Shown here: in pieces, positions 1 to 64,000 of the stretch
How positions within the stretch are numbered: the first letter of the stretch is position 1
How the letters are laid out: each line of letters opens with the position of its first letter
DNA from: Allacma fusca
Lineage: Eukaryota; Arthropoda; Collembola; Symphypleona; Sminthuridae
Assembly: GCA_947179485.1 (NCBI GenBank)
Contig: OX359245.1
Coordinates: 78,851,067 to 78,915,066, forward strand
Direction: 5' to 3'
DNA: 64,000 nt
The notes under the pieces: model-generated
Seen by the model: only the letters and a program-made list of their open reading frames with translations
What the model was told of the DNA's origin: nothing
The model's database searches: none
Translations under genes and position numbers: made by a program

Positions 1-99
1 GATTAAACTGAGAAAGTCAAGTAAATAAAGGAGATTTATTTTTCTGAATAAATAAATTCAAATAAATCAAGAATAGAAGCTAGGAAGTGATAGTCTGAA

Positions 100-182
100 G
101 ATCCACACAACGGTACCTATCCAGGGTCGTTGACTACGGTGACTGGAGATCCTCACAACGGTACCCATCCGGGGTCGTTGAC
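100..182 (+). repeat. Two-copy direct repeat in the Element 1 leader
   Basis: Two 35-bp copies, 100-134 and 148-182, share the core CACAACGGTACC and end in GGTCGTTGAC, differing at about three positions, with a 48-bp period. Duplicated blocks in a retroelement leader can be enhancer, packaging or insulator modules; which of these applies here is unknown. Confidence 0.85.
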
Positions 183-627
183 CATTTGGCCGATAGAACG
201 GACTGCTGATTGCTGATCAAGACAACATACGGTTTGAAAATTTTGCGGTTTACTTTTGAATAAGGATTTAGAGTTTAGAAACATTTTTTGGATAGATAGA
301 AGCTGAACCATAGTGAAGATAGACTTGTACAAGTAGTTAGACATAACAACTGTTTGAGGCCTACATATTTTAGAAGGGGCATATACGTATATAAACCTTT
401 CCAACTTCCTAACCCTATCGCACTCAGACTAGCCTTTATGGTCATGGTATTTTCTGACGGTGGAATTTTAGATTTGGTAGTCATTTGCTGAGTGCGGAGA
501 AGCGTTCTCCAAACAAAACGCTGGGGCTCCTTTTCTACTAGCCGCGGGAATAATACATATTCCATTATTGAGCATATACTTGCATAAGACAAGTTGTTAA
601 AGGTGTGATATCCCTGTTCCAACGTCC

Positions 628-691
628 AAAAAAAAAAAAAAACAAAACAAAAAAAAAAACAAAAAAAAAACAAACAAAAAAAAAACAAAAA
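628..691 (+). repeat. A-rich low-complexity tract with isolated C
   Basis: Runs of A broken by single C residues across about 64 bases in the untranslated leader. Nothing coding is supported. Confidence 0.9.
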
Positions 692-854
692 TTGTTTTTC
701 GCTTAACATACCAGAAAATTGAGCTAACCTTCGTATTTGAAATCTAGGTAACTGATCACTACTGAGGGATTTTAATGTCGAGTTGTTGGGTAAAGTTCTC
801 ATCGAAGACTAGCATTTTGTAGAAAATAATATTTGAATGATATAGGGGTAGGCT

Positions 855-1082
855 ATGTGTAGAGAGGCGTACATACAACTTGTGCAGAATTATTATTGCG
901 AATTTTGTCAGTATAACTACGATATTAAAGCTCCTCTAATAACTCACGAAGAACCCTGTCCAGAATCATCGCCGTGCAGAGGTCTTGAGTTTATTTCCTA
1001 CACTAGGGTCGTACCTATTAAATTATTAGCCTGTATCGAGTGTTCAAAATATTCGAAAAATTTAGAAAAGGAATTAGCGTAA
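855..1082 (+). CDS. Small Cys-rich accessory ORF upstream of gag (75 aa)
   Basis: Not recognised. The ATG at 855 opens a 75-codon frame ending TAA, 10 bp before the next ORF. Three cysteine pairs are visible: CEFC near residues 15-18, CPESSPC near 35-41 and CIEC near 60-63. That is suggestive of metal binding or disulphides, in a small acidic-to-neutral protein ending in a Lys/Glu-rich tail. It lies in the same transcript as gag but in a different frame. Upstream ORFs before gag are not standard in Ty3 elements. It may be a real accessory protein, an upstream ORF that tunes gag translation, or chance; the tight packing with the next ORF favours a real gene. Confidence 0.5.
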   Translation: MCREAYIQLVQNYYCEFCQYNYDIKAPLITHEEPCPESSPCRGLEFISYTRVVPIKLLACIECSKYSKNLEKELA

Positions 1083-1092
1083 AGATTGACTT

Positions 1093-1332
1093 ATGCTATC
1101 CTTATTGTGCCCACTTATTCTAGAAGTTGGCTTCCTTTACTCGTCAGTTACATTAATTATTTTAACAGCTATTATAGTGGGAATTTATTATATTACTTGT
1201 AAATTATTTTGGAAATTGGTGATTCTGCTGTTAGGACTTTTGGTATTTAGCGGTATCTTGTTTTTCGGATACTGTAGATTTGAGAACCGCTTCGCTCCAT
1301 ATTTGAGGATCGTTTCTAGATTGAAATTTTAA
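1093..1332 (+). CDS. Small two-span membrane protein upstream of gag (79 aa)
   Basis: Not recognised. The 79-codon frame is strongly hydrophobic. One segment covers about residues 12-35 (rich in I, L, T and V) and a second about 41-61 (L, V, I, G and F), separated by a short Lys-containing turn. A basic aromatic tail with several Arg residues follows. This is the outline of a small two-pass membrane or viroporin-like protein, though function cannot be claimed from topology alone. It begins 10 bp after the Cys-rich ORF and ends 46 bp before gag, each in a different frame, giving a compact three-ORF cluster. Confidence 0.5.
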   Translation: MLSLLCPLILEVGFLYSSVTLIILTAIIVGIYYITCKLFWKLVILLLGLLVFSGILFFGYCRFENRFAPYLRIVSRLKF

Positions 1333-1378
1333 GCAGCTTTTGGTAATTTAAAATTTTTGGGTATAGACAGAGATTATA

Positions 1379-2401
1379 ATGGCAGGAAAACCAGCAAAAT
1401 TAACCGTAGTCCCACCCAAGTATTCTGGGGAGGATGGATCAGATTTGACAGATTTCGTAGATCACTTTAACATCGCAGCTAGCAGTATGTACTGGGGAGA
1501 TGAACAGAAGCTGTTATATTTCCCAAATTCCTTAACCGGAACAGCTTTTAAGTGGTATTTGACCTTTTTAACGGAAAGGCAAAAGAACCCAGTCAGAGAT
1601 GATAAGGGAAATGAGGTACCTATTACTTGGAACGAGGTATTAGGTAGATTTATTGATGCATTTGTTCCGTTGGCTAAAGATGTAGTAGCAGACATTAAGC
1701 TGGATGGTAGGAAATATAAGGTTACAGAGACTGTGGAGTCCTATTATTATGATATGATGAATTTGATGGATAAAAGTGGAGACATGATCTCCCCAGCTAG
1801 AAGAGTTATGCGGTTAATTAAGGGAATGACTCCTTATTACATTGATCGTATTATGCCGCAAAAGCCTAAAACTCCTAGAGAATTCTTAGAAGCTGCGCGT
1901 AATGTAGCAGATACAAAGTACTTGTCCCGGCATAGCGACCCCTATGAAACTATGGTAGCTGAGAGAGAAGACCCTATTCAGAGACAATTGCAGTTACTTA
2001 TAGATAAGACAGACATGTCTCTCAAAACTTTAGAGAAATTAAATGACGATAGCAAGGAAACAGCAAAAAGGGTAGAACAGTTAGAGTCAAAGCGGTATCC
2101 TTCAGGGAAATACAGGTCTACTCGGAGATCATCTGACAACGATCGTACTTCCGGCAGTAGTGACGACAGTCAAGGACGATGTTTCTACTGTGGAAAGAGA
2201 GGGCATTATGAGAGGGAATGCTGGACCAAACTCTACCGAATGACGGGACAGTTACAGGGGCCACTTGCGAAACGAGGAGGAGGACAGAAGCAAATTTCAT
2301 GGGGTCGTAATCGGGAACACACGGGAGAAGTTCATTATGGGGATAATGACAGACAACAGTCGGGAAACGGTCGTCAGCGCGAGAGCACCGCGCCAAAATA
2401 A
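1379..2401 (+). CDS. gag: Gag polyprotein of Element 1 (340 aa)
   Basis: The ORF has the Ty3-type capsid signature: a stretch near residues 15-110 with FxxxFN...SMYWGDEQK and LTGTAFKWY, typical of the Gag N-terminal capsid lobe that assembles the particle. A basic/Ser-rich linker follows. One CCHC zinc knuckle, CFYCGKRGHYEREC, lies at about residues 263-276 and is the usual nucleic-acid-binding element. Length is in the normal range for this family. The terminal 52 nt overlap the pol frame and carry a frameshift signal. It is preceded by two small ORFs, so ribosomes must bypass or reinitiate to reach this ATG. Confidence 0.93.
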   Translation: MAGKPAKLTVVPPKYSGEDGSDLTDFVDHFNIAASSMYWGDEQKLLYFPNSLTGTAFKWYLTFLTERQKNPVRDDKGNEVPITWNEVLGRFIDAFVPLAKDVVADIKLDGRKYKVTETVESYYYDMMNLMDKSGDMISPARRVMRLIKGMTPYYIDRIMPQKPKTPREFLEAARNVADTKYLSRHSDPYETMVAEREDPIQRQLQLLIDKTDMSLKTLEKLNDDSKETAKRVEQLESKRYPSGKYRSTRRSSDNDRTSGSSDDSQGRCFYCGKRGHYERECWTKLYRMTGQLQGPLAKRGGGQKQISWGRNREHTGEVHYGDNDRQQSGNGRQRESTAPK

Positions 2402-5400
2402 ATAGTGACCCTAGAGACATCTACTACTATTCCATAACCACCGATGTTAATAAATTACTTTCAGTTCCAGTTAAGATAGGAGTAGAAGAAAAAATAGCAA
2501 TTATAGACACAGGTTCCTCAGTCACTTTAATTAATTCCGACCTTATTCAGGATATGGATATTCACACTAGACCTTATCCAGTTTATGTTAAGGGAGTTAA
2601 TGGAAAAGCTTTACCAATTCAGGAGGAAGTCGACTTAACAGTAGATTTCTCAGCGTCTATAAATCTAGGAGTACATGCTCTAGTCTTGCCTATCTTAAAA
2701 CACGACCTTATTTTAGGTGTAGATTCGTTAGCGAAAGGGAAAGTAGTTATTGATTATAATAAGGAAGAGCTGGAAATAAAGGGAAGGAGAATACCATTTT
2801 TTAGAAATACAACCAGTTCTGAACTCAAGGAGGAAGTTCCCGAAGTTACGGAACCTAAAGAATGTTATGTAGTAGTAAATCAACCGACAGTTATACCAGG
2901 AGGAAGTTTAGGTTGGGTGTCAGTGTCATTTCAGGGAATTAACCCACCACTAATTAGTATTGAGAAGTCAATTTATCAACGAGGAAATAAAACTTTTTTC
3001 ATGCCAGATATGACTTTGGTACCTGAATGTCAGGAAAAGATCCCAATTGTTAACCCATCAAGCGATGAGTTAATATTACCAGAAAGGATGAAGTTAACAC
3101 AATATTCATCTTCAAAAGAGGAAATCTGTATGTTTGTAGAAAAGGAACCTATTTCAAGGGAAAGATTTTTAGAAGCTGTAAGTAAAGACTTGACAGAACA
3201 GGAACGAGAGACTATGGTTGAGTTACTCTGGGAATATAGAGACGTATTTGCAGAAGACGGAGAAATAGGAGAAGTTCACATAACACCAGTTAAGATAGAC
3301 TTACTACCAGGGATAAAACCTATTAAGCAAGCACCCTATCGTACTTCAGAGTATGAGCAGGAATGTATTAGGGAACAGCTACAAGAAATGCTTGACTTAG
3401 GTATTGTGAGGCCATCTAAGAGTCCTTGGGCTAGTCCTAGTGTATTAGTATTTTCGGGCCATAAGCTTTCGAATAAGCCTCGGTTTACCATTAATTTGAA
3501 GAAAGTCAATCAATGTATTCGTCAAGATTCATATCCCCTTCAGACTATTGATCACCTACTCTATCAGATGAGATCATCAAAGTATTTCAGTGCGAGTGAT
3601 TGCGCCAAAGGCTATTGGCAAATACCATTACATCCAGATAGTGTAGAAATAACAGCTTTCGTAATTAGGGATGGATTATACGAATGTCTAAGATTACCAT
3701 TTGGTTTATCAACAGCTCCCGCAATTTTTCAGAGAGTAATGGACGAATTATTTGCTGACTGCAAAACCTCTTACGTCATAATATATCTAGATGACATTGT
3801 GTGTCATTCACAGGACTTCCCATCACATTTAAAACATCAGCAGAACATCTTCGAAAGATTAAGACGAGCAGGACTTAAGTTAGGATTAAAGAAATGCAAA
3901 TACGGATTTAAATCCATAGAGGTGTTAGGACACGTAGTATCCGGAGAGGGAATATTACCAACGCCCAAAAAGATCGCGGCAGTAAAAGATATAAAAATAC
4001 CGTCATCAGTGACAGAAGTTAGAGCCTTTCTAGGACTATGTTCTTTTTATAGAAAATTTGTCCCACACTTTTCAAAAATTGCCCAGCCCCTTAACGAACT
4101 ATTGAGAAAAGATATTCCGTTTAAATGGGAGGAGTCTCAACAAATAGCTTTCGACAACTTAAGGCAGAAACTAATAACCCCTCCGTTGCTAACTCATTTC
4201 AGGACAGACTTACCAATTATTTTAAATATAGATGCAAGTGCCTTTGGTATAGGAGCTGTATTATGTCAACCGCATGGGAAGTTAGTTCAACCGGTAGCGT
4301 TTATTAGCAGGACCTTAAGTAAAGCTGAAGTTAATTATTCTACTACAGAGAAGGAGTATTTGGCATTAATTTGGGCTTTGCATAAATTTAGATGTTACTT
4401 GCATATGCAGAATTTCACTGTATATACGGATCACCAACCTTTAACACAAATTAATTTTGCAAAGGACCCTTCAACAGGTAGACTTTTCCGATGGGCAATA
4501 CGACTACTTGAATTCCCTGACATGAAATTAGTTTATAAACCCGGCATTCTAAATAAAGACGCGGACGCGCTTAGCAGGTTACCATTAGCTAATACCAAAG
4601 ATGGATACGAAAGTGCTTATGAATTCCCCGTTTTTGTAACCTCGGAGGAGGTTGAACAAACACTAGAAGATACTGATCAAACAATAGAAGATACTCTCAC
4701 CATAGATATTGAGGACCAAGAGATGGTCTCATTACAAAAGGACGATCTAGAGTGTCAGAAAATAGGCCTATTATTACAACAGGATAGCAAGAAAGTCCGT
4801 ACTAAGTATAGATTAATCAATGATATCATCTATGAAGTTTCAAACGGTGTTCCAAGACTCGTGGTTCCAAAAGTGTTAATTAAAGAAGTGTTACAGGCTA
4901 CACATAGGGATAGGCTAGCAGCACATACAGGCTGGATGAGAACTTATCATAGGGTTAATAGAAGATTCTTTTGGAAAGGAATGAAAGCCGATGTAGTAAG
5001 ATACGTATTGACCTGTGAGGAATGCCAGTTACATAAATACTCTACAAATAGACCAGCAGGGCTTTTACAACCTATTAAAATTCCTCCCAAAATCTTCACT
5101 ATGATAGGACTAGATTATTGTGGTCCCTTTGTAGAAACAAAAAGGGGTAATAAACATTTGTTAGTTGCAGTAGATTACACGAGCAAATGGGTATTTTGTC
5201 GAGCGACGAAATCCACCACTGCGGCAGAAACAATCGACTTCTTGAAGAATGATATCATATTGAAAGTAGGGGTAATTAAACAGTTACTCACAGATAGGGC
5301 CCCAGCATTTTTCTCACACGTACTTAGAGAATTTTGTAACGAATACGGCATCAAGCAGGTTTATACGAGTGGGTATAAAAGTTCTACCAATGGATTAGTG

Positions 5401-7023
5401 GAACGGATGAATGGAAGTATCGTACGATTATTGAAGATATTCGTAAATGAGAGTCATTCAAATTGGGATGATTTGGTTGGTGAGGTGGTGTTTGCGATAA
5501 ATACTACAGCCTCTGCTGCTACGGGGCAGTCACCATATTATATGTTGCATGGAATGGAAGCAACATTGGAAATTGAGAATAAATGGGGAAATGCTCCATT
5601 TCAGGAAGACTTAGATGGTAGAGGAGAAGCCATTTGTAAGTTAAATGAGATACGGGAGAAGGTATTAAAGAAATTGGAGTTAGGACAAGAGGTGTATAAA
5701 AATAGATACGACAAGAAGCGGGTTAACAGAAAATATAAGATAGGAGACCGGATAACTGTCTTTATTCCTGTTACAAGGCGCGGTAAGTCTACAAAGTTCC
5801 TTAGGAGAAACTTTGGACCGTATCTAATCACCAAAAAGATGTCCGACTTGAATTATGAGGTTACTACAGAAAGGGGTCCAAGGGTAGTACATGTTTCTAG
5901 AATGAAAGCCTTTTTAGAGGATAGTAGTTCAGATGAGGAACAGACAAGGCCCACTAGTTTGGCTCAGATAAGTAGTGAATTGTTAGAGGCCATTACAATT
6001 TACCGGGAAATGGGGATTGTAGGTCTAAAGGAAAAAGTAATGAAATTTGGTGCCCGTGGACTGGTTTTTCAAAGTCATGTGACATTTGAGGACATCCGGG
6101 AAATGAATAACAAGGACGGCCTTAGTTATTGGATATGGAAAGCAGACGTGCTCATATTATGTGGTAATGACGTTCTGAATAAGAAGAGCAATGAAAACTT
6201 ATTCAAGGAATGTTGTCAAAATATATCGGGTTATAAGATTGAAGTAAAAGAGACTGTCAAAGAGGAATGGGGTAATTTGGTCAATCTCTGTATAAGTAGT
6301 ACAATTAACCCATTCCAGCAGAAAGACTTGGCGGTCCTTATAACCGGATGTATGGAACCTCGAAAGGTATTTGATAAGTTAGGCAAAGTAGTGCGAGACG
6401 TAGGGTTGGATCCTCCAGTTATACATTTATATGGGGCTAACCGATGTCCTTTGGTAGGTGCGTTAGGTATCTACACGCACTTAACAAGGCTGGTGTTATA
6501 TGAAGACGAACCGTATGACACTTGGCAACTCATGTATATTTGGAGAGAATTTGTAAAAAAGATTAGCCCACAAATATTATTAGATATCTTTGGGGAAGTT
6601 AGTGGAAATACGGCCACATATGTTAAAAGCTGTTGGGAAAGAATAAAACCCGCAGAAAGAGATGAGAGTGCACTCGAAACAATTGATGAGGAAGATGAAG
6701 TCGACACAGATAAGGGAATTGATTTAAATCAGGAAGAAAGGTCTAGTGATTTTAATGAGGAATCAAAATCAGAGGGCTTACATGATACTCCGGAGTTGGT
6801 GAATAATGGTGGAAATGATTTAGAGTGGGATAATCAGGATATCAATGATAACAGTGATGTGGATGTTGATAACCTGATTACCGACGATGAGGGTGACGAC
6901 GAATATTTGTTAACCGACGATGAAGATGAGGTTGCGGGAGAGGCTGCAGACCCGAACGCAAAACCAGTCTCACGTTTTGGTCGTCCTCTTAAACCACCAG
7001 ACTTTTTTGGCCAAAGAAAATGA
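2350..7023 (+). CDS. pol: Pol polyprotein of Element 1: protease, RT, RNase H, integrase plus a C-terminal extension
   Basis: The frame is open from 2350 to TGA at 7021-7023, expressed by -1 shift from gag. Residues below are numbered from the ATG at 2554. Protease DTGSS lies at 2506-2520. RT has the YLDD catalytic box at residues 411-414 (3784-3795). RNase H follows with NIDASAFG and TDHQPL. Integrase has an HHCC finger (4903-5037) and a DD35E triad at D854, D914 and E950, then a GPY/F-type module around 5746-5862. About 360 more residues follow (from about 5935), ending in a very acidic tail. That extension is longer than usual and I do not recognise it. No internal stop or frameshift was found. 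Confidence 0.95.
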   Translation, partial: QTTVGKRSSAREHRAKINSDPRDIYYYSITTDVNKLLSVPVKIGVEEKIAIIDTGSSVTLINSDLIQDMDIHTRPYPVYVKGVNGKALPIQEEVDLTVDFSASINLGVHALVLPILKHDLILGVDSLAKGKVVIDYNKEELEIKGRRIPFFRNTTSSELKEEVPEVTEPKECYVVVNQPTVIPGGSLGWVSVSFQGINPPLISIEKSIYQRGNKTFFMPDMTLVPECQEKIPIVNPSSDELILPERMKLTQYSSSKEEICMFVEKEPISRERFLEAVSKDLTEQERETMVELLWEYRDVFAEDGEIGEVHITPVKIDLLPGIKPIKQAPYRTSEYEQECIREQLQEMLDLGIVRPSKSPWASPSVLVFSGHKLSNKPRFTINLKKVNQCIRQDSYPLQTIDHLLYQMRSSKYFSASDCAKGYWQIPLHPDSVEITAFVIRDGLYECLRLPFGLSTAPAIFQRVMDELFADCKTSYVIIYLDDIVCHSQDFPSHLKHQQNIFERLRRAGLKLGLKKCKYGFKSIEVLGHVVSGEGILPTPKKIAAVKDIKIPSSVTEVRAFLGLCSFYRKFVPHFSKIAQPLNELLRKDIPFKWEESQQIAFDNLRQKLITPPLLTHFRTDLPIILNIDASAFGIGAVLCQPHGKLVQPVAFISRTLSKAEVNYSTTEKEYLALIWALHKFRCYLHMQNFTVYTDHQPLTQINFAKDPSTGRLFRWAIRLLEFPDMKLVYKPGILNKDADALSRLPLANTKDGYESAYEFPVFVTSEEVEQTLEDTDQTIEDTLTIDIEDQEMVSLQKDDLECQKIGLLLQQDSKKVRTKYRLINDIIYEVSNGVPRLVVPKVLIKEVLQATHRDRLAAHTGWMRTYHRVNRRFFWKGMKADVVRYVLTCEECQLHKYSTNRPAGLLQPIKIPPKIFTMIGLDYCGPFVETKRGNKHLLVAVDYTSKWVFCRATKSTTAAETIDFLKNDIILKVGVIKQLLTDRAPAFFSHVLREFCNEYGIKQVYTSGYKSSTNGLVERMNGSIVRLLKIFVNESHSNWDDLVGEVVFAINTTASAATGQSPYYMLHGMEATLEIENKWGNAPFQEDLDGRGEAICKLNEIREKVLKKLELGQEVYKNRYDKKRVNRKYKIGDRITVFIPVTRRGKSTKFLRRNFGPYLITKKMSDLNYEVTTERGPRVVHVSRMKAFLEDSSSDEEQTRPTSLAQISSELLEAITIYREMGIVGLKEKVMKFGARGLVFQSHVTFEDIREMNNKDGLSYWIWKADVLILCGNDVLNKKSNENLFKECCQNISGYKIEVKETVKEEWGNLVNLCISSTINPFQQKDLAVLITGCMEPRKVFDKLGKVVRDVGLDPPVIHLYGANRCPLVGALGIYTHLTRLVLYEDEPYDTWQLMYIWREFVKKISPQILLDIFGEVSGNTATYVKSCWERIKPAERDESALETIDEEDEVDTDKGIDLNQEERSSDFNEESKSEGLHDTPELVNNGGNDLEWDNQDINDNSDVDVDNLITDDEGDDEYLLTDDEDEVAGEAADPNAKPVSRFGRPLKPPDFFGQRK
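2362..2393 (+). promoter_or_regulatory. -1 ribosomal frameshift signal, gag to pol (Element 1)
   Basis: Seen: the heptamer G GGA AAC at 2362-2368, in the correct X XXY YYZ register for the gag frame, inside the gag/pol overlap (2350-2401). After an 8-nt spacer a hairpin GCGCG/CGCGC (2377-2381 with 2389-2393, 7-nt loop) can form. Known: this heptamer class supports -1 slippage in retroviruses. The protease motif DTGSS (2506-2520) lies before the first pol ATG at 2554, so pol needs the shift to include its protease. Confidence 0.85.
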
Positions 7024-7203
7024 AAGTACTTGAAGGGTTAAAATAACAATGAGAAATGTTAAGATTAAGAATTTGATTAAGAATGAAATTAAGAAACAGA
7101 AGAATAAGCTATATGTAACGAGTATTATTTTTAGAATAATTAGTATAGAAAGACTAGAGAGTATAAACGCCTTAATGGAAAAATTGTATTCCTAAATATA
7201 GAA

Positions 7204-9468
7204 ATGGAACAAAAGAAAGAATGGTTTAGACTTGCCATTGGACTATGGACTTTGATAAATGTAAACGTGACGGCTGTGACCATGTGGGACGAGCTCGAAA
7301 TTAAGCCTGGAATTACTATAGATACAGGACTACGAATGGTGGAGCTGAATGCAACAATCTTGTATGAAGGATCTATCCCTCTATTCTTTGAAGTCCCCAA
7401 ACTACCGAAATTGCATCCCCAACAAGCCAAATCAAAAACAGATTGCCCTATTACCACGGACGATTTTAGTGGATGCTCCGTACCAGCAGGAAGTATGGCA
7501 ACCAATATACGGCAACTTCAAGGAAGGGCATTTGGAACATTAGTGAGGAGAGCTAAAGCCTTATCAGGGATGCTTACGGCCGATTTGAATTACTTGAACT
7601 TAACTACCGATATTTCTGATGGAACTGAAGATGTGGAGCTAAATATGGGCAGACGACGACGAAGTACCTTGGGATTGGACTTCATTAGTAAATTTTACCG
7701 ATACTGTTGTGGATTCGCCACCTCGCAGGAAACTTTAATCCTTTCCAGCCGACAGAAACAAGTGGGACAATATATCAAGAAATTGAGAGAAGGAATTTCA
7801 ATCAACCACAGAGACGTAATTCGGATGGGCGAGAAGATGTCAGAATTTGCAAAGAATGCAGACTATGAAGTCAAACTAATCCAAGATTATCTTAGATGGA
7901 TGAATGGAACCTACCAGCGTTTTTCACCACGACTAGACGAAGTTGGTAGTACTCTTCTCAATCTCAAATTTCTAGTGGGAGAACAAGTATCATTGGCACA
8001 CCAATCGCAAATAGTTGGAGCTTATGAACAACTACAGGATATTTGTCACCAGAAAAGGTTACCCAAATTATTTATTCCACCGTCCGTTTTAGAACCCGCG
8101 TTGATAAAACTGAAAGGTGCACTTTTACGAAAATACCGCGACTTTGCAATACCCATGAATGCTACGGACTTGTATTACCGTTATCCCTTGGCAGAATGTC
8201 TGGAAGATAAAAACACCTACGTAATAAAACTTCAAATTCCCTTCGTTTCATTGGGAAAGAAATGGAAATTGTTTGAACTGACACCTTTGGACTGGGCTCA
8301 TAAGAACGAAACATGTGAGATGTCTTTACCACCAACCCTAGTGGCAAAATCAAAGACGGAAATGATAATATTTGACCATATGGACACCATTAAATGTCAA
8401 TTATTCACCACTGGTTTGTGTCATCTACCTTTCAACCCTGCAACCAAATTTTCCTACTTACCATGTCTAGAAGCCGTTTTCGAGTCCAACAACGTAAAAT
8501 CCTTACATAAAGTATGTAAATTCGACTGTCTAGATGATTCCAAACCACGGATGACCAGACTCACTAATACAAAAATATCAGTAGCCCATTTACCTTTAGA
8601 CGGATCGGTTCTACGATGCCCTTCAAAAGATTATCTATTACCTAATAATACCCAAGGCATTGGAAATTTAGAAATTGAGATGACCTGCTTATGTACCTTG
8701 AGAGTTCATAACAAACTATATGCGGAACCTATTTTTCCATGTGACAACACCCATTTGATTAAAGCGCAAGTAATCCATAGCATCCCATCGCAGTGGACAA
8801 GAATGGAGAATCTAATTATTTCAGACGATAAAAGGTCTTGGAATCGACCAGAATTTACCAATCTAAGCTTCGTGTTTAATTCAGAGTGGAAACATAACAT
8901 TTCAAACATGGACTTTACCGTATCCTCCAGTATAAATGACACCTTCGAATCATGGAGAAATTCTCTCAATGATATTGAGTGGACAAACGTTCCCGATTGG
9001 CTGCAAGGAGAAGTTAGCAGTACATCTCCTCTGATAATTATATGGCTTACTATTTGCACCCTATTATTGGCTTTTCTGATGTACGAGAATACCCGGAAAT
9101 CAACCTTCATTGGAATGTTGGCAACGAGAATCAAATCAACTGAAGGCTATACGCCCCATTACTGTCATTTACCGACCTATCTTGAAGCATTTATTTGGCT
9201 TATTCTCTTCGGAATGATACTCCTTATTTTCCCGAAAATATACCGATACTTCAAGGACCAGATCAAATGGAGAATACATAGCAGACGCTGGGAAGCGGAA
9301 GAGAGACAGCGACAACAGCGAGCTCAGGAAGCCATTAGGCTTACAGAACCCCTTCGTTTTGGTGACGCAGGATTAGTGTTGCACGAGACTCCACGTCCTA
9401 CGCCTTTGGTTACCCAAAAGATGGCTAAGTCTAAAAAGATTCAGTCCAATAGCTCGGTAGCAGTCTAA
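7204..9468 (+). CDS. env: Envelope-type glycoprotein of Element 1 (754 aa)
   Basis: Seen: a hydrophobic N-terminal segment (about residues 8-24), a tetrabasic motif RRRR at residues 150-153 followed by a segment with GLDFISKFYRYCCG, a heptad-rich region at about 190-260, a Cys-rich ectodomain with many N-x-S/T sites, and two C-terminal hydrophobic spans (about 608-628 and 660-682) with a basic tail. Known: errantivirus and baculovirus F-type fusion proteins are cut at a furin-like site just before the fusion peptide. Inference: an F-like class I fusion protein. The start follows an ATATAG acceptor-like site ending at 7201, consistent with a spliced env mRNA. Confidence 0.85.
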   Translation: MEQKKEWFRLAIGLWTLINVNVTAVTMWDELEIKPGITIDTGLRMVELNATILYEGSIPLFFEVPKLPKLHPQQAKSKTDCPITTDDFSGCSVPAGSMATNIRQLQGRAFGTLVRRAKALSGMLTADLNYLNLTTDISDGTEDVELNMGRRRRSTLGLDFISKFYRYCCGFATSQETLILSSRQKQVGQYIKKLREGISINHRDVIRMGEKMSEFAKNADYEVKLIQDYLRWMNGTYQRFSPRLDEVGSTLLNLKFLVGEQVSLAHQSQIVGAYEQLQDICHQKRLPKLFIPPSVLEPALIKLKGALLRKYRDFAIPMNATDLYYRYPLAECLEDKNTYVIKLQIPFVSLGKKWKLFELTPLDWAHKNETCEMSLPPTLVAKSKTEMIIFDHMDTIKCQLFTTGLCHLPFNPATKFSYLPCLEAVFESNNVKSLHKVCKFDCLDDSKPRMTRLTNTKISVAHLPLDGSVLRCPSKDYLLPNNTQGIGNLEIEMTCLCTLRVHNKLYAEPIFPCDNTHLIKAQVIHSIPSQWTRMENLIISDDKRSWNRPEFTNLSFVFNSEWKHNISNMDFTVSSSINDTFESWRNSLNDIEWTNVPDWLQGEVSSTSPLIIIWLTICTLLLAFLMYENTRKSTFIGMLATRIKSTEGYTPHYCHLPTYLEAFIWLILFGMILLIFPKIYRYFKDQIKWRIHSRRWEAEERQRQQRAQEAIRLTEPLRFGDAGLVLHETPRPTPLVTQKMAKSKKIQSNSSVAV

Positions 9469-9606
9469 AAAGAAATACAGGTCACGTTTTACATGGTTAG
9501 GAAAGATAGAGAGGGAAACGTTAAGCAATCTGAATGTTAATGTAAAGATATGATAAATGGTGTGAAATAATTAAGATAGTTAAGATGTAAATGGTTACAA
9601 CTAAAA

Positions 9607-10221
9607 ATGAGTTTTATTCTACTCAAAAATTGTGTCTATAGGATCATGACTTATCCAACACAAATACTAATGAGAAGCCTACCTTCTACCCGTCACTTTC
9701 TGGAGATGGTCCAGGAAAGATATGCCTTTCCTTATTATGTGGAAAGATTCGAGGGCCAATTACGGGAAGCTATTGATCCAACTCAGTGGTACCACATCCT
9801 CGATCGGGAAGAAATGCGCCTGGAGGACGTCATTCAGAGTGCCATTTGGCTTAAATCCCGATTTCACGAGTGTAAAGATCTGACGCGGCTATGGGCGGTG
9901 AAAGAACAACCTCTCCTAGGTAAAGAGAAAGCGGAGGACGATAAAGTACGAGACGAGGTCTATCGCGAGATGACACGAACCCGACAATGGCCCCCAGTTG
10001 GGACTGCTGTTTCTTCACCAGTGAATGAGTGCACCGCTTGTGCATCTACCAACGGCTGTACTATGCCTTCAAAAACTCCATCACTCCAGTCGTCCTCAAA
10101 CACTAGATCGACCGCTACACCGTCTACTCTTCCACCGAAAACCTATACCCCGGCGAGTGCAAGGGCAGTGTCGCCCGGTTATTTCAATGTGGACACACTG
10201 TTAGCCAACCGTAGGTATTGA
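9607..10221 (+). CDS. Unrecognised ORF between env and the 3' LTR (204 aa)
   Basis: The frame is open for 204 codons, 138 bp after env stops. The N-terminal half is charged and helix-like, rich in Arg/Glu with aromatic residues. The C-terminal half (about residues 125-190) is low-complexity Ser/Thr/Pro. No known motif was found. The position resembles that of 3'-terminal accessory genes of complex retroviruses, but no homology is claimed. It may be expressed by splicing. The amino-acid composition shifts mid-protein, consistent with a folded part plus a disordered tail. A chance ORF is possible but unlikely at this length in AT-rich sequence. Confidence 0.6.
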   Translation: MSFILLKNCVYRIMTYPTQILMRSLPSTRHFLEMVQERYAFPYYVERFEGQLREAIDPTQWYHILDREEMRLEDVIQSAIWLKSRFHECKDLTRLWAVKEQPLLGKEKAEDDKVRDEVYREMTRTRQWPPVGTAVSSPVNECTACASTNGCTMPSKTPSLQSSSNTRSTATPSTLPPKTYTPASARAVSPGYFNVDTLLANRRY

Positions 10222-10287
10222 GGCATAAAAAGGTCAAAATAAAAATGTTGGTACGTCAGCCTATGACGACCAGGGACTGGTCTTCGT

Positions 10288-10297
10288 AGGGGGGAAG
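10288..10297 (+). promoter_or_regulatory. Polypurine tract of Element 1
   Basis: AGGGGGGAAG is the only strong purine run between the last ORF and the LTR. Purine tracts directly before the 3' LTR prime plus-strand synthesis, so the LTR should begin near 10298. Confidence 0.75.
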
Positions 10298-11430
10298 TAT
10301 TTGATACGTACATAATAACGTAAGATTTTATGTAATGGTAGTAATACGAACAGGATATTAGGATGAACTTAGGAATGTGTACATGTGAATAACACGCGAA
10401 TAAACTTGCTGACTGTTGGCTTTAATAAAAATACCCAGAGTTGGAAAAGTCCTCCTCGGTGTGTGTAGAAATTACCCTTTGGCTCCTCTCAGTCCGAGTG
10501 GATGAGAAGAGGAGGGAAATCTCTCCATGCGTAGGATGTATATATATATAAGGTATTAGTGCGTAATAAGCTTAAAAGCATTGTATTTTAGAGTGTAAGA
10601 CATTTTTCCCGGGAGAATCTAAGAACTCCTTCTTAAGTACTGGGGTCAGTCCCAAATAACGGGCTCGGTCTTTATGACCGTAATAAAAATAAACTATGAT
10701 AAGATCTAAGATTAAGAAAGTAATTGAAACTGATATTGCCTATGTATGTATTGTCATGTGTTTAAATGCAAAGCAATCTCGAACCGGCGCCAGGCTGGCG
10801 GGGTTGGAACTTGGTTTCGCCGGATGGTCCGGTCATAAAATTTATCCACTTAACTTCTGGATTTTGGGAGTGCGGTTGCAGCCGGGTATAAATACCCCGG
10901 GAAAATCTTACAGATTCACAGTCGATCTGAACACGCCGATCTGTAGGTACTGTCCTCTTGGACTCTCCGTTTCACTTCATAGGAAGACTCTCTCTTTTTT
11001 TACCAAAGTACTCTCAGAATCTAGTAGCTTTTCTGGAAAGATTTTTACCACAGTCCTTCAGGCTGGTGGATTGTATTTCGAGAAATTTTGAGAAAACATT
11101 TAGGATTTGGATAGGAATTTTGGGAAACCTTTTGGGTAACCCTTTTACAACTTGAATAGGAATTAATCTTGTACTTTCATAACTTTATAAACTTTGTATT
11201 TAGATTTAAAGATCTTCTTTGAATTAATATTTGTAGTCAGAATTCAATCTCAGTGTTAACTTATATCTTAGAAAATCTAACTAATACTTACCTTTTGAAA
11301 CTAGATCTCATTGTTCAATTTTATTTAGAAAATCCAAACAAAGAATTACTAGGTTTTATTATTGTAATCGTGAATAATTAAATAAAAAGTCTTCAGTCAT
11401 TGAAGAAACAAAAGCAAATTAAAGGGAAAT
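10298..11430 (+). repeat. 3' LTR of Element 1 (right boundary approximate)
   Basis: It starts after the purine tract and contains a TATA box at about 10887 and an AATAAA near 11380. It ends before 11430, where the sequence becomes alignable to intron 1 of the gene A copy at 25.1 kb. The ORFs at 10696-11091 and 10958-11155 fall inside the LTR and are not considered genes. Confidence 0.65.
10882..10900 (+). promoter_or_regulatory. LTR core promoter with TATA box inside an inverted repeat
   Basis: CCGGGTATAAATACCCCGG: the arms CCGGGTAT and ATACC(C)CGG flank the TATA centre. A transcription start would be expected about 25-30 bp downstream, near 10915-10925, where TTACAGATTCACAGTC is initiator-like. 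Confidence 0.7.
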
Positions 11431-11730
11431 TTTAGTACGTTTTCTATCTCAACTCAGTCCCATAACAGGACGCTTCTTTGGAAAACTTTTCCTGGACTTA
11501 AGAGTGACTTTGGAGATTTATTTAATAGTTACAAGCATTGGCATTTCATCAGCCTAAGTCATACATATATTGCAGCCACGGAAGAAATACGACCCAACGA
11601 AATATTCTTATCTTCATTTATTTGTTTTATAAAATATCCAAATATTCTGATATCACTGAGATCAACCTGAACATTTATTGGAGTATAATGTTTCGTTTAA
11701 ACAATTCAATAATTTAATTTAATTTTTCAG

Positions 11731-13202
11731 AATCTGTGGGACTTTCCCATGATGTACTTCAAGATAATTATTACAGAAATGGATTTTATTAACTGATTGA
11801 ATTTATGCAAACCACTAGTTCCACTCTGACAAAATTACATAACAAACTGGATAATTTGGAAAATAAGATTGAAGTTCTGAACACCGAATCAGTTCTCTTG
11901 AAAGCTGGAGTGGAAACAAAAACAAATACGGAAAGTTTGAAACAAGAAATTGCTTTGCTTAAAGAAAATCTGGCAAATGATCGTACATCTTATTCCCGGG
12001 AAATTAAAAATCTGAAGTCCCAAATCGAGAATTCAAGAATGAAACGGAACTCTGAAGTAAATGCGTTGCTTTCCAGTGTGTCCTCAAACTTAAATGGATT
12101 GAAACGAACACAAAATATAATTCAAAACAACATTAGCTCACAAGCTGCAACTATCTCCAGTGTTATTTCAAATAATTCCAAGATGACATCTGCTCTGTTT
12201 GAGAGAAATCCTGAGGCCTTTCTTGACTTTTTACCTTCACCAAGAAATGGAAAATCTTTTAATGGTTCAACATTTGAAGCCATTTCAGCTGCAGTTCCAA
12301 CGGACAACATGCTAGTTGCTCAAATAAGTAATTTAAATACTTCATTATGAACCTAGGCTAGAATGACTAATTATATTTTTCCAATTTTTATGCCTACATA
12401 ATGTATCAGGAGCATCCCATGAGAAAGTCCTGGACATATATATACATATCCGGAAGTATCTTTCTTTTGATTTAATAGATAATTTTCTTTCGCAGAGAAT
12501 TACATGGACGTGGATTTAACGGGATATCAATTGTACCTTGATGAAGGTTTTGTAGCAGCTCCAGCTCCAAATAAAATTTTTGCCAAAACAGCTGAAGTTG
12601 CAACGTTCGAATCTAACAATAAACTGTAAGTTATCTGCAGTATGCAAAGAATTGAACAGGGTTCAAGAATTTACAGTTTGTATTTTTGCCTGTCACAGAA
12701 ATTTCGCAGCAGAACCGGAAATGTCATACCGCATTGGAGACACAGATATTTCCCTCCATTTGTACTTTATTTATGGGGGGAAGGTTCAAACCTTTGCTGC
12801 CGCCTTGTTACCAAGGAGTGCTCCCGCAAAGTCTATTATTTCATTCGATTGCACCCAATACAATCACAGCGGAACCGCTGGATCGCACAAATGCGTCACA
12901 AATGCAAGACACTAAGTTTACTAACGTTATCATTTCCATCCTTCGAAATTTTATAATATTCTGGTTTTATTCAAATGTTGGGTATTACTAGTAATTTAGT
13001 CATTCTATTACTTTTTGAGGTCCTGGAAAGTAAATTAATTTGAATGTATTAGTTCACGTTCATTGTTTTCCAGGTTGGTTTCAACTCAACAAGAACACTT
13101 ACTGTTTATGAAGGGGACATATTTTTGAAGGTTACGTTTGAAACGACATCTTACCCGAGACCCGGCGTTTTAACCTGTGAGGTTTTTAAATTGTCAATCT
13201 AA
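11731..13202 (+). pseudogene. Gene A copy A1 (broken; exons 2-5)
   Basis: Exons inferred by alignment to A2: exon 2 at 11731-12327, exon 3 at 12496-12625, exon 4 at 12699-12903 and exon 5 at 13074-13202. Exon 2 is longer than in A2, with about 70 extra coiled-coil residues, and has a TAA at 11790-11792 where A2 has CAA. Exon 1 would lie left of Element 1, outside the window. Splice phases (1, 1, 2, 0) match A2. A downstream ATG at 11805 keeps the rest open, but without a signal peptide. The 3' part has the same C-terminal domain as A2. A poly(A) signal lies near 13651. Confidence 0.75.
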
Positions 13203-13977
13203 AGTTCCGATGAGTGAATATGATGCGGAGATATCTCCGTGCTCTTTGGTTCTTCAATGTAGTTGTATCCGTTGGTGAGGTAAATTTACTTATTTTGAAC
13301 ATTTGCTTCTGAGTTGGTAACAGGCTGTAAAAAAAATTTATTATGTTTTCAGTACTCCATCAAAAATATACTTTTTCAATATGATTTTGACCAATTGGCT
13401 AACTGGAATGTTCTGTGCTTAGAGCCAGTAATCCCGAATTCTTTTCTCATGTATTCATTCAGTAAGATGATTAAAAGTTTTATAATTATAAGCAGTTCCG
13501 TAAGGTTGTTACGGTATCAGTGTCAGCGAATTACTATTTACACGGAAATGAGAATTTATTCCGAGATGCGCTCAATGGACACATGAAACTCAGTGTATAA
13601 GCTTGGCATATAAATCATAAAACCTTGTATATTTGTCTATTTTTATGAGAATAAAAAATGTAGTTTGAAAACTTTGAAACAATCCAACTTGTTATCGTCA
13701 TCATAATGCACAAAGCGACAGTTAGTTACCCAGGTCAGTCAAGTATTTGAAGAAATAAAAAAATCTGGAAATTTAATCTTGGCCGCCAGTTTTTGAATTG
13801 TGGGTAATTCTTTAGTGTTTGTATAGTTTTGAAATGTTAATCTTCGAAAGTGTGGGTGCTCAATTGTTAGGTTCTACTTTCGGGATTTTTCCGTCATTCG
13901 CAGTAGGGATTTTCAGATTCGCTTCGCCCCTAAGACCCAGAGCAGTTTTAGGGATCATAGCTGCAGACTCATGTAAT

Positions 13978-14997
13978 CAGAGCAAGTTCAAGTATAATTT
14001 GAACAGTTCAAGTGCGTATCAAGTTCAAGACAAGTCAAGTGGAAGCAATTTCATAACTTGAAACTTGAATATCAATTTCAAAAGAAATTATAATTTTTAC
14101 TCGAATTTTCAAGTACAATTTCGATCAAGTTCAAGTTAATAATTTATTACTTGATTGCAAAATCAAGTCAAGTTCAAGTACACCGAATGGAAGTACTTGA
14201 ATAAAACTTGAGTTTTTTCACTGAAAAGCAATGTAAGCATTTCGGAATTAGTGGCATCTTTGCATCCCACTAAAAATAATATTGGGCGTCAATAATCATA
14301 GTAATGACATCTTTGTGTTTGTTTTTTATTCGATCGATATTAAAAGTCGCTTCCACAATGCCCAGTGAACAAAATCGAGAATAATTCTTGCGTCCTGTTT
14401 TCATACATCGAATAATTAAAAGTTCCGACTTATTGTTTCATAAGAATGTTATTGATACTCGGGGTTCTTGTTTTATTATAAAAATGAAATTATTGTTCAG
14501 TTCACCTGTTCAGAAGCTAAGAAGTTTAAACAATCGACGCACAAACATTCTTACAAATTAACATTGATTAAGCAAAATTAACGACGAAAAATATTCATGA
14601 ATGTAACTGCCCATTATACTCACCAGATGAGTGCAACACTAATGTGAACATGCAAACAATATGGCTGCTAAACCTCTTAACTGTGGAAATTATACTACAA
14701 TGTTTACGGTTTTTTGATCCAGTATTTCAAACTTTTTAGCAATTTTAAAATCAAAAATATCATCCGCAAGGTCGTTTAGTTTATTCTAATTACGGCCTAA
14801 CAATTATTACCTATAATAATTGTGGAATTTGTAGTATTGTTTATTCATTTACGAAAAAAAGTCAAAAAAGTCAAGTTTAAGTCAAGTTCAAGTCAAGTTC
14901 AAGTCAAGTTCAAGTCAAGTTCAAGTCAAGTTCAAGTCAAGTTCAAGTCAAGTTCAAGTCAGGTTGTCTAAAATTACTTGACTTGAACGCATTTCTG
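13978..14997. mobile_element. hAT-type MITE, copy A (CAAGTT-rich family)
   Basis: Flanked by the 8-bp duplication CATGTAAT (13970-13977 and 14998-15005). The ends are mutated versions of the 16-bp terminal inverted repeat seen intact at 44184. The interior is about 1.0 kb with no ORF and many CAAGTT words. Confidence 0.8.
14862..14965. repeat. 11-bp tandem repeat (TCAAGTTCAAG)
   Basis: At least eight near-perfect 11-bp units inside the right half of the MITE. The same array, with variants, occurs at about 45259-45400 in the related copy. Confidence 0.9.
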
Positions 14998-16254
14998 CAT
15001 GTAATTCCTTGTTATTTCGAATTAATGTTAATAGCCGGCTTCTCCGGGAAAATTAATCTCATGTAAGTCATGTGAACGTTTAATTGTAAGACTAACAATT
15101 CGATTCATATAGGTAGTTGGCAATTCATCATCAAAATATTATGGGACAACATCTTCCGGCCCACTAAAGTTTTCTCTCCTACGCAATATTTGGCTATACA
15201 CGTGGAATTTAACTAATCGCTTGATCAATTTTATACCAACGTCGTTATTAAACCTTGCTGTTGCATCACTGTAAGGTGCTTCACCCCTTAGTGGATCAGC
15301 ACAACGTGCTGATCAAATATGATTTTTTATGTTATTATAATTTGTATATATGTAGATCTGTTGTACCGCAATATTGTAACTGAAGCCTCAGACACTGGAC
15401 GCACTGATTATTTAAAATAGAAAAAATGAAAGGATTTCATATTAGCGCAACACATTTAGCTTGCTATAGTTACTAAAGTCCATGGTTCCTACAAATCAAT
15501 CCTTACTTCCTAATGATATTTTTAGGGATATAAAGATCAAAACTCTGGATGCTAATGCTTGTAATTATTCTTCCTAATAAGAATCCCACACGAATGTGAA
15601 CTAAGTTCAGCCATTAAAATTCTCCTCGTAGTTTTTCTCACTACCAGTCTTAATTTAATCCAAATTTGATGATTTATGTCTAATGTTTATAATAATTATG
15701 ATTAGCGCTTCTAAGTGATACACTAAAATGGCGTATATTGCGAGCTTTCAGTAGGCTGCAAGCAGTTGGTATATAGCCGAGAAGCAATTTGAATGTTTCC
15801 ATTCGGCTATCAAAAATAAACTTTTCCAATCAATTGACTAAACGGATTGTTCTGTGGTTGGAATCAATGAACCCGATGACGGTACCTCGTTTCCCACATT
15901 TTTATTCTGTGGGCTACTTAAGGGTTCAAGAAATGCTTAGAACTATAAACTACTATTTATGGTCTCTACTGCCACATCATTTTTTCCACAGTACTCTCAA
16001 GGGATATTTTACCTGAAACTTATTATAATAGCTTGCTGTATGAATGTAATTCTTGTATAGTCACCGATTGTTCTGAGAATAAACAATTTAGGGATATTAA
16101 AATCTTCAAATGTATTTCCTTAAAGCAGAATATATGTTAAAATGCCGGTTATGAAAGTATTACTAAAAGGTGTCAAACATATTGATTTTTTTCGGGAATA
16201 AAAAATCTAGACATTTTTAATCTTGAAAATATTGTTTTTAATTATTATTTACAA

Positions 16255-16717
16255 TTATTTTTTATTCTTTTCTTGTTCATTGTGACCAGGAATAAAACCA
16301 GGCTTTTCAATCAATCCCTGGCTAGATAGCCCCATCCCCGTGGCACTCACTGGGGATAGTGAGGAAGTACTATTTTTTGAAAGAATTGATGGAAATTGCT
16401 TTGCGTATTGCAAGTGTAGCCTGGGTAAGATACTTTGTTTCACGACATCCATAAAAACCGAAAGTACCTTTATATGCGGATTGAATTTGAAAAATAATTT
16501 TTGCTTGTTATTCCTGTTTTTCAACCCGAAAGGAATTTTACCCGATGTTGATTCCTGGAATTTCCGGAATCCACTGAAAACCCCCGGATAAAATTCATTT
16601 AAGTTCTTGGATTCAGGATAATCGTCTCGAAAAATCTCGTACTGTGATTCAATCGGGACATAATCGTTAAAATTGTTACATTGGAAGTATTTTGATCAAG
16701 AGCTTTCACAAACGGTT
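16255..16717 (-). pseudogene. Gene B exon, copy B1 (minus strand)
   Basis: Not recognised. On the minus strand an acceptor-like site precedes a frame with a VCES start, an acidic/aromatic middle and a basic C-terminus rich in Asn/Lys. This frame is shared with copies at 22.0-22.4 kb and 48.8-49.3 kb. B1 carries a TGA a few codons in, at the place where the third copy reads a CxxC pair, but its 3' half is open to the end (stop near 16255). The arrangement is tail-to-tail with gene A. The protein has no known domain that I can name. Confidence 0.4.
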
Positions 16718-17299
16718 TCGGGATATATATTGTTTAGGAAACATTTTTATAACGGGGAAGGATTAATTTTAGACGGACTCGAAGGCTGGGGATTTAAAAA
16801 TCCATGGGAATCAGGCGTTTACACTTATGAAGCATCTGGCCGAAAATATAATTTTAAAATGGGTTAGAAGTAATTTGTGAAAATGGAACGGATAAAACTT
16901 TCTAGTTTCAAATTTTAAATAGCTCATCAAATCCAGGTTATAAGTTCACAAGCACATGTTACTTGCAGCCGCAGATATTTAGCAACAATTTACTTGGCGT
17001 TTGTATATAACTGCTCTTCAGATTTTCTACCTTTGCTTGAATATTAAGATTATTCCTTCAGGTATTCATGCCATGTTAAGGTAACATTAGATTGTCTGAA
17101 AGTTATAAGTGAGCGTATGTAAGCCTCAGGATTTCTGCAGGCGAGTAAACTTACAATTTGCTAAGTAATGTACTCGGATCAACGCCACAAGTAATTATTT
17201 TTTAGTGCATTGGACCTTCCCTCTAATAATTTCCATACTCATTGACTCCGGCATAACACGTCATTCGGTAACATCAATTACTAGGAAATCGTGCGCCCA

Positions 17300-17403
17300 C
17301 GACTGTTTAAGAAGGGGACACATTTTTGAAGGTTACATTTGACACCAAATCTCACCCTCGACTTGGCACTTTAACCTGTGAGGTTTTTAAGCTGGCAATC
17401 TGA
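17300..17403 (+). pseudogene. Gene A exon 5 remnant
   Basis: The segment aligns to exon 5 of A2 over about 100 bp (GDxFLKVTF...LTCEVFKL pattern) and ends with an in-frame TGA. The acceptor and the start of the exon are lost. It is part of an older duplicate lying between A1 and A2. Confidence 0.65.
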
Positions 17404-18403
17404 GACTCCGATGATTGCATCTGAAGCGAAGATATTCTTGGTTCTTCATTGTAGTTCTATTCGTCTATGATTATTTTAATTCTGATATGCATAAGGAATT
17501 GTAATAGGTAATATAAGCCATTGCTTGTGAGTTGTTAGTAGCCAAATGTTTATTGAAAAAAGCAATTTTTAATGTTTTTTTTTAGGCTATCAAAATTATA
17601 CGCTTCCAATTGGGACGTGAACCAATTGACTAAACTGAATGTTTAGTGCTTGGAATCAATAAAAACTATGACGGTAATTACTTCTAATCCTATATTTTTA
17701 TTCATTATGATTCCTAAGGATTGACATTTTTAGAATTAGAATCTACTCTTTAAGGTCGTTACTGTCACATTGTCAACTAATTACCATTTAGCGAGAAACA
17801 AATCTTTAATCATGGAAGCCTGCCCTTTGAACTGTGATCAATTGATTGCAATTGAAGTCGTTTCAATGTAACTAAGCAAACATTAAGCAATGTTTCCCTG
17901 TAAGCAATTTTAATCTGACGACGGCGTACATAATGACAAATAATATCTCCCTGAATGGATAATCTTAATACAAATACTAAGAATACATTGGATGATATAA
18001 TTTCCAATGACCAAATTATACATAATCATCATTCTTGCTTTCTATTTACGTATACATATGTGTATACATACGTGTAGGATACACATTTTTTTTGCTACTA
18101 TAGAATTATTGCACATATGCAAGGATTCTAAGTAAGAGCAAACCACTCAACAAAATTTACCGCATCCGGCAAACCATTTTTTGCGATGCAGCAATCTAGG
18201 ATGTGGCTAATCGTTATCTTTCTAATAAAACATGTAGAGCTTCCTCCAGAACTTCGGACTTCTCTCCACTCGTCAGTACCAAGTTATTGGAACGTACTTT
18301 CAAAATTCCACTGTCTATGACCAGTTGTGAAAAAACCAAGGAAAATATTTGACTATTTTTTAAATTGGATTCACTGCGACAAAAGTAACATTCCGGATTT
18401 AGG

Positions 18404-20447
18404 ATGAAGCAATTTTTGGCACACGTTCTCCTTATCGCAATTCTAGTCATTTCTCCAACAAATACTTTTGACAATTTGAAAACTCAACCAACCACAACGG
18501 ATCCAACCGAAAGCGTCGAGGAAGATGAAGGTTCGTAAGAATTATTAGTACTGTCATACGTCTATTGTCAAATAAATATTTTAAAAATACTAATCAGTTG
18601 TTTTTCCGTCACATATATATTTTTATAATTTCTCTTTTATCCATCAATGAATCCGAAAGCATGCCTAACAATTATTGCATTTTAAAGCTAAGAACACAGT
18701 GGAATTGCGGAGTCTCTATTAAGTTTTTTCAAATTTGAAAATCGGAGCAAATATAAATTTGATCTATCAGGAGAAATGAATTGCAAAACTCGGTCAAAGG
18801 ACAAAGATTCCTGAGGACATAGTTTATGAAATAATTTCTTGCGGAAAAAAAATATTTTATTTCTTAAATAAAAATTTCGGGCATCCGACAAAATTTTCAT
18901 TGCAGTTCGTATTTTTGTACCCTTTGAGTAATCAAACAGTTGTCTTTCAAATCTTTGGGATTTTATTTACATTTTTCAGATTCTGCGGGACTTTTCCCTG
19001 ATGTACTTCAAGATAATTACATGAATGGATTTTATCAACTGATCGAATTCTTTCAGACAATTAATTCAACTCTGACGAAAGTACGGGACAAACTGGATGG
19101 TTTGGAAAATAATATGGAAATGATTAAATCTCAATTAAATCGACTGGAACGGAGCCAACATATAAATCAAAGAAGTATTAGCTCACAAGCTGTAACCATT
19201 TCCAGTCTCCAGTCAAGGAATTCCAAGATCACGTCTACCCTGTTTAAGCGAAATCCTGAGGACTTTTTACCTTCACCAATAAATGGAGCGTCCTTTAATG
19301 GTTCTACATTTGAAGGCGTTTTAGCTGCAGTTCCAACGGACTATATGCTGGTTACTCAAATAAGTAAATAAAATACATTTGGTGTTAACTTATAGTAGAG
19401 TAACTAAGGCTTTTTTTCCTGGGCTATGTTTACTTAAGTAGCATCGGCTATCAATTCTTTTGAAATTACTTGTATCTGTGATGTTCGAAACATTCATTGA
19501 GGAGACTTTGATGAAACTACTGTCTTTTAGGCTACACACGAGAAATTGTTATTTTACGCTTATATTCTCACAATTAATTTTCGTTGAGACTATATTATGG
19601 TTAGTTTTAAATAAACTTTAACTCCTTCGGCCAGTTCCAGCCTTAAATGACGAAATGGTTGATTTCTGAGTCAAGACAACAAGGGGAGTGTCTTTCTTGT
19701 GATTTATTAGTGACTTTACTTTTGCAGAGAATTACATGGACGTGGATTTAACAGGATATCAGTTGCACCTGCCGTATGGTTTTGTTGTATCTCCAGCTCC
19801 AAATAACATTTCCGCCAAAACAGCGGAAGTTGCAACGTTCGGACCTAACAAGAAACTGTAAGTAATCTACACCATGCAAAGAATTGAACAGTGTTCTAGA
19901 ATTACAGTTTGTGTTTTTGCCTGTCACAGAAATCACGCAGCAGAACCGGAAATGTCATACCGCATTGGAGACACAGATATTTCCCTCCATTTGTACTTTA
20001 TTCATGGGGGGAAGGTTCAAACCTTTGCTGCCGCCTTGTTAGGAAGGAGTGCTCCCGCAAAGTCTATTATTTCATTCGATTGCACCCAATACAATCACAG
20101 CGGAACCGCTGGATCGCACAAATGCGTCACAAATGCAAGACACTAAGTTTACTAACGTTATCATTTCCATCCCTTGAAATTTAATAATATTTGGTTTTAT
20201 TCAAATGCTGGGTATTACTAGTAATTTAGTCATTGAGTTACTTTTTGAGGTCCTGGAAAGTAAATAAACTTCAATGTAATAGTTCACGTTCATTGTTTTC
20301 CAGGTTGGTGAACACTCCACAAGAACACTAACTGTTTATGAAGGAGACATATTTTTGAAGGTTACGTTTGAAACGAAATCCTACCCGCGTCCTGACACTT
20401 TAACCTGTGAAGTTTTTAAATTGTCAATCGGAAGATCCGATGAGTGA
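18404..20447 (+). CDS. Gene A copy A2: secreted coiled-coil protein, five exons (329 aa)
   Basis: Family not recognised. Exons: 18404-18530, 18980-19363, 19728-19857, 19930-20134 and 20304-20447, total 990 nt, with phases 1, 1, 2, 0 matching across all junctions. Exon 1 encodes a signal peptide (MKQFLAHVLLIAILVIS) and a Thr/Glu linker. Exon 2 is a coiled coil with an SSQAVTISSLQS heptad stretch and an Asn/Ser-rich end. Exons 3-5 form a C-terminal part with SYRIGDTDISLHLYF and LTCEVFKLSI, probably beta-rich, with three Cys. Intron 4 needs a GC donor (AAT|GCAAGA). If it is not spliced, the protein stops three codons later in exon 4. All introns are short (72-449 bp). This is the only copy without a lesion. 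Inference: an extracellular oligomeric protein. Confidence 0.7.
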
Positions 20448-20881
20448 ATCGGATGCGGAGATATCTCCGCGCACGTTGTTCTTCAATGTTGTTGCATCCG
20501 TTCATGAGGTAAATGTTATCATTTTGAACATTTGCTTCTGAGTTGGTAACACGCTGTAAAACAATTTTTTATGTTTCCAGTACTTCATCAAAAATATACT
20601 TTTTCAATGGGATTTTGACCAATTGGCTAACTGGAATGTTCTGTGCTTACAGCCAGTAATCCCAAATTCTTTTCTCATGTATTTATTCAGTAAAATGATT
20701 AAAAGTTTTATAATTATAAGCAGTTCCTTAAGGTTGTTACGGTATCAGTGTCAGCTAATTACTATTTACACGGAAATGAGAATTTATTCCGAGATGCGCT
20801 CAACGGACAGTTTACATGAAACCCAGTGTACAAGCTTGGCGTGTAAATCATATAACCTTGTATAATTGTCTATTTTTATGA

Positions 20882-20887
20882 AAATAA
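20882..20887 (+). terminator. Poly(A) signal of gene A copy A2
   Basis: An AATAAA lies about 435 bp after the stop codon, in a position matched by similar signals in copies A1 (near 13651) and A3 (near 43857). Confidence 0.55.
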
Positions 20888-21210
20888 AAAATGGAGTTTG
20901 AAAACTTTGAAACAATCCAACTTGTTACCTTCATCATAATGCACATAGCGACAATTAGTTACCCAGGTTAGTCGAGTATTTTAAGAAATAAACAAAATCT
21001 GGAAATTTAATCATGGTTGCCTGTTTTTGAATTGTGGGTAATTCTTTAGTGTTTGTATAGTTTTGAAATGTTAATCTTCGAAAGTGTGGGTGCTCCATTG
21101 TTAGATTCTAATTTCGGGATTTTCCGTCATTCGCAGTAGGGATTTTGAGCTTCGCTTCGCCCCTAAGACCCAGAGCAGTTTTAGGGATCATAGCTGCAGA
21201 CTCATGTAAT

Positions 21211-21395
21211 CAGAGCTGCGTTCAAGTTCAAGTATAACTTGAACAGTTCAAGTGCGTATCAAGTTCAAGTCAAGTGCCTAACAAGTTCATAACTTGAAAC
21301 TTGAATATCAAGTTCAAGTGGAATTAAAAGTTCCCACTTATTGTTTTATAAGGATGTTCTTGATACTCGGGGTTCTTGTTTTATTATAAAAAAAT
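21211..21395. mobile_element. hAT-type MITE, copy B (internally deleted)
   Basis: Left end intact: TSD CATGTAAT (21203-21210) followed by CAGAGCTGCGTTCAAG. After about 110 bp the sequence jumps to an internal part of copy A, then near 21395 it runs into gene A exon-5 flank sequence. The right end is missing. Confidence 0.75.
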
Positions 21396-22034
21396 GAGCT
21401 CCGATGAGTATGCATAGGATGTGAAGATCGTTTTGGTTCTTCAAAGTAGTTGCATTCGTCTATGATAATTCTAATTATAATATACACAATATAAATTTAG
21501 TTCGTAATATCAGCATTTGCTAGTTGTTAGCAATCACCGTCAGATTGAAAAAAACAATTTTAATGTTTTTTTTCGGCTATCAAAAATAAACCCGATGACG
21601 GTACCTCGTTTCCCACATTTTTATTCTGTGGGCTAAAGGGTTGAAGAAATGCTTAGAATTATAAACTACTATTTATGGTCTCTACTGTCGAATCATTTTT
21701 TTAACAGTGCTCTCAAGGGATATTTTACCTGAAACTTTTTATAATAGCTTGCTGCAAGAATGTAAACCTTCTATAGTCGCCGATTGTTCTGGGAATAAAA
21801 ATGTAGGGATATTAGAATCTTGAAATGTATTTCCTTCAAGCAGAATATACATGTGAAATGTATTGCTTGTTTCGGAAATAAAGACATTCTAGACATTTTT
21901 AATCTTGAAAATAATATTGTTTTTTTATTGTTATTTACAATTATTTTGTATTCTGTTGTTGTTCATCGTGACCAGAAATAAAACCAGCCTTTTCAATCAA
22001 TTCCTGGCGGAGATAGCCCCATTCCCGTGGCACT

Positions 22035-22398
22035 CTAGTGGGAAGAAGTACTATTTTTTGAAAGAATTGATGGAAATTTCGTTGCGAATTGCAAGTGTAG
22101 CCTGGGTAAGATACTTTGTTTCACGACATTCATAAAAATCGAAAGTTCCTTTACATGAGGATTGAATTTGAAAAATAATTTTTGCTTGTTATTCCTGTTT
22201 TTCAACCCGAAAGGAATTTTACCCGATGTTGATTCCTGGAATTTCCGGAATCCACTGAAAACCCCCGGATAAAATTCATTTAAGTTCTTGGATTCAGGAT
22301 AATCGTCTCGAAAAATCTCGTACTGTGATTCAATCGGGACATAATCGTTAAAAATGTTACATTGGAAGTATTTTGATCAGGAGCTTTCACAAACGGTT
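22035..22398 (-). pseudogene. Gene B exon, copy B2 (minus strand)
   Basis: Same minus-strand frame as B1, with the TGA at the equivalent early codon and a premature TAG at 22035-22037 replacing the longer C-terminus of B1. It is otherwise nearly colinear, including the Lys/Asn-rich end. The pattern suggests decay after duplication. Confidence 0.4.
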
Positions 22399-22556
22399 CC
22401 GGGACTTAATGTTTAGGATAAATATTACGACATATAATTCTTTAACAATTATTATGGTAGCGTATATAGTCAAAAGAGCTTATTTTAAAGCGAAAATATC
22501 CACTCTTGAACAACTACTAATAACTAAATAATTCCAGGTTCCGTAGTATGTATATG

Positions 22557-23164
22557 TAGGAATGGGACTGTTCCGGTCCGGACCAGAAATTTTGGTCCGT
22601 TCTGGTCTGTTCCATGGTCTGTTCCGGTCTGTTCCCTGGTTACGAAAGGACCAAATGTATCTGGTCCAAGAACCTTGATAGACCAATTAAACCTGGTCCA
22701 GCTCAAAGAACAGACCAGAATGTTTGGTCCTTTGTTTGGACCAGACCATTTGGAACGTTCCAGCATTTATTTCAAATGGTCGGACCAGATTCGATAGGTG
22801 ACCATTAAGTATTTCCAATTCCCGCGAATAAAATAGCATTGCTAGATCGTACAGCATGATATCGATCGATTATTTAAAACGTTATCTGAATTGTCAAATG
22901 CTTGCATGTTGTGATCGTATTATAAACGTATTTGGTCCTAGTGGTCTGGTCTGTTCTGTTCCGGTCTGGTCCGAGTTATTTTGAGGAACAGAACATATGT
23001 TCCTGTTCCAACAATTTATACGGACCAGATGGTTCCGGTCCTACAGTCTAAAAGACCTTATGGTCCTGGTCCGACACTGAGAACAGATCAAATGGTCTGG
23101 TCCAGGCTCAAGGACCAGACCATTCCAAGAAATCCTGGAACATTCCGGAACAGTCCCATTCCTA
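22557..23164. mobile_element. hAT-type MITE rich in GGTCTGGTCC words (608 bp)
   Basis: Terminal inverted repeat TAGGAATGGGACTGTTCCGG at the left and its complement at the right, flanked by the 8-bp duplication TGTATATG (22549-22556 and 23165-23172). The paralogous site near 49455 lacks the element and has one copy of the target. The interior is packed with inverted GGTCTGGTCC/GGACCAGACC words and has no ORF of its own. Confidence 0.88.
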
Positions 23165-23172
23165 TGTATATG

Positions 23173-24743
23173 TTAAATATTTGTTTGGAGTGAGAGTATA
23201 TTTACTCAGATATGTGTCATATACAGTTACAATTATTGAAAAGCTATACGGCGATAGCCAGCACATGTATACTACTTATATTTCTAGAGTCATGATAAGG
23301 TCATATTTTTGTGTAGGTCATGAAGGTCACATCGTAGTCAAGAGCTTCAAACGAAAATACACGGACTAATTAGGCCTTCTTATCTATGCTCCGAGTATTT
23401 ATTGCATTGGGTCTTAATTATCTTATTTCTCATGCTCACCCACTCCTTCATAACACATAAGTCATGCAGCAGCGCATACTTTTTCCGAAATCAGTTTTGA
23501 TAATGCTCATACTGCCGGAGTCATTGCTTCAGACAAGAGAAAAGAGATTTATTGATCCCACCGTTCATCAGAAATTCCTTAAAGCTTCGGACTTTCGGAG
23601 TACCATAATTAACCTCAAGGTTCCGAACCTGAGGAACCTGATGGAAAACTTTGTGGGGCAAACCATTTATAACGGGGAAGGATTAATTTTAGACGGACTC
23701 GACGGAAGGAGATTTAAAAATCTATGGGAATCAGGCTTTTACACTTATGGAGCATCAGGCCGAAAATATAATTTTAAAATGGGTTAGAAGTAATTTGAGA
23801 AAATGGATAAAATTTTCCAGTTTCAAATTTTAAATAGAACACCAAAACCAAAATTTTAAATAGCACATCAAATCCAGGTTATAAGTTTACAAGCACATGT
23901 TACTTGCAGCCCCAGGTATTTACCAATAATTTACTTGGCGTTTATATATAACTACTCTTCAGATTTTCTACCTTTCCTTGAATATTAAGATTATTCCTTC
24001 AGGTATTATTGCCATGTTAAGGTAACATTAGATTGACCGAAAGTCATGAGTGAGTGAGCGTACGTAAGTCTTAGGATTTCTGCAAACGAGTAAACTTACA
24101 ATTTGGTTATTAACGTACTCGTATCAACGCCACAAGTAATTATTTTTTTAGCATTGGACCTTCACTTTAATAATTCGCATAATCATTGACGCCTGCAAAA
24201 CACGTCATGCAGTAACCGAGTTAATATGAAATCCTTCGCCCTAGATTATCGAAGTATGTTGATAAAATTCTATAAAATGTTTGAACTTGATTGATACGTT
24301 TTGTGAGTGATTCGCAAGTAAACCACAGACCAACTACTATTAAACTGATTTATTTAGAAGTGATAAAATACATTCCAATATAGAAGGATGCTAGTATATA
24401 CCACCAATTACAAAATGCTCTCCGTAATTTTAATTTTCTATGGACTTGACCCGAAAGACATAAAATGGAATTGAATTCTACTTCTATATACTGTACTTAT
24501 ATCTATGTAATCCTGGGGAGTATTTAAACAAGCCCGTTAAAAGGAATACTGTCTAAAAATAATCAACTTTCCAGGAACCACGGAGCAGTCTTCAGATCTT
24601 CCAGAATCTGTCTTATGACCACCAAATTATTAAATTGTATCTTCAATTTCTGATAGCCTGTGTGAACCAAATCAAGAAAAAACTATATTTTACAAATTAT
24701 AGAATTCGATCCCATTGCCATGAGTGGGGATTTCGCAATTAAT
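23173..24743. other. Duplicated segment of unit 2, no confident gene
   Basis: Aligns with 49.4-50.1 kb and 16.7-17.3 kb. A plus-strand frame 23464-23787 (107 codons) stays open, but in the 49.7-kb copy it stops early and substitutions show no clear codon bias, so I do not call it a gene. A two-unit version of the 26-bp motif lies at 23824-23875. Confidence 0.5.
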
Positions 24744-26916
24744 ATGAAGAATTTTTGAACACATATTCTCCTTTTTGCAATTTTTGCAAATTTCTCAACA
24801 AACGCAAATGGCGACTCGAATATTTAACAAATCACTTCGGTTCCAACTGAAATCTCCGAAGAAGGTTTGTATGAGTTTTCAAGTTTTATTTCTGTGTTGT
24901 AGAATTAGCAATAAAGTAATTATTAGTAAGGAAATTCATCACAAATGTGATCATATTTTGTACCTCATATTATATCTGAAATGTTTTAAAATGGACGAAG
25001 TTTTAATGCACAGTCAGTGCTCCGAACCATTCCCTAAAATAGTCAAGTCGAACTTTATATTATCTAAAAATAAACGGATTGACTGATATACGTAGTCATA
25101 GACTCGAACAGCGCTCCGTACGTGAAATACTTCTTTGGAGAAATTTCCTGAAATTCATAGAGAAAGATCTTTGAGATTAATTTGATAATTACAGTGGTTA
25201 CAAGTATTAACATTTCATCAGCATAAGTTTAATAATTGCAGTCACTGAAGGAATAAGTACGAACCAATGAAATATTCTTATCTTTATTTATTTATTTTAT
25301 AAAATATCCGAGGATTCTGATACGGCTGGGTTCAACCTGAGCATTTATTGGAGTATAACGTTTTCACATAAACAATTAATTTAATTTTTCAGAATCTGCG
25401 GAACTTTTCCCTGCTGTACTTCAAGATAATTACAGAAATGGATTTTATCAACTGCTCGAATTCTTCCAGACAACCAATTCCACTCTGACGAAATTACGTG
25501 ACAAACTGGATGGATTGGAAAACAAGATTGAAGTTCTGAACACAGCTCTCTTGAAAACTGCAAAGGAAACAAAAACAAATACAGATACTTTGAAAGAAGA
25601 AACTACTTCATTTTAAAAAAACCTGTCAAATGATCGTATTTTCCATTCTGAGCAAATTCAAAATCTGGAATCCCAAATAGTGAAATCAAAAAAGAAACGG
25701 GACGCTGAGGTAAATGAGTTACTTTCCAGTTTGTCATTAAAATTAGATGGATTGGAACGAACCCAAAATGTAATTCAAAGCAGTATCAGCTCGCAAGCTG
25801 CAACCATGTCAAGTCTCCAGTCGAAGAATTCCAAGATGACATCCGCTCTGTTTGGGAGAAATCCTGAGGCATTTCTTAACTTTTTACCTTCACCAAGAAA
25901 TGGAAACACTTTTAATGGCTCAACATTTGAATCTGTTTCAGCTGAAGTTCCAACGGACAATATGCTAGTTGCTCAAATAAGTAATTGAAATACTTCATTA
26001 GGAACCTAGACTTGAATGACTAATTATATTTTTCCAATTTCCGTGCCTATATTAGCAGCACCCCATGAGAAAGTCCTGGACATTATTTTTAAAGTACAAC
26101 TCGTTCAATCAAGACACTTCGATCCTACTAATCGATGCATTATGCCAGCCTCCATAAAGTTGTTATTTTACTTAATCTGATAAATAAATCCCGTTTAGAC
26201 TACATAATTTATGGATACAATTAAATACATTCCAAATCCTTTGCAAAGATTCCAGCTCTAAATCACGAGATACTTGATTTCTGAGTCAAGTCAACAAGCG
26301 TAAGTATCTTTCTTGTGTTTTTATAGATAATTTTCTTTTGCAGACAATTACATGGACGTGGATTTAACAGAATATTAATTGTACCTTGATGAAGGTTTTG
26401 TTGCAGCTATAGCTCCAAATAAAATTTTTGGGGGGAGTGTCTTTCTTGTGATTTATTAGTGACTTTACTTTTGCAGAGAATTACATGGACGTGGATTTAA
26501 CAGGATATCAGTTGCACCTGCCGTATGGTTTTGTTGTATCTCCAGCTCCAAATAACATTTCCGCCAAAACAGCCGAAGTTGCAACGTTTGTATATAACAA
26601 GAAACTGTAAGTAATCTGCAGCACGCAAAGAATTGAATAGTGTTCAAGAATAATTCTGAAATATTATGAATAAACTGTAATTATTACAGTTTGTATTTTT
26701 GCCTGTTACAGAAATTTCGCAGCAGAACCGGAAATGTCATACCGCATTGGATACACAGATATATCCCTCCATTTGTACTTTGTTCGTGGGGGGACGGTTC
26801 ATACCTTTGCTGCCGCTTTGTTACCAAGGAGTGCTCCCGCAAAGTCTATTATTTCATTGGATTGTACTGTTTACAATCACAGAGGAACCGCTGGATCGCA
26901 CAAATGCGTCACAAAT
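24744..26916 (+). pseudogene. Gene A copy A3, exons 1-4 (broken, with a duplicated exon 3)
   Basis: Exon 1 (24744-24864) has lost a base relative to A2 and meets a TGA after four codons. Exon 2 (25393-25980) has a TAA at 25614-25616. Exon 3 is present twice: 26344 to about 26430, with TAA at 26376-26378, then a second complete copy at 26477-26606 almost identical to that of A2, including its preceding intron end. Exon 4 (26712-26916) is open. Exon 5 lies 16 kb away at 43258 because Element 2 entered intron 4. The copy is a chimera of an A1-like and an A2-like sequence. Confidence 0.75.
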
Positions 26917-26956
26917 GCAAGACACTAAGTTTACTAACGTTATAATTCCATCCTTC

Positions 26957-27629
26957 TGTCGGGCATTTGTAGGAAAGTACGTACGATATAGTACGGTACT
27001 TTACGTATTTTGATTAGCATGACCAGTGCCGCCCGTATAGCACTAGGTCCATGCATTTGATATTTATTTCCCTTTTTCTATTGTTTTGCGTAATGTTTGT
27101 TTACTTTTGTTATCCTATCTCTCACTTTGCATTTATTGTGAGGATCGGAGTAAGTATGTACTCCCATGTGTTAGGCGAGTTAGTAGGTCCAGGACCTACT
27201 CATTTAAATTTATTGAGTTAATTTTAAGAATGATTTTTATTATGTACACATGTGTGTCTAAATGGGGTTAGGAGCCCCTTTGACCACTATTTGCAATAGT
27301 GGCTACTTTTAGGGAATCACTGCAATTTCCAGGGTATAAATACCCTGGAAAACACAAGGCTATTATCCACTAATCTTTTGGCCCTTGTAGTGTTCAGATC
27401 CCCTTTTTGAGACCTGTGGTGTAACTTGTATCAGTCACCACTCCCCTTTTTATTTTATTGTAATATTTTGTAGATGTACTACGTTGTAGTACATATGTAT
27501 TAGTACACTTTTCTTGAAATAAACTTTATTTAATTGTTTTTGTTATATACACATACATAATTGAGTATCTCCGAGAACATATTATTACCTGCATCCTACG
27601 TACATACATATATCTATGTACAGATATAT
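26957..27629 (+). repeat. 5' LTR of Element 2, left part
   Basis: First 673 bp of the LTR, starting TGTCGGGCATTTG, identical as far as I can read to 42234-42906 of the 3' LTR. It includes the TATA palindrome and AATAAACTTTATT near 27520. An ORF inside (27086-27271) recurs in the other LTR but looks incidental. Confidence 0.93.
27329..27348 (+). promoter_or_regulatory. Element 2 LTR promoter: TATA box inside a palindrome
   Basis: CCAGGGTATAAATACCCTGG has 9-bp complementary arms around the TATA centre. It is repeated in the 3' LTR at 42606-42625. It resembles the Element 1 promoter at 10882. Confidence 0.8.
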
Positions 27630-28077
27630 TGTTGAAAGTTAAGTCATGGCAGAGTTATGTCTGACCATGCACTTTCAGTAATGTTCCGTTGTGTAATAAT
27701 AAGTATTGATTACATCTCTGTGTGATTGTGAGATGCTCGGGCAGTAGCTCAGTGTCAGCACTCCGTGACAGGATGTGCACACACAGCAGATTCCATAGTT
27801 AAGATGTAAAGGGGATTTCACACCTTGTGTTGAAATCCGGGCATGATGTTATTGGGTAATAAACATTTAACCTTTACTTATGATTATGAAATAGTCAAGA
27901 ATGTATGTATGCACTACATTAGGGTGATTATAAAATTATGACCGTTGGTCAATAATATAATAATACCATGACATTTCTGTACCTTATAAATATGTGTTTA
28001 GTTGTTAATAAAGAACAGTCGAAGAACTGATATTGTGAAGGTATAAGCTTCGGTTTTCAGTTTCTTTTATTTCAATA
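27630..28077 (+). repeat. 5' LTR of the copia element
   Basis: 448 bp, with a TATAAAT near 27986 and an AATAAA near 28009 close behind it, the compact arrangement of copia LTRs. Matches 35127-35574 throughout. Confidence 0.93.
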
Positions 28078-28607
28078 CGTTATCAACACGCTCAAACTTG
28101 CCTGTGAATAGATTAGAAATTTATCACAGTACAAGTTCTGAGTTAATCCAGTCACTGAAACAGAAAAGTTTTTTGGTAAATATTTTCAAGTTAGTGAAAG
28201 AACGGTCTCGAAAAGTACAGTAATTTCAGACTACGGGGGGAAAAAGTTTAGAAGTGCGAGGAGAAACAGTCTATCAAAGTTTTTTTCTAAAGTGTGAGTA
28301 TTCGTTTAAACTACAGTCAATTATTTTTATGTATAACTGAGAAGGTTATCATTATTAATATTGACTCCGTGAATTCATCACAATCAGTGTGTGGAAAAAG
28401 ACTACAAGCCTACTCTCTCACAACACCCCAACCTCGACCTTTAAGAAACCAACTTTTATTACGAAAAATTCCTGAAAAATTACTAGCTTCCGAGAAGGTT
28501 GCAGTTAAGGTTCAGAATTTGGAAAGTTGTGGTTGTCAAAGTGAATTCAAAATTTTTTGTTAAGCGTTCGACAAATTCGAGAAGAATTTGAGAATTAATA
28601 ACATTAT
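28078..28607 (+). other. Leader of the copia element
   Basis: The sequence just after the LTR (CGTTATCAACACGCTC) is where a primer site is expected; I could not assign the tRNA. An upstream frame 28294-28563 is open for 89 codons but shows no recognisable feature. Confidence 0.55.
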
Positions 28608-31600
28608 ATGTCAGGACAAGGATCTAATCCGAATAGTCCATCCCAAGTGAAAAAGCAAGCTAAAGCTCAAGCTCAGAATCAAGGAGCAGCAGCTAACGCT
28701 ATTCCAGTCATGGCAAATCAAACTGTACATCGTACGTACAAATTGGATTCGTCAAAATACCAGAAGCTGGCGGGGGCACATAACTACCTCGACTGGCGCA
28801 GGGCTCTCCACGCAGTTTTTTGTGGAGCAGATATGCAAGATGTAGTATATGGAACTACTCCTTATCCTTCAACCGGATCAGATGAAGATAAGAAAGAATG
28901 GCAACGCACGGATATGGCAGCTTATGGAATTATCCTTATGGCCTTGGATAATAAAGCAACTATCCTCACGCGGTCTTGCAGAACTTCCGCTGAAATGTGG
29001 AACAAGCTGAAATCAGCTTATGGAGCGTCAAATTCCTTATCATTGGAAGACCTCAAGGATCAATTCCGGGAATTAAAAGTCACCCCGGATTGTAATGCAA
29101 TGGAAGTTTTGGAAAAACTCCAGGATTTGCAAGGCTTAATTAACAGCCAACTGAAACCCGGGAAGGGTCCCTTAGACGAAGACGATGTCATCAGCCAATG
29201 CATCCATGCAATGAAGGGCGGATACTATGAAAGTTTCGTCACCATGTGGAGGGGGCAACCTGAGGTTGAACGGACCATGGGAAATTTCCAATCCCAGTTA
29301 CGTCTGTTTATCACACATAAACAGTCTGATGCACCATCAGAACGTGCAATGTTCGCCGGGCACCCAAAGGCACAGGGAGGGAATCCCAAAGCCAATGGGA
29401 ACAATGCCAACAATGGGAAGGCGAAGAAAAAACCAGGCACCTGCCACAATTGTGGGAAGAAAGGGCACTGGAAAGCAGAATGCCGCTCAGAGAAAAAAGA
29501 GCGTAAGGAGCAAGCCCCGAAAGAGCAAAAGCAGGAGGGCAATAAGGATGAGAAATCCCAAAAGCCCAAGCAACCTCAAGAAATTAGAGCCTGTATGTTA
29601 AGGCCTATTTACACTCCCGGGAAGACAATTGCCCTCAGCTCAACACACTTCAAGCCCTCAACAGGAAGAATTAGGCGCTCCGCATTCCAATGGGTATGCG
29701 ACACAGGGGCCTCAGTTCATTTGTGCGGCCAAAAGGACTGGTTCTCAACTTTTGAAGAATTTGCTGAACCTTGGAAGCTCATGGCGGTAAGCGACAGGCC
29801 TGTGGATTGCCCGGGAAGGGGAACCATAGTGCTTGAAGCAAAAGTCCGTGGTCGCTGGGAACCTCTGGTTTTGGATGATGTCATCTATTACCCAGGAGGA
29901 ATAAATCTGTTCTCCGTCGGAACCTACAACAGGTTGGGATACAGATACATGATGGATGGTACACAGTCTGTGTTTATCAACAAGGCTACGGGAGAGGAAA
30001 CTATCAATGCAACTGAAGTGCATGATAAGATTCACATTATGAACTTCCGACTACCAACAAGTTTTCCCAGGGCACTCGCAGTCATCGGTATTTCAAGGCC
30101 AATAAGTCAACGCTGGCATGAAAGGATGGGCCACATGAACTTTGAGTTCCTCCACAAAACCTTCAAAGATGGCGCGGCACACCTCAGAGAGGACGACCGC
30201 ATAGAAAAGAAGTATAAGTGTGAGATATGTGCCATCACCAAGATGAACAATGAGTCATTCAAAACTCAAACCCATGACAAGCAGTATGAGACAGGAGAAC
30301 TGTTACATGCTGACCTTGTACATGCAGCAGCTACTTCCAACCAGAGATGCAAGTATTATTTACTTGTGAAAGATCATGCCTCAAACTACAGGTTGGGATA
30401 CTTTCAAGTGGATAAAACAGCTGATTGTACAGTCATCAACCTCATTGATGCAGTGAACTTTATTTCCACTCAGACAAAAAATCCCGTGAGGCGATTTAAG
30501 TCTGATAATGGGACGGAATTTAAAAACTCCAAATGGGCCACATTCTGCTCACAGAGAGGAATTGCTCATGAGTTTACCCCTGCTTACAATCCTCAGTCAA
30601 ATGGAAAGATTGAACGGGAGGTCCAGACCATCACCAAAATGGCTCGGGCGATGTTAGTGGAAGCAGGTCTTGGAGAGAATCACTGGCAAGATGCAGTAGC
30701 TATGGCTGTGTACTTACTCAACCGAGTTTTAAGTACAACCAACACAAAAATGTCACCTATAGAGATGGTGACTGGAAAGAAACCGAATCTTTCCCATCTA
30801 AGGATTTTTGGATGCCCTGCCATTAGCGGCAAGCAAAAGGATCCGGCAAAATGGGGCAAACAAGGACGCAAGGGTCTTTATGTAGCAAATGTCCCAGATA
30901 CAAAGCAGTATAAAATGTGGGATACTGTAAAAAAGGAATATTTTTACACCCGACATGCACTCTTTTATGAGGAAGTAATGACAACTGATGCAGGAGTGGG
31001 AAAAAATCCTGGAAAGATTTTTCTCAACCAACTCCCGGAAAGCTCAGTTCAGGAGGTTGAAACCATCTCATCAGATGAAGAACCTGAGGACATCACAATT
31101 GTGAAGCAAGTTCAATTTGTGCCAAATCCTCTTCATACTCCTCAAATGCCGGCCCAAATTCCAGCTCCTCCGAGCCCCCAGCCCGTGTTCACTCCGAGAC
31201 TGACATCCACTCCCGTAAAAAGGACGACGATTCATCCGGCAGGAATTTCTAAAAAATATAAGGAGACATTAAAGGCGAGAAGCCCTTCGCTCCTTGATAC
31301 TTTAGCTCCGGAGGAACCACCCAGACCAGAATCACCCATTCCAGGGTGTAGTACTCGGCCATCAGCCCCGGCCCAAGTACAAAATGATGATCCAGCAGTC
31401 GAATCAGATAGTGATGCACTAGTTATTGACGCTGGAAGTGGCAGTCTTGACTCGGAAACAGATTCTGATGAAGAATTTCAGTCAGCAAACCTAGACTCCA
31501 CACAGAGTATTCCTCAAGTTTCATGGAATGACCAGGTGGAACAATCAATTGAGGAAGAATTAGCTGATGCCTCCAGGGATACAGTAGTAATTCCACAAGT

Positions 31601-34600
31601 ACAATCTCCTCCTCCAACTCCAGGACGGAGCAGCGGGGACACTCAGCCTCAATCAGGTCTCAGACGAACGACCAGGACTACAGCAGGAATACCCGGACCC
31701 AAATTTCAGGCCGGATTTTATGTCGGAGTGGATTGTTTTCATGCAGTTGGAAATTGCCCTCCGGAAAAAATTCCTGACAATTACAAAGTTCCAAAATCAT
31801 TCAAAGATGTACGCCGTAATCGGTTCAAATTTGAGTGGGAGGAAGCTATGGACCAAGAACATTGCAGCCTCATTGAAAACAGGACTTGGAAATTAGTCAA
31901 ACGTCCCCACAATGCAAAACTACTCAGAAATCGGTGGATTTTTGTAGAGAAAAAGTTACCTGACGGGGGGATTCGCAGAAAAGCTCGCTTAGTCGTCAAA
32001 GGATATGGTCAGCGACCTGAGATAGATTTTCATGAAACTTTCGCACCTGTTGTGAGATACGAAACAGTGCGAGCAGTATTTTTTGCCATAGCTCAGCAGA
32101 ACTTACAAGTCATTCAATTTGACGTGAGTACAGCTTTCCTGAACGCTCCTCTAGACGAGGAGGTTTATATGGAACAGCCGGAAGGCTATGAAGTTTCAGG
32201 AGGGTATGTCTGTAAACTTGAGAAAGGTTTATATGGACTGAAACAAAGCCCTCGGAACTGGCACAAACTCATAAAGGCTAAACTCATCTCCCTCGGATTT
32301 GTAAAGTCAGCCTATGACTCCTGCCTCTTCACCTACAACAGTGGAAATACACGAATGATACTCGCACTGTATGTAGACGACGGTCTCCTTGCAGGAAACA
32401 GTAAATCCTCAATGGACCTCATACTGAAAGAATTACGAGCCACCTATAAGATGACGTCAACAGAAGACGTGAGGAAATTCTTGGGAATGGAAGTCATCAT
32501 CACGGACACACAAGTTATGCTACATCAAGAAACGTACATAATGGAAGTTGCAAAACGGTTTAGTATGGAGAAGTGTGAAACTTCCAGCATACCAATGGCC
32601 GCTAATCCGGATTTAGATGTAGACATGTTCTCAAAAGATCATGACCCATCACTACCATACCAGGAGTTAGTAGGAGCTCTACTATTCATATCAAGATGTA
32701 CCAGACCGGACATTTCCTTTGCCGTGGGTAAACTGTCCCGCTACTTTCAATGTTACGAGAGAAAACACTGGGAGGCAGCCAAAAGGGTATTGCGGTACCT
32801 AGTAACTACTAAGAAGCTAGGACTCTGTTACACTCGCCTGGCGGAAACGAGTCTTAAAGGTTACAGTGATTCCGATTATGCTGGGGATAAAAAGACTCGG
32901 AAGTCTACCTCAGGCATTATCTTCACTCTTAATGACTCACCTCTGCACTGGAAAAGTCAGAGGCAAACTCTCATCGCTCACTCCTCCACGGAAGCTGAGT
33001 ACGTTGCATTGAGCGAAGCTAGCAAAATGGGGGAATGGCTCAGGAACCTGTTAGCTGACATTGACATATACAATGTCACCCTGCCATTCACAATTTTTAC
33101 TGATAATCAGAGCAGTATGAAATTAGCGGCAAATCCGGAATTTCATGACCGGACAAAGCACATTGATGTGCGACACCACTACATCCGATGGTTAGTGGAA
33201 ACAGGGCAAGTAGAGATCAAATACTTACAAACTGGAAGGTTAGTGGCCGATATACTAACGAAGCCACTGGGTCGGCAACAATTCGAGCCCAAAATGGAAT
33301 TACTCTCCCTCACTCGGAAACTGACGGTAGACGTAAAGGAACCTGACCAGCCTCAAACCAGCTCACAAGCAGTAAAGAGGGTATGTGCACTGTCATCACT
33401 GTGGAACGTGATACTGTTCATGCTTTTCTTTCCTCTGGTATTTTGCCAAAAATTCCAGGAGGGTAATGCTGTGATTTGGAGACGGAGCCTCACCCCAGCC
33501 ATTGAAGGCTATAACTCTGTAGCTATGAGAATTAGCTTAATTTCGCCATGCAAATTTCTCCCGACGGAAGGCCTGACCACAATGGCCGCGGAGAGAATAA
33601 TGAAGCAATGCGAGAATCAATATGAGAAATTATTCTTGGAAGAATTGCGGATGGCATGTCCACCAAAGGACACTCGGCTTCAGAGGGACAAACGGGAACT
33701 CCTTACCCTAATATTTTTAATAATAGTGGTATGTACGGCAAGCGCCGGGATCGGCATTGGACTTTATGCATTACACAAGATCGATAAATTGGAAATCACT
33801 CAGTTGGAAATTGAGAGAACTATGGATGACCTGGAGGAAAAAGTAAAGATCAACAGCGTCAACTTGGCCAAATTAAAGTTCGAGGTGGATAAAATGGCTC
33901 AGACGATTAACAATTTAATCAATGACGTTCATTTATTCCAAGAAAAAGTGATTGAGATTAATTATCTTGTATCCTACATAACTTCAAGATTGTTAGTAGG
34001 ACGGGGGGTAGTACAAGAAACAAGACGGCTCTGGAATAAAAAGAAGATGGACAATAACTTCTTTGACTTCATGAACGTCTCCCTCCCGTGCGGTCAGGAA
34101 TGCCCCATCGAATACGCAGAATTCCGTAGATGTTCGTTGGATCGAGAAGATTCCGAACTGGAACTACTTTTTGCGGTACCTGTTATGAGTAACATGACAG
34201 TTTTAGAGGCCGACCCCTTCTTCCTAATGCTTAAGGATAAGGATCAGACATGTAAATTGGAATACATTGGCCCTGAAAATGCTCTTCTCTCACCTGAAGA
34301 GGACTGTCTCCGAGCTGTAGATATGAGGAGGGAATCCTCAACTCAGCTGTTTGCCTCCCGCTCAACTGAGTGTATGGAACTGGATATGGCCAAGGACGAG
34401 GGCAAATTTTATAAGACCCTGCGCTGCCTTCCGAGCAAACCTGGAGATGAGAAAGAATTTGTTCAAGTTAAGACACATAACAACAAATTCTATATATACT
34501 GCCCTGGAAGGGAGTATGTTAGAGGCGGCGATAAGAATAAAGTGAAATGCCCAAGCAAGGTGTTCACTTTGCCCCTCACAGCTACTTTTTCAATAGACAA

Positions 34601-35042
34601 TTTAACTTATCGAGGAGATATTTTAAACTTGATCTATAATGAGAAAGAGGACCCTTTGCTCCACGAGAAGATTGAGTGGCATCTCTCCCCGGTCGTTAAA
34701 TGGGATGATTTGAACGAGACGTTCCCGATACTGGAGCCCTTGGACAAAAATCACTGGACCCGTCAAACTGGAGACGAGATGTATGGTGCTGGATCCTGGA
34801 TGCTGATAAGCTTGGTACTATTTCTGGCTGGAATCATCGGTGCTTTTATAGGATACAAAAAGTGCAAGAAGGTGCTGAAGCCACGAAAATTGAGGAGGGC
34901 CAAGAGAAGACATCCCAAGGTTGAATCTACACCGGAAACTGAAATGATCGAGCTGGAGCAGATTGGGGACGAGGACATCAGTGAAGACGTCCCGTCAGCA
35001 GCGAAGAAATTTCATCATGTTGAAGAAATTTCCATAGGTTAA
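28608..35042 (+). CDS. Copia Gag-Pol-Env-like single polyprotein (2144 aa)
   Basis: Order along one frame: Gag with CCHC knuckle CHNCGKKGHWKAEC (residues 279-292); protease DTGAS (365-369); integrase with HHCC finger and DD35E triad D569, D633, E669; RT with YVDD (1255-1258); RNase H ending near 1565. This integrase-before-RT order defines Ty1/copia. About 550 further residues follow with no stop: a signal-like hydrophobic segment (about 1592-1613), basic motif RDKR (1693-1696), a hydrophobic Gly/Ala segment (about 1698-1722), heptad repeats (about 1725-1795), a Cys-rich region with N-glycosylation sites, a membrane anchor (about 2064-2085) and a basic tail. The final part has the layout of a class I fusion glycoprotein. 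How it is released from pol (cleavage at RDKR or signal peptidase, or a spliced mRNA) is unknown. Confidence 0.95.
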   Translation: MSGQGSNPNSPSQVKKQAKAQAQNQGAAANAIPVMANQTVHRTYKLDSSKYQKLAGAHNYLDWRRALHAVFCGADMQDVVYGTTPYPSTGSDEDKKEWQRTDMAAYGIILMALDNKATILTRSCRTSAEMWNKLKSAYGASNSLSLEDLKDQFRELKVTPDCNAMEVLEKLQDLQGLINSQLKPGKGPLDEDDVISQCIHAMKGGYYESFVTMWRGQPEVERTMGNFQSQLRLFITHKQSDAPSERAMFAGHPKAQGGNPKANGNNANNGKAKKKPGTCHNCGKKGHWKAECRSEKKERKEQAPKEQKQEGNKDEKSQKPKQPQEIRACMLRPIYTPGKTIALSSTHFKPSTGRIRRSAFQWVCDTGASVHLCGQKDWFSTFEEFAEPWKLMAVSDRPVDCPGRGTIVLEAKVRGRWEPLVLDDVIYYPGGINLFSVGTYNRLGYRYMMDGTQSVFINKATGEETINATEVHDKIHIMNFRLPTSFPRALAVIGISRPISQRWHERMGHMNFEFLHKTFKDGAAHLREDDRIEKKYKCEICAITKMNNESFKTQTHDKQYETGELLHADLVHAAATSNQRCKYYLLVKDHASNYRLGYFQVDKTADCTVINLIDAVNFISTQTKNPVRRFKSDNGTEFKNSKWATFCSQRGIAHEFTPAYNPQSNGKIEREVQTITKMARAMLVEAGLGENHWQDAVAMAVYLLNRVLSTTNTKMSPIEMVTGKKPNLSHLRIFGCPAISGKQKDPAKWGKQGRKGLYVANVPDTKQYKMWDTVKKEYFYTRHALFYEEVMTTDAGVGKNPGKIFLNQLPESSVQEVETISSDEEPEDITIVKQVQFVPNPLHTPQMPAQIPAPPSPQPVFTPRLTSTPVKRTTIHPAGISKKYKETLKARSPSLLDTLAPEEPPRPESPIPGCSTRPSAPAQVQNDDPAVESDSDALVIDAGSGSLDSETDSDEEFQSANLDSTQSIPQVSWNDQVEQSIEEELADASRDTVVIPQVQSPPPTPGRSSGDTQPQSGLRRTTRTTAGIPGPKFQAGFYVGVDCFHAVGNCPPEKIPDNYKVPKSFKDVRRNRFKFEWEEAMDQEHCSLIENRTWKLVKRPHNAKLLRNRWIFVEKKLPDGGIRRKARLVVKGYGQRPEIDFHETFAPVVRYETVRAVFFAIAQQNLQVIQFDVSTAFLNAPLDEEVYMEQPEGYEVSGGYVCKLEKGLYGLKQSPRNWHKLIKAKLISLGFVKSAYDSCLFTYNSGNTRMILALYVDDGLLAGNSKSSMDLILKELRATYKMTSTEDVRKFLGMEVIITDTQVMLHQETYIMEVAKRFSMEKCETSSIPMAANPDLDVDMFSKDHDPSLPYQELVGALLFISRCTRPDISFAVGKLSRYFQCYERKHWEAAKRVLRYLVTTKKLGLCYTRLAETSLKGYSDSDYAGDKKTRKSTSGIIFTLNDSPLHWKSQRQTLIAHSSTEAEYVALSEASKMGEWLRNLLADIDIYNVTLPFTIFTDNQSSMKLAANPEFHDRTKHIDVRHHYIRWLVETGQVEIKYLQTGRLVADILTKPLGRQQFEPKMELLSLTRKLTVDVKEPDQPQTSSQAVKRVCALSSLWNVILFMLFFPLVFCQKFQEGNAVIWRRSLTPAIEGYNSVAMRISLISPCKFLPTEGLTTMAAERIMKQCENQYEKLFLEELRMACPPKDTRLQRDKRELLTLIFLIIVVCTASAGIGIGLYALHKIDKLEITQLEIERTMDDLEEKVKINSVNLAKLKFEVDKMAQTINNLINDVHLFQEKVIEINYLVSYITSRLLVGRGVVQETRRLWNKKKMDNNFFDFMNVSLPCGQECPIEYAEFRRCSLDREDSELELLFAVPVMSNMTVLEADPFFLMLKDKDQTCKLEYIGPENALLSPEEDCLRAVDMRRESSTQLFASRSTECMELDMAKDEGKFYKTLRCLPSKPGDEKEFVQVKTHNNKFYIYCPGREYVRGGDKNKVKCPSKVFTLPLTATFSIDNLTYRGDILNLIYNEKEDPLLHEKIEWHLSPVVKWDDLNETFPILEPLDKNHWTRQTGDEMYGAGSWMLISLVLFLAGIIGAFIGYKKCKKVLKPRKLRRAKRRHPKVESTPETEMIELEQIGDEDISEDVPSAAKKFHHVEEISIG

Positions 35043-35118
35043 GAATTAATTAATATTTTGGGTTCTTTAATAATTCTGTGTATGTTTTAATCAATTTTAT
35101 TTTACAGCAACTTACATT

Positions 35119-35126
35119 AAGGAGGG
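35119..35126 (+). promoter_or_regulatory. Polypurine tract of the copia element
   Basis: AAGGAGGG abuts the 3' LTR start at 35127, as expected for plus-strand priming. Confidence 0.85.
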
Positions 35127-35574
35127 TGTTGAAAGTTAAGTCATGGCAGAGTTATGTCTGACCATGCACTTTCAGTAATGTTCCGTTGTGTAATAATAAG
35201 TATTGATTACATCTCTGTGTGATTGTGAGATGCTCGGGCAGTAGCTCAGTGTCAGCACTCCGTGACAGGATGTGCACACACAGCAGATTCCATAGTTAAG
35301 ATGTAAAGGGGATTTCACACCTTGTGTTGAAATCCGGGCATGATGTTATTGGGTAATAAACATTTAACCTTTACTTATGATTATGAAATAGTCAAGAATG
35401 TATGTATGCACTACATTAGGGTGATTATAAAATTATGACCGTTGGTCAATAATATAATAATACCATGACATTTCTGTACCTTATAAATATGTGTTTAGTT
35501 GTTAATAAAGAACAGTCGAAGAACTGATATTGTGAAGGTATAAGCTTCGGTTTTCAGTTTCTTTTATTTCAATA
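35127..35574 (+). repeat. 3' LTR of the copia element
   Basis: 448 bp, same sequence as 27630-28077. It is followed by TATAT, the target duplication, and then the rest of the Element 2 LTR. Confidence 0.93.
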
Positions 35575-35799
35575 TATATATTCCATACCTGAGTACCTAC
35601 CCTATACCCATTATCTCTCTTTGTTCATAGAGTTAACTCTGTTGGGTTTTCCACTTGTTAACTCTAACCCTTTTCTGATCAACCCTATTTTGTATTATTA
35701 CCTTACCATACCTTGCCATCTATCTTTGCCTTCCCTCCCAAAGTGCTCTGAAGTACATATTAGCTTGTTGCTAGTACTTGGTCCAGATTCCATCCGACA
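35575..35799 (+). repeat. 5' LTR of Element 2, right part
   Basis: Begins with the TATAT duplication and ends CCGACA at 35799. It corresponds to the last 220 bp of the 3' LTR plus the duplicated 5 bp, with one noted substitution (A versus G in TTTTCTG[A/G]TC). Confidence 0.92.
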
Positions 35800-36549
35800 A
35801 AATCTTAGGTGCGGGGTAGAAACCTGTTAACCCTTTATCATCCCATTGTCGGACCTGGGGTAACTTTGGACTTCTGAAGTGGACCTCCTGGGGCATTCTG
35901 GGATTTATTTTTTAACTGTTACAGGTAAGTAGAAATTTCTATAAGTACTTCTCTACTTTTCTATACCTATATTTTTCATTTTCGGAAATAGTTCCAAATT
36001 TTGAAAATTATTTTCATAATAGGAAATATAGGGTTCCAATACCTCTTTTTGAAGGAAATTTATTGCTTTGTCGAAATAGGGTAATTTGAGAATTTTTGAA
36101 GATTGCTTTAATTGAATAGCATTATTCTCTCTACTTCTACTATTTCTTTATACTGCTGAACATAAATTACCTTATTATCCCTCCTTTAACTACTCGGTTG
36201 ACGGGTACACTTGTCAGACTTACGCAACCACGTGTCTAATTGTAAGTAATGACAGTGTTTGGGGCAACCAGTAGCTTCTAATTTCCTTGCACCCATATTT
36301 TACCCGAACCTTTTGTTTAATTATCCTCCCCTTTTGCTAGCATACCGGCTTAGCATACATAATAATTTTTTGTCTGTTAGTACTGTTCCGTGGTTATCAT
36401 TTATCAGAGTAGATAATTTCCCTCATTGTTCAATTAAGTGTTTCAAGTTGGATAACTTAATATCGTTAGGGTTATTACTACTGGTGGTAGTTGCCGAAGT
36501 TCTAACGTTCCTCTCATATCTCTTTGCGAGTTATTCCGCTCCCATTACC
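35800..36549 (+). other. Leader of Element 2
   Basis: About 750 bp, AT-rich, between the LTR and the gag ATG. The gag frame is open upstream to 36259, but the strong context ACCATGG at 36550 and the start of the conserved Gag sequence favour the later start. No tRNA match was identified for the primer site. Confidence 0.6.
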
Positions 36550-37431
36550 ATGGATCAGGCACTTATTAATGCAGCTGTGCAAGCAGCTTTGCAGTATCTT
36601 GCTGCAAATCCTGTCCAAGGATTAGGGCAGAATGCTTCTCATGAGTATCATATGATCCAGAACTTTAGGAAATATGATGGTTCGCATGCAGCTAGTCAGT
36701 GGATTGCTGAATTTAACAGAGAACGTGCTGCATATAATCTGAATGCTTTATGGGCTATACGAAACATGGATAGGCTTTTGACAGGGACTCCCGCTACATG
36801 GTGGCGATCACAGCGAGGTCCATATTTTGCTGCTGTAGATGCTAACGCTGCTGATGCTGATGCTCAGTGGTTATTAGTTAGTGAGGCTTTCAGGAATTTC
36901 TTTAGTGATAATAATTTGAAGGAATTAGCTAGGTCAGAGAATGACAGTATTAAGTATAAAGTTGGTGAAGATACGTTATGCTATATCACCAAGAAGGTAG
37001 ATTGCCTTACTCGCATGAATCCTGTGATGCCTATCAGCGAACAGATTCGCTATATCTTGTTAGGTCTTCCTATTGAGATTAGGCCATTTATTTCTGATGT
37101 AGATACTGTTGATCAGCTTTTCCACAAGCTGAATAATCACATTGCTTTAAATATTCCTAAGGTCAGGAATATTGGTGAGTCCTCTCAGCATAGTCCGCAA
37201 GTTAGGAAGTTCGATTCAAAGGATAGTAAGCCTTATAGAAGTATTGAGGGATTAAGGATCCCAAATTATTCCGAAGAACATAGGAGATCCTGTGTTGATA
37301 AGAACGGAAAGAGGCTTTGCTTGGAATGCAAGTCGCCTAATCATGCCGTTAGAAATTGTTTTAAGCTTTGCGCCGCACAGGGAATTGCTATTCCTGAGTG
37401 GGGAAAGAAGAATAATGACTCAAAAAACTAG
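36550..37431 (+). CDS. gag: Gag of Element 2 (about 293 aa)
   Basis: Ty3-type Gag. The capsid-like region has FRKYDGS...WIAEFNRER and LLTGTPATWW, and one zinc knuckle CLECKSPNHAVRNC sits near the C-terminus. Start chosen at 36550 because of its Kozak context and the domain start. The frame ends in a TAG at 37429-37431 directly behind a slippery heptamer. It is intact. An env gene and the small upstream ORFs of Element 1 are absent. Confidence 0.9.
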   Translation: MDQALINAAVQAALQYLAANPVQGLGQNASHEYHMIQNFRKYDGSHAASQWIAEFNRERAAYNLNALWAIRNMDRLLTGTPATWWRSQRGPYFAAVDANAADADAQWLLVSEAFRNFFSDNNLKELARSENDSIKYKVGEDTLCYITKKVDCLTRMNPVMPISEQIRYILLGLPIEIRPFISDVDTVDQLFHKLNNHIALNIPKVRNIGESSQHSPQVRKFDSKDSKPYRSIEGLRIPNYSEEHRRSCVDKNGKRLCLECKSPNHAVRNCFKLCAAQGIAIPEWGKKNNDSKN

Positions 37432-40400
37432 GTAGCCTTGGTATGCGGGTACGCAAGGCTGGTCCTAGGAAAATGATTCAAGTTAATTGTCAATCTTGGG
37501 TTGATAAATTTAGTCATAGGAATAAATATTCATTATTAGATTTAGAAAAGACAGATATACCATCCTCTGATGGTAGTTTACGTGGTAATGTTTCAATGGG
37601 ATCGGTCCGTATACGGACATTGGCAATAGACGATGATATTGTTTGGCCTGTTAATATTGCTGGGAAACCAGACTTGAAGATTAAAGGTTTTGTTGATACA
37701 GGCGCTGATATAACCATAATACATCCAGACATTCTTGATATGCTAGGAAATTGTTACCCTAGATATTCCTGTACTCCTATTCATGCCACTTTATCGGTCT
37801 CAGGTGAAACGTATTGTATTATTTCTGAATATGTTAATTTAGAATTAGAAGCCGAACTTTGGTCGGTGCGTTTGGAAAGTTTATGTTGTGCCAAACGTTA
37901 CTTCAGCTTTGACTGTAGGAAAAGATTTTCTTAAATATTTCAAAGCTATTGTAGATTGCGACGAAGGTGGTGTTTATTTTAAATCCCATCCACGTGATGA
38001 GGATAGTTATGCTGATATTAAAGTTTGCAATTTGAAAGCAAAGAATTATTTTAAGCCTAAACCTAAGGAGCAGGTCGTTAGTCCTAAACCAAAGGTGGAG
38101 GTAAATTATCCTAAACCTGAGGTAAAGGTAGTTAAACCAGTTCCGAAGGTGAAGGAAGAGAAATTGTATTTTGAAAGGGATGTTTCAGTTAGTAGTGATA
38201 ATGATTCCCTGAAGGATATTAATTTCTTTGATGCTAATTCAGTAGATGCTAAGTTTTACAGACAACTGAAAGATAAAGTTCCTATTCCTGATATCTTTCC
38301 TAAGCTTGCCAAATCTAAAGTTCCCTATGTAAGTACCAAGAGACCATTTAAGATTCAGCCTAATTCATTCCATAGAATATTAGTACATGTTCCTGGTCGA
38401 CATAATGGAGATATTATTGTTGACAGAAACGAGGAACTTTTGCATAGTGAAGGAATTCTTACTGTCTCTTGTGTAACCAATTGTAAGGATGGACAAGCTG
38501 TAGTATGGGTCATTAACACGAATAGTTGCCCAGTTGTTTTAAGCCCTTGTCGGGAATTTAGTACTTATGATTTTTGTCAGAGCAATGATCGGGTTGTTTC
38601 CCTTTCTGCGCTAAATATAGGCAATGATGGAACGAAGTCTGAGTCTGCTATTATTACAGATTTTAATGATGAAGAATTAGATGAATTTAATTTTGGTCCT
38701 ACTTTGACGGACGATATGAAGTCTCTTTTGATTAACGTTTTAGTTAAGAATCGTAGTGTTTTTGCGTTTAAGGACGAGGATATCTCTTGCATCGTTGATC
38801 AGTTTGGTAAACCTATCCAAGCTAGATTCACGTTAAAGGATGACATTCCTGTTACTTGTAATCCGTTTAGGCATTCTCCTGAAGCGGAAAGGATCATTGA
38901 TGAACAGTTTGATAGAGAAGTTAAATTAGGATGGGCTGAGCCCGGTAATGGTCCATACGCTGCTCCTTGTCTTTTGGTTATACGAGGAAAGAAGAAGAGA
39001 GCTGTTATGGATTACCGTTCTGTCAATAAGAAGATCGTACCATTTAGTTTTCCAGTTCCTAACTTACACACTGTCCTTGATTCCTTTGCCGGTTCTTGTT
39101 GGTTTTCTAAAGTAGATTCTCCCGATGCGTTCAAACAAATTGAACTAGCTGAAGAATGTCGGGATTCATTAGCGTTTATCACTAGTAAACGTAAATTAAG
39201 ACCAACTAGAGTTCCGTATGGGTCTGTTAATAGCCTTGCTATTTTTCAGTCTGTGTTGAACCAAATTTTGGGTTTGTATAATTTAAGCGGCCTTGCTAAT
39301 TACGTTGATGATAATGCCGTACATGGACCTGATTTTGAGACTCATTGCCAGCGATTAAATGAATTTTTAGCTGTATTAGATAGACATCGTGTAAAGCTTC
39401 GACCCAAGAAATGTTCATTTGGTTTTGAAGAGTTAGAGTATTTAGGTCATATCGTTAGTAAGAACGGTATTCGAATTGATTCCGAGAGATTGAAAGCTGT
39501 GAATGATTGGCCAGTGCCATCTAATCCTACAGAGATTCGATCTTTTATTGGTTTTTGTGGTTTCTTTAGAAGACATATATGGCAGTTTTCTAAAATGGCA
39601 GGACCATTGCATGAATTGACTAAAGATAATGTCGATTTCAAATGGTCATTTACAGAGCAACAAGCATTTGAATCTTTGAAGAATGCTATGATGTCTGCTC
39701 CTATTCTTGCGTATCCTTCTGAAGAAGGTAAATTAGAGATGTTTTGCGATGCATCACATAAACAGATAGGATCTGTACTTATTCAGAATATTAAAGGTGT
39801 TCGTCGAGCTATTTCGTTTTATGCTAAGAAGTTTGATAAGCATGCACTTAACTGGCAAATTATGGAGAAGGAGTGTTTTGCTATCATAATCAGTGCAGAG
39901 AAGTTTAGACCATACATTTGGGGTAGAAAGGTCGACGTATACACCGATAATAGTTCATTACAGTGGTTAGTTAACTTACGAGATCATAACGGACGCTTAG
40001 CTGGATGGGCTGCGAAATTGTCGCCTTATAATTGTGATATTTACCATATTCCTGGAAAATCAAACGTCGTGGCTGACGCTTTGTCCAGGGTTAACTTAGC
40101 CAAAGTATCCGTTTCTATTAATGCTCTGAAATCAAAGTTTCCTATATTCAGATTACGATCTATTCAAGCTCATGTAGATGAGAATATTCATGAAATTAAT
40201 AATGAAGAAGAGTTATTTACTTATTGCAAGGATGTGGAAAAGGAGAACTTTGTAGCAGTACAAAGGAAGGATCCTGACCTATGTCGTATTATAAAGTCAT
40301 TAAAGGGCAGTGAAGATGATACTGTCAATATTTCTGGAAAATATAATGCCAATTATTGTTTAATTGATGATGTTTTGTACCGAGCTAATTACGATCCTGA

Positions 40401-41991
40401 TGGAGTTCTCTGGTTATTAGTTATTCCTAAAGAGTTGCGATTAAAGATTTTTAACGAGTTTCATTGTAAGGAGTTATCTCACTTAGGTTTAGATAAAACA
40501 TATGTTGCTATGAGTATGAGGTATTTCTGGCCTGGCATGTATCGAGATGTTAGACGTTGGACCCAAGCTTGTAAGACTTGTTAATTCTTCAATGTTGCGC
40601 ATACCAAAAGGTCAGGACCTCTTATTTCGATGATGACTCCAGTTGATCCGTTTGTTCGTATTTCACTAGATTTTATAGGACCGTTAGTCGAGACTCGATC
40701 TGGTAACAGGCATGCGCTTGTTATCATTGATCAAGCGACTCGATGGGCGGAAATTATTCCTACGCCTGATCAGACTTCTGAGTCTGTTATTAGAGCTTAT
40801 CGTAATGTTTATGCTGCTAGATATGGTCACGTGGACGTACAAGTGTTAGATAATGCTGCTAACTTTACATCCGGTGCATATATGGAATATTGTAAGTCAG
40901 AGGGTATTATTTTGAAGTTTATTAGTCCTCATCATCCAGCTTCTAATGCATTTGTCGAACGGTCTAACGGAACGTTCAAAGATATGTTAGCTAAGCTAGT
41001 CAATGTAGACCATGATAATTGGGATGAGTTGATGCCTCAAGCTGTACAAAGTTACAATATTTCCAAGCATTCTACAACAGGTTTTAGTCCTTATTACTTG
41101 TTGTATGGTAAGCATCCGAGTTTTGGTAGTGATAAATTTTATCCAGTGAATGCTGATAGAATTAAGGAGCGTTCTCCAGAGGAACGTCGTTTCCAACTAT
41201 ATAAGGATAGAGTGAAGGCTAATGAGAATACTTGCCGAAATCAGTTAGCTGAAAAGATTAAATTCGATTCATGTCATTCAAACGTAGAATTTAAAGTAGG
41301 TGACTTTGTCTTACATAAGAACTATGAGCGGAAGAAAGGAACTACCGCTAAATTTCTTGTGAAATGGAAAGGTCCCTTTATAGTTCTCGAACGTCCTAGA
41401 CAGTTAACTTATTACATTAAGCACGTTGATTCAGAGCCTGATGACAATACTATGCTAATGGCTCATGTTCATAACCTTAAAGAATATATTCCTGATGTAC
41501 CTATACCTGATGAACCCGAACAAGATTATAGCTTAGATTGGCTAGATAATTTTGTTCCTACTCCTGATTATCCTGAATTTTATGAATACTATAATTTTTC
41601 GCATGCTGGTGATGTTAATCATGATGAGATGATTAGAGACGTTGCTCCCGAACCTGATGCACAAGTCGCTAATCAAGACATTCCTGCTGTACCGATAATG
41701 CCTCAAGCTGTTGAAGAGGTAGTACCTGAACAAGTTAATGAAAAACCTGTCCAGCCGATTGTTCCTTTCCAGGAACCAGTAATTATTCCAGAACGTATTC
41801 CAAGGTCCAGAGACGTTTCTTCTCAAGGAAGCGTAGCGTCCCGGACATCTTCAAGAATTAAGAAGCCTACGGTAAAGTTAACCGTCGATCCTAGTAAGAA
41901 ATCTTATAAAGCCTTAAAGATTGAAATGTTCAATAGTATGATTGAATCTTTAAATAATGAAGACCATGATAATGATGATAAAGAACTTTAA
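37419..41991 (+). pseudogene. pol: Pro-Pol of Element 2 (two lesions)
   Basis: Protease DTGAD lies at 37695-37709 in the frame reached by the -1 shift. Between about 37849 and 37934 the reading passes into another frame, a +1 step relative to the protease frame, most simply an indel. From there RT (YVDD at 39301-39312), RNase H and the integrase HHCC finger follow. A single in-frame TAA at 40582-40584 interrupts just after the finger's last Cys pair. The frame then continues through the integrase core and a GPY/F-type module to 41991, with an acidic and Pro/Gln-rich tail. Both lesions would block a full Pol product. Domain order (RT before integrase) identifies Ty3/gypsy. Confidence 0.9.
37422..37468 (+). 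promoter_or_regulatory. -1 ribosomal frameshift signal, gag to pro-pol (Element 2)
   Basis: The heptamer A AAA AAC (37422-37428) is in gag register and is followed at once by the TAG stop. Five bases on, the stem AGCCTTG (37434-37440) pairs with CAAGGCT (37454-37460), and CTAGG (37428-37432) can pair with CCTAG (37464-37468). The -1 frame is the protease frame (DTGAD at 37695-37709). Confidence 0.87.
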
Positions 41992-42233
41992 CTGATATTT
42001 GATGATAGACGATTTGTAAGAAGTTTATCAGTTTTGAGTAGCCGCATTTCTGATGTAAATCCGGCGTACTATCTTGAGTTAAAGACAGCTGAGCTGTGTA
42101 TGCTGTATTACCGATAAATGGCGATGCTGTTTTAGAAGACATCTAGTGTTTGATGTAGTTAATTATATTTTGAAAGATTATCTGTGTTGTAATTGTTCCA
42201 TCTTTGAGGACAAAGACTATAAATCCGGCGTAC
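41992..42233 (+). other. Short gap between pol and 3' LTR of Element 2
   Basis: No ORF. No convincing purine tract directly before the LTR. The 14-mer AAATCCGGCGTACT occurs twice, near 42058 and 42221, the second overlapping the LTR start. Confidence 0.7.
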
Positions 42234-43126
42234 TGTCGGGCATTTGTAGGAAAGTACGTACGATATAGTACGGTACTTTACGTATTTTGATTAGCATGAC
42301 CAGTGCCGCCCGTATAGCACTAGGTCCATGCATTTGATATTTATTTCCCTTTTTCTATTGTTTTGCGTAATGTTTGTTTACTTTTGTTATCCTATCTCTC
42401 ACTTTGCATTTATTGTGAGGATCGGAGTAAGTATGTACTCCCATGTGTTAGGCGAGTTAGTAGGTCCAGGACCTACTCATTTAAATTTATTGAGTTAATT
42501 TTAAGAATGATTTTTATTATGTACACATGTGTGTCTAAATGGGGTTAGGAGCCCCTTTGACCACTATTTGCAATAGTGGCTACTTTTAGGGAATCACTGC
42601 AATTTCCAGGGTATAAATACCCTGGAAAACACAAGGCTATTATCCACTAATCTTTTGGCCCTTGTAGTGTTCAGATCCCCTTTTTGAGACCTGTGGTGTA
42701 ACTTGTATCAGTCACCACTCCCCTTTTTATTTTATTGTAATATTTTGTAGATGTACTACGTTGTAGTACATATGTATTAGTACACTTTTCTTGAAATAAA
42801 CTTTATTTAATTGTTTTTGTTATATACACATACATAATTGAGTATCTCCGAGAACATATTATTACCTGCATCCTACGTACATACATATATCTATGTACAG
42901 ATATATATTCCATACCTGAGTACCTACCCTATACCCATTATCTCTCTTTGTTCATAGAGTTAACTCTGTTGGGTTTTCCACTTGTTAACTCTAACCCTTT
43001 TCTGGTCAACCCTATTTTGTATTATTACCTTACCATACCTTGCCATCTATCTTTGCCTTCCCTCCCAAAGTGCTCTGAAGTACATATTAGCTTGTTGCTA
43101 GTACTTGGTCCAGATTCCATCCGACA
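42234..43126 (+). repeat. 3' LTR of Element 2 (893 bp)
   Basis: Intact LTR from TGTCGGGC to CCGACA. It gives the uninterrupted reference for the copia-split 5' LTR and contains the TATA palindrome at 42606-42625. Confidence 0.95.
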
Positions 43127-43257
43127 CTTCGAAATTTAATAATATTTGGTTAATTCAAATGCTGGGTATTACTAGTAATTTAGTCATTGAGTTACTTTTT
43201 GAGGTCCTGGAAAGTAAATTAATTTCAATATAATTGTTCACGTTCATTGTTTTCCAG

Positions 43258-43386
43258 GTGGGTAAAGACTCAACAAAAACGCTTACTGTTTATGAAGGGG
43301 ACATATTTTTGAAGGTTGCGTTTGAAACGAAATCTTACCCGCATCCTGGCACTTTAACCTGTGAGGTTTTCAAAATGTCAATCTGA
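43258..43386 (+). pseudogene. Gene A copy A3, exon 5
   Basis: The acceptor TTTTCCAG is at 43250-43257, followed by an open frame with the LTVYEGDIFLKV and LTCEVFKMSI patterns ending TGA at 43384-43386. It is separated from exon 4 by Element 2. The reading frame of this exon itself is intact. A poly(A) signal lies near 43857. Confidence 0.75.
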
Positions 43387-44183
43387 AGAACCGATGGGTG
43401 TGTATCGGACGCGGAGATATCTCCTTGCACGTTGTTGTTCAATGTAGTTGTATCCGTTCATGAGTTAAATGTAATTATTTTGAACATTTGCTTCTGAGTT
43501 GGTAACAGGCTGTAAAAACAATTTTTTATGTTTTCAGTACTTCATCAAAAATACACTTTTTCAATGGGATTTTAACCAATTGCCTAACTGGAATGTTCTG
43601 TGCTGACTGCTAGTAAGCCCAATTTTATGTTCTCTCATGCATTTATTAGTAAAATGATTAAGCGCTAAACAATTTTTAGAGTTATAAACAGTTCCTTAAG
43701 GTTGGTACGGTCCCAGCGTCAGCCAATTAGATACTATTTAACGCGGAAATGAGAATTTGTTCCGAGTTGCGCTCAACGGACAGTTTACGTAAAAGTTAGT
43801 GTACAAGTATGGCATATAAATCATAAAACCTTGTATAATTGTCTCTTTTTATGAGAATAAAAAATGTAGTTTGAAGACTTTGAAACAATCCAACTTGTTA
43901 CATTCATCATAATGCACATAGCGACAATTAGTTACCCAGGTCAGTCAAGTGTTTTAAGAAATAAACAAAATCTGGAAATTTAATCATGGTCGCCTGTTTT
44001 TGAATTGTGGGTAATTCTTTAGTGTTTGTATAGTTTTGAATTGGTAATCTTTGAAAGTGTCAGTGCTGAATTGTTAGGTTCTACTTTCGGGATTTTCCGT
44101 CATTCGCAGTAGGGATTTTGAGCTTCGCTTCGCCCTTAAGACCCAGAGCAGTTTTAGGGATCATAGCTGACGACTCATGTAAT

Positions 44184-45436
44184 CAGAGCTGCGTTCAAGG
44201 TCAAGTATAACTTGAACAGTTCAAGTGCGTATCAAGTTCAAGTCAAGTCAAGTGCCTAACAAGTTCATAACTTGAAACTTGAATATCAAGTTCAAGTGAA
44301 ATTATAATTTTTACTTGAATTTTCAAGGACAAGTTTGATCAAATTCCAGTTAAGAATTTATTACTTGATTGCGAAATCAAGTCAAGTTCAAGTACACTAA
44401 ATAAAACTTAATCTTTTTTCACTGAAAAGCAATGTAAGCATTGCGGAATTACTGGCATCTTTGCATCCCACTAAAAATAATATTGGGCGTCAATAATCAT
44501 AATAATGACATCTTTGTGTTTGTTTTTATTCGATCGATGTTAAAAGTCGCTTCCACAATGCCCAGCGGACGAAATCGAGAATAATTCTTATTGTTTTATA
44601 AGGAAGTTATTGATACTCGGGGTTCTTGTTTTATTATAAAAATGAAATTATTGTTCAGTTCACCTGTTCAGAAGCTAAGAAGTTTAAAAACAATTTATTA
44701 TTCCCTGTAAGAATAATTTTTGCAGATATTAAACTTAATGGCGCAGACGCACAAACAATTACAAATGAATATTGATTAAGCAAAATTAACGACGAAAAAT
44801 ATTCATGAATATAACTTCCCATTATACTCACCAGATATGTGCAACACTAATGTGAACATGCCAATAATATGGCTACTAAACCTCTTAACTGTGGAAATTA
44901 GACTACAATGTTTACAGTTTTTTGATCCAGTATTTTAAACTTTTTAGCAATTTTAAAGTCAAAAATATCATCCGCAATGACGTTTAGTTTATTCTAATTA
45001 CGGAATACCAATTATTACCTATAATAATTGCGGACGGAATTTCTAGTATTCTTTATTCATTTACGAAAAACGCACTTGAATAAACAAGTTCAAGTACAAG
45101 TTCATGTTCAAGTCAAGTTATCAGTCCAACTTGAACGTGAAGTTCTTATCAAGTTCAAGTTCTATAAAATGAACTTGAAAATCGTGTACTTGAATACTCA
45201 AGTTGCTTGAGAAACTTGATTCATCAAGTGCAAGTGCGGATACCTCCTTTAGACATTTTTTCAAGTTCAAGTCAAGTTCAAGTTAAGTTCAAGTCAAGTT
45301 CAAGTCTAGTTCAAGTCAAGTTCAAGTCTAGTTCAAGTCAAGTTCAAGTCTAGTTCAAGTCAAGTCAAGTTCAAGTCAAGTTCAAATCAAGTTCAAATCA
45401 AATTGTCTAAAATAACTTGACTTGAACGCAGCTCTG
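44184..45436. mobile_element. hAT-type MITE, copy C (most complete, 1253 bp)
   Basis: Perfect 16-bp terminal inverted repeat CAGAGCTGCGTTCAAG with the 8-bp duplication CATGTAAT (44176-44183 and 45437-45444), both standard for hAT elements. It has no transposase. The interior holds a shared AT-rich block and a CAAGTT-rich array (45259-45400). Confidence 0.92.
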
Positions 45437-45810
45437 CATGTAATGCCTCTTTATTTCGAAATATTGGATTAAAATACATATTAGGTTGACTCACTAAGAA
45501 ATTTCGTATTTCAAGTACACAGCGGATTATAAATAGTCAATAATACACTTTTAGAAAACCTATTTGGGACTTATGAAATTAACGTTGAAAATTGAAGTCA
45601 TTGGAGGATATCAACAAGCACGAATATTTTCTCTCCGAATAAATAGCCTATACAAATATCAAGGATACGTTGAATTATAGTTTCCAATGATCAAATGATG
45701 CATAATCATCTTTCGTGCTTTGTAAACACATACATATGATTATGTTCATACATGCATGCGTGTTTCTTGTTGCTATTATACACATCTAACGTCTACAGGC
45801 AACGGCGTGC

Positions 45811-45850
45811 TCCTACTTTAACCTGTGAGATTTTTAAGTTGGCAACCTGA
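45811..45850 (+). pseudogene. Gene A exon 5 remnant (short)
   Basis: About 40 bp matching the last part of exon 5 (ACTTTAACCTGTGAG, then TGA). It is followed by 3'-flank sequence resembling that near 15990 and 21700. Confidence 0.5.
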
Positions 45851-46015
45851 AGCTCCGGTGAATATGCATAGGTCACATCATTTTTTCCACAGCGCTCTCA
45901 AGGGATATTTTACCTGAAACTTGTTATAACAGCTTGCTGTCGCGGATTGTTCTGAGATTAAAAAAATTAGGGATATCAAAATCTTCAAATGTAGTTCCTT
46001 AAAGCAGAATATCCT

Positions 46016-46513
46016 ATATACTAATTTGAAAGTTGTTGTCATGATGGTGATGATGATGGCAGTCGTAACTTATGTACATGGCATGTTGAAGCATAGCGGT
46101 TCATTCTTTCTTTCATTCAGAAAAGAAATTTTTATTTTTATTTTAAAGCATTTTTTTTGATCAAATGAAAGAAAAATAATAGACAATTCTTTTTTAACAC
46201 TTTTGTGTTTATTTGGAGAGGCTTAAGTTACAGTAACCAAGTGTTACTTTAACTTAATCCTGTCCAAGTCAACAAAATATAATGCCATTCTAGATTGCAT
46301 AAAATATAATGAAACAAAAATAGAAATGAAATACCGCAATGTTAAACAAAATTTGCAAACAGAGTTGCTACCTTGCATCTTGGAATTTGTATGGTTAATT
46401 ACTCAACTACATTAGCTTTTTGTGTAAGCCTTTGAATGTTTGCTGCAGCGTGCCAGATATGGTCAGTCATAATCCTTTAACCACGATTAAATTCTAACTT
46501 TGGGTAAATCGTC
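46016..46513. other. Stretch without a recognisable gene
   Basis: AT-rich sequence, no supported ORF. Nothing identifiable beyond short T-runs. Confidence 0.6.
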
Positions 46514-47643
46514 CATCAACATATCGTCGGCAAAACTTGCTAACCGGCTATAATTTAAAATGCTTAGAACGAAGAACGGCTATAAAGCGCTACCACAGCT
46601 ACCGCTGAAATCTCAAACCGGCCATAATTCCCCGCTTCTTCTCCTCTCTGCGGACCGGGGTTTATGCTCTACAGTACAGGGGAATTATGGCCGGGTTTCA
46701 CTTTAGAGTTTGTAGCGGGAGCGCTATAGCCGGTTTTCATTTTAGTCATTTTAAATTATAGTCGGTTAGCAAGTTTAGCCGACGATATCGTCGGTGAAGA
46801 GGCAAAATGATCTACGTGCATAATCGATTAGAATCAAAATGATCTACATAACTTTTTCCCTAAAGGCAAAATGAACTGGGTGCAAGCCTCTTTAAAAGCA
46901 AACTGATCTACATACAATTTTCTTTAAAAGCAAAATGATCTAAGTGCTGGTCAATTTTTTTTGTGAGAAAAATAGTATCTGTAAGGAGGACACGTGGCTT
47001 ATAAGGGCTAACCATGACTGTAATTGACCTAGGGTTGTGGGTTAATATTGTCTGAAGGGTTTGCTATTACTAAGGATCATTCCAGCAACTAAAGTTAATT
47101 TCACTTATTGCATCTAATACATTTTTAGTTACTAAAACTGCAACATTCATTTATTTTAAAATCGACGAATTAACAGACGAATCAAAATCATAGTAAGCTC
47201 ATGTGTTAGTGTGCACATTGAATGGGTTTTCCCTTTAATAATTCTCAACCTGGAGTTTTTTCAAATCGTATTTTACGACCATCACCATTATCATAACATT
47301 CGGAATCATTTTCAAATGCTAAATCATAATTGACAACATTTTTTTTCAATGTTACTGAAAGAAAGAAATGGAGGCATTGGGGAATTAAATGTATATATAA
47401 AAGATTTTTAATACCTCGCATATTTGTACACCGGCATTAGAATGTGTTTACTTATATTGTGTTTATTATAATTTGTATCTAGATCATTTTGCTTTTAGGA
47501 AAAGCTGCATCTAGATCATTTTGCTTTTAAAATTCAATGCAAGTAGATCATTTTGCCTTTAGTGAAACTGCAAGTAGATCATTTTGATTCTAATCGATCA
47601 TGCACGTAGATCATTTTGCCTCTTCACCGACGATATGTTGATG
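46514..47643. mobile_element. Foldback / nested palindromic DNA element (1130 bp)
   Basis: A 17-bp perfect terminal inverted repeat CATCAACATATCGTCGG (46514-46530; complement at 47627-47643). Inside, 46521-46794 folds back on itself (arms include AACTTGCTAACCGGCTATAA and its diverged complement), ending in the 16-bp palindrome CCGACGATATCGTCGG at 46779-46794. A second inverted pair, 46785-46950 against 47470-47640, is built of repeated GATCATTTTGC words. No transposase ORF. Confidence 0.8.
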
Positions 47644-48720
47644 ATGAAAAAGAAAATGTAATGTTGAAACGCTTCTATTCCTAGAACCAAACCGTTCATT
47701 AAAATATTTTGCGACCAATTCTAATAATTTAATAATAAAATAACGTAGCTGCCATGCATTGGTAGCATTCTGGATGGTTCAAATAATTTGACCCTTTCGT
47801 GGTCACAACTCGAGCAAATAATTAATTTTTGTAAGCCAAGTTTTAATGTTTCATGTCCAGGTGAACAAAATCTTCAGCAAGTAATCTAAACTTGCGTGCA
47901 TAATATCGGAATAGTTATAGCCTATATTGCAAAAAAATACTAGCGACATAATGCTGAAACGCGACTTTTCCTTGAATCCAAGCGTTCATTCAAACATTTT
48001 GCGACTAATTCTAATAATTTTAGCAAAGTTGTCCAGCACAATGTATATTTGCAAGAACAAATTCAAAGCAAGGCTGCCTGGCAAGCTTTTGATCAGCTTA
48101 AACAGTTTAATTATTACCATTTTAAACCATCCTGTATAGCCTTGAATTACCGCAACATTATTTAATTATTAAAAAAATTTATGCTCTGCAACATCAGCTT
48201 AAACTAAAAAGAATTCTGAAAATTATTTTTTATCAGCGGCCTTGCAGGTATCATAACGTAATTTTTAAAAAATCAGCTGATCCGATATTTACCCAAATTT
48301 GTTCCAGCATAAATTCGATAAATTTAATTTTGTTGATGCTGGGTAATAAACCTCCATGGCAGCTTTCATAAGACTGTTAAAGTTAATTGTAACAACAGAT
48401 AAATCCACTACAGCATTGAAGTTACTTCAAATAGCTATATACGAAATGTTGTAAAAAGAGTAATTATTATTGAATATCAGGAAATTTATTACATAGGCTA
48501 GAGACGGGGCAAATCGCATAACCAAACCCCTTTCATGTTAAGATTATTCACCTGTTTTGGTAATTTATGTGATAATTCTCTGCAGTATTACTATAAAAAA
48601 TATAACTTCTAGGATATTTGTATATAAGACGTTGTTGCATTCAAATTATCATTTGAATTATTAAAGTTCATTGCTGTCAGACATCCCATCCGCCTCGGCG
48701 GATGGCTTGATTGCTAGTAA
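47644..48720. other. Stretch without a recognisable gene
   Basis: AT-rich sequence with only short ORFs. A small GC-rich hairpin (CATCCGCC...GGCGGATG) lies near 48687-48706. After about 48720 the sequence again matches the duplicated unit. Confidence 0.6.
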
Positions 48721-48845
48721 TATGTTAAAATGGTGGTTATGAAAGTATTACTAAACGGTGTCAAATGTATTGTTTTTTTTCGGAAATAAAGACATTCTAG
48801 ACATTGAATCTTGAAAATAATATTGTTTTTTATTATTATTTATAA

Positions 48846-49307
48846 TTATTTTTTATTATGTTGTTGTTCATTGTGACCAGGAATAAAACCAGGCTTTTCA
48901 ATCAATCCCTGGCGAGATAGCCCCATCCCCGTGGCACTCACTGGGGATAGTGCAGAAGTACTATTTTTGAAAGAATTGATGGAAATTGCTTTGCGTGTTG
49001 CAAGTGTAGCCTGGGTAAGATACTTTGATTCCCGACATTCGTAAAAATCGAAAGTTCCTTTACATGAGGATTGAATTTGAAAAATAATTTTTGCTTGTTA
49101 TTCCTCTTTTCCAACCCGAAAGGAATTTTACCCGATGTTGATTCCTGGAATTTCCGGAATCCACTGAAAACCCCAGGATAAAATTCATTTAAATTCTTGG
49201 ATTTAGGATAATCTTCTCGGAAAATCTCGTACTGTGATTCAATTGGGACATAATCGTAAAAATTGTTACTTTGGAAGTATTTTGATCCGCAGCTTTCACA
49301 AACGGTT
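48846..49307 (-). pseudogene. Gene B exon, copy B3 (minus strand)
   Basis: Minus-strand exon starting after an acceptor-like TTTTATGTCCCAG. The frame begins RTVCESCG, where copies B1 and B2 have a stop, so the CxxC pair is intact here. It stays open for over 100 codons through the acidic/aromatic middle and the Lys/Asn-rich part, then loses one T of a homopolymer relative to B1 and shifts frame. Function is unknown; a zinc-binding start is possible. Other exons of the gene were not found. Confidence 0.42.
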
Positions 49308-50098
49308 CTGGGACATAAAATTATTTAGAATAAATATTACGACACGTAATTCTTTAACAATTATGGCAGCATATATAGTCAAAAGAGCTTATTTTAAAGC
49401 GAAAATATCCACTCTTGAGCAACTACTAATAACTAACTAATTCCAGGTTGCGTAATATGTGTGAATTATTTGTTTTGAGTGAGGTTACATTTACGCAGAC
49501 ATGTGTCATATACAGTTACAATTGAAAGGCCATATGGCAATAGCCAGCACATGTATACTACTTATATTTCTAGAGTCATGATAAGGTCATATTTTTGTGT
49601 AGTCCATGAAGGTCACATCAGTCAAGAGCTTCAAACGAAAATACACGGACTAATTAGGCCTTCTTATCTATGCTCCGAGTATTTATTGCATTGGGTCTTG
49701 ATGATCTTATTTCTGGTGCTCACCCACTCCTTCATAACACATAAGTCATGCAGCAGCGCATACTTTTTCCGAAATCAGTTTTGATAATGCTCATACTGCC
49801 CGAGTCATTGCTTCAGACAAGAGAAAAGAGCTTTATTGATCCCAACGTTCATCTAAAATTTCTTAAAGCTTCGGACTTTCGGAGTACCATAGTTAACCTC
49901 AAAGTTCCGAAGCCTCCATGGAAAACTTTGTAGGGCATAACGCGGAAGGATTAATTTTAGATAGCGACTCGACGGCTGGAGATTTAAAAATCTATGGGAA
50001 TCAGGCGTTTACACTTCTGGAGCATTTAGCCGAAAATATAATTTCAAAATGGATTAGAAGTAATTTGCGAAAATAGAACGGATACAATTTTGCAGTTT

Positions 50099-50956
50099 CA
50101 AATTTAAAATAGCTCATCAAATCCAAAATTTTAAATAGCTCATCAAATCCAAAATTTTAAATAGCTCATCAAATCCAAAATTTTAAATAGCTCATCAAAT
50201 CCAAAATTTTAAATAGCTCATCAAATCCAAAATTTTAAATAGCTCATCAAATCCAAAATTTTAAATAGCTCATCAAATCCAAAATTTTAAATAGCTCATC
50301 AAATCCAAAATTTTAAATAGCTCATCAAATCCAAAATTTTAAATAGCTCATCAAATCCAAAATTTTAAATAGCTCATCAAATCCAAAATTTTAAATAGCT
50401 CATCAAATCCAAAATTTTAAATAGCTCATCAAATCCAAAATTTTAAATAGCTCATCAAATCCAAAATTTTAAATAGCTCATCAAATCCAAAATTTTAAAT
50501 AGCTCATCAAATCCAAAATTTTAAATAGCTCATCAAATCCAAAATTTTAAATAGCTCATCAAATCCAAAATTTTAAATAGCTCATCAAATCCAAAATTTT
50601 AAATAGCTCATCAAATCCAAAATTTTAAATAGCTCATCAAATCCAAAATTTTAAATAGCTCATCAAATCCAAAATTTTAAATAGCTCATCAAATCCAAAA
50701 TTTTAAATAGCTCATCAAATCCAAAATTTTAAATAGCTCATCAAATCCAAAATTTTAAATAGCTCATCAAATCCAAAATTTTAAATAGCTCATCAAATCC
50801 AAAATTTTAAATAGCTCATCAAATCCAAAATTTTAAATAGCTCATCAAATCCAAAATTTTAAATAGCTCATCAAATCCAAAATTTTAAATAGCTCATCAA
50901 ATCCAAAATTTTAAATAGCTCATCAAATCCAAAATTTTAAATAGCTCATCAAATTC
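50099..50956. repeat. 26-bp satellite array (about 33 units)
   Basis: The unit AAAATTTTAAATAGCTCATC plus AAATCC is repeated 32 times without visible change from 50125 to 50956, with a degenerate first unit at 50099-50124. The same motif is single at about 16909 and double at about 23824 in paralogous positions. The array abuts and replaces the 5' part of gene A copy A4. Confidence 0.97.
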
Positions 50957-50994
50957 AACATTTTAAGCGAGATGCAGAGGGGGTTTTTGGCCCC

Positions 50995-52296
50995 TTCACT
51001 TCAAGAAATGGAAACACTTTTAATGGCTCAACATTTGAAGCTATTTCAGCTTCAGTTCCAACGGACATTGAGCTAGTTGCTCAAATAAGTAAATAAAATC
51101 CATTTATTTTTGCCCTAGAGTAGTGTAATTTAATGTTTTTTTCAATTACCGTGGCTATGTTAGCAGCACATGCTGTCAAAACTGTTGAAATTATTTTCAA
51201 TGTTAGAAGCAAGCATTCATACGAATTGAATCGGAATATTCAATGCTTTATGTGTTACCCCCTGGAAATGGGATATTTTACGTCTGCAATCCAACAATTC
51301 ATTTTTGTTTATGTACTGATTGATGGATACTATTAAATACAATTTAAAGACTTCCGCCTGTTCCAGCCCTAAATGACGAGATAGTTGATTTCGGGGTCAA
51401 GACAACAACGATAATGTCTATCTTGTAATTTAACAGAGAATTTACTTTTGCAGAGAATTACATGGTAGTGGACTTAACAGGATATCAATTGTACCTTGAT
51501 AAAGGTTTTGTAGCAGCTCCAGCTCCAAATAGAATTTCTGCCAAAACAGCTGAAGTTGCAACATTTATGCCTGGAGAAGTGAAGTGAGTAATCTTTTATC
51601 TACAATTCCGTTACTGAGGTCATTTCGTTAGAGACCTTTACAAAATAATTTCTCCTTTTAGTTTAGGATAAAACAATATTAAGTCATTTTGTATTTTTCT
51701 CTATTACGTGCGAATATTTTACCTTGCAAAGAATTGAACAGTGTTGTGAATTGCATTTTATGTTTGTATCTTTCGCAGGAATATGGCAGCAGAACCGGAA
51801 ATGTCATACCGCATTGGAGACACAGATATATCCCTCCATTTGTACTTTATATTCATGGGGGAAGGTGCAAACATTTGCTGCCGCTTTGTTACCAAGGAAT
51901 GCTTCCGCAAAGTTTATTATTTCCACGGATTGTACCCATTACAATCACAGGGGAACCGTTGGATCGCACAAATGCGTCACAAATGCAAGACACTAAGTTT
52001 ACTAACGTTAAAATTCCATCCTTCGAAATTTAATAATATTTGGTTTTATTCAAATGCTATGTATTACTAGTAATGTAGTCATTGAGTTACTTTTTGAGGT
52101 CCTGGAAAGTAAATTAATTTCAATGTAATTGTTCACGTTCATTGTTTTCCAGGTTGGTGAACACTCAACAAGAACACTAACTGTTTATGAATGGGAAATA
52201 TTTTTGAAGGTTACTTTTGAAACGAAATCTTATCCGTGTCCTAACACTTTAACCTGTGAGGTTTTTAAATTGTCAAACGGAAGAGCCGATGAGTGA
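50995..52296 (+). pseudogene. Gene A copy A4 (5'-truncated)
   Basis: Only the last roughly 90 bp of exon 2 remain (to 51088), directly after the satellite. Exon 3 is at 51454-51583 with a different end (GTGAA|GTGAGT) but the same phase, exon 4 at 51779-51984 and exon 5 at 52153-52296. Exon 4 is 206 bp instead of 205 because of a two-base insertion and a one-base loss near the G-run, so the frame shifts. Exon 5 is open. The 3' flank runs to about 52658, where a DNA element begins. Confidence 0.75.
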
Positions 52297-52658
52297 ATCG
52301 GATGCGGAGATATCTCCGTGCACCTTGTTCTTCAATGTAGTTGTATCCGTTCATGAGGTAAACATAATTATTTTAAGCATTTCCTTCTGAGTTGTTAATT
52401 TCTGTAAAAAACATTTTTTCAATGCATCGTCAAAAATATACTTTTCCAATCAGATTTTAACTAATTGCCTAACTGGAAATTTTCTGTGCTTACAGCCAGT
52501 AATCCCGAATTATTGTTCTTTTCTCATGAATTTATTTTGTAAGACGATTAAGCGCTTTACAATTTTTAGAATTATAAGCAGTTCTTTAAGGTTGTTACGG
52601 TCCCAGTGTCAGCTAATTGCTATTTACACGGAAATGAGTATTTGTTCCGAGATGCGCG

Positions 52659-55030
52659 CAGGGAGTATGCACATATTACGTTTCATTTTGTCACGTTTTT
52701 CGGACCCTACCCTCCCTATCATCATTCTAAAGTCATTTTTCCGTGACCCCCCCTCTCCTGTAAAAATAAACTTTTAATGTCAGTAGTATGGTCAAATTCG
52801 CTCTGATTCCAGCCAGCCATATTTCCCATAATTTCCGTCGGTAAGTCCGACGAATATTCCGCTATACATGCTGTCTAAAACTACATTTTATATATAACTT
52901 TGAGCAACATATTCAATGCTTCTCGAGATGTTTTCTAACGAGCCTATATGAGCAGCTCTTTTGTGTGATTCATATGTAACAAAATACAAAATAGTAATTC
53001 CGTATATGGTAGGTTTCAACCGTGTCAAACCGCCAAATTTATCAGGTGAATCAATGGTTACAAATTAGAACTTCGGAAACGTGGTGCTTAAAGAGCACAG
53101 CAGCCGGAACAAAGTTAGGTATTACAATTTTGACCAAGTTGCTCCGCGAGGGACTAACTGTGATGACAACGATTTATTTGCAAATCATACTGAGATTTTT
53201 TACTTTACACCAAATTAATTTTGGCCAACAGTTTGTCTAAAATATATTTTGACGCCATTCTTGACTAATGTTTTGAGGACTTCCAGGGTCACAAGTTTGG
53301 TATGGTTGTGGTTAGAAATGCCAATGGTCTGGGCCGGACCATTATTAATGGCCCGTTATTGGTCTGGTCCCAGATTTGTATGGTCTGGTCCGGTCTGATC
53401 CAACTTTTGGACCAGACCAGATACAATTGGTCCAGCTTCAGGACCAGACCAGACCAGACCACAGGGTCATGGTCTCAAAAGTACACAAAATAAAATTGTA
53501 TAGGTTAACGGAAACCCATGGAACACATTAAAAATGTAATTTCTGAGGATAAAAGAAGAATTTGACTGGATAAAATGTGATTATTTAATTGTTCTCAACA
53601 GTTTTATGGAACATTGTCCGAACAATGGTCTTTGGTCTGGTCCAAATGACTGGATCAGCCCATTGGTCTGGTCTGGGCTTTGGACCAGACCAGTTTTATT
53701 AAATCTGGATCAGACCAGACCATTGGCACCATTAGTTGTCGGGTGTGTTTTTCTCAAAGCGGATAGCCAAGAAAGTCACTTTTTCGCACAGAATTTTCAT
53801 ATGAGTACGTAGATGCAGAGTATTGTCAAAAAAAATTTGCCGAAAACATTATTTCATAAAACCGATTTCGAAGGTCAGAAAACTGAAAAAGCCCGAAAAT
53901 TAAAATATTTTTTTACAGCCATACTGAACTACTGAAAGACAAAATGTGTATCTCAAATTTGTTATCGTAACGAAAGGCCACATCACGAATTTTTTCCGCA
54001 CCGTGACATTAATACTTCGGGTTTTTTAAAAAAATTACAATGTAAATTTGTGTACCTTCACGATTTTTTTTCATTACGAGCCCACTCTAATGTGCACAAT
54101 TTTAAAAGCTGAAATGACAAGGCTGCAATTGTACTCCAATTTGAAATTAAAAAATGTTGCACATTACAGTACCTTCAAAATCGAAACGGGTAATTTATAT
54201 ACATACATAGGTAAGGGTCCATGCAAGTGTGCTTCTACGTACACACTCAGGATTGTACAGTGGAGGTGAGAGGCGCGCTATCAGGCACCGTAACGAGTAT
54301 GCAGCCCTTACATGTACACAAACAACCGCATCGCGCAGCACCACGTTCGTTCTTCCCTCACGACATATAGTCCCATTTATTTTTTGTTATACTGTTTATA
54401 TGGCTGGTCCTACACCAATAAAAATTGGTATGAGGGTTGACCACGGTGTTTAAAATACATGTATGTACATTACATGTACATTCGAAGGAAAACAGTTCAA
54501 CCTTGCACTGTCCGCTTTGAGAAAAACAAACTCTGTCGTGCTTACAGCAATAATTCTAAAATACGTGACACATGCTGGCTTCTTTTATTTTAACACTTCC
54601 TGTAATATTGCCAGGATGTTCACAGTTGACACTGTCAGCACTTGTAATATTTTTAGCACTAAGGGCGATAGTAACTGGAATCGTGAGGATGAAATATTTG
54701 AAAAACATACTGAGATTGACGAACGTGATTTTGTAACCATTCCTATATAAGCCAAGATTTTTTGGAATGCTCATGGTTGACAGAGATTTGAAATAATGTA
54801 TGCCTTACGTGCGCATATAAAATGTAATAGTGGTCTTTCGTCAATAAAAGTTTGCTACAAAAACACTGGGTCTAACAATTATCCCTGTTTATTCATCATA
54901 TTTTTCTGAGAATAGATGAAACTTCATCAACAAGGTTACCCCAACCTCCCTTTGGTATACACAAAATCATCAGCTTCAAGACCCCCTCCCTCCCCCAAAA
55001 GTGAAACGTATTATGTGCACACGCCCCAAG
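52659..55030. mobile_element. TIR element interrupting the A4 3' flank
   Basis: Imperfect inverted repeats of about 25 bp: TGCACATATTACGTTTCATT near 52668 and its complement near 55000-55018. It begins exactly where A4 stops matching the other gene A copies (GATGCGC|), and the duplicated unit resumes after 55030. No target duplication was identified. The interior has no recognised gene but contains another element at 53319. Confidence 0.55.
53319..53728. mobile_element. Small GGTCTGGTCC-type MITE
   Basis: Ends TGCCAATGGTCTGG and its complement CCAGACCATTGGCA. The interior has the same GGTCTGGTCC/GGACCAGACC words as the element at 22557, arranged head-to-head. No clear target duplication. Confidence 0.65.
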
Positions 55031-55300
55031 TGAAATTGGTTTACTGCGTTGGACCTTCCCTCTAAAAATTCCCATAGATACTCAGACGCCTGAATAGAAT
55101 AACACGTCATGCAGTAAGACGACTTACTGGGAAATCGTGAGCCCAAGATTATCGCAATGTGATAATAAAATGCTATAAAAACTCTGCACTTATTTAGTAC
55201 ATTTTTGAGGGTTGAGTAGCTCATAATTTCGGTTTTTGCAGAAAAAATTCCTATAAATAGGAAATGCACGCCTACATACATGCGGTCATATAGGCAAATA
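55031..55300. other. Duplicated unit segment (unit 4)
   Basis: Aligns to 17201-17300 and to 24150-24300 (TTGGACCTTC..., then AACACGTCATGCAGTAA). No ORF is supported. Confidence 0.55.
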
Positions 55301-56548
55301 TGTAGGCAGCACGAGAACACGCTTGTATGAAGGCAAATATATAGGATGTATATACATAACTATTGTCACATTATGGAAGTCTTATCTCAATGCAAACCAT
55401 AACGATTTTTAAACGTTGAAATATCAAGCTACTGCAGGGACATGTGAGATTTCCCATTCAAAATAATATCCATACATAACTAATTGTAAGTTAATGTGCA
55501 TATATTGTATGTGATTGCTCGATTTCTTATACTTACTGTAACGTGCAATAGACCCGATCAATACGAGGTTTCACATAATGCATGAGTAACATTAATTTTG
55601 AAAAGGTACTCAAAATCAGTTTGTTTAAATATATGATACATATCATATAGTAACAAACAATTGCGAGTGTTTGCTGAATAGGTGTTGCATATGACGTATA
55701 GCCTAAATATTTTCTAAAGTACTGTTATATGTCGAAAATAAATGTTCTAAAATAAAACAGCAAAATGTAATCTGTGAATTTCAATAAAAATGTAATTTAA
55801 TTCTGCAGTATAGGGTCACATGTAGGAAGGGGACAACACTCTCCTTATCCCTATATAGTCAGAAATGTCGGCAGCCACAAGTTCCTACTTGTAGGGAAGG
55901 ATATAGGCCCTACAATTGCACAAATAGGGGAGAAGGAAGGCCCCTCCTAAACTAAATGTATAGGTAGGATGTAGGATAGGCAAAATCAGTTTAGCATCTT
56001 TGAGGCCTACTGTTAATAATTATTTGTTTATATTTATTTAAGCTATTATTAATTTTGCAATATTGCACAACTATCACGAAATCATTAGTGGAGGTGAATA
56101 TAAATTATTTTAATTAATTGCTGTTGTTCTAATTTGTTTTTGTTAGATTGCAATTACTAAACCAGGGGTCCTATTACATTACTTCCTGGGACTATTACTG
56201 GCTCTGAGAATTTCGCGGGAGGTCGGGAGTAAAATAATTGTCCGGAGGTCAGGAAGAAAATAAATTTGGGTCCGGGCCAGGAAATTCTTTTCGAAACTGG
56301 GAAAGAATAGGTCGGGAATTCTTTAAGCGACGTGAGGTCAGGAACAACTCCAGTATTTTTGTTAGTTTTGGTCAAAGTCGGAACTGTACAAAGTGTTTTG
56401 GATGTCTTTTAACTACTTGACAGGATTGGTAAACCTCTAAACAGGAACTGCGGGAAATCTCGGGTGAGGGTTTTATAAAGCTTCTAATGAGGAGACAAAA
56501 TCAGACCCAGTTACATGTATCCGAGAACAATTTTGTTGTCCCTGCAAC
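55301..56548. other. Stretch without a recognisable gene
   Basis: AT-rich with no persuasive ORF. Short words such as TATAGG and CCTAC recur around 55800-55990. The ORFs at 56157-56375 (minus) and 56238-56420 (plus) overlap each other and show no features. Confidence 0.55.
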
Positions 56549-58368
56549 TAGTGTTGTAATATTGTTCGCGTTTTGTTTGCTCTTTTGTTCAGTTATTGTT
56601 TTTTGACCAAAACAAAACAAACAAAATCCATTTTCGGAAAAACAAAACTAGAGCAAAACAAAGTCGCGAAAAGATAAAACAAAACTATGACATACAAACC
56701 ACCACGACAGCGGTAATAATTTTTCAAGGTTTTGAGTTTGACAAAGTGACCAAAAATAACATGACATCTAATTGAACTAAGTGAGTCACAACTAGCAGCA
56801 TGACCTTAAATTGACCTTTGTGAGTCACGAATAGCTGCATGACCTTTAATTGACCTTTGTAAATCACAACTAGCTGCATGACCTCAAATTGACCTCAGTG
56901 AGTCACAACTAGCAGCATAACCTCAAGTCGACCTCAGTGAGTCACAACTAGCAGCATGACGTCAAATTGACCTCCGTGAGTCACAATAACAGCATGACCT
57001 CAAATTGATCTCAGTGAGTCACAACTAGCAGCATAACCTCAAATTGACCACAGTGAGTCATAACAAGTTCCATGACCTCAAATTGACCTCTGGGGGCTAC
57101 AAGAAGTTTCACGACTTTTATTTAATCTCAGTGAGCTGCAACAAGTTTCACGACTTTAATTTAACCTCATTGAGCTGCAACAAGTTTCATGACCTCATTT
57201 CTGTTGGGTCACATTAATTTTCGTGATCTTAATTTGACCTTGGTGGGTTACAAATAGATCCATAACCTTAATTTGACCTTGGTGGGTTACAAATAGACGC
57301 ATAACCTTAATTTGATCTTGGTGGGTTACGGATAGACCTATGACTTTAATTTGACCTTGGTGGGTTACAAGTAGACCCGTGACCTTGCATGTAATTTATA
57401 ATGACTCAAATAACATGATAATGACCATTAGGAGCTATTGAAGTGCTCGGTTTTATTTACATGTTTATATATCAATGATGCTTTAAACCGCTGGGCTTAC
57501 ATAGGGTCAAAAAAATCTATGCACTATTTGCAGATGTTCAAGGTCAATCTAAAGTAATTGAACAGCGCGTATCTTACAATGAGGTCAATGGAGTAATTAA
57601 ATGTGACCTGCTGTGACCATAACCTGTACTGATATTCGATGGTTGGTTACATCGGATGTTATAAATGAAAGCAATTTATGTTCGAAACAACTACTTATTT
57701 GGACAAATGTCACCTCCGCTGCTTCGATTTTGTATTGTTGTTTGGAATGAAATGCTGAAAGATGAGTCGGATGCTACAATATAAACTTTGATCCCAAAAT
57801 GTTCAAAATAGTTTGACTGTGAGTTGACAGGGAGACAACAAATAAAAGAGGCCTAAGCCATAAAAAACAGATTTAGTTCAATCAAGGCATCGGGCGAACC
57901 CAAAACGATGCGTATCGGTAGCACCAGGTAAGACCCGCCACCATCGTTTGTTGATATATGGTGTATATTACAGGTCTTGAGGATATATGTAATTACCTTA
58001 CGTCTTAATGACACCATTAGAAACTATCAACAGAAGGTTTAATTCGCGTATTAAATATGAGTTGTAAAGCAGATCCGCCTAAAATTAGTTAAAGCCTGTG
58101 TTTTTGGTTTTTACGTCCTTACGTCACCAAATTCACACCAGTCAACTACTGAATGCTCTAGTATTAAGATACAACAATCAGTTTCACAAATTCTAACGTC
58201 TTCTCCATCCGTACAGCAAAACAATATGAATTGTTTTTTGAACAATCCGTATTGCTCAAAAAACAAAACTAAACAAAACTGGCTGAACAAAACAAAACTT
58301 AAATTGTTGTACTTTTGTTCATTTCCAAAGAGAACAAAACAAAACAAAGCGAAACAATTACAGCACTT
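56549..58368. mobile_element. hAT-type MITE containing a minisatellite (1.8 kb)
   Basis: Inverted ends TAGTGTTGTAATATTGTTCG (left) and the complement of AAGTGCTGTAATTGTTTCG (right), each followed by AACAAAAC-rich subterminal repeats. The flanks CCTGCAAC (56541-56548) and CTTGCAAC (58369-58376) form a 7/8 target duplication. No transposase frame. Opposite AACAAAAC runs create the ORFs 58111-58401 and 58226-58432, which I reject. Confidence 0.75.
56759..57386. repeat. About 39-bp minisatellite with paired TGACCT and TGAGTCA words
   Basis: About 15 diverged units of the type TGACCTCAAATTGACCTCAG then TGAGTCACAACTAGCAGCA, drifting towards a TTTGACCTTGGTGGGTTACA version at the right end. The repeat lies wholly within the MITE. 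Confidence 0.85.
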
Positions 58369-58376
58369 CTTGCAAC

Positions 58377-59837
58377 CATCCTGCGGGACCCCGCTGTTCA
58401 AATTAAAATCACGTTTCTACTCCATTTACTGATATTTGCCTGATTATACGTTTTTGATTTATATTATATTTGAATATCGCCTACCAATCCTTTTAAAATA
58501 TTTTAAAATGTATGTGTACCCCAAAAATCATATATGGAGTATGAGAAATTTTGCAAAGCACGGCGAGTTGTGAAAAACTGCTATTTATAATCTGAGCTTA
58601 TGAGTCTCTAAAAATATATCATTGAACTTAAAAATTTTAACCACAGCATAAAATACCAGCGCAAATCAAACAAATATCAATGCTTACCCATGCATTATTA
58701 TACATTTTGCTATTTTATACGTTTAGATACAATATACTTTAGGGCGATTGCGTATAGATATCTTTTGCGTTTAGACTATTACATGTTTAAAAGCCTTACA
58801 CGATTAGTCGATTATGCGTGTTAAGCTTAAATGTTTAGCTTTATGCATTCAGAGGTGTTGTCAAGACATGACCTTGAAGACCTACATGAGAAGACGCTGT
58901 GAGCTTTACACAATCCAAGCCCCATCCTTATATATCTACGCTTATTTTACACTCCCAGGAATTAAATGTTAAACTAAATTTTTGAAGAGATTCATTTATT
59001 TTATCTGGCATGGATTTGACGTCCTGTGGGGATTTTTATTTTGCCAAAAAGGATTTTTAAAATCGGTGACAAATTTTTCAGCAGTGATTTTTGAAATCGT
59101 TATGGAACTCCCTAAGATGAAGTAAGACTCATTGTCAGGTGGGTTATTATCTTGCAGGGCGATTTCGAAAATCGGACCTATGCTCACTGATTAAATCATG
59201 CATGCAACCCTGAGAGAAAGTTAAAATCAAGTTCAATTTATTTTCTTTCCCGCAGCGTTCACTTATACTCGATTCATTACTTGCTGTTACGCCAGTTTGG
59301 TGTCCCCTCCAGATTTTCGAAATTCCACCAAAATTAGTTTACTCATACCCTGAGTACAACTTTACGTCATACCTGCTACCTAAAAAATCCTTCGTAGTTT
59401 TTTTACAAAATTTGACGCGAAGCCAATTTGTCTCGAAATTCAAAACTGCAAAATTTAAAAGGCATTTAACATGGGAAATTACAAGTTTCACGTACCCCGA
59501 CCTTCAAAAAGTTGATTTTTTTTTGTCAAACGGTTTTTCGTACTGTAGTACTTTAATATTTTTCTGCCAACAATATAAACAGCTACATGCGTATATTAAC
59601 GACATTAAGGTTAGGAATTGACCATTGTAGGGTTAACAGCAACCAATGCTGCCAGTTAGTTGGCCATTGTACATTTGTAACCAGACCCGAAAAACCGCTC
59701 GTTCAATTTTCAGCAAACAATGAATATTCGAAATACATTATTTTGAACTCATTTCATCAATTGCCATTTTGGAACATACTTTCTTGCATAATGTTTGCAA
59801 CAGCTGTAACCCATTGTGCACAGGTCTACTGGGTATA
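58377..59837. other. Stretch without a recognisable gene
   Basis: AT-rich; only short unsupported ORFs such as 59412-59621 and 59587-59838. No repeats with clear ends were seen. Confidence 0.55.
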
Positions 59838-60611
59838 ACTTGCCTGAGCGTGGGGCTAACCGGGGTGATACCTATCGCCAGGGGTGAATTAATAAAATAA
59901 TTTTTACCCTAGCCCTAACGCTCGAAATAGATTTGTTGGCCTTTACGCATGAAATCTGAGGGCCTTGGGCCTTGGTTAATATTATTTTACGCTGGCCCTA
60001 AATTTTTTACCCTGGTCGGGCCAGGGTGGGTCACACCCGAAAACCAGCCCTGCCTATCACAAAACTTGAATTTCCGCTTGGAATTGATAAAAGTAAAAGT
60101 TGAGTAGAGTATGGAATTTTTCTTCGGGGTGCCACCGTTCAAGCCATATTTCCTGAATTTAAAAAAATTGTGAAATTTCAACATATTTAAAGGAATTTAA
60201 TATAATAAAAATAATTTGATAAAATATATAAAGGAACATGGCCCAAGAAAATTCCAAATTAAGAAATTTGTAATTTGCCCCATAATTTCTACAAAATGAT
60301 TGGTTTCGCATGTAGCGAAGAATTTTTAATACTACTGAAGTGCTTTTAGGTGTTATTAGAAGACAAATAGGGAAATTTCAATGTATCTATTTCAATCCAT
60401 GTCAGCGAAAAATAACTATATCAAAATTCATTTACTTTTTTAATGGTAGGAAATATTTCAACCGGATTCCGGCAACTTGATTCCAATTATGGCACCTCTA
60501 CAATAAAGCATATACTTTTCAGTACCCTATCCAACTTCTACTTTTACCATATTCGTCAATCCCAAATATCGTGATAGGTATCACCCCGGTTAGCCCCAAG
60601 CTCAAGTAAGT
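59838..60611. mobile_element. TIR element with about 38-bp ends
   Basis: Left end ACTTGCCTGAGCGTGGGGCT followed by AACCGGGGTGATACCTATC. The right end is its complement with three to four mismatches (60574-60611). About 770 bp, no ORF. Target duplication not found. A smaller MITE sits inside the left end. Confidence 0.7.
59879..60052. mobile_element. Small hAT-type MITE (174 bp) nested in the 59838 element
   Basis: CAGGGGTG...CCAGCCCTG ends with flanks CCTATCGC (59871-59878) and CCTATCAC (60053-60060), a 7/8 duplication. A related sequence in the other orientation begins near 63911 at the window's right edge. Confidence 0.7.
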
Positions 60612-60800
60612 GAGCTTAGGGTATGAGTAGAGTTTAGAATCTTGCATTTGTGTATTTTAGTCACCCTAGATACAGAATAATTTTCCTAATAGCAATACCT
60701 GGGTAATTTATGGCGGTCGCGACATTATTTTAACTAAACGGATATCCCTCACATTGAATTGTACTTAATATCCAATCAGAATATCCAACACACATTAAAA

Positions 60801-61758
60801 CAGGGACGGGAATTCGAATCAGAATTAGAATCGGAATTATATTCAAAAAACGCGGATATCCGAATCGATATTAGAATCGGAAAAAAATTCACCACGGTAT
60901 TTGTTTCCAAATTTGAATTACAATCAAAACAAGTGTATTCGAATCGGTATTCGAATATTTATTAATGAATTCCGATTCCAATAAACTAACGATTTCATTG
61001 CGTTTTATACTTCCACGTGGGAGAAAACGTTCATAGGAAGGATTTTTTTAAAGCCGCACACATGCAATTGTAAAACCCAAAGAGGAAGTAACGAACGTTT
61101 GGTAAACGAAAAGTGTATGGTTGGTAATGGGCAGTGATTTATAGCCCTTTAAGCAAACAGTCTTACAAATAGGATGAGATTACTGCATGGTGTCGGTCTT
61201 ACAGGACGATTAAGTGAATCAAGTTTCTCCTTTCTTAAATCTTGTTCTCATCATGAGGATGCCTAAAACTAACTCCGTAGAAGTGCATTTTAGTTACGAT
61301 GTGTTATCAAACAAATCGATTTGCAAATAGATACTGTCAGAAAGAACTAACCGGAAAATTAGTTAGATAGGTTAACAGATTACTCCGAATTTTTTAGAAA
61401 TGTTATGGGATCAATCCTCGCTTTTCTAGTTACTGAAATTTCAGTTGATTGTGTTTTCTGCGCTTAAATTTATATTAAATGATTTGTGTGGTAATGCAGA
61501 TGCAAAACCGCTTAGTGTGTTATGTATCGCTTATTTTTTTGCGATTAAATTGTTCTTTTGAATAAATTCCCATTTTTTGTACGAATATCCGAAAAGTGTT
61601 TGAATCGGAATTCAAATTCAGGAAGTATTCAAATATATTGGAATCCGTATTGTAATGCAAATTTTCAAGTTTTATAAAAAATAATAAAAAATGAAATCGA
61701 AACTAGAAAGTATTCGAATCCGAATTTAAATCCGTATTTTTCCGATATCCCGTCCCTG
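60801..61758. mobile_element. hAT-type MITE rich in GAATCGGAATT words (958 bp)
   Basis: Ends CAGGGACGGGA and TCCCGTCCCTG with a perfect 8-bp duplication CATTAAAA (60793-60800 and 61759-61766). Subterminal GAATCGGAATT/AATTCCGATTC words are arranged in opposite orientations. The middle part is unique and non-coding. Confidence 0.92.
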
Positions 61759-62028
61759 CATTAAAATATAACACACATTGATTATTCAATAGCAATAGTT
61801 TCAGAAGATTACTACTTCACAATTTGTGAAACTCCTAGTGGAAAGTATGCATACTCGCCACTCGCAAAAGGCAGGTAGTGAATGAGAATTCAATAATTCT
61901 GGTATTTTAGATAATTTCAGATATAATTTTAACCAAGGTATATAGTGAATCACTTTGTCACCAGGACAAATTGTAAAAGCCCATGAAGTTATTACATTCG
62001 GTTACAACGGTTAGATAAGTTTAGTATC

Positions 62029-62401
62029 TTGCAAATCGCCCTTATAACTGAGTGCAATTATTCCGATGATAATGAAGAAGCTTTTGAAGCATTTCTAAAG
62101 AGTAAGTTAAAAGAAATAAAGAAACTACGCTTTCTACTTCCACAAGTGAATTGTTGGAAGCTTTTTCTAGTCATGAAAATGAAAAATATAAAAAATGTGC
62201 TAAATTTTGTTTATTTGTTTGGTTGGATAGCTCTGGTCCTGCTTTACTGAAAGATGTATAGCTATAGCTAGAGTAATTAGTTGTATCCCGTCGACTCACT
62301 TCAGTGTTGAACGTCTGTTCTGAGCCTTGAAATTTGTACTCTTGAAAAGACGAGACAGAATGAACGACGAAGTTTTGTTCCTCCAAATCAATGGATTTTG
62401 A
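62029..62401 (+). pseudogene. hAT transposase 3' remnant (dimerisation domain)
   Basis: Split over at least two frames. One frame (from 62151) has an EKYKKCAKFCLFVWLDSSG stretch. The next (from about 62270) has PSTHFSVERLF (62288-62320), a TGA at 62321-62323, then LKRRDRMNDEVLFLQ. The PSTxxxVERLF...KRR pattern is that of the hAT C-terminal dimerisation region. The stop and the frame change show it is dead. No terminal repeats were found. Confidence 0.7.
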
Positions 62402-62744
62402 ATATAAAGCGAAAAATGGTTTTATATGAATTTTACAAGTAAGCATTATGTGTTATAAATTATTGAACAATGTTAAGGCTGAATATCGTTGAAACTGAAT
62501 AATCTGTGAATACCGTTATTAACTGTTTAACGAAATTTATTTTGACCAATATCCATTTTAACTAAAAACTGTATTTCGAAAAACCGAAGACAAAGACAGA
62601 AACCGAAAACAAATGCTCAAAAACGTATGAATAACAAACGAAAACCATATTTTTCGGTCTTCCAAGTCTGCTTAAAAAATCAGAGCTGTCATCAACTGCT
62701 GTCAATTTGGCCCATGTTGGTACAGTGTTCTTTATCACCAGTGC

Positions 62745-62990
62745 TCGGCAAGGGTATGGGTAATACTCGGATAAACGGATACGGGTATGGGTGTAACCCA
62801 GGTATCGATTTTGCGTACCCGATCAATTTCGGGTACTACCCGGGTACACTTTGTTCGGCTCAAAATTTTTGGGTACGAACACGGGTATGGGTTCGGGTAC
62901 AAAGATTTTAAAATGTTCATATACCCGCCGGGTACGGGTGTAATGGGGTCATTAACTCGTACCCACGCCCATTGTACCCGAGTATTATAA
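62745..62990. repeat. CGGGTA/TACCCG inverted-word repeat
   Basis: About a dozen CGGGTA or TACCCG words in both orientations, bordered by AATACTCGG and CCGAGTATT. It is probably a decayed MITE. The ORFs 62627-62911, 62735-62920 and 62787-62990 read across it and are not considered genes. Confidence 0.65.
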
Positions 62991-63322
62991 TAATATAATA
63001 ATATTAGGCCCCCAGGGGCGCATTTTATTCTTGCACTTGAGAATACTCATCATGCCATACACAATTTTTGTGACTGTGAGGTTACAACCGAGAAGCTTAT
63101 ACCGGCTCTCGTCGGTTTATAGATGGTTGGGAATCATATGTACAGGGTGTCGTACACATTTCTTCCCCTTAAGCACGTAGGCACAGAGCTAGCTAGTGGT
63201 ACAAACACGCCTCAGTCCATTCCTACCATTCAGGGAGTATATCACTAGTCTTTGCTCCAGCCGTGGAAATGTAGAGTAGGAGAAATATGGAGGGAGAGGT
63301 TTTTGGGTTAATTGAAGGAGAA
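62991..63322. other. Short stretch without a recognisable gene
   Basis: No repeat ends or ORF supported between the CGGGTA repeat and the MITE starting at 63323. Confidence 0.5.
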
Positions 63323-64000
63323 CAGAGCTGCGTTCAAGTTCAAGTACAACTTGAATAGTTCAAGTGCGTATCAAGTTCAAGTCAAGTCAAGTGCAGACAA
63401 TTTTGTAACTTGAAACTTGAACATCAAGTTCAAGTGAATTTATAATTTTAACCTGAATTTTCAAGTTCAAGTTCGATCAAGTCCACGTTAATAATTTATT
63501 ACTTGATTTCAAAATCAAGTCAAGTTGAAGTAAACTGAATGGAAGTACTCGAATAAAACGTGAGTATGACTTGAGTTTTTGTCACTGAAATCAAGCTTAT
63601 CTCCTGCATCCAACTACTACTGCATCCAACTACCAAATAATATTGGGCGTCAATCATTACAATAATGACATCTTTGTGCTTGTTTTTATTCCACCGGCCT
63701 AAAAATTCTCCTCCACGATGCCCAGTGGTCCACATCGAGAATAATTCTGGTGTCCTGTTTGCATACTTGAATAATTAAAAGTTTCGACTTATTGTTTTAT
63801 AAGGATGTTCGTGATAGTCGAGGTTCTTGTTCCATTATAAAAATGAAGTTATTGTTCTCTTCACCTGTTCTGAAGCTAAGAAGAAGTTTAAGAGCAATTT
63901 ATTATTCCCTGGAACCAAGGCTGGATTTACGGGGTGGCCCAACCTGGACCTGGCCCGGCCAGGGTAAAAAAAGTTGACTAAAGCCCTCACATTACATGTG
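63323..64000. mobile_element. hAT-type MITE, copy D, interrupted near 63911 and cut by the window edge
   Basis: Starts CAGAGCTGCGTTCAAG, as copies B and C do, and follows their interior to about 63910. From there AAGGCTGGATTTACGGGGTG begins a sequence related to the 174-bp MITE at 59879, in the opposite orientation, running off the edge. It is not flanked by gene A sequence, so it is an independent insertion. Confidence 0.8.

What the first reader, a model, noticed from the sequence alone, without database searches (positions are those of the whole stretch)
33360..35042. Ty1/copia element whose pol runs in frame into an envelope-like glycoprotein
Seen: no stop between the RNase H end and a roughly 550-residue region with a signal-like segment, RDKR, a hydrophobic Gly/Ala segment, heptads, a Cys-rich ectodomain, a membrane anchor and a basic tail. 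Known: env capture is usual in Ty3 and BEL lineages, and plant sireviruses carry a separate env-like ORF after pol. An in-frame gag-pol-env fusion in an animal copia element is, to my knowledge, not standard. With identical LTRs and a clean TSD, this looks young and functional. It could be a copia lineage that moves between cells or hosts.
Basis: partly seen in the sequence, partly recalled or inferred. Interest (0 to 1): 0.88.

Follow-up and report, generated by a model that had tools for sequence, protein, structure and literature searches.

The report
Copia retroelement with built-in envelope protein
A young jumping gene of the copia type, probably from a springtail, carries the code for a virus-like membrane-fusion protein joined to its enzymes in one long protein, and many distinct relatives in the same genome do the same, which suggests that this branch can act like a virus and not only as a confined jumping gene.

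Summary
A Ty1/copia element (27630-35574, 448-nt LTRs identical, TSD TATAT) has one 2144-aa frame. After RNase H it runs without a stop into a signal segment, an R-x-K-R site, a hydrophobic Gly/Ala segment, heptads, a Cys-rich ectodomain, a membrane anchor and a basic tail. It is not a one-off: at least eleven lineages in this genome (env identity down to 26%) have the same in-frame gag-pol-env order. Of 150 RVT_2 (copia RT) rows, 129 have a related env just downstream, among them all 61 in frames of 1850 aa or more. Relatives occur in Allacma fusca, Folsomia candida and other sequence sets. The env ectodomain is as constrained as RT-RH (dN/dS about 0.04), and RT and env trees show no supported conflict. 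A weak structure model and a weak profile point to class I F proteins of the paramyxo-/pneumovirus type, short of proof. Env has no start codon of its own near its signal in most lineages and no splice pair was found in common, so a Gag-Pol-Env polyprotein with an internal signal is the likeliest expression. Infectivity is untested. In copia, env-like genes are described for plant sireviruses (SIRE1 by stop-codon suppression); the papers I could search showed no animal or stop-free case.

The parts
27625..27629 (.). target site duplication, left copy (TATAT)
   Evidence: flanks
27630..28077 (+). 5' LTR, 448 nt, TGTTG...CAATA
   Evidence: identical to the 3' LTR; same ends in other family A copies
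28078..28090 (+). putative primer binding site (CGTTATCAACACG), internal-tRNA type, tRNA-Ile-like by inference
   Evidence: abuts the LTR, similar in families A-D; tRNA assignment recalled, not tested
28608..35042 (+). single gag-pol-env open reading frame, 2144 aa
28812..29252 (+). Gag (Retrotran_gag_2)
   Evidence: E 1.7e-13
29436..29486 (+). CCHC zinc knuckle
29691..29942 (+). Pol_BBD (protease region)
   Evidence: E 3.1e-15
30066..30980 (+). integrase: gag_pre-integrs, rve core, SH3-like
31878..32600 (+). reverse transcriptase RVT_2
   Evidence: E 1e-62
33249..33269 (+). end of RNase H (DILTKPL motif; name of the domain by recall, no Pfam match)
33390..33446 (+). internal signal segment before mature env
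   Evidence: hydropathy 2.1; a hydrophobic core at this place in the 12 rows
33447..33695 (+). F2-like N-terminal env subunit ending in RDKR (furin-type site 33684-33695)
33696..33764 (+). fusion-peptide-like hydrophobic Gly/Ala segment
   Evidence: hydropathy 2.55; alignment
33768..34019 (+). heptad-repeat helix
   Evidence: long helix 168-226 in the (weak) model
34074..34784 (+). Cys-rich ectodomain, beta strands in the model
   Evidence: invariant Cys in 17 sequences
34797..34853 (+). membrane anchor
   Evidence: hydropathy 2.4
34854..35039 (+). basic cytoplasmic tail
35116..35126 (+). polypurine tract ATTAAGGAGGG
35127..35574 (+). 3' LTR
35575..35579 (.). target site duplication, right copy (TATAT)

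Best explanation
This is a recently active member of a diverse, old lineage of Ty1/copia retroelements that acquired a class I, F-like envelope protein, most simply once before the lineage split, fused to the C-terminus of Pol. Shown: the anatomy, the recurrence of the in-frame fusion, purifying selection on env, RT and env trees without supported conflict, recent copies. Inferred: the element makes a Gag-Pol-Env polyprotein; the internal hydrophobic signal emerges after RNase H and sends the rest into the ER, as internal signals do in polyproteins of other enveloped viruses (recalled); signal peptidase frees Env after about VFC|Q; a furin-like protease cuts at R-x-K-R into disulfide-linked F2 and F1; trimers reach the cell surface and let particles leave and enter other cells, probably soma to germ line or host to host.
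Confidence: 0.75

Rival explanations
1. Env is made from a spliced mRNA that joins the gag start, in frame, to an acceptor before the signal; the shared frame is a by-product and the full polyprotein is rare.
For: Insect errantiviruses make env from a spliced mRNA, in one subclade from within gag (passages of PMC12992720). Two D copies share donor-like sites in gag, the stronger scoring 11.3 in L048. The Folsomia gene model P0011 joins the start of an RT stretch to env. Env mostly lacks a nearby start codon, which splicing could supply.
Against: No acceptor above threshold in the scanned stretch (last 150 residues before the end of RNase H, and the linker) in A and B, and no donor/acceptor pair shared by A-D. 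Linkers of 172 and 187 codons stay open, which an intron would not need. The Folsomia junction is a predicted gene model.
Confidence: 0.22
2. The env-like domain is translated but serves inside the cell or the same animal (membrane anchoring of particles, cell-to-cell passage, blocking of related elements) and not extracellular infection.
For: The ICTV profile says that members of Pseudoviridae lack an extracellular phase (PMC8515867, whole text). Gypsy-type elements without env can pass between cells with a small FAST-like protein (passages of PMC11952523). A fixed Pol:Env ratio suits anchoring.
Against: Cleavage site, the hydrophobic segment behind it and the Cys pattern are kept over lineages with only 26-33% env identity, as expected for a fusogen.
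Confidence: 0.2
3. One-off recombination, assembly fault, or a pseudogene read by chance.
Against: Many copies and lineages, other species, 5-bp duplications at 18 of 20 sites, purifying selection.
Confidence: 0.01

Closest known systems
Sirevirus (plant Ty1/copia), above all SIRE1 of soybean
   Same: Copia pol followed by an env-like region; [quoted passage not shown]
   Different: Plants only; env-like proteins share little sequence and are doubted as true envelopes (passages of PMC3414828). Here no stop, probably an animal host, and one related protein kept over many lineages.
Errantivirus / insect ERV (gypsy, ZAM; Metaviridae) Env-F
   Same: LTR retroelement with signal peptide, furin site, fusion peptide, conserved Cys and anchor (passages of PMC12992720).
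   Different: Gypsy order RT-RH-IN (recalled), env on a spliced mRNA. hhalign of this env with the gypsy-type third ORF of the same window gives no match (probability 1.1%).
Anakin (LTR element with an env from a chuvirus)
   Same: Another env capture outside retroviruses (named in PMC12440569, passages).
   Different: Env of chuvirus origin; not copia as far as I recall.
Paramyxovirus/pneumovirus F protein
   Same: Short F2, R-x-K-R, fusion peptide, first heptad region, beta domains, anchor (layout of F recalled); first in Foldseek and VIA.
   Different: No significant sequence match; fold only weakly supported.
Hemivirus (copia of Drosophila)
   Same: Copia domain order; short tRNA segment as primer (ICTV text; primer here inferred).
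   Different: No env (recalled); primer usually initiator tRNA-Met (ICTV text), here tRNA-Ile-like by inference.

Membership tests
Pseudoviridae (Ty1/copia) | integrase before RT, RVT_2-type RT, copia gag | tested here: met
Pseudoviridae (Ty1/copia) | LTRs, PPT, short target duplication | tested here: met
Pseudoviridae (Ty1/copia) | no extracellular phase (ICTV wording) | not testable with these tools
   the env suggests otherwise; needs experiment
Sirevirus | plant host | tested here: inconclusive
   host not named; named env relatives are in springtails Allacma fusca and Folsomia candida
Sirevirus | env-like as a further ORF after a stop | tested here: not met
   no stop
Hemivirus | primer is a short tRNA segment | tested here: inconclusive
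   PBS abuts the LTR and resembles an anticodon arm (recalled); tRNA search did not complete
Errantivirus | gypsy pol order RT-RH-IN | tested here: not met
   integrase precedes RT
Errantivirus | env from a spliced mRNA | tested here: inconclusive
   no site pair shared by A-D in a simple scan, candidates in C and D; no RNA data
Class I viral fusion protein (F-like) | furin-type site followed by a hydrophobic fusion peptide | tested here: met
   as sequence only:
Class I viral fusion protein (F-like) | heptad-repeat helix after the fusion peptide, C-terminal anchor | tested here: met
   window env:
Class I viral fusion protein (F-like) | F fold | tested here: inconclusive
   low-confidence model, F proteins rank first, ties with others in Z
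Class I viral fusion protein (F-like) | detectable sequence homology | tested here: inconclusive
   none of note; 14 F0 rows among 47, E 0.56-2.7
Class I viral fusion protein (F-like) | membrane fusion activity | not testable with these tools
   needs an assay

The most novel reading that the evidence does not exclude
A whole branch of Ty1/copia in springtails became enveloped, retrovirus-like agents: an origin of a retrovirus-like life style from the copia stem, separate from retroviruses, errantiviruses and other env-bearing LTR elements, with all proteins in one Gag-Pol-Env polyprotein carrying an internal signal. It would deserve its own genus and would end the statement that pseudoviruses have no extracellular phase.
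Probability: 0.5. Interest if true: 0.92.

Novelty: new variant of a known kind. Interest (0 to 1): 0.83.

Why it matters
Env capture is the step that turns a retrotransposon into a virus. It is well known for Ty3/gypsy and reported for some other LTR elements, but the copia family is described as lacking an extracellular phase, with doubtful env-like genes in plants. A conserved, selected, F-like env fused to copia Pol in at least eleven lineages of one genome gives a clear test case, with many young copies, for how copia elements could spread between cells and hosts, and for an unusual way of expressing a membrane glycoprotein from the end of a polymerase polyprotein.

Tried and rejected

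Of the 21 RVT_2 rows without an env row, six were read: four have env matches, two (L072, L075, both broken) have none in the roughly 3-kb stretch fetched; 15 short or broken rows were not read. So an env-less copia lineage is not excluded.

Full report
What is in the window. One open frame of 2144 codons (28608-35042) lies between 448-nt LTRs that are identical (27630-28077, 35127-35574) and flanked by TATAT. Pfam finds copia-type Gag, a zinc knuckle, the protease region, integrase and then RVT_2: a Ty1/copia element. The last 560 codons have no Pfam match above cut-off and no PDB sequence match of note. They contain a hydrophobic signal (residues 11-29), RDKR at 109-112, a hydrophobic Gly/Ala segment (117-135), an anchor (480-498) and a basic tail, with heptad periodicity over 137-220 that 0-11 of 2000 shuffles reach.

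It is not a one-off. In the window's own genome (393 Mb, unnamed) 78 env matches were scored. Twenty-seven cover all 560 residues at 98-100% identity without a stop; 25 of these 27, the window copy included, lie in frames of 2144-2147 aa. Families at about 86, 57 and 39% identity (B, C, D) also lie in frames of up to 2148, 2216 and 1946 aa; other copies of theirs are broken. A search with the RVT_2 family listed 150 copia RT places. I read six outside A-D, chosen because their frames were long; all six run from RNase H into an env in one frame, 26-31% identical to the window's env. Four more with shorter or broken frames also have env matches downstream (L070 is of the same family as L065). 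Cross-matching the 150 RT rows with env rows and one gives 129 with env 0.5-4.5 kb downstream on the same strand; all 61 rows in frames of 1850 aa or more are among these. Of the 21 others, six were read: four have env matches, two broken ones have none in the stretch fetched; 15 were not read. I met no intact env-less copia lineage, but did not exclude one.

Other species. Protein searches found eight relatives (P0003-P0010) and a ninth (P0011), from sources labelled jgi, ena, ncbi and lgn; the named hosts are the springtails Allacma fusca and Folsomia candida. P0005 is an 873-aa protein with the end of RVT_2 (residues 3-66), RNase H and env in one chain. P0011 is annotated 'Copia protein' in Folsomia; Pol_BBD, gag_pre-integrs, integrase core (under cut-off) and SH3 precede env, a weak RVT_1 match under cut-off lies at residues 26-94, and the body of RT before env is missing in the gene model. 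The host of the window is therefore probably a springtail (inference). It is not the sequenced Allacma: the best listed match of the Allacma protein is 91%.

Age and activity. Of 20 LTR pairs measured in four families, 14 are identical over the whole reported alignment and six are 98.6-99.8%; in at least two of those six (A2, B2) the differences lie beyond the LTR end. Eighteen of 20 sites show a 5-bp duplication by inspection; D2 and D4 do not. Several families have thus moved recently.

Selection and history. Between A and four B copies, dN/dS is 0.038-0.041 in RT-RH, 0.036-0.047 in the env F1 ectodomain, 0.34-0.41 in the linker and 0.22-0.31 in the tail; synonymous sites are near saturation, so values are approximate. 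Env is about as constrained as RT. RT-RH and env identities rise and fall together, and trees of 13 rows show the same two halves and the same outer branches (D; F61) without a supported conflict, rooted only at the midpoint. The simplest history is one fusion before these lineages split, followed by joint descent.

How env is expressed. Linker plus signal ranges from 48 to 186 residues in 12 rows, all without a stop. For the C linkers (172 and 187 codons) 0 of 5000 shuffles are stop-free; for the short linkers of A, B and D 2-6% are, and in B the other frames hold only 0 and 1 stops, so these alone prove little. In 11 of 12 rows no Met lies within 20 residues before the signal core, and L061 and L063 have none between RNase H and mature env; four rows have a Met inside the core. 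Separate initiation is therefore unlikely. A simple scan found no splice donor and acceptor shared by A-D; two D copies share donor-like sites in gag (one scoring 11.3) and weak acceptor-like sites occur in C and D. Errantiviruses do use splicing (passages). The most likely product is a Gag-Pol-Env polyprotein with an internal signal; this is inference.

Compared with what is known. ICTV describes Pseudoviridae as without an extracellular phase, with env-like genes in plant sireviruses (whole text). Sirevirus papers call the env function unproven, and SIRE1 expresses it by stop-codon suppression (passages). Env captures named elsewhere are in errantiviruses and Anakin (passages). The listings of my eight topical searches showed no animal copia element with env; few of the listed papers were opened. 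I file it as a new variant: copia by the tested pol features, not a sirevirus by the missing stop, and F-like in env.

Limits. No transcripts, proteins or infectivity data; host unnamed; the genome search scores only the best candidates, so counts are lower bounds; place lists for one search were typed by hand from outputs.

Noticed in passing
window 1379-10221 (+): Ty3/gypsy-type element: gag (340 aa), pol (1489 aa), then a 754-aa ORF with an RRRR site, Cys and membrane segments that looks like an errantivirus Env, and a 204-aa ORF of unknown kind. No Pfam match above cut-off for these two ORFs.
   Followed up: partly
window 36259-41991 (+): A second, broken gypsy-type element (protease, RT, RNase H, integrase in separate frames) about 0.7 kb behind the copia element.
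   Followed up: no
window 26303-26560: Two tandem 125-nt copies, 81% alike, before the element.
   Followed up: no
G000 C8 about 50.6-51.2 Mb and C1 about 22.6-23.1 Mb: One copia-env family (frame 1958 aa) is clustered in two chromosome regions, unlike the scattered family A.
   Followed up: no
L052/L002 and L053/L020 against the window copy: Family A copies with identical or near-identical env differ in the leader and, for L052, in the Gag N-terminus, which suggests recombination between subfamilies.
   Followed up: no
window 28078-28090 and L041-L060: The primer site CGTTATC..CACG is similar in families A-D and looks like the anticodon arm of a tRNA-Ile; ICTV gives initiator tRNA-Met as usual. 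tRNA match recalled, untested.
   Followed up: partly
window 28058-28077: The LTR ends in CAATA and not the usual CA.
   Followed up: no
P0007, P0011: Public gene models of springtails lack stretches of these copia-env frames, as if cut out as introns, and leave env without a name.
   Followed up: partly
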